A stretch of 64,000 nucleotides of DNA. Source: Malus domestica (taxonomy: Eukaryota > Streptophyta > Magnoliopsida > Rosales > Rosaceae). The position numbers and the translations under genes were made by a program. The notes under the pieces are model-generated. The model worked only from the letters and a program-made list of their open reading frames with translations. It was not told the origin of the DNA and made no database searches. Positions within the stretch are counted from its first letter, which is position 1. Every line of letters begins with the position of its first letter. This document shows, one piece after another, positions 1 through 64,000 of the stretch. The stretch covers positions 41,303,501 through 41,367,500 of the forward strand of contig NC_091670.1 of NCBI RefSeq assembly GCF_042453785.1. The letters run 5' to 3'.

Positions 1-80
1 CATTAGGCCAGCACGACGGTCACATGCCACAACATGCATTAAGTCCTTCTAAATAAGACTATCCTTTTCATAACATAGAC

Positions 81-264
81 TTTCCTCACATCCTCCCCCC
101 TCTCTCTCCCCCACCCCCCAAATGGATTACTTTGATGACATTCTGTATTAATGACGTAACATCATGTGTTTTATTGTTTCAGAGAGTTTCCTCACATCCC
201 CCCATAGGTTACTTTGATGACATTATGTATTAATGACGTAACATCATGTGTTTTATTGTTTTCG
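81..264. repeat. Imperfect direct tandem repeat
   Basis: Two nearly identical blocks lie at about 124-179 and 206-261. Both hold the string TTACTTTGATGACATT followed by TATTAATGACGTAACATC, and each is preceded by TTTCCTCACATCC (81 and 187) with a C-rich spacer of different length. The block contains TGACGTAA, a bZIP-like core, now present twice. I see no gene here; if AFS1 continues to the left, this is inside its third intron. Confidence 0.7.
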
Positions 265-287
265 CATGCATCGTATCATTAGTTCAA

Positions 288-754
288 AAGTAAATTGTAG
301 CAGTGGTCCCTCAACTTTAATTAAATTGGAGCAATGGTTCCTTAACTAAAAATTCATTATCATTGGTCCCTCAACTCATCAAAATGTATAGCTATGGTCC
401 TTTTCGTCAACTTCGTCATAATTTTGTCAAAATAAGTTATATTGGAATAATCATTGCTATAATTGGGATCCCTCAACTCATCAAAACGTGCAGCTATGGT
501 CCCTTTTGTCAACTTTGTCAGAATTTTGTGAAAATGAGTTATGTTGAAAGGACCATTGCTACAATTGGGCTAAAGTTGAGGGACCATTGTTCCAATTGGG
601 TTAAAGTTGATGACCATTTCTCCAGTTGGATTAAAGTTGAGGGACCATAGCTGCACATTTTGATAAGTTGAGGGATCAATGGTAATAGATTTATAGTTGA
701 GGGGTCATTGCTCCAATTGAGTTAAAGTTAAGGGATCATTGCTACAATTTACTC
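288..754. mobile_element. Mutator-type MITE with 9-bp target duplication
   Basis: Terminal inverted repeats of about 35 bases start AGTAAATTGTAGCAGTGG on the left and, on the opposite strand at the right end, AGTAAATTGTAGCAATGA. The element is flanked by the direct repeat TTAGTTCAA at 279-287 and 755-763. A 9-base duplication is typical of Mutator-like elements. The interior repeats the motif 'ggtccctcaact' in both directions and could form a long foldback. No transposase is encoded. It lies between the third exon of AFS1 and the window edge, so it probably sits in that gene's intron. Confidence 0.8.
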
Positions 755-799
755 TTAGTTCAAAATGTCGTCATCATAATAAATATATAGAAATAACAT

Positions 800-946
800 G
801 GGGTGTGCTATCCACACATCTCTTTTTACTTCTCACACACCATCTTAATTTTAGGCCGTCAGATCGAAAAAAATTGAAGAAGACAAATGATATAAATTAA
901 TAAGGGGTGTATGAGAAGTAAAAATGAATATGTGGATACGACACCC
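800..946. mobile_element. 147-bp MITE, first of two copies
   Basis: The ends are inverted repeats: GGGGTGTGCTATCCACAC at the left and the reverse complement of GGGTGTCGTATCCACAT at the right, with TTTTTACTTCTCACACACC just inside. A second copy in the same orientation occurs at 29932-30079 inside the first intron of ANR. The target duplication is unclear, so the superfamily is not assigned. Confidence 0.7.
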
Positions 947-995
947 GTAAATAAATTAAGAAGAAGACGAATGATGTTTTTTTTTTTTGCCTTAC

Positions 996-2037
996 CTGGA
1001 TGCTTCCCTTAAGTTTTTTTGGAGTTGGGCCTGAACTACGTTGAAATTAAGCTTTGCTAATTCGAGTAACGTGGCGTTGACGCGACAAATGTCTTTTTCA
1101 TAGGCGTTGATTTGCCATTTGACATCAAACCACTGCACTCTGCGGTGTGATGGAAGCTCCAGGGAATGAACTACGTCCCTGGAAAGGTTACTGTCTGGAT
1201 AACAAATATGACCACTATCTCTGAGAGCTAGCGTCAAGGAAGCTTTCGCCTCATCTAAAATATCTTCACCTTCGAAACCCAGGTTTGAGGCCTCGAAAAG
1301 TTCCAGCATTCCTTTTAAATGCGCGAAATGGTGGTTCTCTAATGTGCCCTTTTCATCCATGAATCTACCAAATATATCTGTGTTTCACACCACACATCAG
1401 TTAAACAATAAGAGTTCTTTAATTATAAGATAAAATTATGGAAATGTTTAGAAGTGCTTAGGTCTAAACGCATGGCTAATCATTATTTACCTTGTGAAAC
1501 TTTATAGCCATGCTGCCTGAGGATCTTGAAGTGTAATGCAGTACCATAGAGATCGTCTCTTGTGCCGAGATTGTCGCTTTCGATAGCTGCAATGCTGTCT
1601 AGGGCTTCCTTGATTTCCTTTTCGAAGAGGTTCGCGAGGCCTAGTTTTCGGACGCTGTCAATGAGCTCCAACTTAGCTACTAAATCCATTGTTTCAGCAG
1701 ATATATAAATCTTAACTTCTTCTATTAACTTCTCAGACAGCTTCCGATACTCATCTCCCTGCACTCAGTTTATAATAAAATAATTAAGACAATTCACGTT
1801 AATTAAGCTTAGACTTTAACTACAACATTAATGGAAGAAGCTTAATTAGAAACATATATAACTCACATCGTATTTGCTGATAAGAGATTGATCTAGGAAA
1901 TCGTTCTTCCAAATATTTGGCTTGTAATTTGCAGACCGTCTTTGATTAATCAAGTAAGAGGCTTCAGGTTCGGGTTTCATCTGGTTTTGAAAAAATTTCT
2001 GCTCATTATCAGCTTGCAAGTGAACTCTGAATTCCAT
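996..2037 (-). CDS. AFS1: (E,E)-alpha-farnesene synthase, exons 1-3 (partial)
   Basis: A terpene synthase of the TPS-a/b type that would convert farnesyl diphosphate to alpha-farnesene, the sesquiterpene of apple peel; cytosolic, with no transit peptide. Exons are 2037-1867, 1758-1491 and 1377-996, all with GT/AG borders and compatible phases, giving 273 codons plus 2 bases. The first exon carries RRSANYKPNIW (residues 33-43), the RR(x)8W motif. Exons 2 and 3 form the alpha-helical N-terminal domain, ending in LREAS with an AG|GTAAGG donor. The protein should be about 576 residues; the catalytic DDxxD half would lie in exons to the left. Positions 1-990 hold MITEs and no recognisable fourth exon, so either intron 3 runs past the window edge or the gene is truncated. 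The translation matches apple AFS1 as I recall it, except for F where I remember I near residue 15. Confidence 0.88.
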
Positions 2038-2137
2038 AGTGAATACCTAATTTGGTGTACAAGAAGCTCGAGATGTTTGGGATACAAGAAGCTATAGAGG
2101 TTTTTGGGATATCAAATGAATCTCCGGAGGGGTGGGT

Positions 2138-2144
2138 TATATAG
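2138..2144 (-). promoter_or_regulatory. Probable TATA box of AFS1
   Basis: On the minus strand the sequence CTATATAACC lies about 100 bases upstream of the AFS1 start codon, a normal distance for a plant TATA box. The remaining upstream sequence is AT-rich. Confidence 0.5.
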
Positions 2145-2150
2145 GCAAAG

Positions 2151-2612
2151 GTAGTGTATACTCCACACGTCTACTGGTCAATAATATTGGACTATGCATG
2201 TTTATAGCGCTTTCACATTCCTCGTGAAAAACGAGAAAAAATCAATGAGTGGATAAGTTATATGGTTCTTCTTACAACTACAGGGTCGTCTCTAAGACTT
2301 TTGGAGGCTCTGTGCAAAATTTATGAAGATTCTTCTTTAATATAGGTTTTCAAAAATATAGGACAATATATTGATTTGAGAAAGCAATAATTTAAATTAA
2401 ACAAACTTTAGGACTCATTGATTATAAGTTTACAAATGTCATTAAATAATATGTAAAAGAACTACAAACATAACATTCACTAGATAATAAAAAATAGTTC
2501 AATCTTAAACAACCAAACAGAAAAAAAAACTTCAGAAGTTCTAACTTTAAAATTTCACTTGAATATATAGCATTATTATATAATAATATTGAAAAACTAT
2601 AATTTTTTAGAG
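2151..2612. other. AFS1 upstream intergenic DNA
   Basis: AT-rich sequence without a coding signal. A fragment at about 2280-2335 (GGTCGTCTCTAAGACTTTT and following) is related to one at 5620-5680 (GGTCGTCTCCGACATTTTT), which suggests an old dispersed repeat near both sites. Confidence 0.5.
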
Positions 2613-3840
2613 TGTTGTTATTGACACTCCAAATATTTCACTGTGCACTACAATTTTTTTTTTGTTATTGACACTCCACATAAGGTTGATACACCTCACA
2701 TTAAAATTTGATATCAAATGACTTATATACCTTATTATGTAATGACAATTTTGACCTCATAAGGTTTTTAAAAAAAATTAAATACACCCCAAATCATTTT
2801 TTACATATATCCCAAGATTATTTATTTTCTTCAACTCTTAAAATCACTCTCCCTCTCTATTGCAGCACAAACCCTAATCAATAAAACTACAAACACATTA
2901 AGGTCGTACCCAGTGCACAAGGCTCCCGCTTTACGCAGGGTCTGGGAGAGGTGAATGTCGGCTAGCCTTACCCCCATTTATGGAGAGGCTGCTCCCAAGT
3001 CTCGAACCCGAGACCTACCGCTCATGGGCGAAGGCACTTGATTAAAAAAATTTATTTTAGACGAAACATGAAATCGACGTTTCGGAAGCTTCACATGATG
3101 TGAAGGTTTCATATTTTTTTTTAATTATTTTAGTGACTCCAACAACATTGGGATGCCTATAACTACAATATGTCTGATATCTCTTGAAAAAAGTATGGTC
3201 GATTCATGGATCACTCTCACCCTCTATCTGTTACTGCTTGCTGGGGTTTGTGGCTCAAGATTGAGATGCCTACTTATGTTATTTTGTAATTATCTTATTG
3301 TTATGTGCTTCAGCCTACATGCCATTATGTTTGTGATTGTGCCCCCACTCACAGTGAAAGCTAGGCGGGGTGATATGGCTGGATGATCGGCATGAAATCG
3401 ACTCTCACCCTTAAAGCATCTACTCAGATGCTTATGCAGGTTAAGGAGTTTCGATTGGCTTTAAACTTTCGAGAGCTGAAATTCTTCTACATAAATTCTA
3501 TCTTTTAAAACCGGTTTCATTGTTTTGTGATTATACAGAAGTAAAAAATAAAATATGTATTTGCACTTAAGACGTGAAAAGTGTGGGGTTTATGTAGAAA
3601 GGCGTGGGGTGTATGTAGAAAATGTAGGGTGTACATGTAGAAATGTGGGATGTATGTAAAAAATGTGGGGTGTATTTTGAAAGTGTAGGGTATGAGGGTA
3701 TTATGAAAAAGTATGTGGGGTGTATTAAGATAAATTTTAATTGAAAAAAGCAAATGTGAGGTGTATTAAATATGTGGTGTGTATTCAACAATATGTGTGA
3801 TGTTAATAAAACAAATCTTTTTTTAATATAGTAGTTTTTT
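2613..3840 (-). mobile_element. Dispersed element with a terminal minisatellite, copy A
   Basis: Starts near 2613 with TTGTTATTGACACTCC and ends near 3840. The segment at 2830-3120 and the one at 3575-3810 both match, in reverse complement, the copy at 14195-14846. The right part is a degenerate tandem array of about 21-base units built on GTGGGGTGTATGTAGAAA. No transposase was seen. An Au SINE is inserted at 2901-3045: the string CTACAAACACA before it and TTGATTAAAA after it are joined in copy B. The middle (3120-3500) is not shared with copy B. Confidence 0.6.
2901..3045 (-). mobile_element. Au-type SINE, near full length
   Basis: Read on the minus strand it contains the pol III B-box GGTTCGAGACT, then GGGAGCAGCCTCTCC, the GGGGGTAAGGCTAGCC core, and ends GTGCACTGGGTACGACC, which is the hallmark of the plant Au SINE family. 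TTAAT occurs at both ends and may be the remnant of the target duplication. It is nested inside copy A of the dispersed element. Confidence 0.85.
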
Positions 3841-4278
3841 TTTTGGGCAAACTTTTAAATAAATGACAAATTTTTGGGGAACTTTCAAATTTGAGGTTTT
3901 GCTTTGATTGGAAGTTTCGCTGGCTCAAAGCCGCCTCTAAATTATAGTGAATGCGTTTTTTTATATTTTATGTATGAAATGTTTGCTAAAGTCACATCAA
4001 CTCGTTTACAATTGCTTTCATGGTGTGATATGTTGCAAATCCTACACCTGACACGAGAAAGCTTCAGACATCCGCTTATATATTTGCCATTTTGGCAAGA
4101 AGGTATTATAATTTACGGTAAAAAGATTAAATTCGGGTGCAAAATAGAGTAAGCGCTATCCACTACTCTAACTAACTATTTTAATTCACATATAGTATCG
4201 TTTTAATTTACAAGACTAAGATTATGTTCAAATATGAAAGAGTAAGCACACTTACCTTACATGAACAACTGAATCTAA
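3841..4278. other. Intergenic, no feature seen
   Basis: AT-rich sequence with one 82-codon open frame at 3904-4152 that shows no family resemblance and no splice context. I see nothing to annotate. Confidence 0.5.
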
Positions 4279-4489
4279 AGGCCAGTTTGGGATTGTTGTG
4301 CTTTAAAAAAAAAAAAATTGTTTCTGCTGTGCTTTAAGAATAATCAGCTATAAAATAAAGCTGATGAGCGTTTGGTTAATTGAATTTTAAAAGTGTTGTG
4401 AGCATGAAAAGCAGCGCAAAAGCGTTTGGTAAAATTTAATGTAAATGTGATATAATTGTATACAATGACAAATGGACATAGAAGTAGGA

Positions 4490-5060
4490 GTAGGGGTGAC
4501 GACAGCAATGATGGTAATGGTGGTGGTGGTGGTGGTGGTGGTTGTGGTGGAGGTGGTGGTGGTGCTAATAGTGAGATGTAGTGGTGGTGGTGCTAATGGT
4601 GCTAGGGCGGTGACAGTGGTAGCGGTTGTGGTTATGGTGGTGTTGGCGGTGGCTACAACGGTGGCAATTGCGGTTGCGGTAATGGTGGCGATAATTGTGG
4701 TGGCAATGGTGGCGGTTGTGGTAATGGTGGTGGCGATGGCTGCATCAATGGTGGTAACAATGGTGGTAATGGTTGCAGTAATTGTGGTGGTGGTGGCGAT
4801 GGTGGCATCAATGGTGGTAGCAGTGGTGGTGGTATGAATGGTGGTGGTGGCGGTAGCAGCAATGATGGTTGTGACAATTATGGTAGTGATGACAGTGGTG
4901 GAGGTTATGGTGGCAATGGTTGCGGTAATTGTGGTGGTGGCGGTGGCAGTATTGATGGTCGTGACAATGATGGTAGTGATGACAATGGTGGAGGTTGTGG
5001 TTATGGCGGTGGTGGTGACAAAAATGGTGATTGTAGTGGTGGTGATGGTGTAAGGTTAGT
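4490..5060 (+). repeat. Degenerate (GGT)n trinucleotide tract
   Basis: About 570 bases made almost wholly of GGT/GGC/AAT triplets, for example TGGTGGTGGTGGTGG near 4520. Open frames of 70-120 codons exist on both strands only because the triplets lack stops: glycine/asparagine-rich, valine/methionine-rich and proline/leucine-rich in different frames. There are no introns, promoter or conserved domain, so I do not call a gene. Confidence 0.8.
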
Positions 5061-5164
5061 ATTTGTAGTGGTAGGTAGTAACGTTTACTTTATTCTTTAA
5101 GGGATAGAATGTGTGTGGAAGGCTAAACAATGTCATTTAAAAAAAATAATAAAGGTATTACAAC

Positions 5165-5291
5165 AAGGGAACTGTTATTAGCACTCCAAAAATCTCATTC
5201 TACACTCCTCATAAGTGTATTTTTCTTTCTAATTATAGAAAGTTTGGAGTGGCAAATGAGATTTTTGGAATGCTAATAACAACTCCCTTAG
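5165..5291. mobile_element. 127-bp MITE nested in the GGT-bearing element
   Basis: Inverted ends of about 35 bases: left AGGGAACTGTTATTAGCACT and, on the other strand from the right, AGGGAGTTGTTATTAGCATT, both continuing into CCAAAAATCTCAT. The host element resumes on either side. The target duplication is not clear. Confidence 0.7.
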
Positions 5292-5612
5292 ATCAATTGA
5301 AAATAAGGAAAATTAATGAAAATGGCTTGAAAACTTTGAGTTTTAACGATAAGGACAAAAAAAAAAGGGTCAAGTGAACAGTACCGAGAGTTTTTCGTTA
5401 AAGTTCCCTTGAAAATAATTATTAAAGACCCAACTCTGCTATTTATTAAAGCAGCTTTTAAAAACAACCTACATGCTGCTTTTAAAAACTGCTGTCTAGA
5501 ACTCATTACTTTTAAAATAAGTAGGATATTTTACTTTTACTAAACATTTTTTTACTGCTTAACTTTAAAGTTAAGCATTTTTTAGTGAAAAAAAGCAATA
5601 CCAAACGGGCCT

Positions 5613-8236
5613 AACTCACACAAGGTCGTCTCCGACATTTTTGAGGACCCTGTGAGAATTTAATAAAAAGGCTCTCCTTAAAAAAAAATAAAAAAAACTA
5701 ATTTTTTGGACAATATTTTCCTACATAATTCAATATATCAAATTCAAACTTAATTAAAATATGTATCTCACTCTTACAGTCTTACTAATTGAATAATCTC
5801 CAATTGCCATGAAATTCTTCGGGTCCATCTACGAAAAAAAAAGAGCAGGATTGAGAAAGCTACGGAAAGACGTTTGTGTTTTTGGAATAAAGTAGCACGG
5901 AAGTTAGTTTTTTATTGCTAAAGAAAAGTGAACGAAAGGAATACATAAGTTTTTTTTATTGCTAAAAAAAAGTGAAAATTGATATATTAAGTATCCTTGT
6001 TGTTCGGATCTTGATCGGGTCCGAGCTTCCGTAGCTCTATCTTGTTGGGGAACTCTACAATTGTAATATAAATAAAATCATATGATGATGATGATATTAT
6101 TTTTTTAGTCAAACACTTGTTTATAAATTTTTTTAATCATATGTAATACATAGTAGGATGAAATTTTTTAAGGAACCTTCTAAAATTCGAAAGCATGTGT
6201 CACAACACCTTTTAGACAACGCAACGCCGTCTTTGAACTCGCACATATATCATCGTAGCCAAAGCCAAGTTGAATTCTAAATTATCTCTAGGAGATTCGA
6301 GAATAGAAAAATCAAACAACAAGTTTGAATCCGAGGAAGCAAAACCCTACTATTCCAATTAAAGTCGGGACAATGATATGTCAGTCCAAGTACTAAGAAT
6401 CTAGCCCTACTAGAAAACAAAATTCAAATTAATTAAAAAAATATGTGCATGCATGTCCAAGAGATACGTGATGAGTGAAGTTACGGGGTTAATTAGCTAG
6501 TATTAAGAGTTGGTAAAGTGATGAGTAAGAGTAGGCTATAAATTCAGATCGTTTCAAATAATGATGAATATAAATAAACTAACCCTCCTTTATAATCAGA
6601 AAAACAGAAAATAAATAAAAGTATGTGATGAGTGAGTAAGGGAGAACTAAAGAAAATAAATAGAAGTATGTGATGAATAAGTAAGGAAGAATTGAAAAGG
6701 GCTTCTCGCATTTACCCGCATTTCACTACATGTTGTGTCGTGTCTTTAGTTTTTATCGTCGTGCATCTTCGTTTGTTCGTCCTGCACAGCTGGTTGAAAG
6801 AATCTTCATATTCAACCAAGTAACGATTTTTCTTTTTCTTTTTTATTCATTGGATAATTGTTGAATTGTGCGTTAAGAAAAGAAGAATGGCTTTTTGTTG
6901 GTCACTGGGGGAAGCTGGGTTTACATTTTTCCCGGTCAATCGTCTCTTCGAAAAACGCTGAATGGTCCCATTCCTCTCCAAAACATATGTAATTGTAGCC
7001 GATGTGTCATTGTCTTAAATCGTTGGATTACTGTAATAATTAAGCTGTGACAGAATCTCGGTACATGCACGAAACTTAAATATAGAAACTCGGGTTCTGA
7101 ATGTCGGGACATGCTATAGAAATTCAGGTTTTGAATGGGGGAGCGTATATCTCAAAAAATAGAATTAATATTTCCGGAAATAACATTTCACCGCAGTGAC
7201 GAAAAATAATCAGACATATACATTATAGTGCAAGTTCGATTATCACCGGTTCTCCTCCCAATAACTATTAACTATTTAACCCACTAACATATCGTTCTAC
7301 TAAAAAAAATCTTGTTTATGACTCGTCGATCCAAGCCCTTGCATTTCTTAGGAAGTATTTTAAATGCTTCTTCAAGAACCACTTACATTTTTATTAATAA
7401 TTTCAAAGTGTCCTAATAGAAGCTGTTTTAGTACAATTGTTTCTGAGGGTAAGTGTTTTATAAAAAAAGTAGTTACATATGAGCTCTTATATTTAAGTTC
7501 ATAATGTATAGATCTAATACACTGCTTAACAATGAGCTCTTATATTTAAGTTCCTAAAATAAGATAGATACCAATTTAAATTGATTTCCAATTACACAAG
7601 AGTAATGTTATTCTCATCCCAATATCTTATCTTCCCACCCATTTTTAATGAATTTTTTAATTACAAATTTGTCCATTTGCAAAAAGACTGATAAGGACAT
7701 TAATTATCTTGTTTTGCTTAATTTAAAAATAAAAAAAAAGTTGGGCATGGGAGACGATTTGTCTACCTTAAACCCTAATTCATATTTTCATCTCCTTTCA
7801 TTCAAAGAATGTAAAAAAAATATCAATGGATTTAGAAGATGACTTTTTCATTGAAGAGGTGGAATATGACGTTTCTACGAAAAATGTAGAAGATTATGTT
7901 TCCATTGAAAAGGTAGAAGAAAAATTTGTGTGTGGGTCATTTGAATTTATCAATCGTATTTTTGAATTTGGCGTTGTCGATTTTTTTTTTAATTTGGATA
8001 CCTTTGTCGTTTCCATTTGAATATGCAGACATTAGTGGTTTTCATTTACATATTATTTGTTTATATTTTTTAAGAGACAATTTTTTAATTCCATATGTAT
8101 GTATATATTAAAGGTTATTTTGAGAATAATAGTGGATGGAGAAATAGCATTTTAATTTTTTAACTTTTTAAGGTGGGTGAGATTATAACGTGAGTGAAAA
8201 AATAAGACAATAAGATGGATCTAGTAGCTCTCTTAC
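5613..8236. other. Intergenic AT-rich DNA with small repeats
   Basis: No supported gene in 2.6 kb. There is a direct repeat of about 55 bases at 6599-6700 (AGTATGTGATGA twice, each followed by a GTAAGG string) and a 22-base direct repeat ATGAGCTCTTATATTTAAGT at 7479 and 7531. The 64-codon frame at 7826-8020 is rich in acidic residues and has an internal YDVS/YVSI repetition, but no known domain. A short weak inverted repeat may bound 7600-8215. Confidence 0.45.
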
Positions 8237-8540
8237 ACAATTACACCCCCAAGCTTGTCCCTTTTGGGTTTTTACATTGTATGTCGCTTTTAAACGACAC
8301 GTTACCTAACTTTTTAAAATGACGTCAAGAAAACCAAAGGGTGTGAACTATCGTCTTCGTAGTCCAATGATCATTCACTCGCCCACCTGTACGTCCGGTT
8401 TGCGGGTCATTCTTTCCTTTCAAACTTGCGTGTCAGTTTGAGCAGACAGTGTGTCGAAGTCGAAGTCCATCACGTGGGATTTGTGATCGGCATTGCGAGG
8501 GGGTCCGCATTGGGACTGGTGATGCCGTGATGGGATGGTA
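8237..8540 (+). pseudogene. CRLK-like exon-1 block, copy 1
   Basis: This block shares AAGCTTG, AAATGACGTCAA, TCGAAGTC and GATCGGCATTGCGA landmarks, in the same order, with blocks at 10208-10320 and 13148-13365. One frame reads VGFVIGIARGSALGLV, which resembles the single transmembrane segment near the N-terminus of calcium/calmodulin-regulated receptor-like kinases (CRLK1/2: GLVIGISIG-type). The frame closes soon after and no start-to-splice structure is intact. The kinase-domain remnant of the same family lies at 25479-26480, so the family assignment is an inference from peptide likeness plus location. Confidence 0.4.
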
Positions 8541-8988
8541 ACACTTATGCCGATGCCTCACAGATTTTTTAGAATTATTAAAATATGGACGGTACATCAT
8601 ATATCACTGTATAATTAAAAAAACAAATCTTCTTTCTAAATGTACATTTAATTATATAATGACATCTAATATACCCTATGGTATCCTCGTCACATTAACA
8701 ACTCTCTGACCGAAGAGGTGTAGGCTTTAATTATGTTTCAAATTTTTTTCCTTAAATTAATTAAAGAGAGCCTTATATATAAAATCAAAAATATATATAA
8801 TATTTTAAGAAACTTCATTAGTTTTTAAATATTTTTATTAACAAATAATATTATCTACATTAAGAAAAGAGGTGGGATTAGCCTCACAATAGGCTAGCAA
8901 TAATGTAGTTTAAATTCGCCTTTGACGAGAATTGAACCTACAACCTCTACTTACAGGTGAAGAGAAATATCACTAGATCGTAGTACTA
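8541..8988. other. Diverged segmental-duplication unit
   Basis: The sequence at about 8575-8765 (ATGGACGGTACATCATAT, then TATAATGACATCTAATATA, then CGAAGAGGTGTAGGCTTTAA) is related to stretches at 9820-9885, 12060-12210 and 13865-14020. It therefore belongs to the same diverged local duplication as the CRLK-like blocks. No gene. Confidence 0.45.
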
Positions 8989-9512
8989 AGGGTTGGTTTG
9001 AGGTTGTGGTGCTTTAAAAAAAACACCAACTTATTAAAAAATCTGGAGCATTAAATATGTCTAATAAAACAAAAAAAAATATGTGTTTTTTTTAAAACTG
9101 CTGTCAATGAAAGTAGAAAAACATAGAAAAGCAGAAGCATGATCTATTATGCTTCTAAAAAAAGTGTTTTTTTTTTCAAAACATAGTAATCAATGCTCAT
9201 TTAATAAAATTTTCAAATAACAAGTATACCCCAACATGTTTTACAACATTACAATTTTTGTCATACATTATTGTCTTTAACAATTATTATATCACATTAA
9301 ATACTATATCATTTTTAATCATTTAATATATTTCAAAGCAATTTGTATAAAAGTTTACCAAACACTCAAACACTTTTTTTTTTAATTAAAAGCACTTTTA
9401 CAAAAAAAAAAAGTTTACCACACACTCAACAACTTTATTTTACAGTTGTTTATTTTCACAGCACAACAGAATCATTTTTTTTTTAAAAGTACAGCAGTAC
9501 CAAACTAGCCCT
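8989..9512. mobile_element. Foldback/hAT-like element, copy II
   Basis: Left end GGGTTGGTTTGAGGTTGTGG and right end CAGCAGTACCAAACTAGCCC are inverted. The interior has GTTTACCAAACACTC and poly-T/poly-A runs shared with the copies at 32309 and 63198. No coding capacity. Confidence 0.6.
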
Positions 9513-10207
9513 AATTGCCTAGTTTTTAAACATTTTAAGAAAAAACAAAAACACCTAAAACCTAGTCAAAAAACATGAAAACAATTTTTTAAAATAGCCC
9601 AACCAACACAACTTCAAAGAAATTAATGTGTCTCATCAACTTAACTTATCTTTGATTATTTTTGCAGGATCACTTTCGAAACTATATGTAGAAGCAATTT
9701 GTATCTTTTATTTCTAGAATCAGTTCAATCCGTTCTCGATTATTTTTACAAAATCAGTTTCAAATACATGCATAACCAATTTTGTATATTTTTTAGTAGA
9801 ACCAGTCTCCTGCCACAAAATTCGTTTGAGGTGTAGACTTTAATTAGTAATTACGTATCAAATTTTTTTTCCTTAACTTAATTAACAATAATTAGAATAC
9901 AAGTTAACATAAAATGTTTATGAGGTGGCATGCACTTCATCATTTGATACATAAATGTAGTGACGTTAGCATTACTCATAATAAAATGACTCCATCAATG
10001 AAATTTTTATGAGAATATTTCTGTTCGTATTGGGGAAGTTTCCCGAACATAGCATCAAACAAAATCACCGCCCAATATCTTGCAAGCATCGAATTTTTGT
10101 GGTGGATATATTGATTTTCAGTCCTTTCTTCCTCCTCTTTTTAGCAAAGACACAAACCATGTACGAGCAACACAGGAGTTGAGTAGTCCTTTCGTGTAGG
10201 GTCATTT
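9513..10207. other. Intergenic with part of the local duplication
   Basis: Includes at 9820-9885 a copy of the 8700-8765 segment (GAGGTGTAGACTTTAATTA, then TCCTTAACTTAATTAA). The string TTTAGCAAAGACACAAACC at about 10140 recurs near 12765 as TTTAGCAAAGAAACAAACT. No gene. Confidence 0.45.
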
Positions 10208-10320
10208 TTATCTGTCAATCTTGCGGTCAGTTTGATCAAACAGACAGTCGAAGTCGACCGCGTGGATTTGGTGATCGGCATTGCGAGGGGGTCCGCATTG
10301 GGACTGGTGGTGGAGATGGC
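10208..10320 (+). pseudogene. CRLK-like exon-1 block, copy 2
   Basis: Short copy of the block at 8237-8540, sharing CAGACAGTCGAAGTCGA and then GGTGATCGGCATTGCGAGGG and GGGTCCGCATTGGGACTGGT with very few differences. One frame reads VDLVIGIARGSALGLV. The upstream part present in copies 1 and 3 is missing here. It is a fragment without intact gene structure. Confidence 0.4.
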
Positions 10321-10784
10321 CAACGGTTCGCTGGTCCCAAATTTCATGTCTCTTTTGTGTCTTCTCTAACTTTACTCCAAACTAACACCGTTAACTTTTC
10401 ATATAATTACAGATAAATTACATTTTCTTTAAAAAGTAAAAAAAAAAATCGAAAAAAACAAAAAAATCTGAAACGATCTTCATTTTTCCTCACTTGATCT
10501 CCCAGAGCTCACCTTCGAGCCAACCACCCCTTCAGGCATCCCCCACTCGCTTTTCTCCTCTGCCCTGATCCATTTGAATGAAATGAAGATTTAATTAGAG
10601 GAGACATCACCCTTGACTTGTTTCAGATAATGGAGAAATTCAAGCTAGTAAACGAAGTTGGGGCTTCCAACTTTCAATCGAGGAAAGAGAAGAGAAAGCA
10701 TGAAATTTTAAGTTGGGTTGATCTGGGTGTGGGTCTGGTGGTTGCCATTGCTCACCACCGACGAAGCATCGATTTAATATCCTC
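10321..10784. other. Possible exon-like open stretch, unassigned
   Basis: An open frame from 10618 (66 codons) includes VDLGVGLVVAIAHHRRS, again a hydrophobic segment followed by basic residues, but it is not a clear match to any family. It is cut by the hAT element at 10793. Sequence after that element (11709 onward) should be read as its natural continuation. Confidence 0.3.
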
Positions 10785-10792
10785 CTTGAATC

Positions 10793-11700
10793 CAGGGCCG
10801 GCCCTGAGGGTAGCCTAAGTAGGCGTCCGTCTAGGGCCCCATTTCAGAAGGGCTCTAAAAAAAATTTATATTCTGTAATTAACATATAAATATAAAAAAA
10901 GTAAGAAATATCATAATTCATTTGTTCATGCAGTGGAAATGTTGGCTTTATTTTTCTTTGAGGTGTTGAGTTCGAAACACGAAGCTGCCTTTCAGTCACT
11001 AGATTTTTCTTAATTTTTCTTGTTTTTCAAATTTATTGCCATCCATCTATCCAATTCCCAATCCATCTCCAAATGCATATAAAGTTATAAAACTCAAGTC
11101 TCTTTGCAATCTTTTTTCTTTCAACTTCTCATTCTCTCCATTTCTATCGAATATTTAAACGAACTTCTCATTCTCTCCATTTCTATTGAATGTTTAAACC
11201 AACTATCATATGGTTTTAAAGATTGTACTTTAAGGTAATCAAAACTTTGAATTATATATTTTTCTTTTCAATAACTTTTTATTCAATGGATTATTTTAAT
11301 ATTCAATTTGTTAGTGTGATATTGATTTTAGAAGAAAAATAACACAAGAGAAACAATTGGCGTTGAATTTATTATACTTGTCAATCAAGTTTTATTGTTA
11401 TTTACTCTCTTGATCATCAAATTTTATTGTTGTTCACTCTCAATCTTAAACTCTTGACTGCAAATATTTAGTACATTTGTGTCTAAAAACATGAATTGTG
11501 TAATGTTCAAATAATGTTTGTATATTTATCTTCTTTTGATATTAAATTTTAATGATATTTGATGTGAAAATAGAACTTTTTATGTATTTAGCGAATTCTT
11601 TTTTATACAAATCAATATACAAAGAACCGGAGATAAGAGAATTTTAGGGCCCCACTTCGAATGATCGCCTAGGGCCCCCAAATTCTCAGGGCCGGCCCTG
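10793..11700. mobile_element. Non-autonomous hAT element with 8-bp target duplication
   Basis: Ends are perfect inverted repeats, CAGGGCCGGCCCTGAG at the left and CTCAGGGCCGGCCCTG at the right, followed inward by near-inverted CTAGGGCCCC and GGGGCCCTAG strings. The duplication CTTGAATC flanks the element exactly (10785-10792 and 11701-11708). Eight bases is the hAT hallmark. The 908-bp interior is AT-rich and encodes no transposase. The terminal repeat itself contains the palindrome GGGCCGGCCC. Confidence 0.9.
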
Positions 11701-11708
11701 CTTGAATC

Positions 11709-13147
11709 CCAAATATCAAACTTTGATAGAATATTTGTTCTTTGACGTGCTGGAATCACGATCTAGTGCAAGATTTGAAGAGAGAGAGAGAAAGGAAGCT
11801 TTGCCCGGCGGTAAGGTGGAGCGACATCGGCGATGGGGTTGTGTGTCGTGTGTGCTCGAGAGTCTAAATTATTTCACTATTGGTTTTTTAAACATTTAAT
11901 TTTTGGTAATATAATTAATTTTATGAAAAATTTAATAGTGTTAATTTAGAGTTAAGTTGAAAAACACGTGTCAAAATAGGATAAATGTGACACATAAGAG
12001 ACATGAGATTCGGGAAAACCCACCCCTCCCCTTATTGTAAATTTCCCCGCCTAGCGAGCGGTGCACCACATGGCATTGTACATTGGAGAGAAGTCTTCTT
12101 TTTTTTTCAAGTGTCTTTCCAATTGAATAATGACATCCGGCATACCTCCCTTTTATCCTTGTCGCATTATAAAATCTCTCTTGCCACATAATCCGATTGA
12201 GGAGGTATAGCCGCACGCCTAGCCTTGCCTATGTCACAACTCTCACTTATACATGAAATAGATAAATTTCATTTTACATTTTATTTTCTAATAAAAATGA
12301 AAGATACTTATTGAATACTCGAATGAACACTCATTATATGATTGTTCTCCATGTTTTCAATATATTTTAACCCTTTATAACTTAAATGTCATTTTATTTT
12401 GTAATTTACGTAACTCAATACAATGATGTATTTTTAAATGTAAATGAGGCTTCACTTGCTACTGGATAATGTTAAGTGGCACTACCGTTTACTAAAGACA
12501 TGCTACTTGGTATGCATTAAGTACAATATTTGTCATAATTTTATATTTAAAGTTTTCATAATAGAATTTTCTTTTAAATGGCTAAATAATATACACCATT
12601 AAATTTATCTATTGTCCCATTTTTTCCCTCAGCCACGCATCTCCTTTTTCTTATCTGATTGCCAGCCGTTAATGTCTTATCCTCCCCTTCCTTTGTTTTG
12701 TTGTTTTTTTTCGGAAAATCTGGAAGAAAAAAAAACCCACCTTTGTCTTTTTAGCAAAGACAAAGCATCCTTTTAGCAAAGAAACAAACTGTGCACCGAC
12801 AACATAGAACTTGAGTTGCTTCTGTTCATGGTTGGCCGAAAAGTTAAAAGTACTTAACCATAAAGCATTTTAAGTCTGTTTTCAATAAATACTTGCATTT
12901 TTATTAAATAGTATAGTTAATACACTACGTAATAGTGTGATTATTAGACTTAAAAAAGTTTCAGTAATGTGATTAGTAAATGTGATACAAATAGTATTAT
13001 TAGATACTAATTTAAATTGATTTTCAATCTATTAGCTAGAGAGCCGTTCACAATCAGATAATACGAGAGATACTACATATTTAAACCAAATGTAAATTTA
13101 TAACGTAGACGTTGATAATTAGGTTGGTCTACTAATCATTACTCCTC
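11709..13147. other. Intergenic, local duplication remnants
   Basis: 12060-12210 matches the unit at 8575-8765 (AATGACATCCGGCATACCTC, then GATTGAGGAGGTATAG). 12750-12830 repeats the TTTAGCAAAGA string seen at 10140. A (GA)n run occurs near 11780. No gene is supported. Confidence 0.45.
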
Positions 13148-13365
13148 ACCATTACACACCAAGCTTGCCTCTATTGGGTTTAACCTTGTTTGCGTCACCC
13201 ACCCATATTCTTCCTCTTTAAAATGACGTCAAAAAAAGCCAAAAGTTGTTAAATTTTCGTCTTTTGTACTACAACCACTTACTCACCCACCGACACGCGG
13301 TGGTTTGGTCAAAAAATAGAGTCGAAGTCAATCACGTGGGACTTGTTGATCGGCATTGCGACAGA
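13148..13365 (+). pseudogene. CRLK-like exon-1 block, copy 3
   Basis: Shares ATTACACACCAAGCTTGCCT, TTTAAAATGACGTCAAAAAA, GTCGAAGTCAATCACGTGGG and GATCGGCATTGCGA with copy 1, in the same order and spacing. An extra base relative to copy 1 shifts the hydrophobic frame, which reads VGLVDRHCD, so this is a pseudogene fragment. It is the copy nearest to the kinase-domain remnant at 25.5 kb, with the LTR complex between. Confidence 0.4.
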
Positions 13366-14194
13366 AACCAACGGAGAAGGTGTAGGCGGATATTGTCGCA
13401 GAGGTCCATTTCGGCCCTTAAAGAGGGAGTTGGATTTTCTTCCTTCTTTTTTTTCCTCTCATTTCCTTCCTTTCTATTTGAATAGTAACGGTTAAGCCAC
13501 GTCAACATTTTATATTAATTTTTTATAGTAAGAGAAAGATAAAATAAGAGAATGTGAGAGGAGATGATAGAAAATGATAGAAAGAGGAGAGGAGAGAATC
13601 ATAGTTCCTGAAAGAGACGGTGGCAGACAAAGAAGTGAGTAACGATGGCGCAGGCAAGTTTCACGTTGATCCTTCAATTAAGTTTCTTTTTAAATGTAAA
13701 CTCTAATTGTGTTACGTGTTTTATTTTAATTTTTAGACAATTAATGTATTTGGTTTGACCATCTTATTACTATAGAATTATTATTTGACCCTTGAAATAG
13801 ACACCATTGATAAACAAAAGTGTACACTCTATAGGACTAAAGTAGAAGAAATTTTTTATTGTGACGGAAATATGGATGATACATCATATGTTTTTATATA
13901 CGTAATGAGAAATTTTATTTTTTAAGTTATTAACTTTTTAACAAACACATCAACCATTTATATAATGACACGTAATATATTACCCCGTGTTCCGTCTCTC
14001 CTAAAGTGGGACATTGTCATTAATATTGATTTGTGACATATCCTTAGAACCATTGATTGCATAAAATATCTGATGTAATGCAATTAGAAACCATAGTATT
14101 CGATGACACATTATTCCTCGTGTACAAGTATGAGAGAAGGGGAATGATCACAATTTATGACTTTCCCATGCCTAGTACTTTTTGGCTTATTATA
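13366..14194. other. Intergenic, no gene seen
   Basis: AT-rich. 13865-14020 is a diverged copy of the unit at 8575-8720 (ATGGATGATACATCATATG, then TATAATGACACGTAATATA). A (GA)-rich stretch lies at 13530-13610. Confidence 0.45.
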
Positions 14195-14846
14195 TTAACA
14201 TCGTATAAAATATTAAATAAATCTCACGTACTTAATACACTTCATATTTGCTTTTTTAATTAAAAATTATCTTAATACACCCCACATAGTTCCCCATAAT
14301 ACCCTCACACCCCACATTCTTAATATATACCTTACATTTTCTACATGCACTCCATATTTTCTATACACCTCACATTTCTCAAATTTTATAAAGCTTTTAA
14401 TTTGGACAAAAAATGCCAACTGAAATTTTGACAAAAGATGCCGCCTAGGATTTAAAGCATATGTGGATTGTTTTCAATTCCACCATTAAAGCTCATGTCG
14501 TATGTTTTTAATATTTGGTGGTAATTTTAGGTGTTTAATTCTTCATGTAATCCCTATGATTCCTCAAAGATGAATACGAACATAGAAGCTTGAATAACGC
14601 ATCAAAAGAAAGATTAAATAATTATCGATGTCATCAAAATCACTAAAACAATACAAAAATATGAAGTCTTACCTCATGTGAAACTTTGGAAACATCAATT
14701 TCGTGTTTCATTCGTCAAAAAATATTTTTTTTCTCAATCAACATGTTTGCAGTTTCATTGGTTATGGTTTTGTTCAACAATGGAGAGTCGGAGGGGTTTT
14801 GATAGTTGAAGAAGATAAATAATACGTTAAAAGTTATTTGGGGTGT
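14195..14846 (+). mobile_element. Dispersed element with a terminal minisatellite, copy B
   Basis: Inverted relative to copy A at 2613-3840. It begins with the minisatellite side (ATACACCCCACAT-type units, 14260-14395) and ends with TTGATAGTTGAAGAAGATAA and then TTATTTGGGGTGT, both found in reverse in copy A. It breaks off exactly where the LTR starts at 14847, so the LTR element landed in or beside it. Confidence 0.55.
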
Positions 14847-16208
14847 TGTTTGGACCCGATTTTACATCATCGGCCCGAGTAATTGAGGTCGTTGAGTGAG
14901 CATGGTTCTTAACCGTCGGATGAGAAAGTTAAGATAACTTGTCATTGTTAAAAGATAATATTATGGTTTTTAATCATAATAATTATCTTTCAATAAATTA
15001 TCTCGATTTTCTTGTACAAAATAAATGGGATAAAAATCATAGCCCCAACGAAGAGACAGGCGGAACAGTCCGAGTTAATTTGGATTTGTTAGCAGTGTAT
15101 TGTGTGGATCAGAGCAACTCGACTTGGCTTCTTATCACGTGGCATAGCATGGGATTTGCAAGGCTTGAATAATGGTGAGATAGGAGACCTAAACAGGCTG
15201 GGTTATTTATGGATGTTGTCAGATGAATTGAATTGATGATGGACTTGGCATGAGTGCCGTGTGAAAGGCTACTAGCTATATAATATATATATATAGCTGC
15301 CGTATAGTCTGCATGCCATGTGAAAGGCGCAAACTATATATAGATATAGATATATATAGATATATATAGATATCTATATATATATATATATATAGATATC
15401 TATATATATCTATATCTATATATATATATATAATTGGTTGCTGTTTAGATGAACGTTATTTGTTCAAATCCAAGCATGCATGTTATCTTGGGATTCGATG
15501 TGATAAGACTAAACACAAGGATCGAATTTGGTTGCATTTTGACTAAGTTCAGAGTCTTGGGAGTAGTAACTAGTAAGTCTTATCCAAGGCTCAAGTCAGT
15601 GGAAGAGTTTTAATAGCTTAGGAGTCTTTATCAGCTTATCAACCAGCGCATACTCGTCCTTATAAATACAAGACACTGTGCAACATTTCAGTCTTTCCAA
15701 TTCAACACACAAATTTGCCCTACGCAAACTCTCTCAACAACTTTGAGATTTTTATTTTCTTTTTCCGCCAACACATCTTCAGTTTGGATAAACAGCACTG
15801 TGAAGGCAACCGGTGATACATTTAGTTCGGATAAACAACATTATAGCCATAGAACTAGCTAACCGTGGAACACCTTCAGTTTGGATAAACAGCACTGTGT
15901 CAAGACCGACTGGTTATCTATCCAAGTCTCAGTCGGGAAAGACTTTTGGGTCTTTATTGGCAGAGGTCATCTCATTAGCTTTTTCGGCGATGTGAGGTGT
16001 TACAGTTTACTAAGGCTCGACACATTGAACGCTGAGTTGTTTTTATGATTGGATACTCATGAGTAAGTTTTAGAGTTCGACATTCTGACGGTCGAACCAT
16101 ATTTACCATTAAGACATATATCTGTTTTAAGTATATGTGCCCCTATACTGTAGTGTTGATTCGGTGTGCTTATACCCTTACAAATATAATCACCGTGACC
16201 GAATCATA
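14847..16208 (+). repeat. LTR copy 1 of the LARD-like element
   Basis: Begins TGTTTGGACCCGATTTTAC. It contains a leader-like stretch TATAAATACAAGACACTG (about 15662) that fits an LTR core promoter, followed by repeated CAGTTTGGATAAACAGCACT motifs. It shares nearly all of its length with the other two copies. Confidence 0.75.
15276..15433. repeat. AT/ATAG low-complexity palindrome
   Basis: A run of TATATATAGATATC-type units inside LTR copy 1, longer here than at the same site in copies 2 and 3 (16611-16628 and 24228-24297). This looks like local expansion of a simple repeat. Confidence 0.7.
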
Positions 16209-16931
16209 AAATTGAGGCCGTTGAGTGAGCATGGTTCTTAACCGTCATATGAGAAAGTTAAGAAAATTTGGTATTGTTAAGAGATAATATTATGGTTTTT
16301 AATCATAATAATTATCTTTCAATAAATTATCTCGATTTTCTTGTACAAAATAAATGGGAAAAAAATCATAGTCCCAACGAAGAGACAGGCGGAACAATCC
16401 GATTTAATTTGGATTTGTTAGCAGTGTATCGTGTGGATCAAAGCAACTCGGCTTGGCTTCTTATCATGTGGCATAGCATGGGATTTGCAAGGCTTGGATA
16501 ATGGTGAGATATGAGACCTAAGTAGGCTGGATTATTTATGAATGTTGTCAGATGAATTGAATTAATGATGGACTTTGCTTGAATGTCGTGTGAAAGGCTA
16601 CTAGCTATATAATTATATATATATATATGGTTGCTGTTTAGATGAACGTTATTTGTTCAAATCCAAGCATGCATGTTATCTTGGGATTCGATGTGATAAG
16701 ACTAAACACAATGATTGAATTTGGTTGCATTTTTTACTAAGTTCAAAGTCTTGGGAGTAGTAACTAGTAAGGCTTATCCGAGGCTCAAGTCAGTGGAAGC
16801 GTTTTAATAGCTTGGGAGTCTTTATCAACTTATCAACCAGCGCATACTCGTCCCTATAAATACAAGACACTGTGCAACATTTCAGTTTCTCCAATTCAAC
16901 ACACAAATTGCCCTGCGCAAACTCTCTCAAC

Positions 16932-17919
16932 TAGGGGTGGGTTCAAAAAACCGAAAACCGAAAAAAACTGAAAACCAAACCGAACCGAAACCGAAAAAAC
17001 CGAACCGAACAAAAAAACCGAACCGAATTGAAAAAACCGAACCGAACCGAATTCTTTTGGTTCGGTTCGGTTTTAGTGATCTAGAAACCGAACCAAACCG
17101 AACCGAACCGAATTAATTAAATTAATTTTTTTATTTAATTATTTGTTTTGGATATTATTTTCTAAACCCAATTTGTAAGTTAAAATATGCTAAACCCAAT
17201 GTGTTGCCAAACTTTAAGCTCAAAATATTAAAAAAAAGTCCTATAAAAACTTTAAACCCTAACCTATTATTTATCCCCCATATAAGGTTCCGGAGCCAAA
17301 CCTCATCCTGAAGTACCTACATCCATCTCCATAGCACTGTCTACTTTTGTCTCAGCTTTCTTTTCCAAATCTACTCTCATATAACATGTAACAGAATCTA
17401 TAAACATTTATTTCGGGTAGATTACTTAGGGAATTTGTGATGGAAAAGAATCCAACACACACTAAATAAATCCACCCACGCATTTCTTTTACTAATCAAG
17501 TTGTCAACATGCAGTTACAAGCAAACAACCCTGATCTTTGAACAACATCATACAATTTAACTTTTCTAAGTCATTTGTACGATTTTTGTGTTGTGATGTT
17601 GTTAGTTTGGACTTTGGAAGACTTGATTGATGATTTTAGTTCAACTTTAAATGTTTATTTTCATTGTCTTTGATTATAGTTAGAATGCTTGTGTTATGAT
17701 TGTGTTGGATACGTTAAAATTTAAAATTTCAATGTTTTTCATTTTTTGAAAGAAAAAAAAAACAAAAAACCGAAACCGAACCGAAACCGAACCAAAAAAA
17801 ACCGAACCGAAAAAAAACCGAACCGAAAAAAAAATGAACCGAACCGAACCGAACCGAAATTTCGGTTTGGTTTCGGTTTTGGCAAAAAACCGAACCGAAT
17901 TAAACCGAACCCACCCCTA
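16932..17919. mobile_element. hAT-like element with AACCG arrays, 8-bp duplication
   Basis: Ends are TAGGGGTGGGTTC and GAACCCACCCCTA in inverted order, flanked by the exact duplication CTCTCAAC at 16924-16931 and 17920-17927. Both sub-terminal regions are arrays of AACCG/AAACCGA with their reverse complements (16950-17115 and 17755-17905), each able to fold on itself. The middle (17120-17750) is AT-rich and non-coding. A 101-codon frame over the right array is a by-product of the repeat. Confidence 0.85.
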
Positions 17920-18356
17920 CTCTCAACAACTTTGAGATTTTTATTTTCTTTTTCTGCCAACACATCTTCAGTTTGGATAAACAGCACTGTGAAGGCAACC
18001 AGTGATATCTTCAGTTCGGATGAACAACACTATAGCCGTAGAACCAAATGACCGCTGAACACTTTCAGTTTGGATAAACAGCACTGCGTCGAGGTCGACT
18101 GGTTATCTATCCAAGTCTCGATCGGGAAAGAATTCGGGTTTTTATTGGCAGAGTTCATCTCATTAGCTTTTTCAACGAAGTGAGGTGTTACAGTTTACTA
18201 GGGCTCGGCACATTAAACGCCGAATTATTTTTATGATTGGATACTCACGAGTAAGCTTTAGAGTTCGGCATTCTGATGGCCGAACCATATTTACCATCAA
18301 GACATATATCTGTTCTGAGTATCTTATACCCTGGTGTCGATTCGGCGTGGTTATAC

Positions 18357-21300
18357 TGTGAAATCCTGTTCCTGGACTTCACTATTGCAAACTACACTTT
18401 AATATTAAGGAGTTTTTATAATTTATATTTTATTTTTGGGAATTTAATATTTATGGGGTCCTAATTAGTTTGTAAAGGGACCAATAAAAAAAAAGAAAAG
18501 AAAAAGGGGAGAGGGTGCAACGAATCAGGAGAGGAGGAAAATGAGGGACCAATAGGGGGAAGAAGGAAAAAATGAAAAGGGAAGGAAAAGAGGGTGGTTG
18601 CGGGAGAGAAATGAGGGAACATGGGAGGCCAATCAAAAAAAAAGAAAAGAGAGAAAGGGGAGGGGTGCAGAGCACCCAACCTGAACCCTTTCTGTGACCC
18701 ATACACCCGCACCCAACCCGGTTGAATTTCCGGCCACCTCCACCATAGTTTAAGGCGATTTTCACCCCTTTAACACCTGCAAACATCATTACGCCCCTTC
18801 TCCTTCGTTGATCACCCAAAAATCGACAAGAATTGGTTCGATTTCATTAAGGTTTACACCGTGGGTGCCGCGAGGAACCATGACGAAATCCACCAAATGT
18901 GAAACGATATCCTCCAATTACCACCACCATTAGACTTCCCTTGGACCTAGGAACAAATCTCGATCAGTGGTTGAGGCGTCGAAGTACATTTTGAGGTTGA
19001 ATCGGAGAACACCCAATCCTAGGGTTGCATCGGATTAAGGCTGATTTTAGGTGTTTCCCGGCCGAATTGGACTTCGTCCCAGGTATGAAAATTTCTCATC
19101 TCACTAAGAACTACTTGCCTGTAAAATTTGGTAATTTTTAGAAATAGTTGGAATTTTCCGGTGAGTCGAGGCGGCCGGTCACCACGTGCAGCGGCGCATG
19201 GGCCGAGACCCCCACCTACCCTTCCTAGATTAATTTGGATATCATGATTCCATATGTGAAGTTTGATTGACGAAATCTCATCGTATGACTATAATTTGGA
19301 TAGAGATTGCCCTTTGGACCTTAAGTGAATGGACGATCTGACCGTTGGATCGTCACCAAACTTTAATACGTTATAGTATGTAATAGTTGAGGACCTTAGG
19401 AAGTTACGGATCGGGAATTTGATGTACGGATCTTCCTGAAGTGGATTTGTAAGTTTGTAAAATAAAACGTTGACCGCGCACCGGAAATTGTGATTGACGA
19501 AGATCCGATCGTTGGATCGTAATGAAATTTAGTATGTTGTTCTTGAAACATAATGTGGGCTGTGGGAAGTTATGGATCCGAAATCCGATGTACGAATCTT
19601 CATGATCAAATTACGTAGAGTTGTGGACCTTATCGTTGACCGAGAGTTGACTTGTGGTAACCAGTCTTAAACCGTTCTAAATATTAAAATTAGTACTACG
19701 AGACTAATTGAAATCTAGTGGGCCTATAGTGGTAAGATATCGACTTGAATATATGGAATATGATTATTATCTTAATTTCTTATATTAGTATCATTTGTGA
19801 ATATGAATTGGTCTTATAAATATGATTTCTATTGAAATGTTATTTTTATATATTTAGCCATAGACCAATGCTAATTAAATATGATTTGGCTTGTGTATTG
19901 ATGATGTTTGTGATATATATGTGTTTAAATTAACTTTTAATAATGTGAATGATAATTATGATGAATGATATGGCAATTATGGAATCTAAATATTGTTTGA
20001 TAATTATTTGGATATGATTGCCAACTGAATACCTATTTGAACTTGGCACTATTACCTAGCATGAGATGGAGATGAAAGTCAGGAGATGAGTTAGGTACTT
20101 TATTAGATTTTTAATAGGAATAGTAATTGAAGGATTCCTTGTGTTGTGCTCCGTATGACTAGATGCTGGTTGATATGTGGAGTTGATAGCATGTATGCGT
20201 ATAATTATGTATAATGTGTGATGATGAGACTGCACCATGTAGCCGTAGTGCATGGATGGTCCTGGTTGGTTAATCCGCATTAGGGGACCATACTATTTAT
20301 GGATCGTGCTTGGTTAATCCACATTGGGCGATCCTTATGGCCATTTATACTTATGGGTGATCATGCTTGGTTAATCCACATTGGGTGATCACTGCCTAAC
20401 AATTATGTAGGTATGACTCTGCTTGGTTAATCCGCGTTGGGGAGTCATTACCTACTTAGTTATCCTAGTCCTGCTTGGTTAATCCGTGATAGGGGACCAT
20501 AATATTTATGGATCGTGCTTGGTTAATCCGCGATAGGTGATCCTTATATCTTTGGTATAGCCGTACACGCACATTTAGGGGTGATCATGCTTGGTTAATC
20601 CACGATAGGTGATCACTGTCTAACCGATACATAGGAGTGACTCTGCTTGGTTAATCCGCAATAGAGGGTCACTGCCTACTTGGTTACTGAAGAGGTGGTT
20701 CTGCTTGGTAGGGGGCCACTTCCTGTTTGGTTACATATGTAGGCTTCAGCTGAATTGCGTCTTTCTAACCCTAGTTTTTAATGCACATATGAAAGATGGT
20801 TTTTTAGAATTTTGTGGTTTGAATTAGAAAAGTCGTTGGATGTATGGGTGACTCCTCTGGAGTTTTTAGCGGCTTGATTATGATTTCATAAAGCATGATT
20901 CTATACTCGACATTTATAGATTGTGATTGATGGTCTGATTTTATTGAATATCACATACTTGTATTATTGTCACTCACCCGGGCTTTGCATCTTAACCAAG
21001 TTCTGATTTGCTAGTGCACTATTCCCTTGATGTAGGCACTGAATATGACAGGTCTGGGTAAAGTACAAGAAGTAGCTTGGTGTTTTAGTTCTGTTGAGTG
21101 GTCTGGAACCCAAGACTGTTGGATTTTGTTGAGTGGTCTGGATTCCTTGCTCTTGCTCATTTCCATAAGGTTAGTCTAGAACCTTAGATTTGAATGAATG
21201 AGAATTACCACGATAAACCTTGTGAATATAAATTAGAATTATCAGGTTATTACTTAGAATCCAGGCAGGGAGTTATGTAGAATTCCTTTAATTAATTTCG

Positions 21301-21893
21301 TGCATTGATATGTGATCTGGTTGACTGATTAACGTAATTAAATGTTAATATCGTGTCTCCTTGACTCAGGGAATGGGTTACTTGAGGTGATTGTGGAATG
21401 ATGTTGAATATGATTGTTATTAATATGATTAGATCAGTGATCAATGCAACTAGAGGATACTATTGTGCTTTGTTGATTCTTTGATATATTACATGATATG
21501 AATTGCGATTTTATGTTGAAACATAATGATATATATGATGGATGAAATAGAAACCTTGATTGTCATGTGGGTTGTTATGTAGCTTGAATTAAATAATTTC
21601 ATACTTGTCAAGTCCAAATGTTTGATTGAGGAATGTTATGCCTTTTGGCTTAAACAAACTGTGTTATATGTCGAGTTGTAGCGAAGACGAACTATGAATG
21701 GCTTGATCCATGTGTAGGGTACGTAGGCAGTCTAACGAGAAGGTTGCAGCCATAAAATGAACAAAAATTTACTTCGCAATTCGAGGCATGGCATGTGCTT
21801 GGTACATATCTCGGAGACGGGTATGTTAGATATATGGTTATTTGATGACATCACGTGTCAATCCTGGACGTACGTCGGGATCGGGGCGTGACA
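18357..21893 (+). mobile_element. 3.5-kb TG...CA unit, probable solo LTR (Ty3/gypsy type)
   Basis: Starts TGTGAAATCC and ends GGGGCGTGACA, with the 5-base duplication TATAC at 18352-18356 and 21894-21898. TG/CA ends with 5-base duplications are what LTRs have, and the closing GGGGCGTGACA is common on plant gypsy LTRs. No primer site, gag or pol was seen inside, so it is best read as a solo LTR of 3537 bases, unusually long. Internal related stretches occur at 19330-19420 and 19500-19600 (CGTTGGATCG and GGAAGTTAYGGATC). It holds the hairpin array described separately. Matching duplications argue for intact edges. Confidence 0.7.
20257..20720. repeat. Array of nine hairpins with a shared loop and varying arms
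   Basis: The loop TGCTTGGTTAATCCGCRWTRG recurs about every 50-60 bases, and each copy is flanked by short arms that differ from unit to unit yet pair with each other: TGGTCC/GGACCA (20257, 20285), GGATCG/CGATCC (20301, 20329), GTGATCA/TGATCAC (20357, 20386), ATGACTC/GAGTCAT (20413, 20442), GTCC/GGAC (about 20468, 20494), GGATC/GATCC (20510, 20539), GTGATCA/TGATCAC (20581, 20610), GTGAC/GTCAC (20637, 20668), GTGG/CCAC (about 20695, 20715). The fourth has outer arms GTAGGTA and TACCTAC as well. Units 1-4 and 5-8 form a higher-order repeat. It is not CRISPR: no constant repeat with unique spacers, and the genome is a plant's. Confidence 0.85.
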
Positions 21894-22114
21894 TATACCC
21901 TTACAAATATAATCACTGTGACCGAATCCGACGCTGACGAATTATGAACTCCTTAGAACTAGCAGCCTTGTCTTCCGGCTCTAGAACCCGAAAGCCAAGA
22001 ATGTTCCTTCCTCGGCTGCAATCGCAAGATCGAGAAGTCAGCAGCGCATCCAACGCAACATCAACACATTTTACTCTGCGCACCACGTAGGCTTGGTAGT
22101 TTTTAGAGTCAACA

Positions 22115-23792
22115 TTTTGGCACGCCCGGTGGGACCAGTGCTAAAACTACAAAGTTCACATGATATATCAAGATCTCAGTGAGGGTGAGATTTGGCGCCT
22201 ATTAAAGGAAAATGCCGAGAGGTGTAACAAACTCCTTAACCAGATCATTGAAGCATATAAAGAAAAGGAAAAATCTTTCTCTCAAATGATAAAGGTGAAG
22301 GTTCATCACAGCTTACAAGATCAATGGTTAAAAAAAGGCAGAGCTCGATTTGATGAGTGGTTCGATAAGAAAACGCCGTTTTGTCCTAGGTTCAAATAAA
22401 TTCCATTTGAAGAATGGTTGGATCAAAAGATTGGGGGGCAATTTTTCGCTCCGGACACAATAAAAATTCGGCCTCAGGATATTGCCAAGACGGCCAAAGA
22501 AACACCTAGGCCACATGTTGTCTCGGTTGAGACTGAAAGTGTAGTAGGCATAGAAGAAAGAGTTCAAGTTTATGAGCCAAAAGTCGATTTAGAAAATGAT
22601 TTATTAGAGGAGTGCTCTAATGATGAACAAGGCCGAGACATGGGCCTAGCCGAAAAAACCACGCCAATCGATACGATTATTGGCGATAAAGCCAATATAG
22701 AAATATCTCATTCGGCTAAGTTAATCGAGTTAAAAGCCGAAATTGACGAAATTATTATGCCTGGAGGGCATAATAATTGTTTAACACATTCGGCGGCCAA
22801 TGAAAAATATTTCACCAAGTCAAAAGTATTTGGAAGTGATTCTTTATTCGGCATAAAGCAAAATCAAATTGAGAATTTTGATATAAAAAGTTCTCAGCTC
22901 GGAATAAAACATCGTTGGCCTCCTCCTCTTTATAGTTCGTCCACTGTCATTTTCTTCTAAAAAAAAAGGATGAATAAATTATTTTCTTAACCATTCGGCC
23001 TTTTAGGCCCATGCATAAGAAAATAAGGGGGTAACAAGGTGGTGCGGCAATCCAAAAGATGGTGTGCTCGGCTTAAAAATTAAAGTCTTCGGTAGACTAT
23101 TTTGGTCGAAACCCACAACACGAACCACCGATAAAATTGGGTATCCTGGACAATTAAAAAGAATATTTGCAGCATGCTCTACACCTACCCATCCTCGGCC
23201 ATTCTTCCTTACCAACATTTCGGCCATGGGAGTTTAGTTTTTCCACAAGAAAGATTGGCCGAATAAAGACCGCGGATTTGATAGTAGCTTTGGAGTCTAT
23301 ACCTTTGAAATATTGATTTGGATGCCTCATGTTTTGGATGGAGTTAACTGTTCAGAGGTTGGTTTTCCAAAGATTGGTTATATATATATATAAGAGTCGG
23401 CCATGAGGTGGAGTATATATATATATATATAAAAACAAGCAAATGCCATGCTGCCAAGTCGGCCAAATTTTTAAGAGAAGGAAAATGGGGGATTGGAAGA
23501 CTATCAGAGTGTTTATATATATAGGCAGGCCAAGCTCGGCCAAAGTTTGATTATCATGCCAAGCTAAGATAAAAATTGAGATCGGACCGAGGTCAACGAG
23601 TTGGCCAAGATGCAAATTGGCATCTTGTACGAGTTCAATTATGGGTTCTTAATAGCATGGTGTGCTTTTCTTTTGCCAATAAATTTTTGTCTTCTTCGGC
23701 GATACCATGAGATTTTATTGGGCACAAAGACTTAATTTCCTTAACCATTCGGCTTACAAGCCAAAGTTCAAGGAAACTGGGGGGGGGGGCAA
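22115..23792 (+). mobile_element. Internal region of the LARD-like element
   Basis: Starts with TTTTGGCACGCCCGGTGGGA, a primer-binding-type site, and ends in the polypurine run before LTR copy 3. Lysine- and glutamate-rich frames at 22160-22960 may be relics of a gag-like or element-specific protein; they match no named domain that I can recognise. The rest is non-coding, with TATATA runs at 23380-23440. A fossil with several breaks. Confidence 0.6.
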
Positions 23793-25170
23793 TGTTTGAA
23801 CCCGATTTTATGCCATCAGCCCGAGTAATCAAGGCCGTTGAGTGAGCATTGTTCTTAACCGTCGGATGAGAAAGTTAAGATACTTTGCTATTGTTAAGAG
23901 ATAATATTATGGTTTTTAATCATAATAATTATCTTTCAATAAATTATCTGGATTTTCTTGTACAAAATAAATGGGATAAAAATCATAGCCCCAACGAAGA
24001 GACATGTGGAACATTCCGATTTAATTTGGATTTGTTAGCAGTGTACCGTGTGGATCAGAGCAACTTAGCTTGGCTTCTTATCACGTGGCATAGCATAGGA
24101 TTTGCAAGGCTTGGATAATGGTGAGATAGGTGACCTAAGTAGGCTGGGTTATATATGGATGTTGTCAGATGAATTGAATTGATGATGGACTTGGACTGCA
24201 TGTCGTGTGAAAGGCTACTAGTTATATAATTATATATATAGTTGCCGTATAGTCTGCATGCCATGTGAAAGGTGCAAACTATATATATATATATAATTGG
24301 TGGCTATTTAGATGAACGTTATTTATTCAAATCCAAGCATGCAGGTTATCTTGGGATTTGATGTGATAAGACAAAACGCAAGGATTGAATTTGGTTGCAG
24401 TTTTTACTAAGTTCAGAGTCTTGGGAGTCTTTATCAACTTATCAACCAGCGCATACTCGTCCCTATAAATACAAGATACCGTGCAACATTTCAGTCTCTC
24501 CAATTCAACACACAAATTGTCATGCGCAAACTCTCTCAACAACTTTGAGATTTTTTTTTTCCGCAACACATATTTAGTCTGGATAAACAGCACTGTGAAG
24601 GCAACCGGTGATACCTTTAGTTTAGATAAACATCACTATTGCCGTAGAACCAACCGATCGCAGAACACCTTTAGTTTGGATAAACAGCATTGCGTTGAGG
24701 CCGACTGGTTATCTATCCAAGTCTCGGTCGGCAAAGACTTTCGAGTTTTTATTGGCAGAGGTCATCTCATTAGCCTTTTTGGCGAGGTAAGGTGTTACAG
24801 TTTACTAGGGCTCATCACATTGAACGCTGAGTTGTTTTTATGATTGGATATTCACGAGTAAGCTTTAGAGTTCGGCATTCTGAGGCCAAACCATATTTAC
24901 CATCAAGACATATATTTGTTTTAAGTATCTGTACCCCTATACTCTGGTGTCGATTTGGCGTGCTTATACCCTTACAAATATAATCACCGTGACTGAATCT
25001 GACGCCGACGATTTGTGAACTCCTTAGAACTAGCAGCCTTGTCTTCAGACTCTAGAACCCGAAGGCCGATAGTGTTCCTTCCTTGGTAGCAATCACAAGA
25101 TCGAGAAGTCAGCAGCGCACCCAACGCAATATCAACACATTTTACTCCTCCGCCGAGCTCGGCCGAAGAG
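23793..25170 (+). repeat. LTR copy 3 of the LARD-like element
   Basis: Begins TGTTTGAACCCGATTTTATG right after the polypurine run and matches copies 1 and 2 to about 25148. It is followed by TTGGCACGCCC, the same motif that follows copy 2, which fits an element built of recombined copies. Confidence 0.7.
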
Positions 25171-25181
25171 TTGGCACGCCC

Positions 25182-25478
25182 CGCATCAATGCAAAGTTTA
25201 TTTTCTTGGGGCTTCTACCCTTGTGGCAGTTGGCGTGGTGGTTGTGTTGATGTCAACGCCGAATTTCTGCTTGTGCAAGATAGGATTTAGGGGTTTATTT
25301 ATTTATTATTATTCTCCCCTTTTTTGTTTGGGCTTTGGCTACCCCCAATTGTATTAGGCTTATCTATTGTCATTGGTATTGATCCACAGTTTTTTTTAAT
25401 GAAATCTTTGCTTTTTGACCCCTAAAAAAAGGAAAAAATAGTGAATAATTAGCTTGCCGGCTTTTTTTTTCTTTCTAG
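25182..25478. other. Possible LINE 3' end or kinase intron
   Basis: The stretch ends TTAATGAAATCTTTGCTTTTT followed by ACCCCTAAAAAAAGG, which looks like the 3' end and short A tail of a plant LINE, but no reverse transcriptase is present. It could equally be intron DNA of the kinase remnant that follows. Confidence 0.3.
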
Positions 25479-26480
25479 ATTTTGACAGACATACAGAAAG
25501 CAACTTATAATTTCACGACAACAATTGAGCAAGGAGCTTTTGGGCCCGTTTACAAGGCCCAAATGAGCACTGGTGACACCTTTGCCGTCAAAGTTCTTGC
25601 TTCAAATTCCACCCAAGGCCAGAACGAGTTTTTGGCTTGAGGTAAATCCCTACATTCATAATACAATGGGATATTTCTATGGTACACTGGAGTGAGATGC
25701 ATCGGTGTTTAAATGATTATATTATAAGTGTTAAAATTAATTATATAAATTCAGTTGTCTAATATATCGATGCATCTCATACACCGGTCACTTTGTAAAA
25801 TCTTGATATATACGCACGTACATATCTGTGTGTTCAGGTTCTGTTGCTCGGAAGATTATTCCACAAGAACCTCGTCAACTTGGTGGGATATATTGTAGAA
25901 GAAGTTGGACAATATATGCTTCTTTATAAGTACTTGAGCAACGGCAGTCTCTTTTCTCATTTGCATGGTAACAAATCTCACAACCCTAGACTTTCCGTCC
26001 GTAACGCACCGGTTTATTTGATTTCCTAGCACGAATAGACACATCTTTTATCGTTTTGAGCCCCTTGAATAGTTTCGGGAAATAATACACAGACAAAAAC
26101 TGGTTCCAAACTTCAAATAAACAATATGCACAGTTTAGTGCTCATTTTATCATTAGTTTAGTATCCTTCACCTTCAATTTCTAATTTTAGTTAAAAGTTT
26201 GTAACCAGTTCTATTTGTTGATAATTCTCGATAATTGTTCATCACCAAGGCACTTAAATTTAAGATTTATCTGTTTGGAAATGTAGAGGAGAGTCAGAAG
26301 CCATTGTGCTGGGATTTGAGAGTTGACATAGCTCTTGACAATGCAAGGGGATTGGAATAACTGCATTTTGGGGTATACTTTTCATATCAGTTTCCAGGTT
26401 AACACAACTTCCTACTTATTCATCTCCATTCTCCTTTTCACAGGCCGTTCCTCCCGTTGTGGATCTTGAAGATGACGCTG
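25479..26480 (+). pseudogene. CRLK-type receptor-like kinase pseudogene
   Basis: Decayed exons of a calcium/calmodulin-regulated receptor-like kinase. Exon a (25479-25641) reads DIQKATYNFTTTIEQGAFGP and then VYKAQMSTGDTFAVKVLA, i.e. the glycine loop and the VAIK-type lysine; it closes with a TGA caused by one extra T before the GAG|GTAAAT donor. Exon b (25838-25985) reads LLGRLFHKNLVNLVGY and then LYKYLSNGSLFSHLHG. Exon c (about 26287-26372) reads PLCWDLRVDIALDNARGLE, then a stop where the family has Y, then LHFG. Exon d (26444) begins AVPPVVDLED where the family has AVPPVIHRDIK, and the catalytic loop is lost. No activation segment or C-lobe follows. Introns keep plausible GT/AG borders. The family identification is secure; loss of function is directly visible. 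Confidence 0.85.
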
Positions 26481-26946
26481 TAAGAGTATGAGTATGATTC
26501 TTACAAGTCTTGGGATAATTGATATTATAAAGAAGTCTAAATCATGTTGACAGGAGTTAATCCAATCATATTGGTATATTGAGGACTCTTATGTTTGCTC
26601 GTTTATAGGACTCATATTGATATAAGGAATGCAGTCTTGTATTTCTTGTGGGATTGTTATAGGGCGATCCAGGTCTTGTAGTATAAAACCACAAGCCCCT
26701 GCTCTCACAAAACGCGCTCTTATTGTTCCAATTACCTATAACTTGGAGAGCATTGAGTTTTGCAGAGAGGAGAAGGTTATGTGTAGATTTCTCCAATGGT
26801 TCTTAATCCTAATATGTTGAACATTAGATATATGGTGTCTAGTACTACTCTTTCTTGTGATCAATGCCGTGAAACATGAAGAAGTTATTCAAGATAAGAA
26901 AGAGAGTAGCAATTGAAAGAGAAGCGATCTGCCGTAAGAAAGAAGA
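26481..26946. other. Intergenic, nothing assigned
   Basis: No domain or repeat family recognised. A TATA-like GTATAAAACC lies at about 26680. Confidence 0.4.
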
Positions 26947-27226
26947 ATGGCAGCAACCCAGAGGTCCTCGCAGAATTCAACAGTTTGTAGGTATGTGTTG
27001 TAGATATTACTTCAGTATTTACATATACAGAATATATTTGGAGTGATGATTGTGATTTAGTTGGTTAAATCTTATGTTCTTGGCTAGTTTATTATAGAGC
27101 TTATATGGTTGCTCTTACAGACGCATCACTCGAGGAACTACACGTACTGCTCAAACTCCTGCAGCTGAAGAAACTTTCATTGAAATCGGTCTGCTGAAGA
27201 ACAAAGATGCTTTGATTGAACGCTGA
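26947..27226 (+). CDS. Possible small two-exon gene or gene relic, unknown
   Basis: ATG at 26947; exon 1 26947-26990 with a TGTAG|GTATGT donor, exon 2 27121-27226 after a GCTCTTACAG acceptor, in a consistent phase. It would give 49 residues: MAATQRSSQNSTVC, then RRITRGTTRTAQTPAAEE, then TFIEIGLLKNKDALIER and a stop. Downstream, in a frame displaced by one base, the sequence continues as LKADKVVTELKNSE, so this may be a longer coiled-coil-like protein broken by a one-base change. I do not recognise the family. It could also be a chance frame; the good splice sites and basic N-terminus are the only support. Confidence 0.3.
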
Positions 27227-27688
27227 AGGCGGACAAAGTGGTCACCGAACTTAAAAACTCAGAGTCTTGTACTTGTACATTAAACTTGTTCATGCTTATT
27301 CATCTTTTAATTGTAACCTTTTCGGTTTTGATTCGTTAATTGTGCTTAAACGATCAGCCGTTTTCCTGAAAGGACTTATCGTGTAGAAACGGCATCCTAC
27401 ATGTTGGACTATGAACATGCCTTCACACAGAACACAGCCACTCCTGCGGTTCAACCAAAAAGCAAGCATCTAATTCTCATCAGAAAGCAACACGCCGCTG
27501 TTGCTTTTTCGTCGCTGCTCGATTTTATTACCATTTGCCAAACTCAGCAAATTACGATGCTTTTTAACAAGAAAATTTACGGTAAGCCAGACAATAGAGA
27601 GATAGCTAGCTCGATACATGCTGATCGATTACACACTTTTTGTGATCCACATAACAGGAGGATCACAAGCTAGTGAGACTTGGTTTTT
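27227..27688. other. Intergenic between the small frame and ANR
   Basis: Contains a 90-codon open frame (27401-27673) with no recognised domain. It would include the ANR 3' untranslated region on the minus strand. Confidence 0.4.
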
Positions 27689-30600
27689 CTAGTTCTGCAG
27701 CAGCCCCTTTGCCTTGAAGTACTCCACAGTTTGGTCATATATTTCTTCGATGCCATACTTAAAATCGAACCCCTCCTTGATAAGCTTCTCTGAAGAGATG
27801 ATCAGTTTGGCCTCAGACGGAAAATCTCCAAACCTGCAATTACAACGGAGAATGAAAAAACCATCCGAAATTGTACAATAGCTAGTTGAGCTGGAGTTCA
27901 AGTCTAAACCCTTTCAATTTTACTTCGACAATCAATGCAACTTACCAACTTTAAGTTCCAAACCTTAATCAGAATTTTCTTGGTAGAAACATTTGAGGGT
28001 GACTATAAAAAGCGAATGCAATGTCGAAGTACTAGAACGAAAAAACACTCGGTGTACATAAATCTAAACATACCACTCATCATCAAAAACAGGAATTTAT
28101 AAATCTAGGTTTTCGAATACTAGGATTACGGGCGTACTCAGTGGGGACTTTGTACTGGGGGTATCTTTTGTTGAGGAACTTAGCAAGCTCAGGAACGCCG
28201 GTGTTGGCAGCACAGCAAATGTACCGACCAGATGCAGATTCTTTCTCAGCCAAAAATATATGAGCCCGGCAGACGTCCTCCACATGTGCAATGGATATCG
28301 AACCTGATAACATTTGCATACCTTTCAGGGCCATATTTATGAGGAAATCATCTCCTGTAAACCATTAAAAGAAACCATCAGATCACCATGCCTTTCGGAG
28401 ATGTAGTGCAACGTAGTTCATTGTTCTAGCTTCTGGTTTCAAACCTGTGATTAAAGCCATGGCAAGGCCGATACTGCTGGGAACGTCTGGAGTGAGAGAA
28501 GGACCGGCCATAAGAGAAGGGATCACAGTGATTAGATCAATGTTGTTTTCTTCGGCAAATTTCCAAGCTGTCTTCTCAGCTAGTGTCTTGGAGGCAGGGT
28601 ACCCCTGCGAATTTGAGAAAACGTTCTTGTTTGATCATTTCATTCGGCGAATTTCTAGACACTAGGCCTATTTAAAGACAAAGGCTTTGGTGACATACCC
28701 AAGTGGGTGGCTTTACATTAGTCAAGAACTCCAAATCACTCCAATCCTTTTCATCCACGACCAAACCTGTTCCTTCAAGTGTATTGATCGAAACTGTAGC
28801 AGCTGATGATGTCAAAACAACGCGCTTAACTGTTTTGGCTTTCACGCACGACTTCAGAACATTTAGTACCCCTTGGATTGCTGGTTTGATCATATCATTC
28901 TGTTAATTGACAATGTTAGTATTACCACTGTCCTCAACTATACAGAATGCAACATTTCATCAAGAAATTCTCACAAAATCCAGACCTCCGGGTCCTGTGA
29001 GGCAAAGTTGACAGGGGTTGCAACATGGAAAACAAGATCACAGCCTGCTATTGGGGCATCGAAGCTCCCTTCATCAGTTAGATCTCCTGCCAAAATCTCT
29101 AGCTCACCCAACTCTTGTAGTGCTGTGAGGTGGGAGACCTTCTTGTGGTTGTCTGCACCCAAATGTATCAAAAATTGAAAACCAATTCATGCCAGCACAT
29201 TAAAACAAGAATTTAACTGATAAGTTTTCTCAAAATTTACTGATAACCTACAAAATTACGAAGGCCTCTTTGAATTCCAACAGTAAATTCAGATGAGTAA
29301 TTAAATCTTATTATGAACTTTTACCTTGTCTTGTCACTAACACCTCTAGCATAATGGTCATATTGGATTTACTCATCACATGCCAAGTACAACGTTTTGA
29401 AGTTTCAATTTTTTCTACCAGAAACGCGTAAAATGAGAAACTTTTCAGTGCAATGGTTCTATATAAGGAGATGGAAACGGAGTAGGATTCTCTTCCCTTC
29501 GAATTCCCCTCCTCTATTGTCCCTTTCTATTTGAGCGGTCACAAAAGTGAGAGAGGAGAGGAAGGAAGGGGAGCAGTGGTGGAGCCAGGATTTCATGTGT
29601 GGGAGGGCCTCTCACAAACATAGGTAATTTTAACTCAGAGCATGAGAGATTGGAGTAATTTGCATAAAAATTGAAAGACCTTAAATTCAATAGAGGGAAC
29701 TAAGAAACATTGCACAAACCTAGAACCTCGAATATGAAGTAAAGAGTAAGCAAGAATTTAAAAAAAAAAAATATAAGTTAAAGCCAAAGCAAAGTTGATA
29801 GAACAAGGAAGGGAAGTGAAGACTGCACTGCAATAAGAGGAATTGAGGAATTGAGAGAAAGATGATGCTGGCCTAGAACATAAAAGAGTTTGGATTGAGA
29901 ACACGCTTGAATTTTAAAGATATTATATTAAGGGATGTGATATCCACACACTCTTTTTTACTTCTCTCACACCCTTTTAATTTTCGGTCGTCGGATTGAA
30001 TGAATTGAAGAAGATCAAAGGATATAAATTAACAAAGGGTATGAGAGAAGTAAAAAGGGGTGTGTGGATAGCACACCCCTGTATTAATATGCACCAGCCG
30101 CATCTGTTACAGTAGCAAGAAAGAAAAAAAAGGCCTGATAGGCCAGGGACTATTTTGGTCTCTTGCGTTTGTTGCACTGGACTAGTTTTAAAAACTGAGC
30201 TGAATTAGCTTGACACTGACTATGTAGTATAAGAATAATATGTAGTACAGCGAGGGAGTTAGTCCCTGCATGTCCCCTTTAGTCTCATTTAATTTAATCC
30301 CTCCACTTAACAGACACAGGAGTATGTAGTCTGGTCCAGTAACAGTTAGTGAGGACAAACAATCACATCTTTAGTGGATCTGCCATTGAAGAAAAGGTAA
30401 TTTGGAAAAAAGAGAATCTTACTACGACAAAACAACCTAGTCAGGAGGACTGAAAGTGGGGACAAAGCATCAATACTGACAATACAGATACTTTGTCTTC
30501 GTTCTTTGGTTATGAACATGGTTTTTCACAGGGCATAAATTGCAGTTGACAAAAATAAAAAATAAAAAATTGAAACTTCAAAAGAAATTGCATACGAGTT

Positions 30601-30854
30601 GGTCAAGATATTCACCAGCGTTTTTAATGTCGTTATGTATCAGAGTAGTCTAGAAAATCGTCTAGTTAAAAAAAAATTAGATAAATTAAATAAATTAGGA
30701 AAAAAGGAGAAGAGGGAGTCTGACCAGGGTCTCTGACGGTGGTTCTGACGGCGTAGCCCTTCTGGAGCAGTAGCTTGACCAGCAGAGACGCCATGAACCC
30801 GGTTCCGCCGACGACGCAAGCCGTCTTCTTTGAGATGGGTTGTTGGGTGGCCAT
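27689..30854 (-). CDS. ANR: Anthocyanidin reductase
   Basis: NADPH-dependent short-chain reductase (BANYULS family) that turns cyanidin into (-)-epicatechin, the precursor of proanthocyanidins; cytosolic. Six exons: 30854-30725, 29152-28986, 28899-28699, 28604-28445, 28354-28138, 27833-27689, all in phase, giving 339 residues, the normal length. The Rossmann motif GGTGFMAS is at residues 16-23 (I recall V at residue 21). The catalytic YPASK (Y168, K172) opens exon 4. The C-terminus is EYFKAKGLLQN. Donors of exons 1, 2 and 5 are weak but GT (GTCAGA, GTCTGG, GTACGC). Intron 1 is 1.57 kb and carries a MITE. No lesion is seen, so it should be functional. The sequence agrees with apple ANR as I know it, with a few substitutions. 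Confidence 0.93.
29560..29640. mobile_element. Possible end of a hAT-like element in ANR intron 1
   Basis: CAGTGGTGGAGCCAGGATTT followed by GGGAGGGCC is the start seen on many plant hAT-type elements. I could not find the matching other end, so only this edge is suggested. Confidence 0.3.
29932..30079. mobile_element. 148-bp MITE, second copy, in ANR intron 1
   Basis: Same family and orientation as 800-946: GGGATGTGATATCCACACAC at the left and GTGTGGATAGCACACCCC at the right, inverted, with TTTTACTTCTCTCACACCC inside. ATTAA-type strings flank it but an exact duplication was not fixed. Confidence 0.7.
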
Positions 30855-32308
30855 GGCTTCCTCTTCCTCTGTCAGATTTTCAGCTGAAAAGGTAGGTGGG
30901 AATTATGGGAGTGGAGTTTTATGTGACGGAGGATTTACTGGTTAAATAGACTGAGTAGGCGCGGTCGCTGTTGTTGCAGAAGTTTCGTCCAATCGAATCG
31001 GAAGAGGAAGAAGGTGAGCACGTGAGGATCTAAGACGCCACCAACTCACTGTGCAATTTTAGTTCTTCCGTCGTAATTATCCCCCCAGGTATAAGGAGTT
31101 TTTCGACAAAACACCAAAAACAACTTTCCTGCTATAATTTATCTGTCGAGCCAAAACAAAATGGAAACAAAATTTGTCATTCAACTGACAAAAATCTTAT
31201 CCGTGACTTTTTTGAAGCACCGATAATAGGTTACAGTACATATAGAATTCGTTTAAAAGTGTTTTAAAAATAATCGAAAGAACTGCTATTACATTTTGAA
31301 AGAAGCACCAAATATAGCATTTAAATTATTTTTTCATAATTTACTCGAGTTTTTACTAATGGTTGATTTAAAAGACAATTTTCATTAAAAATGTTATCAG
31401 TTATTTTAAAAGCATTTTAAAACGAGCACATATCTCCCAATTATAAAGTATTCTTACTCTTGATTCTTATGCTAAAACCGTCTCCATCTTCTTTTCTTGA
31501 ATTATATTTATTACGACTTGCTTTATCAACTAACGCTGAAATAAGCGAAACGATATGACTTTTTTGGTCCGTAAACAACGGAGACTTGTTTGAAATGAGC
31601 TAACATTCTGAAACGTGCAACACAAATTAGGAAGGAAGTAGGTCCTTTTTCCACACACTATTGCACACCTAACCACAAGGGGAGCTGTCTTGCATTATTG
31701 CCAAATAATAATATCTTTACACTTTTTTTTTATTAGAAAAATAAACGTATAATTACATTTTACACGCTTTAAGTTTAGAGAGATTTTTTAAATAAATCAC
31801 GAAAATTTTATTTTATCACATTAAATAAGCCATATTCGCGTCATGTTGACAAAAAGAGTCACTTTAATTGGGAGAGATGTTTAAGGAGTCAATGTGAAAA
31901 AATTAAAATTACATTACTCGTTTTAAAAACCACTTCAAACCTGAAGGTGTAAAATGTTAGGCTTCAAAGAAATAAGCATTGTGACTAATTGATCAATTGC
32001 TAATAGAAACATAAGAGTAGAATTAATTAAACAACAAAGAATAATGTTAACTGCGAAGTAACATTGATACAAATCTTCTTGAATGCAACCGCCGTATGTA
32101 CCCTTGTGCCTACAGCACGTGAGAATCGTCTATAAGCACAGGGGTAAAAGTCTCACGTGAACCCTCGGGTGACGATCCACCTGCACCTAAGTTTCTCTCT
32201 GCCGCATGATGATCTTCACTACAAGAGTTACCTAACATGCCTGTGGATGTAGTAAAGAATATAGATCCCTACAAGGCTACAACATCAATTTTTCGCTCGA
32301 AAGACGAC
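30855..32308. other. ANR promoter and intergenic DNA
   Basis: Beyond the promoter-proximal 250 bases there is AT-rich DNA. At 32110-32275 on the minus strand there is an open stretch of about 55 codons containing LGNSCSEDHHAAERNLGAGG and then SSPEGSRETFTPVLIDDS and a stop; it has no recognised family and no fitting splice partner. A possible lone exon or chance frame. Confidence 0.4.
31019..31024. promoter_or_regulatory. G-box upstream of ANR
   Basis: CACGTG about 165 bases upstream of the ANR start codon, with ACCAACT (a MYB-type site) 15 bases further up. ANR genes are known targets of MYB-bHLH-WD40 complexes, so the pairing is sensible, but the assignment rests on motif and position only. 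A TATTTAA that could be the TATA box lies at 30942-30948. Confidence 0.4.
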
Positions 32309-32661
32309 GGGCTGGTTTGGTATTGCTGTGCTTTGAAAAAAAGCTGCTGTGAGAATAAACAGCTGTAAAATAAATCAGCAAAATGTTTGGTAAACTTTTT
32401 TGTAAAAGTGCTTTTGGAAAAAAAAAAAAGCAGTCTAATAGTAGGTCTTTTCATTAAAGAAGCACTGTAGCTCCGTGTGCTTTGAAAAAAAACCAGTTTT
32501 CCAAAACTGCAAATAGCAGCTTCAGCTTTTTCCTTTAATTTCAGCTTATTCTCACAAAAACTTCCAAAATAAGCCTTTTTTTTTTTCAGTTTACCAAACA
32601 CCTAAAACCCTCAGCTTTTTTTCATGGGTGTTTTTTTTTAAGCACCTCACTCCCAAACTAG
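32309..32661. mobile_element. Foldback/hAT-like element, copy III
   Basis: Left end GGGCTGGTTTGGTATTGCTG, right end CTCACTCCCAAACTAGG, inverted. The interior (GCTGCTGTGAGAATAAACAG, GTTTACCAAACACC) is shared with copies II and IV. CGAC occurs at both edges but a full 8-base duplication is not visible. Confidence 0.65.
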
Positions 32662-32917
32662 GTCGACGTCAATTATTCAACTTCAACTTAGGTTACAGTA
32701 CTCAGAATTGAATTGTCTGAATTAAAACGATTACACAAAAACCTGAACATACATTTACTGCAAAAATGACCAAATATAAGCTACTTCGTTAATGTCACAC
32801 GCAACGGAGGAACACATACAACGTGACATCAACAGCACAAAGTTACAGGACAACGGAGACGCTTCCACACATTAGCACAACTTTTGGTTCTCGCCCTTTG
32901 TTTAACTATAAAAGGTT
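32662..32917 (-). other. HSA32 3' flank
   Basis: Downstream of the HSA32 stop on the minus strand; probable 3' untranslated region. Nothing else recognised. Confidence 0.5.
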
Positions 32918-34900
32918 TTAAAACAGAAAATAAGAAGAACCCAGCACAGATGCATGATTTTTACCTAAGTTGCGTCCCCGGAGGCACTCGAGATCCATCA
33001 CATGGGAGTGGTCCACGAAGAGATTCACCTAGTAATTCAGGCAAACAAGAACGATTTAGCAGCATGTGCAATGCACTATACACAAAGAAGAAATGAAGAA
33101 AGCAAAATATGAGAGCACGTTGTATACCCTTGGACCATATTGTTTGATGAACCACTCTGATGTTCTTGGATTTGAAGCTTCGAACATGGTCTTCTCAACC
33201 CCCAGGCGCCCGATAACCTTCGCAATTATGTCTGCCCGCAATGAGTCAGCTTGTTTACAGACATCATCAGCGTCGATCATTATCATGTCGGCCCCAGCCT
33301 CTAAGCATCTCTCAGCCCTTCTAATCAGAAGATCAACATCTTCAACAAATTCTAAGAAAACAAAGACAACGGTCATGTTTATAAGTTATAACCAAATAAC
33401 CATAGGGGTGCTCCTACCACTGCACCATCCTTCGTGTAATATGATCACAACACACGTCAAGGAAATGTTACCATCACAAACAAAAAGCAATAATCAGAAA
33501 GACGAATGCAAGAAGGAAGAACCATCAGCGTGAAAAAATGACTGCACAACTTTTCTCGAGGTGCCGTGCAGCCTAGTAATAATATCATTAGTTGCTAACT
33601 CTTATTCATGGTATCATGCAGCCTAGTAATCAAAGTAAAACAGATATTGATATCACATACACCAGACAAATTCAATTACTTGGATTCATGCCATTAAACC
33701 GAAATTCTACGTTTCTTTACTTAAGGTTGAAGCGCAATTTTTTCCTCCTTTTCGGCCTTTGTGGTAGGCTATTTGTTTGCGAATGTGAACTAACCTTCAC
33801 ATAACAGCGGAACAAAAGAACGAGGACTGGCAATTTCTGGAATTCAGTTTCTATATGTTTTTTAAGCTCGGAGCTATTAAATGTCCCAACAAGAAAATCT
33901 ACAAGTTGTATGCAGAGCTCTCGGACAATATCTAGCTATCAAGGCAAACATATCATTCACTTATTTTTTGAGGAAAGATTGCACGGCATACCAGATGATC
34001 GTGGGCTCGGAACAACGTAGGCTCCAAATGCTCGATCACCTACAGGAATGTCGGACTTGTTAAACTTGACCGCAAACTGTGGCTTCGCTTTCAGACCACC
34101 GCTCTTAATCAAGCGCACATATCTCAGAAGAGTTTCTTCAGGAAGTTCAAGAGATCCCACATTCAGCTCGATTGTGTCAAACCCCAAGCTCTTACATTCC
34201 TAAAGAAATCATAGCAAAACACTGAATCAATGCCACTGACAGCATACATATACAAATACACATATATATATATATATATACACACACACATATCACTGAA
34301 ATAATGAAATTTCTTTCAAGCCTCTCACCTCCACATACTCTTTGAAAGCCGACGGACCTTTTCGAAGCAAATTTTCAGCCCAATCGCCGGTGCTGACATA
34401 TACATCATGCTGGTGAGCAACATCAGTCACTTCTTTGATGAACGATTTCGGCATTAAGCTGTCGGAACCTCCAGAAAACTTCAACCCATCAACAAACTGC
34501 CCCATTGACTCAAAAATACCCTGTTAAAATGTAACATTTGCAAACATTAATTACCAATTACAACAAATTATGATAAACCCACATCAACTTTTCCACAAAT
34601 TCAAAAACCCAAGTCCTAAAATATTGAAAGAAAAGCAAAAATTTGAAATTTTGAATGGGGGCAAGCCAAAATTTTGAAAGTTACATAGCAGAACAACATT
34701 TTGTGAATACCCCAAAAGCAAAAAAATGATGAAGAAATGAATCCAAGGGAAAAGAAAGACGAAATTTTGGGAAGTACCTGGAGGACGTTTTGGCTCAAGA
34801 GGGAGTAATGGGGGCCTCTCATTTCTGTGACGCCATAGCTTCGAGGTTTTTCGGGACGGTCTTCGTTCTCCTCGAAGTGCTTCCATCTGTACGCCGCCAT
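32918..34900 (-). CDS. HSA32: Heat-stress-associated 32-kDa protein
   Basis: HSA32 belongs to the phosphosulfolactate synthase (ComA) TIM-barrel family; in plants it is needed to retain acquired thermotolerance after heat acclimation. Exons are 34900-34778, 34520-34329, 34199-33992, 33351-33128 and 33028-32918, with consistent phases, 285 residues. Visible family stretches: PRSYGVTEMRGPHYSLLSQN, VDGLKFSGGSDSLMPKSFIK, GFDTIELNVGSLELPEETLL, KAKPQFAVKFNKSDIP, GADMIMIDADDVCKQADSLR, EKTMFEASNPRTSEWFIKQY and the tail GKNHASVLGSSYFLF. There is no signal peptide. The last exon reads straight through a GTAAAA that looks like a donor and ends at TAA (32920-32918). No lesion seen. Confidence 0.92.
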
Positions 34901-35044
34901 CGTCTTCCTCCTCAGGAATCGAGCTCACAGGACGAATCAGAGATTGAGAGAATTGGAGAAAAGGGAAGGGAAAGGCAATTTCTTATTGTGTTTGTCAGCA
35001 ACGTTCTCTGGTTAATTCGAGAAGATGACAGTTGATCTAGTTGG

Positions 35045-35052
35045 TTCTAGAA
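35045..35052. promoter_or_regulatory. Heat-shock element upstream of HSA32
   Basis: TTCTAGAA followed by ATGTTCTGAA, i.e. TTCnnGAA with further TTC and GAA blocks, 145 bases upstream of the HSA32 start codon. This fits the known HSF-driven heat induction of the gene. Confidence 0.5.
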
Positions 35053-37292
35053 ATGTTCTGAAGATCAGATACAGGAGGCAACTTAAATGAGCTGCCACTT
35101 GTCCGCTCCTCCATGTGTCCAACTGTATCGGTTGAATGGGTGGGTTGATTCGGGTTTACGGGTTGGGTGCAAATTGTCACCTCTATGTACAATCCAACTT
35201 GAGAAAATAGTTTTGATCATCACTTTATTATTTTTCGTTATATGAGTTTAAATTTAAAAAAATAAATGAAAATGATTTGAAAAGTTTTAGTTTTAATAAA
35301 AAAATCATGTTATAAGTTTTGTTTAAAGATTAGTACAAGGTCTATATTAAAGTTGTCCAACTATAATAAATTATGATTTGTTAATTTTACCCCTAATTTT
35401 TTTAGTATGAGTTCCAGATTTTCATCGTTAATAGAGTTTATCATTGTTTTGCAGACCTTCTTCTTTTTCTTTGAAACAAAAATATAGACCCTCATACTAT
35501 TTAATTTATATTTTGTATTATTTCATTGAAATGTGATCGTCGTTATTATTCATAGTGTATTCGAGGTACTGTTTTTCAATTTTTCTTCGTCAGTGAAGTT
35601 TATCGTTTGTTTCTCAATAAAATAAATTTGAGATTTGCATGCTATTTAATAATAACGACGGTGTCACTGTTTCTGGACTGTAAAAATAAACTGTTTATGG
35701 ATTTTAAGTAACACTGTTTCTAGAATCTAAGTTATTGTTTCTGGAATCTAAGTCACTGTTTATGGATCCAAATGAAATAGACACATTGTTTCTTAAATGT
35801 AAGCTAGAAAAGAAATAGTGAAATTCATTGTATTTGGATTCAAAGCAAAATAAGCACCATGTTTCTTAAATATAATCAACTAATATATGAAAGAAAAGAA
35901 ACAGTCAAAGGTTAAAACATAGACTGTTTCTAGAATTTAAGTCATCGTTTCTGGAATATAAGTCACTATTTCTGAAATTTAAGTTATTGTTTCTGAAATT
36001 TAATCACTGTTACTGGATTTTGGTTCTTTTCCCGTGATTGTTTGTGCACAGACAAAACAAACACTGTATTTGATTTTTTTTTTCCAAACACTTTTTCGCT
36101 GGTTTCTGCCATTAAACTTCTTTGAACTTGTTTCAACTGCTTTGTTCAAATAAATGCTTACTTTTTCAACTTTGATTTGGTTGTTTTTGAAATGGGGGAA
36201 TTCATTTAATAGGAAGACAAAGAGTTATTATGGAGATTTCGTGCTGGGTTGAGGTTGGTAAAAAGTCAAGATAATATCAAATCATTTAAGGGTATTTAAG
36301 GAAGTGTAGATTTGTAGCGGGTTGGGCTTGTAAGTTTGACCCATGGACAATAGTTTTGGATGATTTTTTATTAAAATTTGAGCTCTTTTGGTTAAATAAC
36401 ATTTTGGGATAGTTTTTTGTTAAATATTTGTTGGCCCAAACCCTTTTCATTAAAGCTTGCTTTAAATTTTGATATATGTGTAATAGATAGATAAAATATA
36501 ACTCATCTAGCTATAAATAATAAGGTGATGAGCATCATATCGTTTAAGTGTAATGAGCAAACAAATCCTCCCAACTAGACCATCTTAGGCATCAGTGTGT
36601 GACCAAATACAAGTGGTATAACATGATTGTGTTACATTGTTTAAGAAGTTGAGACTGTTATGCCCAAGAATTTCGCCCAATTAGGATCCAATATACATGA
36701 ATTTTTACTTGATTTAGGCAAAATGATATCTTAAACTACTTTTACCGATGAGGAATAAATTTAGCTTTCGTGCAAAAAAGCGAAGCTATTGCTTTAGCTG
36801 TTCTAATCGACGGAAAAAAAAAGGGTTGAACTCGGATACAAAAAGTCACGGAGCCACTCTAATCTACAAAAGAGGGGATCAAAGACATAGACACTGCTCT
36901 CTTTGGAGACTTGACCTCAATTCAAAGCAAACTATTGCACTGCCCTAATCGCTCTATTCTATGAATAAACAAACCAAACTTGGGTGCAAAAAGGCAGACA
37001 CACTATCCTAAACACTCTAGTCTACAAAGAGAGAGATCGAGCTCAAGTGCGAGCAAGTAGTTGCACTGTCCAACTGATCTAACCCTTACACCCCAATACT
37101 TTGGTTTATTGGATCAGTTTACATTTTCTACCTGCACATTGAGTACTTGAGCTCGTTAGAAACTATAAAATGACCATATGATCTTTGGGCCAAGAGGCTC
37201 ATGGAATTGAAGGAATAATTTGAAGAGAAGTGTGATTCTTCTCGGCTGTCATACACGTAAGAATCAAAGTTAATTCCCAATCCCAACTGCAT
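35053..37292. other. Intergenic, mostly AT-rich
   Basis: No gene supported. It contains the minisatellite at 35667-36016 (separate entry) and, at 36740-37080, a stretch with paired phrases (AATCTACAAAAGAG and AGTCTACAAAGAGAG; TTGCACTGCCCTAATC and TTGCACTGTCCAACTG) that suggests a diverged duplication. Confidence 0.5.
35667..36016. repeat. Degenerate minisatellite, unit about 22 bases
   Basis: Repeated CACTGTTTCTGGAATCTAAG with variants (CTAGAATTTAAG, TGAAATTTAAG), at least eleven units with one unrelated interruption at 35770-35920. Confidence 0.7.
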
Positions 37293-37301
37293 GTGGATGA
37301 T

Positions 37302-37448
37302 GGGAAATTTTTCAGTGTGCCGGCAACACGGTCCAGTGCACAAAGTGTTACAATACAATTGGTTGAAACTTTTTTACAAGTTTTCAACTAATTATATTAT
37401 GATACTTGGAGTTCCGGACCGTGTTCCCGGCACAATGAAAAATCTCTC
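37302..37448. mobile_element. 147-bp Mutator-type MITE, 9-bp duplication
   Basis: Inverted ends GGGAAATTTTTCAGTGTGCC at the left and, from the right, GAGAGATTTTTCATTGTGCC, both followed by GGVAACACGGTCC. The duplication GTGGATGAT flanks it exactly at 37293-37301 and 37449-37457. Non-coding. It lies about 270 bases upstream of the DUF1218 gene. Confidence 0.88.
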
Positions 37449-37671
37449 GTGGATGATACTCTGCTTTCCTTGCTCCCCATGAAAGGAATGCAAAATTCAG
37501 AAAGCAAAGAATAACAACAGGAAAAAGAAGGAAGAATAAAGTGAAAACTGTTAAGACAAAAGAAGCTTTTACTCATAAAACCACAGCTAATTTCCCTCTT
37601 GATCTGTCAGACAGACAGCCTCTCCCTCACCCCTCCTCTACTACATAAACCCACCGGCAGGCAGAAGCTGC

Positions 37672-37679
37672 CTATAAAT
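37672..37679 (+). promoter_or_regulatory. TATA-like box of the DUF1218 gene
   Basis: CTATAAAT about 45 bases before the start codon at 37722. It would leave a very short leader, so another upstream start is possible. Confidence 0.35.
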
Positions 37680-37721
37680 CCACACCCATCATCTCCGCCT
37701 CCTACAACCAACCCTGCAAAG

Positions 37722-38851
37722 ATGGTTAAAAACGCTACTCCTCTCATCTGCCTCTCGGTCTTGATTATGGACGTCGTGGCCGGAATCCTTGGGATTCAAG
37801 CCGAGATTGCTCAAAACAAGGTAAGACAAATTACTGTTTGACACGTATGCATACACTTCTGTTTCCGGCATGTGTAACGAGCCAGGCAATGCGCTTAAAT
37901 TTGAATAACTAATCTATGTATGGAAATTTATTGGCGTGTGAAAAACAGGTGCACCATTTGAAGGTGTGGATCTTTGAGTGCAAGGACCCAAGTTACCAAG
38001 CCTTCAAATTAGGGTTGGCAGCTGCTGTGATACTAGCAGTTGCACATGTTATAGGCAACTTGCTTGGTGGCTGCATTTGCATCTCGTCCAAGGAAGATTA
38101 CCAAAAAGCCACAGCAAATAAGCAATTAGCAATTGCTTCCCTCATCTTATCATGGTAATTAACTAGTTATCCAGAATTAATTAACTTTCTGACCTTTTAT
38201 CGTTTTTCAAATTAGTATCTTTTCACTTTGATTCCTGAAATTTAAAATTAATATAAGCGGCCCTTTAATTGTCCATCATCAATCATGTTGTTCGAAATCT
38301 CTGTTAAATTAAAGATATTTTTGTAAAATCAACATCTCCCTTTAAACTATGAAATTTAAAATTAATATAAGCGGCCCTTTAATTGTCCACCGTCAATCAT
38401 GTTGTTCGAAATCTCTGTTAAATTAAAGATATTTTTGTAAAATCAACATCTTCCTTTAAACTAGTGATTTTTTTAATTAACGGAAAATTTTCACATCATA
38501 ACCAAAATATAATTAACGGCGAACAAACTTCAAAAACTTCTAATATTAAATCCAGAAACTAAAGTAAAAAGTTACGAGTTTGGTTAAAAATCGTTTTAAC
38601 TTCCTAGCATTAGTCTAAAATCAACATTATGCAGGATCACATTGGCGGTGGCATTTTCGCTGCTGATTGCGGGGGCAATGTCAAACAGAAAGTCGAGAAA
38701 ATCGTGCGGGTTATCACACCATCGGGTTCTGTCCATCGGAGGGATCTTATGCTTCTTCCATGGATTGTTCATCATTGCATATTACGCCTCTGCCAAAGCC
38801 ACGTTCAAAGAAGGGAAACCCAAACCCACCACACCCAGCAACCCAGCTTGA
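37722..38851 (+). CDS. DUF1218 (MWL-like) four-helix membrane protein
   Basis: Member of the DUF1218 family, whose Arabidopsis members MWL1/2 modify wall lignin and others affect leaf symmetry; probably in the ER or plasma membrane. Exons 37722-37820, 37949-38154 and 38635-38851 give 173 residues, the usual size. Four hydrophobic segments: LICLSVLIMDVVAGILG (about 8-24), LGLAAAVILAVAHVIGNLL, LAVAFSLLIAGAM and GGILCFFHGLFIIAYYAS. Conserved family cysteines appear in WIFECKDPSYQAF, GGCICIS and KSCG. The lysine/proline-rich tail KPKPTTPSNPA is expected to be cytosolic. Intron 2 holds a tandem duplication. The substrate or partner cannot be told from sequence. Confidence 0.85.
38237..38464. repeat. 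114-bp tandem duplication in an intron
   Basis: Two nearly identical units starting GAAATTTAAAATTAATATAA at 38237 and 38351, both continuing GCGGCCCTTTAATTGTCCA and ending AACATCTYCCTTTAAACT. Few differences, so recent. Confidence 0.85.
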
Positions 38852-39271
38852 CCTCCTCCAGCTTAATCACTTAATTATCTTCTGATTTACTCAATCACTT
38901 TCCAAATTTGAAATTCATTAATTTTGTGGTTACCGTTTGCAAAACCAAGTTTAAGTTCTAATGAAGAACAGATTGGAGTTGGAAGTTTCTTATCAATCGC
39001 CAAGAACTTCTCAAATTTCCCAAAACCCCAATTCGAAATTCATGTCAATTTCGTATTTTGATTTGCAATTATTAAGTTTAAAATTCCCAAGTGGAGATCG
39101 AATATAATGATCAAGAAATTCGACCCAGAATTTCATTTCTTTAAATTGATCAAACCAAAAAGCAATCCAAAAATTGCTCAGTTTCTAAACTCTCTAAACC
39201 ACACTACTTTCCATTTTTTGCATTTGCGTCATCTCTTTTTTTACAAAAGGGAATTAATCCAAGCTCGATTT
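38852..39271. other. Convergent intergenic space
   Basis: Between the ends of the DUF1218 gene (plus) and histone H2A (minus); holds both 3' untranslated regions. Nothing else seen. Confidence 0.5.
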
Positions 39272-39755
39272 CTAATCTTCGGCGGGGCCAGATTTGCCGG
39301 TGCCGGTTTTCTTGGGGAGGAGCATGTTGTGGATGTTGGGCATAACGCCGCCGTTGGCGATGGTGACGGCGCCGAGCAGCTTGCTGAGCTCCTCGTCGTT
39401 CCTGACGGCCAGCTGGATGTGCCTCGGCACAATCCTCGTCTTCTTGTTGTCACGTGCGGCGTTTCCGGCCAATTCCAAAACCTAAAAATCGAATTTTCAA
39501 AGAAATCAACTTTAATTCAACAATTCAAAATTGAGAAACAATTAAGGTTAAGGTTGAGAAATTGACCTCTGCGGCGAGGTATTCAAGGACGGCGGCGAGG
39601 TAGACAGGGGCGCCGGCGCCAACACGCTCGGCGTACTTGCCAGCTTTCAAAAACCGGGCGATACGGCCTACGGGGAACTGGAGACCGGCCTTGCTGCTCC
39701 GAGAAGTGGCCTTCTTGGCGGTGCCGGAGCCGATTGATTTTCCTCTTCCGGCCAT
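39272..39755 (-). CDS. Histone H2A (canonical type)
   Basis: Core nucleosome histone. Exons 39755-39567 and 39481-39272 give 132 residues. The fold is complete: [59 protein letters not shown], and the tail [16 protein letters not shown]. There is no SQEF motif, so it is not H2A.X, and it lacks the long SPKK-bearing tail of H2A.W. The acidic patch (EYLAAE, NDEE) is present. I chose the start at MAGRGK; an upstream in-frame ATG at 39806 would add a non-histone leader. The single intron falls before VLEL and has a GTCAAT donor. Confidence 0.93.
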
Positions 39756-39867
39756 GGATTCTGAGAGCGGTGGATTCCGAGGAGAGAGAGAGATGGAGAA
39801 TCTCAAATTATCTGCGTAGTAAATAAAGTTATGAAATAGCAGGTTGAGTGTTTTGGGGAGTTTCTAG

Positions 39868-39877
39868 CTTTATATAG
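39868..39877 (-). promoter_or_regulatory. TATA box of the H2A gene
   Basis: CTATATAAAG on the minus strand, about 115 bases upstream of the start codon. Confidence 0.6.
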
Positions 39878-39917
39878 GGGGTTCGCATGGAGAATTAGAG
39901 CCAATGAGAGGGAGCGG

Positions 39918-39925
39918 CGCGGATT
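39918..39925. promoter_or_regulatory. Histone octamer-like motif
   Basis: CGCGGATT matches 7 of 8 bases of the plant histone octamer CGCGGATC, and a CCAAT lies nearby at 39901. Position about 165 bases upstream of the H2A start fits S-phase control. Confidence 0.45.
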
Positions 39926-40122
39926 GCAATCTGTGGCCATTTGTTTTAAAATAATTGGACGGTTGGATGGTGATGTTTGGATCCAGCGGCTCGGTTGTGC
40001 TTCTGTATTCGCGTGGAGCGGGAAGTACAAATTTTCACTTGGATTAAATATGGATTGACCAATTTTGACCTTGTGCTTTTCAAATTTGTTTTGCTTCGAT
40101 ATATTAATTCAACAGCACAATT

Positions 40123-40690
40123 AAGGTATCGTTTGGTATGCAGACGGGACGGAACGGAACGAAATAAGGCGGGACGGGACGGCCGATTCAATCCCTACTC
40201 CACCTTCCGGCTCCTCTCTTTCTACCCCAAAACCCCACTTCCCCGCCGCACCCCAACTCCAATTTTCCCGCCATTTCTTCCCCGCCTCTCCCGCGCCGCC
40301 ACCTCCCCTTGTCAGAGGTCCTTCTGTACCCTCATCTCCGCAGCTCTCCACTCCGGCGAAGCTGCCGAGAGGACGAAACCGGAAATTGCTGAAGAGCGGA
40401 GGTCCAAAGGCGGCAACAACAGAGTTGGGGAGTTCAGGAAGAAGCTCAAGGTTATGGATGTCAAGGGAGGGTCCGATGAGGGGCTCGAGCGCCTGGGCCA
40501 GAGCTTGGTGGTTAGATGTCCTTAGATGGAAACAAGGAGGAAGAATAAAGAGACGGAAATGTTACAATTTTGTGCTCCACGGATGTGGAACGAGTTGTTT
40601 CAGGGGATGAGGCGAAACGAAATTCATCCAAAATTTGTCATGTGGATCAACACGTTCCACCCGTTTTAGGCTCACCAAACATGAGATGGA
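40123..40690. mobile_element. Possible TIR element carrying a foreign GC-rich insert
   Basis: GTTTGGTATGCAGACGGGAC at the left and CCGTTTTAGGCTCACCAAAC at the right are rough inverted repeats. Between them (40190-40520) is GC-rich, serine/proline/arginine-rich coding-like sequence (FPPFLPRLSRAATSPCQRSF, then EFRKKLKVMDVKGGSDEGLE) out of character with the surroundings. It could be a captured gene fragment. No target duplication was found. Confidence 0.35.
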
Positions 40691-41007
40691 ACGCCTCATC
40701 CCACTTTATTTGTAGTCAAAAGATCGTTTATTGGTGGAAGGATGGGTTGGTTTTAATTAAGTTTGTCAAGCCTCCGTCACTTAACACTATAGTCTAATAA
40801 TATTCTTCTTCACTTATAAATGAAAGGCCTTTAAGTTCAATTCTCACAAATGACGAATTTAAACTACATTATTATTAGCATGTTGTGAAGCTAAGCCCAC
40901 CCCTTCACCTTAGTTGGTGGCTGGACAGGAGTTGGACGCGCCCTAAAATCAGCGCATGCATACTCCCCATTCCTCCACCAAGATAACGGATTAGATTGTC
41001 TCCCCGA

Positions 41008-41087
41008 TACAAATCGTACACCCTTGTACTGGACATCGGAGACGACCTCACTTGGCTCCAATGTCAATATTTGGAAAACCACCACTG
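41008..41087 (+). pseudogene. Aspartic protease (nepenthesin-like) fragment
   Basis: One frame reads SYTLVLDIGDDLTWLQCQYL, matching the first active-site stretch of plant A1 aspartic proteases (LVLDTGSDLTWLQC). The catalytic DTG is DIG here. No second active site or further exons were found, so this is a relic. Confidence 0.5.
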
Positions 41088-41989
41088 CTTTGTGACGACA
41101 GATGAACCATACTCGTAGTCCAAACCCTACCCCATTACGCTAATCACTTGCATTCGAAAAGGTTCGTGAAACTCTAGAAACCAAGAATCCCAAACACAAC
41201 TCATAAGGCACAGGATAAATCCTTACGACACCAACTCAGCCAGCCCTTGGTTTTTCTTTGGTACTAAAAACAGCGTTATAAGAACAAAAACAGGAAATAA
41301 GCATCGCACAACCAATGCACATCACCACCGAAGTCTGCATTCAGGAAATGGAATCAACAGCTCCACTGCCTGGCCACTGGTGCAAACATTTTGGAGATAA
41401 TGTAAGACCTCCAAGCATGTCAAGTACCAGATTACTGGGAAGATCATATGAAAGACCCAATCAAATGATTGAACCATGACTGTGAGGATAATGAAGTGTC
41501 TAGCGAATTAAAATGTGTTTTGAATGATCTTATTCGATCATTCCCTTCTACGCTAAGATTATAGTGACCGAAAACAATTGCAGCTATTTAACAAACCGAA
41601 TAATACCACAACATTAGTTTTCAAATGTCAGTACAACCTAAACAAGTATAAACGAGGTAATGTAACTAAGATTTCAACGACACTCAGCAAGATCACTGAT
41701 TCACCGCAGCATTATGTAACCCTGCTTAACATTATCAGAGACAGCAACATAACACAGCAGAATTATAGATACTCGATGGAAACAAAAGATAGCACTCTGC
41801 CACAATAATAACCTCAAATAAACACATAGGAGCGCACCGATGGCCAGCCATTATCCGTTCAAAGATCTAATAGACAAACTAAGCAGCTAAATGCTACAGA
41901 ATTCTTAATTAGCAATTACTAAAACCTTAAGCATGGTCTTTCTAGACATCAACACAAGCATCTCGACTTGCTATACCTGATCCAACGTT
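41088..41989 (-). other. GeBP 3' flank and intergenic DNA
   Basis: Downstream of the GeBP-type gene on the minus strand. It likely contains the 3' untranslated region; nothing else seen. Confidence 0.45.
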
Positions 41990-43150
41990 CTAATGGTCGG
42001 ATGACTTTAAAGCCTCCAGAATCACCTTCGTCTGATCTCTCATTAACTCGGACCGCTTCACAAAAAGCTCCAATTCCGCAACATGCAGCTTCCTCCATTT
42101 CTCCTTCAACTCAGCTCGCTTGGGCCCTCCAATCAACTCCAAACCCTGTTTCACCACACCCTCCGGCAACCCCAGCTTGCCGAAACCCTTGTCAAACCCA
42201 ATCACCTCACTCAAACTTTCCGAAGAGCACGGGTTCAGACCAAAATCCACCTTCGCAGCCTCCTTTGGCGGCTCCGGTGAGCTCAAACTATCAGCTCTTA
42301 TCGAAGCGAGAGTCTTGGTATTTCTAACTTTCCCATTAGACTTTGGCTGTTCAGACACCCCGCTGACACCACTCGACCCCTCCCCGCTACTGCTGCTACC
42401 CCATACCTTCTTGGACAAGTCAAACACCTTCTGGTCATGAGGTTTAGTAGGATTAAACTTCTTCTTCTTCACATTGGTCTCATACTTCTTCTTCAGCCGA
42501 CGAATCTTATCTTGCAATTGGGTTTTGTTCACATCAACCTTCAGCGATTTCTTGATAAATTCATGGAAGGCACCCATATCGGAATACGGGTCCGCCCCTT
42601 TCTTGGTGGTGTAATCAACCATGCCTTTCAAGATAATTATCTCATCCTCATCGCTCCAAATCCTCTGGAACAGCTTGGACTTCTTTGCTTCCTCCTCGAG
42701 CTGGTCCGGGTCCTTCTTCTTGAGCCGCTTTGAATCCTTCGGCTCGGTCTCGCTAGGCCGTTTCGACCCAGATTTCGCCACCGGCGTAGCAGTAGCCGCG
42801 GGCTTTGATCTGGGCTTCTTTGTCTTCGGCGTCTCTTCCATTGGCTTCGAAGCAATCGGCTTCACCACCAAATCCTTATCCACATCGGAATCGGAATCGG
42901 CCTCGGAACCAGAGGATGAAGACTCCGGCTTCGAATTGGCGGCGGAGGAGTCCGGTTTCTTGGGTGGCGGCTTTTTCTCGGAAACCGGTGCGGAAGACGA
43001 GGTCTTCGGAGGCAGAGGCTCTTCGGGTTCGGAATCCGACCCAGATCCGGATTCCTCCTCTTCCCCTTCTTCTTCCGACGAGACTTCCTCATCCTCCGCC
43101 GAAGAAGCTGCCGGGGGTTCGTCCAGCGGAGATGGGCGCTTGGGAGCCAT
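41990..43150 (-). CDS. GeBP/storekeeper-family transcription regulator
   Basis: Intronless, 386 residues. The N-terminal half is acidic and serine-rich (SSEEEGEEEESGSGSDSEPE) then basic (KRPSETEPKDSKRLKKK, a nuclear signal). The DUF573 domain typical of GLABROUS1 enhancer-binding proteins runs from about residue 160 to 250: RIWSDEDEIIILKGMVDYTT, then DKIRRLKKKYETNVKKKKF and DQKVFDLSKKVWG. The C-terminal part (about 310-386) has GFDKGFGKLGLPEGVVKQGL and a heptad-like helix ending VILEALKSSDH, as in the family's dimerisation region. GeBP proteins bind DNA in the nucleus and act in trichome and cytokinin pathways; targets of this one cannot be told. The start is the first Met in context. Confidence 0.9.
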   Translation of the reverse strand: MAPKRPSPLDEPPAASSAEDEEVSSEEEGEEEESGSGSDSEPEEPLPPKTSSSAPVSEKKPPPKKPDSSAANSKPESSSSGSEADSDSDVDKDLVVKPIASKPMEETPKTKKPRSKPAATATPVAKSGSKRPSETEPKDSKRLKKKDPDQLEEEAKKSKLFQRIWSDEDEIIILKGMVDYTTKKGADPYSDMGAFHEFIKKSLKVDVNKTQLQDKIRRLKKKYETNVKKKKFNPTKPHDQKVFDLSKKVWGSSSSGEGSSGVSGVSEQPKSNGKVRNTKTLASIRADSLSSPEPPKEAAKVDFGLNPCSSESLSEVIGFDKGFGKLGLPEGVVKQGLELIGGPKRAELKEKWRKLHVAELELFVKRSELMRDQTKVILEALKSSDH

Positions 43151-44424
43151 GGGAAGAGATGGAGATTTAGGGTTTTTGGGAAATTAGGGATTCGAACTGG
43201 GCACTTGAGAGACTGACCTTTTTCTTTTATGAGAATTTGTGTGCGCGAAAAAGGCAAATAAAAGTCACCGCGTGGAAGTTGAGGAGGTCAAGCACCTTGA
43301 AAAGTAGCACTGTGTGTGAACGATATAGGACCGTTGGATTTAGGTGCTCCGTTACCTTTTATTCCTGACCCTTCGATTGGATGAAGTCATTAAACAATAT
43401 TATGAAATAAAACTTTTAGTCAAAATGATTACCGAGAATAACATAACTCATCGCTTTGGTCTTCGACAATGAAAGTCGATATCAATGGTCTTTGATTTTT
43501 TCCATCGTAAATCATTTTGATATTTTCGAAAAAAATCTGTCAATATATTTCATAAAGTAAAGAAGCTGATTTGATAAAAATGATCATCCACATGCCAATT
43601 TAACAAAATATTAAAAAAAATTATTCTACACGAAGATCAATATCGAAATGCGATTAATTAGTTAAATCATTTGTTGCATTAATTTGCATCTTCTAGAAAT
43701 CAAAATACAGAGTTGCTTTACCACATAGCAACTTATTTTAATGGCTGCAGCTTGTTTTGAATTGATTGGGAGGGGGCAAATATAAACAGTGAATCAAGTA
43801 ATTAGCCTTCTTTGTTCTATTAGTCTTGTCTAGAGGTGGTAAAATTAACACATTCGATTGTTAATCGGAACTCATTAAGATTTGTTTAATTTGATATCAC
43901 TATAATATAAAGGTGAGATAGGTAGTGGTGATGATGTTGTAAGATGAAATCAAATTAAATGGATCTTAAAGGGTACCCATTAATAACTCAATGTGTTGAT
44001 TTGCCACATATAGTCTTGTCCACCAAAACCTACAGAAGTTTGTGAAATTGCGATCACAGTGAATTTCTTATTTCGTTAGTTTTATTTGTGCATATATTTC
44101 TCGTATATATTTACCATTTGGGCGTCACTTTTTTTATTCTATTAGCCTTGTATGTGTTGAATAATGTGAAAATCGTCCCACATCGGTCATCTTAATTACA
44201 AAATAATTGCAATTTGTATTAAATAGTTTCACGCTTAATTGTATTGATATCCGGTGTGATTGGTAGTGGCCCGTTGACCCATATATGTCTTTGATTTATA
44301 GCTTAAAAGACATTCCAAATTTCCCATAGATTATAGCGGATGCAAACCTCAAATCAAATTTGTGGAATTCAGGTAATTTCTTTTCTCATTTTTTCTAATC
44401 CCTTTTTCTTTACGGTCTTTTGAT
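43151..44424. other. Divergent intergenic region
   Basis: Between GeBP (minus) and the F-box gene (plus). AT-rich; no gene or clear repeat seen. Confidence 0.5.
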
Positions 44425-44635
44425 TCAAAGCTGGGGCTTTGAATTCAAAGCTAGGTTACCTTAGGAATTAGGGTTTTGGTTTCGAAGCTAGGGCTTTGAA
44501 TCAAGGCTAGGTTATTCTTAAACCTTAGGAATTAGGGTTTTGGTTTCAAAGCTAGGGCTTTGATTAAAGCTAGGTTATTTCTTAAACCTTAGGAATTAGG
44601 GTTTTGGTTTCAAATCTAGGGCTTGCGTAAAAATC
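44425..44635. repeat. Tandem repeat, about 64 bases, three units
   Basis: Units contain CTTAGGAATTAGGGTTTTGG, then TTTCRAAGCTAGGGCTTTGA and AGCTAGGTTA. They lie 150-350 bases upstream of the F-box start codon, likely in its leader or promoter. Confidence 0.75.
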
Positions 44636-44782
44636 AAAACTGTGTGCATATCAATTGACTAGCTGGCTTAATATTAACCTTCTTGTTCTAATTCTGATTT
44701 GGGATTTGTTCTCTGGCACTCTAGCTTTGAATCTCTCGTGCTCGTGTTCTTCTAGTGTCCTTGAAATATATTGAGATCGACA

Positions 44783-45871
44783 ATGATGTGTTACTACCAA
44801 CGAAGAAAAAGGCCGACACAAGTATCGTCAGAGCTTCCTTTTGAAATTATCAGTGAGATTTTGAGTTGGCTTCCTGTATTGTCTTTGTTGAAATTCAAGT
44901 GCGTGTGCAAGCAATGGTTTTTGTTGCTTCAAGACTACAAGTTCATTGCAAAGCATAGCAATCAGACCTGTTGCATCCTCTCACCTTACTATCATTGCGA
45001 ATGGGAAAACAAATCGATTGTCACTGTTAGTGATAAAAAGTATGAGCTCAAAGGTTACTGTTCTGGCTTGTCTTTGGAGAAGAGCACAACATCTCAAGTT
45101 TGCCGCATTAGAAATCCTGCGACCCGCAAAGTACTCTACTTGCCAGATGCACACGATGAGGGTTCCAAAGAATTAATGGACCTCGGTTTGAATTCACTCA
45201 CTGGTGAGTGTAAAGTGTTCCGTGTCTATTTCGATACGGCACAGGAACAGGTAGGTATTGAAGTGATAACAATTGGAAAGGATGAAATGTGGAGACCTTT
45301 GCACAAACAAAACAAGAATTGGCTGGGACGAGGCAAACCGGTGCTGAAACAATCTCGCTGTGGGGCAGATAAGGTTGAATGGGCTCTTCACTTACCCGAA
45401 ATTATAACCGAGGGACGTAAGTTGTGCTTACAAATTCATTCTCTTGATCTGTGGAGTGAACGTCTCACCACTACTACTCTGCCTCAAGGAGCTTTCATAG
45501 ATTTGGAGAATCTCTGGCCTTTTCTTTGGGATAATCGTCCAGCCGTTGCTGGTATAGTAGGGGGGGACCTTCACATCTTGGTGTTAGTAGACTTCAAGGA
45601 GCACAAATGGAGTCAAAACAAGATCATCTTTCCCTTGAAAAATTTAGAGGTCGACGACACAATTTTGACGGATAAAATTGCACTCATACAAGGTCGTTCA
45701 AATCAACTCGTGTTTCTAAACGGAGAACAACTTATTTCATATGACATTGAAAAAAAGACTGTTAAGGTTTTTGCCAATTTAGAATCCCTGAAGGAACGAA
45801 TACCTCGACTTAAGTCAACCCTCGTTACTCTCAAGGAAATGACATCAGAAATTAAAGGAGCACAAGACTAG
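44783..45871 (+). CDS. F-box protein
   Basis: Single-exon F-box gene, 362 residues from the ATG at 44783 (in-frame sequence upstream begins with TTG, not ATG). The F-box occupies about residues 14-55: SELPFEIISEILSWLPVLSL, then LKFKCVCKQWFLLLQDYKFI. The rest resembles the F-box-associated region of plant substrate adaptors (QVCRIRNPATRKVLYLPDAH and a beta-propeller-like tail). Expected role: substrate receptor of an SCF ubiquitin ligase through SKP1; substrate unknown. It heads a tandem set whose two other members are decayed. Confidence 0.88.
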   Translation: MMCYYQRRKRPTQVSSELPFEIISEILSWLPVLSLLKFKCVCKQWFLLLQDYKFIAKHSNQTCCILSPYYHCEWENKSIVTVSDKKYELKGYCSGLSLEKSTTSQVCRIRNPATRKVLYLPDAHDEGSKELMDLGLNSLTGECKVFRVYFDTAQEQVGIEVITIGKDEMWRPLHKQNKNWLGRGKPVLKQSRCGADKVEWALHLPEIITEGRKLCLQIHSLDLWSERLTTTTLPQGAFIDLENLWPFLWDNRPAVAGIVGGDLHILVLVDFKEHKWSQNKIIFPLKNLEVDDTILTDKIALIQGRSNQLVFLNGEQLISYDIEKKTVKVFANLESLKERIPRLKSTLVTLKEMTSEIKGAQD

Positions 45872-46226
45872 AGCAATGATGTGTACTTTCACTCCACATG
45901 GATTCCTTGTTTGCAAAATCTCGTCTTTCTGTTCATCTTTTTAGATTGTTTATGTTACAGTTTATGCTGCTCTCCAAAGGGAAGTTTGAACTTTTTAGCC
46001 ACACCAGTTGGAACATAGCACTTGTGCCAATATTACATTATATGTTTTGCTGAGTTTTGTCATGTCATGTGGAAACATAGCTAGTAACCCTTAATTTAGT
46101 TGTACCAGTTGCTAAATTTTAGTTTTCTAGCTAAATTAAAAACAACCCTACAAGCCTATGTGTTGCGAAACATATATAGGAGAGTCCCCATACCAGAATT
46201 TCTCGTCTAAAAACCTCTAAATAGTA
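45872..46226. other. F-box 3' flank
   Basis: Contains GTCATGTGGAAACATAGCTAG (about 46058), which recurs at 47498 downstream of the second copy, showing that the duplicated unit includes 3' flanking DNA. Confidence 0.55.
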
Positions 46227-46237
46227 AACTTGCAGGC

Positions 46238-46358
46238 CTTTACCACAGTACGTGGTGGAAAAGAATTGAGCCCTTGCATGACTGTGTGGATTCGAATCCC
46301 ATCGGTGGCTAATCTAATATCTTATCTAACAAAACCTATCGTTTGACCCAAAAAAAAG
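46238..46358 (+). mobile_element. 121-bp tRNA-like SINE with 11-bp duplication
   Basis: Flanked by AACTTGCAGGC at 46227-46237 and again at 46359-46369. It has a B-box-like GGATTCGAATCCC (about 46289-46301), an A-box-like segment ACCACAGTACGTGG 40 bases upstream, and ends in an A-rich tail (CCCAAAAAAAAG). Length, boxes, tail and duplication are all as expected of a short tRNA-derived SINE. It lies between F-box copies 1 and 2. Confidence 0.75.
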
Positions 46359-46689
46359 AACTTGCAGGCTGAGGTGTTATCATGGAATTTAGATCACTGT
46401 AAAATTCATCTCTCTCGACTTTTTATTTCTGCTTTTCTTCTTTTAAGTAATTTAACATGGAATTTTGGTGATTCGAAAGTTGTATGTTTTGGTTTTAGAA
46501 CATTTTTCCAGAACCTTTCTGGAATTCAGCACTAGGGTTTTTATACAAATTATTCCAAACATGAATTATTGAATCCCAAAAGCGCTTGTTCTTTCAATAA
46601 TTTTTGTTTCCCATCAATCTCTTCCACTGATAAAATAAAGATTTATACCCTCTGAAGATGACTTCAGTTAACTTTCTGATACAGTAAAC

Positions 46690-47326
46690 GAGTGGTGCGA
46701 CCAGAAGCATCGGAGCTTCCCTTTGAGATTATCGTTGAGATTTTGAGCTGGTTGCCTGTAGAGTCTTTGGTAGGTTCAAGTGTCTGTGCAAGTTATGGTG
46801 TTTGTTGATTGGTCAGGACTATGAGTTTATCGCAAAACATGAGAGCCTGGCCTGTTACGAGCGGCTTCCTACCGATTATAATTTCAACATTGAAAGCCGT
46901 TATGCTGGCTTATTTCAGGAGAAGAGTGGTTCTTCTCAAGTTTGTCGGATCAGAAACCCTGCAACCCGACAAGTACTTTACTTGCCAGATGCACATGAGG
47001 GTGTCGTACAAATGGACATCATTTTCAATTCACTCACTCATGAATGTAAAGTGGTATGTGTTCATTATCTCGATCGAGAAGCAATGCACTTAGGATTTGA
47101 AGTCCTAACGGTAGGGAAGGATGACAAAATATCCTTGAAACAACCAAACCAAAACTTTTGGGAACATGACAGACTGGTGGTGGAACAACATTTTTCACTT
47201 CAGATAAGGATGGAGGGATTGTTCATTTACCTGAAATTCTAACAGATGGACATGATTTGTACCTAGAAGTTCATTCTCTTGATTTGTATGAAAACAAAAC
47301 GTTGCAGCTTATGTAACTAAAAGGTT
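46690..47326 (+). pseudogene. F-box pseudogene, second tandem copy
   Basis: Homologous to 44783-45871: ASELPFEIIVEILSWLPVES, then after a frame change EFIAKHES, QVCRIRNPATRQVLYLPDAH, then a further frame change into LPEILTDGHDLYLEVHSLDL and an early end. The start codon region is missing, and at least two frame shifts break it. The 5' upstream sequence differs from copy 1, so the copy is incomplete at that side. Confidence 0.85.
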
Positions 47327-47577
47327 TCAAACTGCTCCTAAAGAGAGTAATAAAGCAAGATTGTCTAACATGAACATGAAGTAAACAAGATTCTCTAAGA
47401 TGACATCATATCGCTTTCTGGTCTCATTCCCTTCAAACTCATCAGGCTTGGCATATACATAGCAAAACTGCGAAACATATTTTCTCGAGTTTGTCGCGTC
47501 ATGTGGAAACATAGCTAGAAGCTCTTAATGTTTTGGTGACCAAAACTTGTAGGAGTGGTTGAATTTTCTCTAGTTCA

Positions 47578-47731
47578 CATCAAAACTGTGTATTTGATTC
47601 ATGACTAGCGTAACAGTGACCGAGGGTCTACTTCGTACTTTTCTTCTATGTCTGATTGGGATTTGTTAATTTTGTTTTGTCATTCTAGCTTTGAATTAAT
47701 CCCATGTCCAATACGATGGGACAATGTGTTG
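47578..47731 (+). pseudogene. 5' part of the third F-box copy
   Basis: Matches the upstream and first codons of the intact F-box gene: ATCAAAACTGTGT, TTCTAGCTTTGAAT and ACAATGTGTTGCTACC correspond to 44633, 44722 and 44781 onward. It stops at the copia element and resumes at 52874. Confidence 0.7.
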
Positions 47732-47736
47732 CTACC

Positions 47737-48113
47737 TATTGGAAGTAGGGTTCAATGTTGGAAGAATATTGGAAGAATAATGCAAGAAGGGTCTGTAGGG
47801 TTCAAAGGGTCCGTAGGGTTCAATGATAATGCATCCATTTGTTTAAGTTCTTTGATAGATAACAGCTCATCCTAGTGCTATGTTAGCTGGTTGTTATTCC
47901 TCCAGCTTTGTAAAGCTAATTAATAGTTTAAGTTAGAGAGAGTGGAAGGCACAATGATGCTTTGTTTAGCTGTCAGGAAGGTCATAATGATGCTGCGATT
48001 GCTGCCATTATTCTCTTCCTTTCCGCTCCACCCTCCTGCTTGTTTTTCTTTTCATATATATGCTGTCCTTGTAGCTGGTTCTTCCTTATGAAAATTACAT
48101 CATAAATTCATCA
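47737..48113 (+). repeat. Left LTR of the copia element
   Basis: Starts TATTGGAAGTAGGG and ends AAATTCATCA. Same length and, by eye, same sequence as the right LTR. Confidence 0.95.
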
Positions 48114-48191
48114 TGGTATCAGAGCGGGCATCATCCTGAGCCAGTTCTGTATATTGAAACTGCTGTGTTTATTTTTTTTTTTTCAAAAACA

Positions 48192-51100
48192 ATGGCAGAT
48201 GGAAGTATCATTGCTTCTCCATCTGTAAGCGCTTCTGAAATGGATATCAATCCAAACCAACGACTCAGTTCAGTATTATTGAATGAGTTTAATTATTTGC
48301 CATGGGCAAGGGCTGTTAGTCTTGCTCTCGGTGGAAGATCCAAACTTGGTTTCATCAATGGCAGCCAACCTGCACCAAATGCTTCTTCTCCAGAATATGG
48401 AGGGTGGCTATGTAAAGATCAACTGGTCATGTCATGGTTGTTAAATTCTATGGAAAGGAATATTGCTGAAATCTTCAGCTATTCCGAGTCATCTCTCATC
48501 CTTTGGACCACCGTGAAGGAGATGTATGGCAATCAAAACAATGCAGCTCGCATCTTTCAACTCAAGAAGGATATCTCCAACATACAGCAAGAAGGTAAAA
48601 GCTTTGTCCAACATCTTGGTTCTTTGAGAAGCATGTGGAATGAGTTAGATGTGTACAGACCTCACACAACTGATCTCTCTGTGCTCCTTAAAAGAACTGA
48701 AGAAGATAAAATTTTTCAATTATTGTCTAGCTTGAGCTCAGAATATGAGGATTTGAGAAGTCACATTCTCATGAACTCGGAGCTACCATCCTTCACTAGT
48801 ATCTGTGCAACTATCCAACGTGAGGAAGTAAGGAGAAAAGTCATGAACAATGGTATAAAAACCAACGTGACAGAAGCTAGGGCTTACCTGACAAATGAAA
48901 AAAGATATAAAGGGAAAAATCCTCATTTAAAGTGCCTACATTGTGACAACATCGGGCATGTGAGAGACAAGTGCTGGATCCTACATCCAGAACTCAAACC
49001 TGACTTCATGAAGGATAAATCCGCACCAAAGACAAGTCGAGCACACCCTCGTGCCAACACTGCAACATCTTCATCTATCAACAATGTTGATACCTATCAA
49101 CAGTTCACTGCAAATCCTGCCACCCTTTTAAATGAGTTCGCAGCGTATCTTCAACAAAAGAAAGGAAAAGAGGATGGATCGGTTGATCATAAAGATGGAA
49201 GTACTACTGCATTGATGGGCAAATTTGCAGGTTTTTTAGCTGATGCCGATTATGTACCTCAGACAGACTTGAAAGGTATCGTAACTGCTTTCCAAACTGC
49301 TCTTAAAATAAATGAGTTACATGATTTTTGGGTTGTAGATTCTGGTGCCACAGACCATATGACTAATCAATTGTCAAAGTTACATAGATTTGAGAAACTA
49401 CATAATCATTCACATGTATCTGTTGCTAATGGTGAAGGTGCTAGGATTGTAGGAAAGGGAAAAATCCACCTGATATCTGATCAAATAGAGTCTATGGCCC
49501 TATATGTCCCATCATTTCCATTTCAACTTCTCTCAGTGGGAAGAATCACAAATTCCTTAAATTGTTTGGCCATTTTTTCACCAAAAACTGTCATTTTTCA
49601 GGATTGTATAACCAAGAGGACGATTGGTGAGGGGTTTTACCTTGATGGTCTCTATTACATATCAAAAAGCTCTTCCTGTGGATTTCATGCCAAGTCAAAG
49701 TCCATCCATACCTCCATTCAAGCTTTCTCTTTGTGGCACCAACGTCTAGCTCATCCATCTCAACCTATCTTATCCACCTTATTTCCTGACTTAGGCAAAG
49801 AATCAACCCACTGTGAAACTTGCCATTTGTCAAAGGCAACAAGACTACCTCTAGGGTCTTCGATGTCTAGAGTTTCTCACTTTTTTGAGCTTGTACACTC
49901 TGATATATGGGGACCAACAAGTGAATCTTTTGATGGTTATAAATATTTCATAACTTTTGTTGATGATTATTCAAGAGCCACCTGGTTATATTTGTTAAAA
50001 TCAAAAAGTGAGGTGATGGAAGTGTTTAAGGACTTTCACAATCTTGTCAAAAATCATTTTTCTTCTCAAATCAAAACCCTAAGGTCTGATAATGGCACAG
50101 AATACATGTCCCAAGTCATGACTCAATATTTGAGCAACAATGGCATCATACATCAAACTAGCTGTGTTGGCACACCCCAACAAAATGGTGTTGCCGAGAG
50201 AAAAAACCGAGATCTCCTTGAAAAAACTAGGGCATTGATGTTACAAATGAATGTACCAAAACGTTTTTGGTCTCAAAGCGTCATGACAGCAGCTTACCTG
50301 ATCAACAGGTTACCTAGTAGGGTTTTGGGGTTCAAATCCCCAATGGAGATAATCAAGAACAGAAAGGTGGACTTATCTCACCTTAAAGTCTTTGGATGCA
50401 TCTGTTTTGTTCATGTTCAGTCATTACATCGAGACAAACTTGATCCTAGGGCAACTAAATGCATTTTCCTTGGCTACTCGTCCACACAAAAAGGGTATAA
50501 GTGTTATAATCCACAACTTAAGAGATTAATTGTTTCAAGGGATGTTCAATTTCATGAAACTAACTCTTATTACAGTAAGTCTCTGGATAGTACAAGTCAG
50601 GGGGAGATTATCTTGGACAGTTTTCCACTGCCAAGGACTGAGATATTCAACAATGCGGGTGATCAACCTCACACAATGGATCTTGTGGCTCCAAATCAAC
50701 CGAATTCATATGACGACAGCAACATGCCTGTAGAAGATGAAACTCTACGTGGTATTGATCCTGAAGAACCTTCAGAAGAGTCTCCTCCTACCATACCTCG
50801 ACGAAATCCAACTCGTGAGAGACACCCACCAGCAAGACTGCAAGACTTTGTTACGTACAAGCTCAAGCACCCCTTATCCAACTACTGTTCTTACCAAAGG
50901 TTGTCTCCTAATTACACTGCCTATTTGAGTAATATATCTGCGCATGAAGAGCCTCAATCATTTCAAGAAGCCAACCAATCCCAAGTGTGGCAGCAAGCAA
51001 TGCAGGATGAACTGCATGCACTCGATCAACATAAAACCTGGAGCATTGTGCCACTGCCCAAAGGAAAGAAGATAGTAGGCTGCAGATGGATATACAAGAT

Positions 51101-52484
51101 TAAATTCAACTCGGATGGGTCTATTGAAAGACACAAGGCACGATTAGTGGCCCGTGGCTTCACTCAAACATTTGATGTGGATTACAAGGAAACCTTTGCT
51201 CCCGTTGCTAAGATGAACACAGTGCGTGTACTCTTGTCTGTGGCTGTCAACAAAGGATGGCCTATGTATCAAATGGATGTAAAAAACGCCTTCTTACATG
51301 GTGAGCTTGAAGAAGACGTCTACATGAGATTACCACCGGGTCACTCTCAAAGTCATAAACAGGATGTTGTGTGTAAACTACACAAATCAATTTATGGTCT
51401 TAAACAATCACCGAGAGCCTGGTATGCTAAGCTCAGTTCTGTTCTTATCAGTGTTGGTTTTGGAAGAAGCAATGCGGACTCCTCTTTATTTGTACGTTCA
51501 GGCACCGCTGGTACATTAGTTGTTCTTGTGTATGTTGATGACTTGATCATCACCGGAGATAACCCTGAAGAAATCAAAGAACTCAAGCACTTCCTTCAGC
51601 AGCGCTTTGCAATAAAAGATCTTGGTGTTCTGAGATACTTCCTTGGCATCGAAATGGCTACCTCTCACAAGGGCTTCTTCCTTAACCAGCGCAAATATGT
51701 TCTGGATCTCCTTAAGGAATCAAATATGAGTGATGCTAAACCGGTTCCTACACCTCTCGACATTAAACTTAAGGTCAGCTTAGAGGGTCAATCTCTTCCA
51801 AACATAAGTTATTATCAGCGGTTGGTTGGTAAGTTGATATACCTAACCATCACAAGGCCCGACATTACCTATGCTGTCAGTATTGTTAGCCAATTTATGC
51901 ACTCTCCCACGATGGAGCACTTTAACCTAGTCAAAAGGATACTTCGGTATCTAAAAGGTTCTGTGGGACGTGGTATAATCATGAAGAAAAATGCAAACAC
52001 TCAGATTACAGGTTATTGTGATGCAGATTGGGCTGGCAATTCCATTGATCGTAAGTCTACAACGGGATTTTGCACGTTTGTGGGAGGCAACCTTGTCTCA
52101 TGGAAAAGCAAAAAACAAACTGTTGTTGCAAGATCCAGTGCTGAGGCAGAATATCGGGCAATGGCATCTACCGCGTGTGAACTAATCTGGCTCAAAGGTT
52201 TACTGTGTGACTTAGGTGTTTTCAATCATCAATCCATGTCCCTTTTCTGTGACAATCAGGCTGCAATGCACATTGCTTCCAACCCAGTTTTTCACGAGAG
52301 AACCAAGCACATTGAAGTCGATTGTCACTATGTTCGTACACAAGTTCAATCTCAGGTTATCCAAACGCATTTTGTAAGGAGCTCGGATCAACTTGCGGAC
52401 CTATTCACAAAATCATTGGCCTCTCATCAGTTTCAACTTCTTCTTGGCAAGCTTGGATCCATCAATCTTCTGGATCCAGCTTGA
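48192..52484 (+). CDS. Copia Gag-Pol polyprotein
   Basis: About 1430 residues in the usual copia order. The Gag part (about 20-240) ends in a CCHC zinc knuckle CLHCDNIGHVRDKCW (about 248). Then come the protease motif WVVDSGATDHMT (about 380), the pre-integrase zinc motif LWHQRLAHPS (about 514), the integrase core with HSDIWGP, DDYSR and RSDNGTEY (about 569-640), reverse transcriptase with QMDVKNAFLHGELEEDVYM and YVDDLIITGD (about 1030-1115), and RNase H with GYCDADWAG (about 1273). Integrase before reverse transcriptase marks Ty1/copia. A longer in-frame start at 48165 exists, but the Met at 48192 has the better context. The lineage within copia was not settled. Confidence 0.93.
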   Translation: MADGSIIASPSVSASEMDINPNQRLSSVLLNEFNYLPWARAVSLALGGRSKLGFINGSQPAPNASSPEYGGWLCKDQLVMSWLLNSMERNIAEIFSYSESSLILWTTVKEMYGNQNNAARIFQLKKDISNIQQEGKSFVQHLGSLRSMWNELDVYRPHTTDLSVLLKRTEEDKIFQLLSSLSSEYEDLRSHILMNSELPSFTSICATIQREEVRRKVMNNGIKTNVTEARAYLTNEKRYKGKNPHLKCLHCDNIGHVRDKCWILHPELKPDFMKDKSAPKTSRAHPRANTATSSSINNVDTYQQFTANPATLLNEFAAYLQQKKGKEDGSVDHKDGSTTALMGKFAGFLADADYVPQTDLKGIVTAFQTALKINELHDFWVVDSGATDHMTNQLSKLHRFEKLHNHSHVSVANGEGARIVGKGKIHLISDQIESMALYVPSFPFQLLSVGRITNSLNCLAIFSPKTVIFQDCITKRTIGEGFYLDGLYYISKSSSCGFHAKSKSIHTSIQAFSLWHQRLAHPSQPILSTLFPDLGKESTHCETCHLSKATRLPLGSSMSRVSHFFELVHSDIWGPTSESFDGYKYFITFVDDYSRATWLYLLKSKSEVMEVFKDFHNLVKNHFSSQIKTLRSDNGTEYMSQVMTQYLSNNGIIHQTSCVGTPQQNGVAERKNRDLLEKTRALMLQMNVPKRFWSQSVMTAAYLINRLPSRVLGFKSPMEIIKNRKVDLSHLKVFGCICFVHVQSLHRDKLDPRATKCIFLGYSSTQKGYKCYNPQLKRLIVSRDVQFHETNSYYSKSLDSTSQGEIILDSFPLPRTEIFNNAGDQPHTMDLVAPNQPNSYDDSNMPVEDETLRGIDPEEPSEESPPTIPRRNPTRERHPPARLQDFVTYKLKHPLSNYCSYQRLSPNYTAYLSNISAHEEPQSFQEANQSQVWQQAMQDELHALDQHKTWSIVPLPKGKKIVGCRWIYKIKFNSDGSIERHKARLVARGFTQTFDVDYKETFAPVAKMNTVRVLLSVAVNKGWPMYQMDVKNAFLHGELEEDVYMRLPPGHSQSHKQDVVCKLHKSIYGLKQSPRAWYAKLSSVLISVGFGRSNADSSLFVRSGTAGTLVVLVYVDDLIITGDNPEEIKELKHFLQQRFAIKDLGVLRYFLGIEMATSHKGFFLNQRKYVLDLLKESNMSDAKPVPTPLDIKLKVSLEGQSLPNISYYQRLVGKLIYLTITRPDITYAVSIVSQFMHSPTMEHFNLVKRILRYLKGSVGRGIIMKKNANTQITGYCDADWAGNSIDRKSTTGFCTFVGGNLVSWKSKKQTVVARSSAEAEYRAMASTACELIWLKGLLCDLGVFNHQSMSLFCDNQAAMHIASNPVFHERTKHIEVDCHYVRTQVQSQVIQTHFVRSSDQLADLFTKSLASHQFQLLLGKLGSINLLDPA

Positions 52485-52491
52485 GGGGGAG

Positions 52492-52868
52492 TATTGGAAG
52501 TAGGGTTCAATGTTGGAAGAATATTGGAAGAATAATGCAAGAAGGGTCTGTAGGGTTCAAAGGGTCCGTAGGGTTCAATGATAATGCATCCATTTGTTTA
52601 AGTTCTTTGATAGATAACAGCTCATCCTAGTGCTATGTTAGCTGGTTGTTATTCCTCCAGCTTTGTAAAGCTAATTAATAGTTTAAGTTAGAGAGAGTGG
52701 AAGGCACAATGATGCTTTGTTTAGCTGTCAGGAAGGTCATAATGATGCTGCGATTGCTGCCATTATTCTCTTCCTTTCCGCTCCACCCTCCTGCTTGTTT
52801 TTCTTTTCATATATATGCTGTCCTTGTAGCTGGTTCTTCCTTATGAAAATTACATCATAAATTCATCA
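52492..52868 (+). repeat. Right LTR of the copia element
   Basis: Matches the left LTR over its full 377 bases by eye; preceded by the polypurine tract. Confidence 0.95.
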
Positions 52869-52873
52869 CTACC

Positions 52874-53366
52874 GAAGAAGAAGAGGTGCCGAAGCAATGA
52901 TTACCAGAGCTTCCCTTCGATACTATCACTCGATTTTGTTGTGGCTGCCTGTGGTGTCTTTGAAGAGCAATTTGGGTTTGAACCTTTTTGTTATGCCAAT
53001 TGCTACATCGATGCAAAAAAAAAAAATTGTCTTCTGAACATGAACGTGTCGTACAAATAGATGCTGTTTTCAGTTCAGTCACTCGTGAGTGTAATGATGT
53101 GACATGTGTTTGTGATCTCGACCGGGAGGCAGGGCGCTTATAACAGTTGGGAAGGATGTCAATTGGAGATGCTTGAAACATCCAAACCAGAATTTGTTAA
53201 AACAGGGCAAACTGGTGGTGGATCAAGCAGAATTTTGTTCATGCAGATATAGCGAAGGAGGGGTTTGTATTTTCTGGGAGGGATTCTATCAGTTGTTTTA
53301 CCTTTGGGGTAACCGTCTAGCGGTTGCCGATACAGCAGAGGGAGCCCTTAACGTCTTTTGCTGTTA
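52874..53366 (+). pseudogene. F-box pseudogene, third tandem copy
   Basis: Continues the 47578-47731 piece: AMITRASLRYYHSILLWLPV stands where copy 1 has the F-box, with FGYEF-type core residues lost. The later stretch HPNQNLLKQGKLVVDQAEF corresponds to KQNKNWLGRGKPVLKQSRC. Frame shifts and a missing middle make it non-functional independently of the copia insertion. Confidence 0.8.
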
Positions 53367-53601
53367 GAAACTTTATGTTCATCTTAAGAATTTTGAACCT
53401 TTTTTGTTACACCAGTGTTTTCACCGCATCTATTTATGTGGAAAACAAAAGAATATGTTCATGATTTTTATGCAGAATATAACGACATTTAAATATCACT
53501 AGATCTCCTCCAAATAGCATCCAAACAATTTGATCTCACAAACAGTCAAACAAAGCTCTTAAAAAGCCTTATACATCAAATACATTAAACCCTTTTAGGG
53601 T
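53367..53601 (-). other. PsbQ 3' flank
   Basis: Likely contains the PsbQ 3' untranslated region on the minus strand. Nothing else seen. Confidence 0.5.
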
Positions 53602-54748
53602 TTAACCAAGCTTTGCAAGAACATCATTGAGGGAAGATACGGTCGCGGCGTAGTACTTCTCTGCTTCCGGGGTGCTCTTGATCTTTGCTGCATGGTCCAA
53701 CTGTCCCCAGACACAAAACAAAAGTACATGAATCAATACAAACCAAAATCTATGTCAAGTAAAAGACGTGTATGTGACATGGTGAACTTACGCCATCAAT
53801 GTCTTTGAAGAGCTTTCCAGCGAGTTCCTTGAGGGGCTCCTTCTCGGGTTTAGGTTTGGCAGAAATGACGGTCTTGAGGTCATAACGGAGATACGAGGAT
53901 CTGAGACGAAGATCGTTCTGGACGTAGGGCCATGCCTTTTTGTCAATGAACTCCTTGACAGCTACAATTTCCTTGGCTGACTCCTTCGCCCGCGCGGCAG
54001 CCTGAGCCGGAGTGAGTGGTTGGAGGAAGAACCTCTCCTTCAACGGCAGGTCAAGGTCTCTTGCCTCATCCGAGTTTAGGGTTCCAGCTGCCACAACAAA
54101 AACAAATTCACCTTCGTAAGTTCATCAACGCACCCAATAAACAATTCATGCATTTCATATTCTCAATGATTCAGATCAAACTAAACATATTGTGTTGCAA
54201 ATCCAATTCCAATGTTTAATTCTGCATTCAAATTAAGTGCTTTTGAAATAAGCACTTGAAATTTTGTGTTTCTCATAAAAACAACGCTTATGAGTAAAAG
54301 TGCTTCTACGGAAACAGTCTCAAACGAGTCCTAAAACATTGTACATTTTTCATGTAACAAGTTTCTATATTATGTTTTAGTATTCTAATGCAATTGCCAT
54401 GCTAAGACTGAAAATAGTGACAAGGTCAAGAGTGAGGGTCTTACGCAATCCACCGGAGGGAGGTGGAGGAGGACCGATTTTGATGGGCTTAGCCTCGGCA
54501 AGCACAGCTTGAACAAATGACCCGGAGGCCAAACCAACTGCGACGAGACCAAGCACGGCCCTACGACTAGTTTCGGGCTCTGAAGGCACTTGCTGGGCTC
54601 TAATGGTGAGCCCGGACCTCGCCACGGCTAGCCTGCCGGTGCTGCTGACCGCGTTCAAGCGTGATGAGCTGCTTAGGTGGAGGCTGCCCTCCAAAACTGC
54701 CTGGGAGGAACCGTGCAGGCCAGCCATTGAAGCCATAGCTTGTGCCAT
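53602..54748 (-). CDS. PSBQ: Photosystem II oxygen-evolving enhancer protein 3
   Basis: Extrinsic lumenal protein that stabilises the oxygen-evolving complex of photosystem II. Exons 54748-54445, 54087-53792 and 53700-53602 give 232 residues. The N-terminus is a bipartite transit peptide: a serine-rich stromal part, then a twin-arginine signal [14 protein letters not shown] (R62, R63) and a probable cleavage after VLA (residue 84). The mature part begins [16 protein letters not shown] and forms the PsbQ helix bundle ([20 protein letters not shown], then [20 protein letters not shown]) ending [11 protein letters not shown]. The proline-rich start and the helix bundle are typical. No lesion seen. 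Confidence 0.94.
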
Positions 54749-54875
54749 TTTCTTAACCTCCTTAACTTTTTATTTGCTTTGTTTTTTTAACAATGATCGG
54801 TTTTCAGTGGCAGAAATGTGGAAATTATATGTTTTGTTCTATGCTAATGTGATGTAGAGTGGTCTTGGGCAAGGA

Positions 54876-54882
54876 CCTTATC
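54876..54882 (-). promoter_or_regulatory. I-box-like motif upstream of PsbQ
   Basis: GATAAGG on the minus strand, about 130 bases upstream of the start codon, with a CCAAT at 54922. I-boxes are common in light-regulated photosynthesis genes; the call rests on motif and position. Confidence 0.4.
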
Positions 54883-55726
54883 TGCCATTTTCTGGTTGGA
54901 TAAATTGGATATGGTTATTAGCCAATTGGGATTTGACAAGTGTTCCTTGTTGCATTTTCTATTTGACAAACTGGATAATGTTCCAACTAGGACTGTCATT
55001 TAGAAGTTAAAATTCATAGAGGCATTAAACTTGACTCTCTTTAAATCATAATAACGAGAGCGCCTTGCATGGTGTCATATTGAATTCTGATGAATGAAAA
55101 TTCTAAGAAAAATTCACCTACACTGTGATGTTATTGTGATGTTTTCCAACTCACTTGTGCTCATGTGTTAGAGTTTTCATATGTCAATGCGTAATGGACT
55201 TTAGATAGTGCCATAATGACATACTTATCGTATGAAAGTTCTTAAAAACTCTAAACAAAAATAAATTAAATAAGAGGAATCATCATGTCCATCTATTTTA
55301 AGTTCATTTTTTTGTCAAAATCTCATATAGTGTATAGTCGTATACCAAATAAGTTATGAATTTGCCATTTATGTGTTAAATCCAAATTTAAATGTCTTCC
55401 AAAATTAATGAAATTTGAAATTCCATTCAATGAATTACTAGCGATGCAAATCTAGGTTTTATGTCTAAATACTAAATCCAATTAGTTAAAAAAAAGGAAA
55501 AAATATTAAATAATTAATGAAAATGCTTCATTTCATTTCAGTTTTCAAATAACGATATTCGAATGCAACAGCATCCACAAGGGTCCAAAATTACAATACA
55601 TGACATGTGAAAATGCGGTACTTCGTACTTTTTAATCTGTTATTTCTTTTTTTATTAGTCTTTTGGTGTTGCTTATCCGCTTTACAAATTTCATAAATTT
55701 CAATTATTGTGTGGCCATTTTGACTT
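54883..55726. other. Intergenic, no feature seen
   Basis: AT-rich sequence without coding signal or recognised repeat. Confidence 0.5.
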
Positions 55727-55735
55727 TATACCATT

Positions 55736-55933
55736 GAACCCGGACCTTCTCCAGATCCCAATATCCAAAGCCTAGGGATCATTTAATCCGGGTCGTTGAA
55801 ATTTGATCTAACGGTTACAATTATTATAACTTTAGAGGTGCCTCCTGTTTGTAGCCGTTGGAACAAATTTCAACGCCCCGAATGATTTGATCTCTAGGAT
55901 TAGGATATTGGAATCCGGAAAGGATCCGGGTTC
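55736..55933. mobile_element. 198-bp Mutator-type MITE, 9-bp duplication
   Basis: Inverted ends GAACCCGGACCTTCTCCAGA at the left and, from the right, GAACCCGGATCCTTTCCGGA, both followed by TCCCAATATCC or TTCCAATATCC. The duplication TATACCATT is exact at 55727-55735 and 55934-55942. Non-coding. Confidence 0.9.
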
Positions 55934-55942
55934 TATACCATT

Positions 55943-56404
55943 AACCACAAACAAAATGTAGAGTTAGGGATGGTTTAGGAACGGTATTAGGAGATGAATA
56001 GTTTTTAGTGTTTGAGAACACGACTTGAATGATCAAGTGTCATAATACAATTGATTGGACTTTTAAAACCGTAATTGATCAAGTAACTTGGCCCTTTGAA
56101 ACCCACATAAACCGGCCCCGCCCGGCCCATATAATCACCAACGTCTTTTTGGAAGAGCGTGTTAATGTTTGTACCGCCAGATCCAATTTCAAATTTTCAC
56201 TCACTCTCTCCCTCTCTCTCTCTCTCTCTCCCTCTCTCCCCTTCTTCTCTCAGACACTCTTTTCCAACTCTCAAGCCCTATCTTCCGCCAAATCCCCAAT
56301 TCGATTTCACCAATCGAAACCCCAACTCTGCAAATTCAACGTCACACCCTTATATCCGACCGTCGGCTCCACCAGATCGGCAGCTAAGAAGCGGGACCTG
56401 ATTA
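55943..56404 (+). other. Kinesin promoter and 5' leader
   Basis: Contains a CT-rich tract (56199-56252) typical of plant 5' leaders, upstream of the KIN-14 start. No other feature. Confidence 0.5.
56199..56252 (+). repeat. (CT)n microsatellite in a 5' leader
   Basis: CTCTCTCCCTCTCTCTCTCT-type run about 150 bases upstream of the kinesin start codon. Confidence 0.8.
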
Positions 56405-59400
56405 ATGGCGTCTCGCAACCAAAACAGGGCTCCTCGGAGCCCATTTTCTGTAAGCGAGAAAAAAAGAATTAAAATTTTCAGTTTTGATTTTGTTTGCTTA
56501 ATTCGGTGGGCGATGATTTGTTGTTTTGGGTTCAGAATGGAAGAAAAATGTATGAAATGACTTTTGGTGTTGGTTGAAAATTAATGGTTATGTAGGATTG
56601 TGTAAATAAAGGTTTCAGATGGGGGATTGTAATGGTGAGTTTTTCGTTTTGTGTAGAAAAAGAGTAGTCTTGATGAAGTTCCCTTAGACAAGCGGCGGAG
56701 AATCGAAACAAGAAAACCGGAGGTACCGAGTAGTATGGGCCGCCAACGACCGCCACTTGCTGTTGTTAAGCAAGACGCAGCAGGTACAAGCGATATAGGC
56801 AGTGTGGAGGGATCAGAGTGTGCCAATGTTGAGTTTACGAAGGAAGAAGTCGAGGCGTTGTTGGTTGAGAAGTTAAAAGTGAAGAAATTTGATCATAAGG
56901 TTTATTTCTCACCCCAATTGTTTTAATAAACAGGGCTTTTTTGTGTGCGTCTTTTGAAATCTGAATTGTTGTTTCTTTTTTTTTGTAACGTTTTTTATCC
57001 GGTCATATGGCAGGGGAAAGCTGAGCAGTTAGCTGATTATAGTAAGAGGCTGAAGCTATGCATCAAATGGTTGCAGGAAGTTGAGGAAGGCCATATTCTC
57101 GAGGAGGAAAAACTACGGAATGCATTGGCTTCTGCAGAAAAAAAATGCGCGGATACTGGTAATTTCTTTATTCTTTATTCATGCCATTGTCTGTTGGAGT
57201 TGCATAACTTCGTAACTAACCGATGAATTGCTTATATGTGGTGGTGGTATATTAAGTATTATAGAGTTTTCGGATGGAAATCTCAAGCCATTTGTCAAGT
57301 AGTATCGTGCTTTTGTTACAAGTGAACCTATGTGGTTATGATATTTAAGAGATTTTGTTCAAAGGAACAGATTTGTAATATGTGTTCAATTTGTTTATTT
57401 TTAAGAGGTGGAGATGAGAAACAAGGTCGACGAGCTCAATGCCGTAAATTTAAAGCTGAGGGAAAATATAGCTACTTTAGAAGAGAAACTTGCGAAAGAA
57501 GAATCAGAGAAGTTGGTAAGGTTTCCAGTCATGCAGTTGCACACTAATTTTTGTGATAGGATTGTCATTCCCGCTTTTGGTTTTTTTGTTCTTGGGTCTT
57601 TTCTTCGCATTTTTATTTTCATCCTTTTGTTTGACATTCAGGATGCGATTGCTAGTCACAGAAGTGAAAAGGAAGCAAGGGATGCTGCTGAGAAGTTGCA
57701 AGCTTCTCTCTCACAGAAGCTTGAAATAGTGCGGGAGGAGAAATTAGTTGCAGACAAGAAGGTAATACAGTCAGATTTTTCTCTTCCTTCTGCATATTAC
57801 CTATTCTTTTCCGAATTCCCCTCCGGTTTATCAAAATTTGCATTCGGTAATGTTCCTAAAATTGTGCTGCTGCAGGTTTCTTCGTATCAGGATTTATATA
57901 ATCGAGCACAAGAGTACAACAAGAGTCTACAACAGTACAATAGCAAACTCCAAAAAGATCTCGAAACTGCCACCGAGTCTCTCAAACGAGTTGAAGATGA
58001 GAAAAGGACTGTTCTGGAGACGCTTAGCAATTTGAGAGTTCACAATAAGGCATTGCAAGATGAGTTGACTAAAGTAACGGTACGTATGTACATGATATAT
58101 ACCTTTTTGTCACCTTTCACCACCCTATATATATCCTAGTTCAATTTTTTTGTAAACTGAGAGACGGTTTTCTTGGGAAATGACCCATTTATTTACCTGA
58201 AATCCAAGAATATAACATGCCTCTTCACTGTATGTACATGATTTGCGTGTAGGCCTCACTGGACGAAACATCAAAGCAGAAGGAATTATTAGATAATGAA
58301 ATCAAATGCCTTCGTGGGGAACTGCAGCAAGTTAGAGATGACCGCGATCGCCATGCAAGAGAGATTCAAGATATGAGGGATCAGGTGGTGAAGTACAAGG
58401 AAAACACCGAGATGTCGTGTGAAGAGTTAGATAGATTGATGAGAAAATCAAAAGCCTTGGAGGTTCATATTAGATTCTTTATTTTGTTTTAGTTTTTTTT
58501 ATATTTTATTTTATGATTTCCTGCTGTATCAACTTTTTAATATTGTGGGCATGCTTTTTTAGGAAAGAGATTCATCTCAAAAACAGGAGATAGATACCTT
58601 AAAGCATGAGCTAAATGCTGCAAATGATAAATTGAAGGTAATATGAATTCAGTTGGGGTTTTAAAATGTTGCTTGTACCAGTCAATTTATAAGTTAACAT
58701 CTACTGTTTACTTTCTCTTAGATGGTCAGTCAATCCGCTTCAGAAACATTGAAAGAATTTGAAGAACATAAGAGAATCGTACAGGAGTTACAAAATCGCC
58801 TCGCTGAATCAGAGCTGCAAATACTGGAAGGAGAGAAGTTGAGGAAAAAGTTACATAACACTATTCTGGTAATTTTACTATGCTTAACATGTTATAGAGT
58901 TAATAAGATTTCAGGGTACTAATCTTTCTCTTTAATAGGAATTAAAAGGTAATATTAGGGTGTTCTGTCGAGTGCGTCCGTTGCTACCTGACGATGCCAA
59001 TGCAACAGACGCCCCTGTAGTTTCTTATCCTACAGGAACAGAAGCTCTTGGCAGAGGCCTTGACTTGGTACAGAGTGGTATGGGCATGTCTAATAATTTT
59101 TTACTTTAATTAGTTTAAAATATAAGTATACACCACTTTACTCAAGTTATTTTAATCTAATTCCACTATAAATGTTTGCAGGCCAAAAATTTAATTTCAC
59201 ATTTGACAAGGTGTTTCACCACGAGACTTCCCAACAAGACGTTTTTGTGGAAATATCGCAACTTGTACAAAGTGCACTTGATGGCTACAAGGTATAAGTT
59301 GAATCTTGTTCATGTGTTTTTAAAGGAACTAAATGTTCATTAGATTGATTTTTTTTTTTTTGCACTTTAAACCGTAACTCTTTTTTTTCCCATTATTTTG

Positions 59401-61109
59401 GTTTTTGAGTCCATAATTGAGATAACTTTTGCCTTTAGGAATTAGCTGCCAGCGTTTAATATTTTGTGTATTTGGTTATGTATTGATCTTGGGAGCAGCC
59501 TCTCCATAAATGGGGGTAAGGCTAGCCGACATTCACCTCTCCCAGACCCTGCGTAAAGCGGGAGCCTTGTGCACTGGGTACGGTTATGTATTGATCGTTT
59601 TTCTTTCCCCATTAAGTATTTTATGGAATATGTTTTTAGAATTAGAACGGCTTCCAATTTCTTCAGTGAATTCTTTTACCTTTCATACAGGCAAATGCAT
59701 GCATTAAAATAAATATTGATTATCTTTTTCAGGTCTGTATATTTGCGTATGGTCAAACAGGTTCCGGAAAAACTTATACTATGATGGGCAGACCAGATGC
59801 TCCAGAGCAAAAAGGTTTAATACCTCGTTCACTTGAGCAAATATTCCAAACGAGTCAAGCTCTTCAGGCCCAGGGTTGGAAATACAAAATGCAGGTACTA
59901 CAACTTGTTTTTTGTTTGTTTAGGTTTGCAAATTATAATGTCCTTTCAAAATATGTGCAGGCATCGATGCTTGAAATATACAATGAGAACATTCGTGACT
60001 TGTTATGCACTGGTCGTTCAAGCAGTGCAGACTTGTCAAAGACAGAAAATGGTGTTTGCGGAAAGCAGTACACGATAAAGCATGATGCAAATGGAAACAC
60101 ATATGTTTCTGACCTAACGATTGTTGATGTTTGCAACATAAACCAAATTTCATCTCTTCTACAACAGGCTGCACATAGCAGGTATGCATCAAAAGTATTC
60201 GAATCGGTCGTGATATTTCATATATGTTAGTTCATTTTGAGTCACTTTCATATGAAAGGCTGCACTTAGCAATGTTACTGTCAAGTTTTCAAAACATCAA
60301 ATCTGATGTGGCTTTTCATTCTTGAATGCTATTTCTTAGGTCTGTAGGCAAGACTCATATGAATGAGCAATCTTCGAGAAGCCATTTTGTGTTTACCTTG
60401 CGTATATCTGGGATTAATGAGGTTTGTTTTGCGCTGATGTGATGTTATTGTTCTTCCTCACCAATCTTCCATTCGCTTTTTTTTATTACTGACATGCTTT
60501 CTTGCCTTGGTAGAACACGGAACAACAAGTCCAGGGGGTCTTAAATCTTATTGACCTTGCTGGTAGTGAAAGACTATCAAGGAGTGGTGCAACCGGAGAG
60601 CGTTTGAAGGAGACTCAGGTTCTTTTCTTCTTGAAATCCCCAATCTTCTTTCCCGAATAGAAGTAAATATATTCTCAAGTTTTATATTGGTTAGCTAACA
60701 ATATGACATTAACAACCAGGCCATTAACAAAAGTCTCTCATCATTGAGCGACGTCATATTTGCTTTGGCGAAAAAGGAGGACCATGTTCCTTTTAGGAAC
60801 TCCAAACTGACATATCTTCTACAGGTATAGTAATCTTTGATTATTTTTACCATTATGGCAGCTTGCTGTATTCTTGAACAATTGTAATAGTTACATTGTT
60901 GGATGACATCTCGTTTAATGTATAAACAGCCTTGTTTGGGAGGAGATTCGAAAACATTGATGGTTGTTAACATCTCCCCGGATTCCTCTTCGGTTGGGGA
61001 ATCCCTCTGCTCACTTCGATTTGCTGCTAGGGTCAATGCTTGTGAAATTGGGATTCCTCGGAGGCAAACCTCCATGAAACCTGCAGATAATCGATTAAGT
61101 TACGGCTAG
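56405..61109 (+). CDS. KIN14C: Kinesin-14 (ATK1/KIN-14C-like)
   Basis: C-terminal, minus-end-directed kinesin needed for spindle assembly in mitosis and meiosis. Seventeen exons, all with GT/AG borders and matching phases: 56405-56449, 56657-56899, 57014-57158, 57406-57515, 57642-57761, 57876-58079, 58253-58462, 58563-58637, 58722-58868, 58939-59077, 59182-59291, 59733-59894, 59961-60181, 60340-60421, 60514-60618, 60720-60824, 60930-61109; 800 residues. The N-terminus [15 protein letters not shown] and the basic [11 protein letters not shown] fit the ATK1 microtubule-binding tail. A coiled coil runs about 100-430. Then neck and motor: [20 protein letters not shown] (about 433), P-loop GQTGSGKT (523-530), switch I NEQSSRSH (652-659), switch II DLAGSE (685-690), and the tail [19 protein letters not shown]. 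Paralogues ATK1/2 are hard to tell apart. Intron 11 holds a truncated Au SINE. Confidence 0.92.
59489..59581 (+). mobile_element. 5'-truncated Au SINE in kinesin intron 11
   Basis: GGGAGCAGCCTCTCC through GTGCACTGGGTAC, the 3' half of an Au SINE, flanked by the exact 15-base duplication GGTTATGTATTGATC at 59474-59488 and 59582-59596. The promoter boxes are absent. Sense orientation with the gene. Confidence 0.92.
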
Positions 61110-62209
61110 CTTTGTCATCTTTTCTGTTTGGAGGTTGGTTGCTGTCGTCTGTATGAGGGAAAGGGTGTGTTTTTGTAGATCTTGTGCTTTAAGGTACTAC
61201 AAAATTTGTACTTGTAGATTTGTATCGTGTACTGAGAGATCAGTACTTTTTTCTCTATGCTTATGAGTTATGACTATATAGATTTATTGTTTCAGTAACT
61301 TGATTTATTGCTGTATGAGAAAATGTTCCTTATTGGATCAACACTTATCCCAAGTAATGATTGGCATATTCCTTTGTTAGTTGAATACAATAACAACAAA
61401 TCTTAATCTCTCTAATTGGGTCGGCTGTATGAGTCCAGAACACCACGTGTCCTATTTTACCTCCATAAGGTAGTTGAGTTCGTTGAGACTTCATTAACTC
61501 TTTGATGTGGAACTATTTTCACATTTTTATATGTTTACTCACGTGTTGTTCGGTTTCACGTGCGTTTCGAGTACTATAAAGGTAGTTGATGTTACACTCC
61601 AAAATTGATTTGCTATAGAGATAATAGCATAACTCTTTATAAGCCGTTGATATTCTTTAACTTTCTGATGAGAAACAATCTCCACATCCTCATAATAAAT
61701 AGCGGAAAAAGTACACTAAATTTTTTTATTTAATTTTCATTATTTATTGTCTTTTATTCATCTGACAAACATATAGATTTAGTCTCGTTCGCAAAAATAA
61801 ATTTTTTCTTCCTATGCAGCATGCACTAAGTTTGAATTTCCCGTCTAACACTATAAATTGATAAAATTAATATATTTTACTTGTAAAAAATTTGTCAACT
61901 TACCAATGAGGATAAAGGGGGCAAAATCATCATACCATAGTTTGGATTATAAAACGGTGGGGTCCAAAAACATTCATATTTATCCTAATCTCTTTTCTCC
62001 TCCTTTTTGATAAAACTAAACTATCTAGCCTGTTGTTTTCAAACCGTGACAAAAAATAAGAATAAAGTGGTATTAGCAGCATCAGAATTCCAGAGTTATA
62101 CACACAGTCACGGATATCCCAATCAAACTACAAAAGGCCACTCAACTGAGCCAACCGTGCCAAGCAGGGAAGCAACAGAAGCAACAGAAAGCAGAGAAGG
62201 AAGGGGAAG
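61110..62209. other. Kinesin 3' flank and CXXS1 upstream
   Basis: The first 150-200 bases are probably kinesin 3' untranslated region. The rest is AT-rich with no recognised feature; the last 150 bases would be the CXXS1 leader, purine-rich near 62165-62209. Confidence 0.5.
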
Positions 62210-63818
62210 ATGGCAGGTCAACTACGAGAAGAGCAGCAGGTAACTAGGCCCAAAGTCATGAAGGTTGACTCTGTGGAGACTTGGGACTCGCATGTTTCCC
62301 AAGCCACCAACCAAGGCCGTCCTGTAAGTCTCCTCAACCCTCTCGATTTCTGTTTAATTTGAGCGCTGTTCTAATCTAATCTAAACTGTTTGAAAAATGG
62401 GGATTCGAATTTGCGCGAGAGCAGCACACCGCTCTAGCCGACTTGGCTGTTGCACGTGAACATGATTAATTTGATCACAGTTGTGGAATTATGAGTTCGT
62501 TGTTGAATTGGTTTTTGGTTGGATGTGTTTGCAGATTATTGCACATTTCACTGCTTCGTGGTGCATGCCTTCGGTGGCTATGAACTCATTCTTCGAGGAA
62601 ATTGCCTCAGATTATCCGGATGTTCTGTTTCTCACCGTTGATGTCGACGAGGTTAAGGTAATTAACCTAAATTCTTCAAACAAGCATATGTCTAATCTGT
62701 GTATATGTACAGATACATTTTTATCGAACTGGTAAAGTTATATGTTAGAACCCTGTTTGCATTTGGTGATGGTTTATGTTGTGAAGGAGTTTGTTCAAGC
62801 CTATCTTGAATCTGTTACTCAACAACACTTCATTGATCTTCTGAACTCGACTTGATTCCGACCTTTTGGTCCGGTGTTTTCGAGTGATTTCTAGTTTGAG
62901 GTTATGTCAAACTTTACGAGTTTTACAAACCATTTTGGTGCAAAAGAAGATTCAAAGAAATGGTAATGGAAGAGGACTAAAAACTCGCATTCATGGGAAT
63001 TTTCGTTTAGGGGTTCGATTGGTGCTTGAGTTTCTGTCTATGATTTTTCGGATATTGCTTGTTGAATTGAGTTTTTGGCTTGACATCAACCTCTTTTGGA
63101 GCGTTCACTCGTGTGAACCTTTTCGCTGCGAAGAAAAGGAAGTTTGAAGACTTTCCTATCATGTAATTGTAGTAATCTAGCAAAAGAGAGGGACTAAGGT
63201 GCAGTTTGGGATTGAGGTGATTAAAAAAAAAGCTGGGAGGTTTTTTATGTTTGGTAAACATTCGCTTCAGTTTTTTTTCACAGTTTTGGATGAAATTGTG
63301 TTTGTTAAACATTTAGCTTCAGTTTTTTTGGATGAAAAAAGCCAAAAACAAGAAGTTGCAAAACCCAGCTTTGAAAAACCGGTTTTTTTCACATCTGTTT
63401 TACATAAAAGTTCACCAAACACTATAATACTGCTTTTTTTTTTCAAAAGCATTTTTACAAAAAAGTTTACCAAACACTCTACAGCTTTATTTCACAGCCG
63501 CTTATTCTCACAGCAGGGCAGAAGCAGTTTTTTTTCAAAGCACAACAATACCAAACCAGCCCTAAAACCTCTTATTACAGGAATTTTTCTCTAAAGATTT
63601 CGATGTTGTTTATGATGGCGATACCGATATGGATGTAACTATCTCTCTCCCTTTTGTTTTCATAGGAGGTAGCGACCCGATTGGAGATAAAGGCGATGCC
63701 AACCTTTTCGCTGATAAGGGACGGTGCAACGGTTGACAAGCTCGTGGGTGCCAATCCGGAAGAGATAAGGAAAAGGATTGAGGGTTTCTTTCAGTCCAGA
63801 CGTGCGGATGTTGCATAG
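62210..63818 (+). CDS. CXXS1: Thioredoxin-like protein, CXXS type
   Basis: Cytosolic thioredoxin-fold protein of the plant CXXS1 group, in which the second active-site cysteine is serine, so it acts by a monothiol or disulfide-isomerase mechanism. Exons 62210-62323, 62535-62657 and 63666-63818 give 129 residues. The active site WCMPS is at residues 47-51 (C48, S51) after IIAHFTAS; the cis-proline loop KAMPTF is at 88-93; LVGANPEEIRKRIEGF closes the fold. The N-terminal extension MAGQLREEQQVTRP is longer than in the Arabidopsis protein as I recall it. There is no transit peptide. Intron 2 contains copy IV of the foldback family. Confidence 0.9.
63198..63564. mobile_element. Foldback/hAT-like element, copy IV, in CXXS1 intron 2
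   Basis: Left end GGTGCAGTTTGGGATTGAGG and right end CAATACCAAACCAGCCCTA, inverted. Interior GTTTACCAAACACTCTACAG and GCCGCTTATTCTCACAGCAG are shared with copy III. No exact flanking duplication seen. Confidence 0.65.
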
Positions 63819-64000
63819 CACTAGCAGCAGTGTGATATGATACAGTTTGAAGTAGTGAAATAAGTGGTTGTGAATGGTTTTAACACAGATATGGATGATA
63901 AGCTTTTTCTTTGGCTGCTGTACGGATGACGTACACCGAAAACCTACCGATGCTCCGGTTGATAAGCTTGTCACTATAATGTTTTGTGATTTGTAATTTT
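63819..64000 (+). other. CXXS1 3' flank
   Basis: Probable 3' untranslated region; nothing else seen to the window edge. Confidence 0.5.

Follow-up and report, generated by a model that had tools for sequence, protein, structure and literature searches.

The window, that is, the whole stretch of 64,000 nucleotides of apple (Malus domestica) DNA that was analysed, contains host genes and several kinds of repeats. The host genes encode a GeBP-like DNA-binding protein (41990-43183) and an F-box protein (44765-45871), with F-box-like DNA recurring at 46905-46998 and 47201-47287, and a kinesin motor stretch lies at 59670-60230. A complete-looking Ty1/copia element extends from 47737 to 52791, with terminal stretches of at least 300 nt that are 100% identical and one uninterrupted frame, in which rve, gag_pre-integrs and RVT_2 domains were identified in the two pieces scanned; it is probably a recent insertion. 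A 95-nt inverted repeat is 100% complementary between 2905-2999 and 59488-59582, 56 kb apart. An older retroelement-like repeat is present in three related copies (14840-18351 and 21894-25150). The second copy (from about 16169) is interrupted twice, by a segment whose ends are AACCG-rich (about 16940-17920) and by a solo long terminal repeat (LTR). No Rfam family was matched at gathering score within the window.

This solo LTR (18357-21893, + strand) is 3,537 bp long, begins with TGTGAAATCC and ends with GGGGCGTGACA (TG...CA), and is flanked by a 5-bp target-site duplication TATAC (18352-18356 and 21894-21898), all read directly in the sequence. It corresponds to what had been described in an initial annotation of this DNA as a 3.5-kb LTR-like unit. 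The LTR sits inside the older repeat, and its uninterrupted insertion site, GCTTATACCCTTAC, is present in a sister repeat near 16170. Among 27 related loci elsewhere in the genome where an LTR end was found after the hairpin array described below, five carry a tRNA-Met-type primer-binding site a few bases past that end, as expected of a 5' LTR (exact TGGTATCAGAGC in L152, L187, L190 and L191, one mismatch in L163). Because the primer-binding site follows the LTR end, the + strand of the window, which is the hairpin strand, is the sense strand. The exact pattern of LTR end and primer site occurs at 35 places in the genome, 18 of them with the length of this LTR family (28-29 nt), a count of exact matches, which passes over imperfect copies such as L163. 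Compared with the roughly 340 arrays extrapolated below, this suggests that many copies of the family are solo LTRs or fragments.

Two of the loci with a primer-binding site after the LTR, L190 and L191, lie about 33 kb apart on contig C11 and have near-identical arrays with the same unusual spacing; perhaps they represent a tandem element or a segmental duplication. Two C11 LTRs about 7.5 kb apart were also considered as the frame of one element and rejected; the stretch examined there, L223, has no similarity to the window. A Retrotrans_gag fragment (PF03732) at L223:162-545 (+), about 4 kb from a C11 array and in opposite orientation to the LTRs nearby, was taken for part of another element. 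No frame longer than 45 amino acids was found in L224, a 311-nt piece 2.3 kb downstream of the L190 LTR.

The coordinates and arms given for the array in the initial annotation were right, with units located at 20257-20718 on the + strand. Its count of nine loops is slightly high, as the loop is exact in seven units, has one mismatch in one and is truncated in one. The unit layout is six paired bases, 14 constant bases, eight variable bases and six paired bases, leaving a 22-nt interval between the arms. Hairpin 1 (type a, 20257-20290) has arms TGGTCC/GGACCA and a loop with one mismatch at 20263-20276. It is followed by hairpin 2 (type b, 20301-20334; GGATCG/CGATCC, exact loop 20307-20320), hairpin 3 (type c, 20358-20391; TGATCA/TGATCA, exact loop 20364-20377) and hairpin 4 (type d, 20414-20447; TGACTC/GAGTCA, exact loop 20420-20433), the last with a stem lengthened by outer bases. 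The same order of types then recurs in hairpin 5 (type a, 20466-20499; TAGTCC/GGACCA with one unpaired cell, exact loop 20472-20485), hairpin 6 (type b, 20510-20543; GGATCG/TGATCC with one G-U, exact loop 20516-20529), hairpin 7 (type c, 20582-20615; TGATCA/TGATCA, exact loop 20588-20601) and hairpin 8 (type d, 20638-20671; TGACTC/GGGTCA with one U-G, exact loop 20644-20657). Hairpin 9, of a fifth type e (20696-20718; TGGTTC/GGGCCA), has its interval shortened to TGCTTGGTAGG, with only TGCTTGGT of the loop kept, and is also present in the predicted fold. The repetition of a four-unit order had been noted before and is borne out by the likeness of the two halves of the array, 88% between 20259-20338 and 20468-20547 and 82% between 20351-20462 and 20575-20686.

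Within the window, the arms differ between units and stay paired, as had been claimed. Over the six-pair helix of the eight full units, 47/48 arm cells (97.9%) form standard pairs, and five of the six arm pairs show a change on both sides. The covariation score was 0.774 compared with 0.299 (sd 0.070) in shuffles, and it did not exceed 0.18 in registers slid by 1-3 columns, a comparison in which a structure derived from the same sequences tends to beat slid ones. None of 500 shuffles reached the observed percentage paired, number of cells changed on both sides or covariation score; the observed number of pairs changed on both sides was reached by 10/500 and that of further pair types by 58/500. 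When the eight 5' and 3' arms were re-paired in all 40,320 orders, 16 orders paired as well as the observed one, exactly as many as there are swaps within the four types. For the five majority arms (TGGTCC, GGATCG, TGATCA, TGACTC and TGGCTC, around a constant loop), the true matching was the best of 120, by 30 versus 29 pairs (28 versus 26 Watson-Crick). One invariant palindromic repeat is ruled out by the five arm types and the both-sided changes, so the arms are not simply parts of one longer palindrome.

A search of the genome (651 Mb in 19 contigs, the window being on C10) identified the exact 14-nt loop 574 + 547 = 1,121 times on the two strands and the reversed control 0 + 0 times, which rules out a chance repeat; a type c hairpin with exact arms and loop was found 106 + 107 times (control 0 + 0). 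The first 100 loop places listed, covering C1 and the first 30.6 Mb of C2, form about 33 clusters, from which some 340 arrays would be extrapolated for the genome. In the 69 loci examined, the window and 68 others, an array mostly has 4-11 units whose loops carry two mismatches at most. Duplicates were omitted, namely L183, which is the window itself, L184, L192 and L194, as were L001-L030, being the same places as other loci; the near-duplicates L190 and L191 were both retained in the counts, and L182 (one isolated match) and isolated matches elsewhere were dropped, leaving 559 units from 68 loci. Among viral contigs, at least 120 stretches had a loop match, and each of the 80 listed had one match only, so no array is present there among the matches listed.

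The units were found via the loop, and the arms were no search key. At the six arm positions of the 559 units in 68 arrays, 79.5% of cells were Watson-Crick, 9.2% G·T, 4.2% A·C and 7.1% other, compared with 10-32% Watson-Crick when the 3' arm was slid by -6 to +8; the arms of other copies thus pair far better than these slid controls. Typing by flanks gave 352 units with agreeing flanks, 73 with differing flanks and 134 without a confident flank type, and Watson-Crick pairing was 86.6% in the first and 76.5% in the second group. Artificial hybrids of unlike types reached 26-76% Watson-Crick; with G·T counted, a few attained 90-96% (5' arm e with 3' arm d 96%, a with d 94%) compared with 91-97% in true units. 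By arms only, both arms were of the same type in 390 of the 448 units assignable on both sides, a match that is largely linkage, as the arms are only 22 nt apart, so that the copies are not independent evidence.

The claim of compensatory change has to be divided by level. Between types, the majority arms differ at k = 1 (C-G, G-C, A-U), k = 3 (U-A, C-G), k = 4 (G-C, A-U) and k = 6 (U-A, G-C), giving at least five both-sided changes among the five arm types, with a one-sided C-G to U·G difference at k = 2. This second-position U·G is fixed in type d (89/112 units) and type e (61/65) and pairs on the sense strand only. Within types, 20 alternative Watson-Crick pairs were found in 352 units versus 14.1 expected, and 1,828 of 2,112 cells were Watson-Crick versus 1,816.2 on average in 1,000 permutations (sd 5.3; maximum 1,837), so that copies of one unit type show little covariation beyond independence. 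One-sided changes within types showed no strand asymmetry, with 86 G·T versus 80 A·C (p = 0.70); without the two columns of a recombinant unit the counts were 83 versus 50, the choice of columns being post hoc. Canonical spacing was present in 29/69 loci, and this set was used for parsimony, for the list of TATA-like words and for variation free of C>T/G>A. Parsimony placed 26 arm changes on internal branches, seven from Watson-Crick to G·T, seven to A·C, four to another mismatch and eight back to Watson-Crick. The recombinant unit combines a d-like 5' arm TGACCY with an a-type 3' arm GGACCA and has two A·C mismatches; this pairing was seen in 13 of the 43 units bearing the 5' arm TGACCY, and by parsimony it arose above 16 of the 29 arrays, with a return in five and a second gain above three. 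As a mispaired unit is common to many arrays, one stem may break without loss of the family. Compensatory change thus stands between about five old arm types, whereas the idea of one such change per copy does not, and no clear sign of ongoing compensatory evolution was found within types in the 352 units or by parsimony on the 29 arrays. Hairpins of different sequence and equivalent structure were established and then kept.

Arms and loop are also the less variable parts of the array. Mean major-allele frequency was 0.938 in arms and 0.867 in spacers, 0.783 in the 8 nt beside the loop, and 0.868 upstream and 0.894 downstream in the LTR (arms versus downstream, p = 0.00014); the loop value of 0.948 is biased upward because the loop was the search key, a bias of which the arms are free. 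Changes other than C>T/G>A amounted to 3.1% in arms and 2.8% in the loop; spacers (11.8%) and the 8 nt next to the loop (8.9%) had more. By column, with C>T/G>A excluded, arms and loop each differed from spacers (p = 0.0002), whereas their difference from the 8-nt stretch was marginal (p = 0.049 and 0.064). Parsimony on the 29 arrays ranked the regions likewise. The loop core TGGTTAAT was matched at each of its eight positions by 527-555 of the 559 units, all of which had been selected via the loop.

With regard to folding, the mean predicted energy per unit was -11.67 kcal/mol on the sense and -6.75 kcal/mol on the antisense strand, with the sense strand more stable in 532 of 559 units. After dinucleotide correction in 120 sampled units, z was -2.00 and -1.40, respectively; part of the gap in energy is composition. 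In 110-nt windows along the LTR, the array averaged -29.6 versus -19.6 kcal/mol elsewhere on the sense strand and -21.3 versus -14.6 kcal/mol on the antisense strand. Folding had been suggested as a check. By these 110-nt windows the array is the most folded part of the window LTR on the sense strand and, by mean, also on the antisense strand, and the whole array beats shuffles only modestly (z -2.17; 4/100 shuffles as good). A 110-nt sense window below -40 kcal/mol was found in 24 of 65 loci (of the 69, wide loci being skipped), with a median of minima of -39.2 kcal/mol. A candidate TATA box, TATAAAT, lies at 19815-19821 on the + strand, upstream of the array and at -448 from the first canonical unit. 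Of the 29 arrays, 18 have TATAAAT or TATAAAA between -200 and -265 relative to the first canonical unit, and six lack any TATA-like word in the 900 nt scanned. If the candidate is the promoter element, the array would lie in the 5' leader.

The initial annotation knew of no named element with this design, which has to be qualified, as Sirevirus LTRs carry high-copy clusters of palindromic motifs (PMC2829016, PMC10760457), in which the arms and not the loop are constant. The apple array is akin in kind to these Ty1/copia palindromes, the closest known system, with the opposite design. Both are high-copy dyad motifs that are clustered in a plant LTR, capable of forming hairpins and near a TATA box. 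In Sireviruses, constant arms (e.g. CACCGGAC...GTCCGGTG) surround a short variable centre, whereas here variable arms surround a constant 14-nt loop. A CGG-CCG core is described for all but one Sirevirus element, together with CpG islands, and the LTRs in nine Sirevirus rows measure 0.80-1.68 kb compared with 3.5 kb here (PMC2829016). Their motifs are placed upstream of the TATA box, in contrast to the apple array downstream of its candidate. The junction of LTR and primer site is CA-ATTGG-TATCAGAGC in Sireviruses (PMC2829016) and CA-ACTTTTTGTGG-TATCAGAGC and similar here. Sirevirus membership is ruled out by this junction and by the motif, which has no CGG-CCG core and no constant arms.

Motifs repeated in tandem are a further point of likeness to plant LTRs. 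The BII box of Tnt1 is a tandem cis-regulatory box of a plant LTR, and the apple array shares with such boxes the tandem repetition of a motif within the LTR. The available portion of PMC2829016 describes two or three repeats and mentions no co-varying flanks. The loop core TGGTTAAT is the same 8-nt core as in GT-1/Box II of plant promoters, described as a duplex promoter site and, in the available text, with no mention of complementary flanking arms (PMC4267404). In Ty3 (PMC11381356) and Ty1, dimerisation hairpins in the 5' region of the genomic RNA are likewise stem-loops whose loop is functional, a single palindrome being described for Ty3 in contrast to an array of 4-11 like units in the apple LTR. 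A text search of 5.39 million open-licence papers did not find the 14-mer loop, and no array with constant loop and variable arms was recognised in titles and abstract openings of open-licence literature among the matches listed. Of two Rosaceae leads, the text of PMC5659011 lacks the words 'hairpin', 'stem' and 'tandem', and the LTRs of redTE are given as 1,274 bp (PMC6445120).

The explanation we favour, at a little short of an even chance, is a cis-acting array of stem-loops, carried in the LTRs of a high-copy retrotransposon family, which would be transcribed and present one constant loop to a protein. It is preferred because complementarity is kept across differing arm sequences and because the predicted fold is stronger on the sense strand. 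Each unit would form a 6-bp, at times longer, stem closing a 22-nt interval, the first 14 nt of which are nearly invariant (core TTGGTTAATC), and transcription of the array might be expected from the TATA-like word that precedes 18 of 29 arrays by about 200-265 nt. The stem would be a scaffold for the loop, with Gag of the element or an RNA-binding protein of the host as the most plausible partner, several copies could provide avidity, and the array may aid packaging, dimerisation or expression of the element's RNA. A more specific and more tentative version, which we hold to be rather less probable, is a multi-hairpin RNA landing pad, in which 4-11 transcribed stem-loops offer their invariant loop, UUGGUUAAUC, as a docking site for Gag or a host RNA-binding protein and stems may vary as long as they pair. 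To our knowledge, little has been established about packaging and dimerisation signals in plant LTR retrotransposons. Evidence against the stem-loop explanation comes from the little compensation within types, from some hybrids of unlike types that pair about as well once G·T is counted, from the narrow lead of the true matching of majority arms and from the mispaired recombinant unit. The modest folding of the whole array, the share of composition in the energy gap, the marginal difference of arms and loop from the 8-nt stretch and the quality of the loop as a duplex GT-1-like site also weigh against it.

The best rival would be a duplex cis-regulatory array, in which the loop acts as a repeated GT-1/trihelix-type site, the arms as secondary sites or dyads, and RNA folding is incidental; judged from the sequence, this is possible, if on the doubtful side. 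The invariant core recurs letter for letter as an 8-mer in Box II of pea rbcS-3A (GTGTGGTTAATATG, core GGTTAA), which GT-1 binds (PMC4267404), LTR cis-regions can be tandem factor boxes (PMC2829016, PMC10760457), a TATA-like word is near the array, and one-sided changes lack strand asymmetry. A duplex array leaves the complementarity of differing arms unexplained, however, and Sirevirus motif boxes are reported upstream of the TATA box, whereas the best candidate here is upstream of the array. A purely mutational origin, with template switching having made and repaired the stems so that both-sided changes are single events without selection on pairing, appears unlikely. Such a mechanism has been described for RNA hairpins (PMC8794818), and both the small number of arm types, as block events would yield, and the independent decay of arms within types agree with it. 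Mutation alone gives no pattern in which arms and loop vary less than spacers and the surrounding LTR, and templated repair would restore Watson-Crick pairs where U·G is fixed in types d and e.

It is very unlikely that the hairpins serve mainly as templates for small RNAs that silence the family, a role proposed for Sirevirus palindromes (PMC10760457). The 24/65 loci below -40 kcal/mol pass the pre-miRNA-like threshold of that source, which is missed by 41/65, and under a silencing handle the element itself would not be expected to conserve loop and arms; silencing may be a possible consequence of the array. Least probable of all, and hardly to be expected, is an array of kissing loops for RNA dimerisation. 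The stretch GGUUAAUC is self-complementary with two G·U pairs, the loop core is the most conserved stretch, and Ty3 RNA is reported to dimerise via a short palindromic stretch near the tip of a hairpin (PMC11381356). Full palindromes are rare in the apple loops, though, with GGTTAACC in 3/559 and GATTAATC in 9/559 units, and the commoner variants GGTTAATT (26/559) and AGTTAATC (20/559) break the symmetry.

A repeated hairpin with a constant loop, in some hundreds of LTR copies as extrapolated, offers something definite to probe, to test for binding and to compare with small RNAs. If the duplex GT-1 explanation were true, the LTR would spread arrays of a host promoter motif. Under either, a design opposite to that of Sirevirus palindromes helps to separate structure-based from sequence-based recognition.

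Other copies and other parts of the LTR provided some minor observations. For the stretch that directly follows the array, the window LTR has its closest relatives at C10:37920833, C16:33240542 and C1:16290508 (87-88%); none of the three is among the 40 array matches that were scored, and no exact loop lies near the C1 copy. Arrays may have been shortened, diverged or lost in some LTR copies. Spacers after the type d and e hairpins (20452-20465, 20676-20689 and 20723-20739) contain partial echoes of the loop (CTTAGTTATCC, CTTGGTTAC and TTTGGTTAC) without clear arms, which are perhaps decayed units. The LTR also carries GATTAAC at 21327-21333, complementary to the loop bases GTTAATC. The same word was found 300-1100 nt past the last unit in 19 of the 29 loci that were long enough and could be due to chance or be a long-range pairing partner of the loop.
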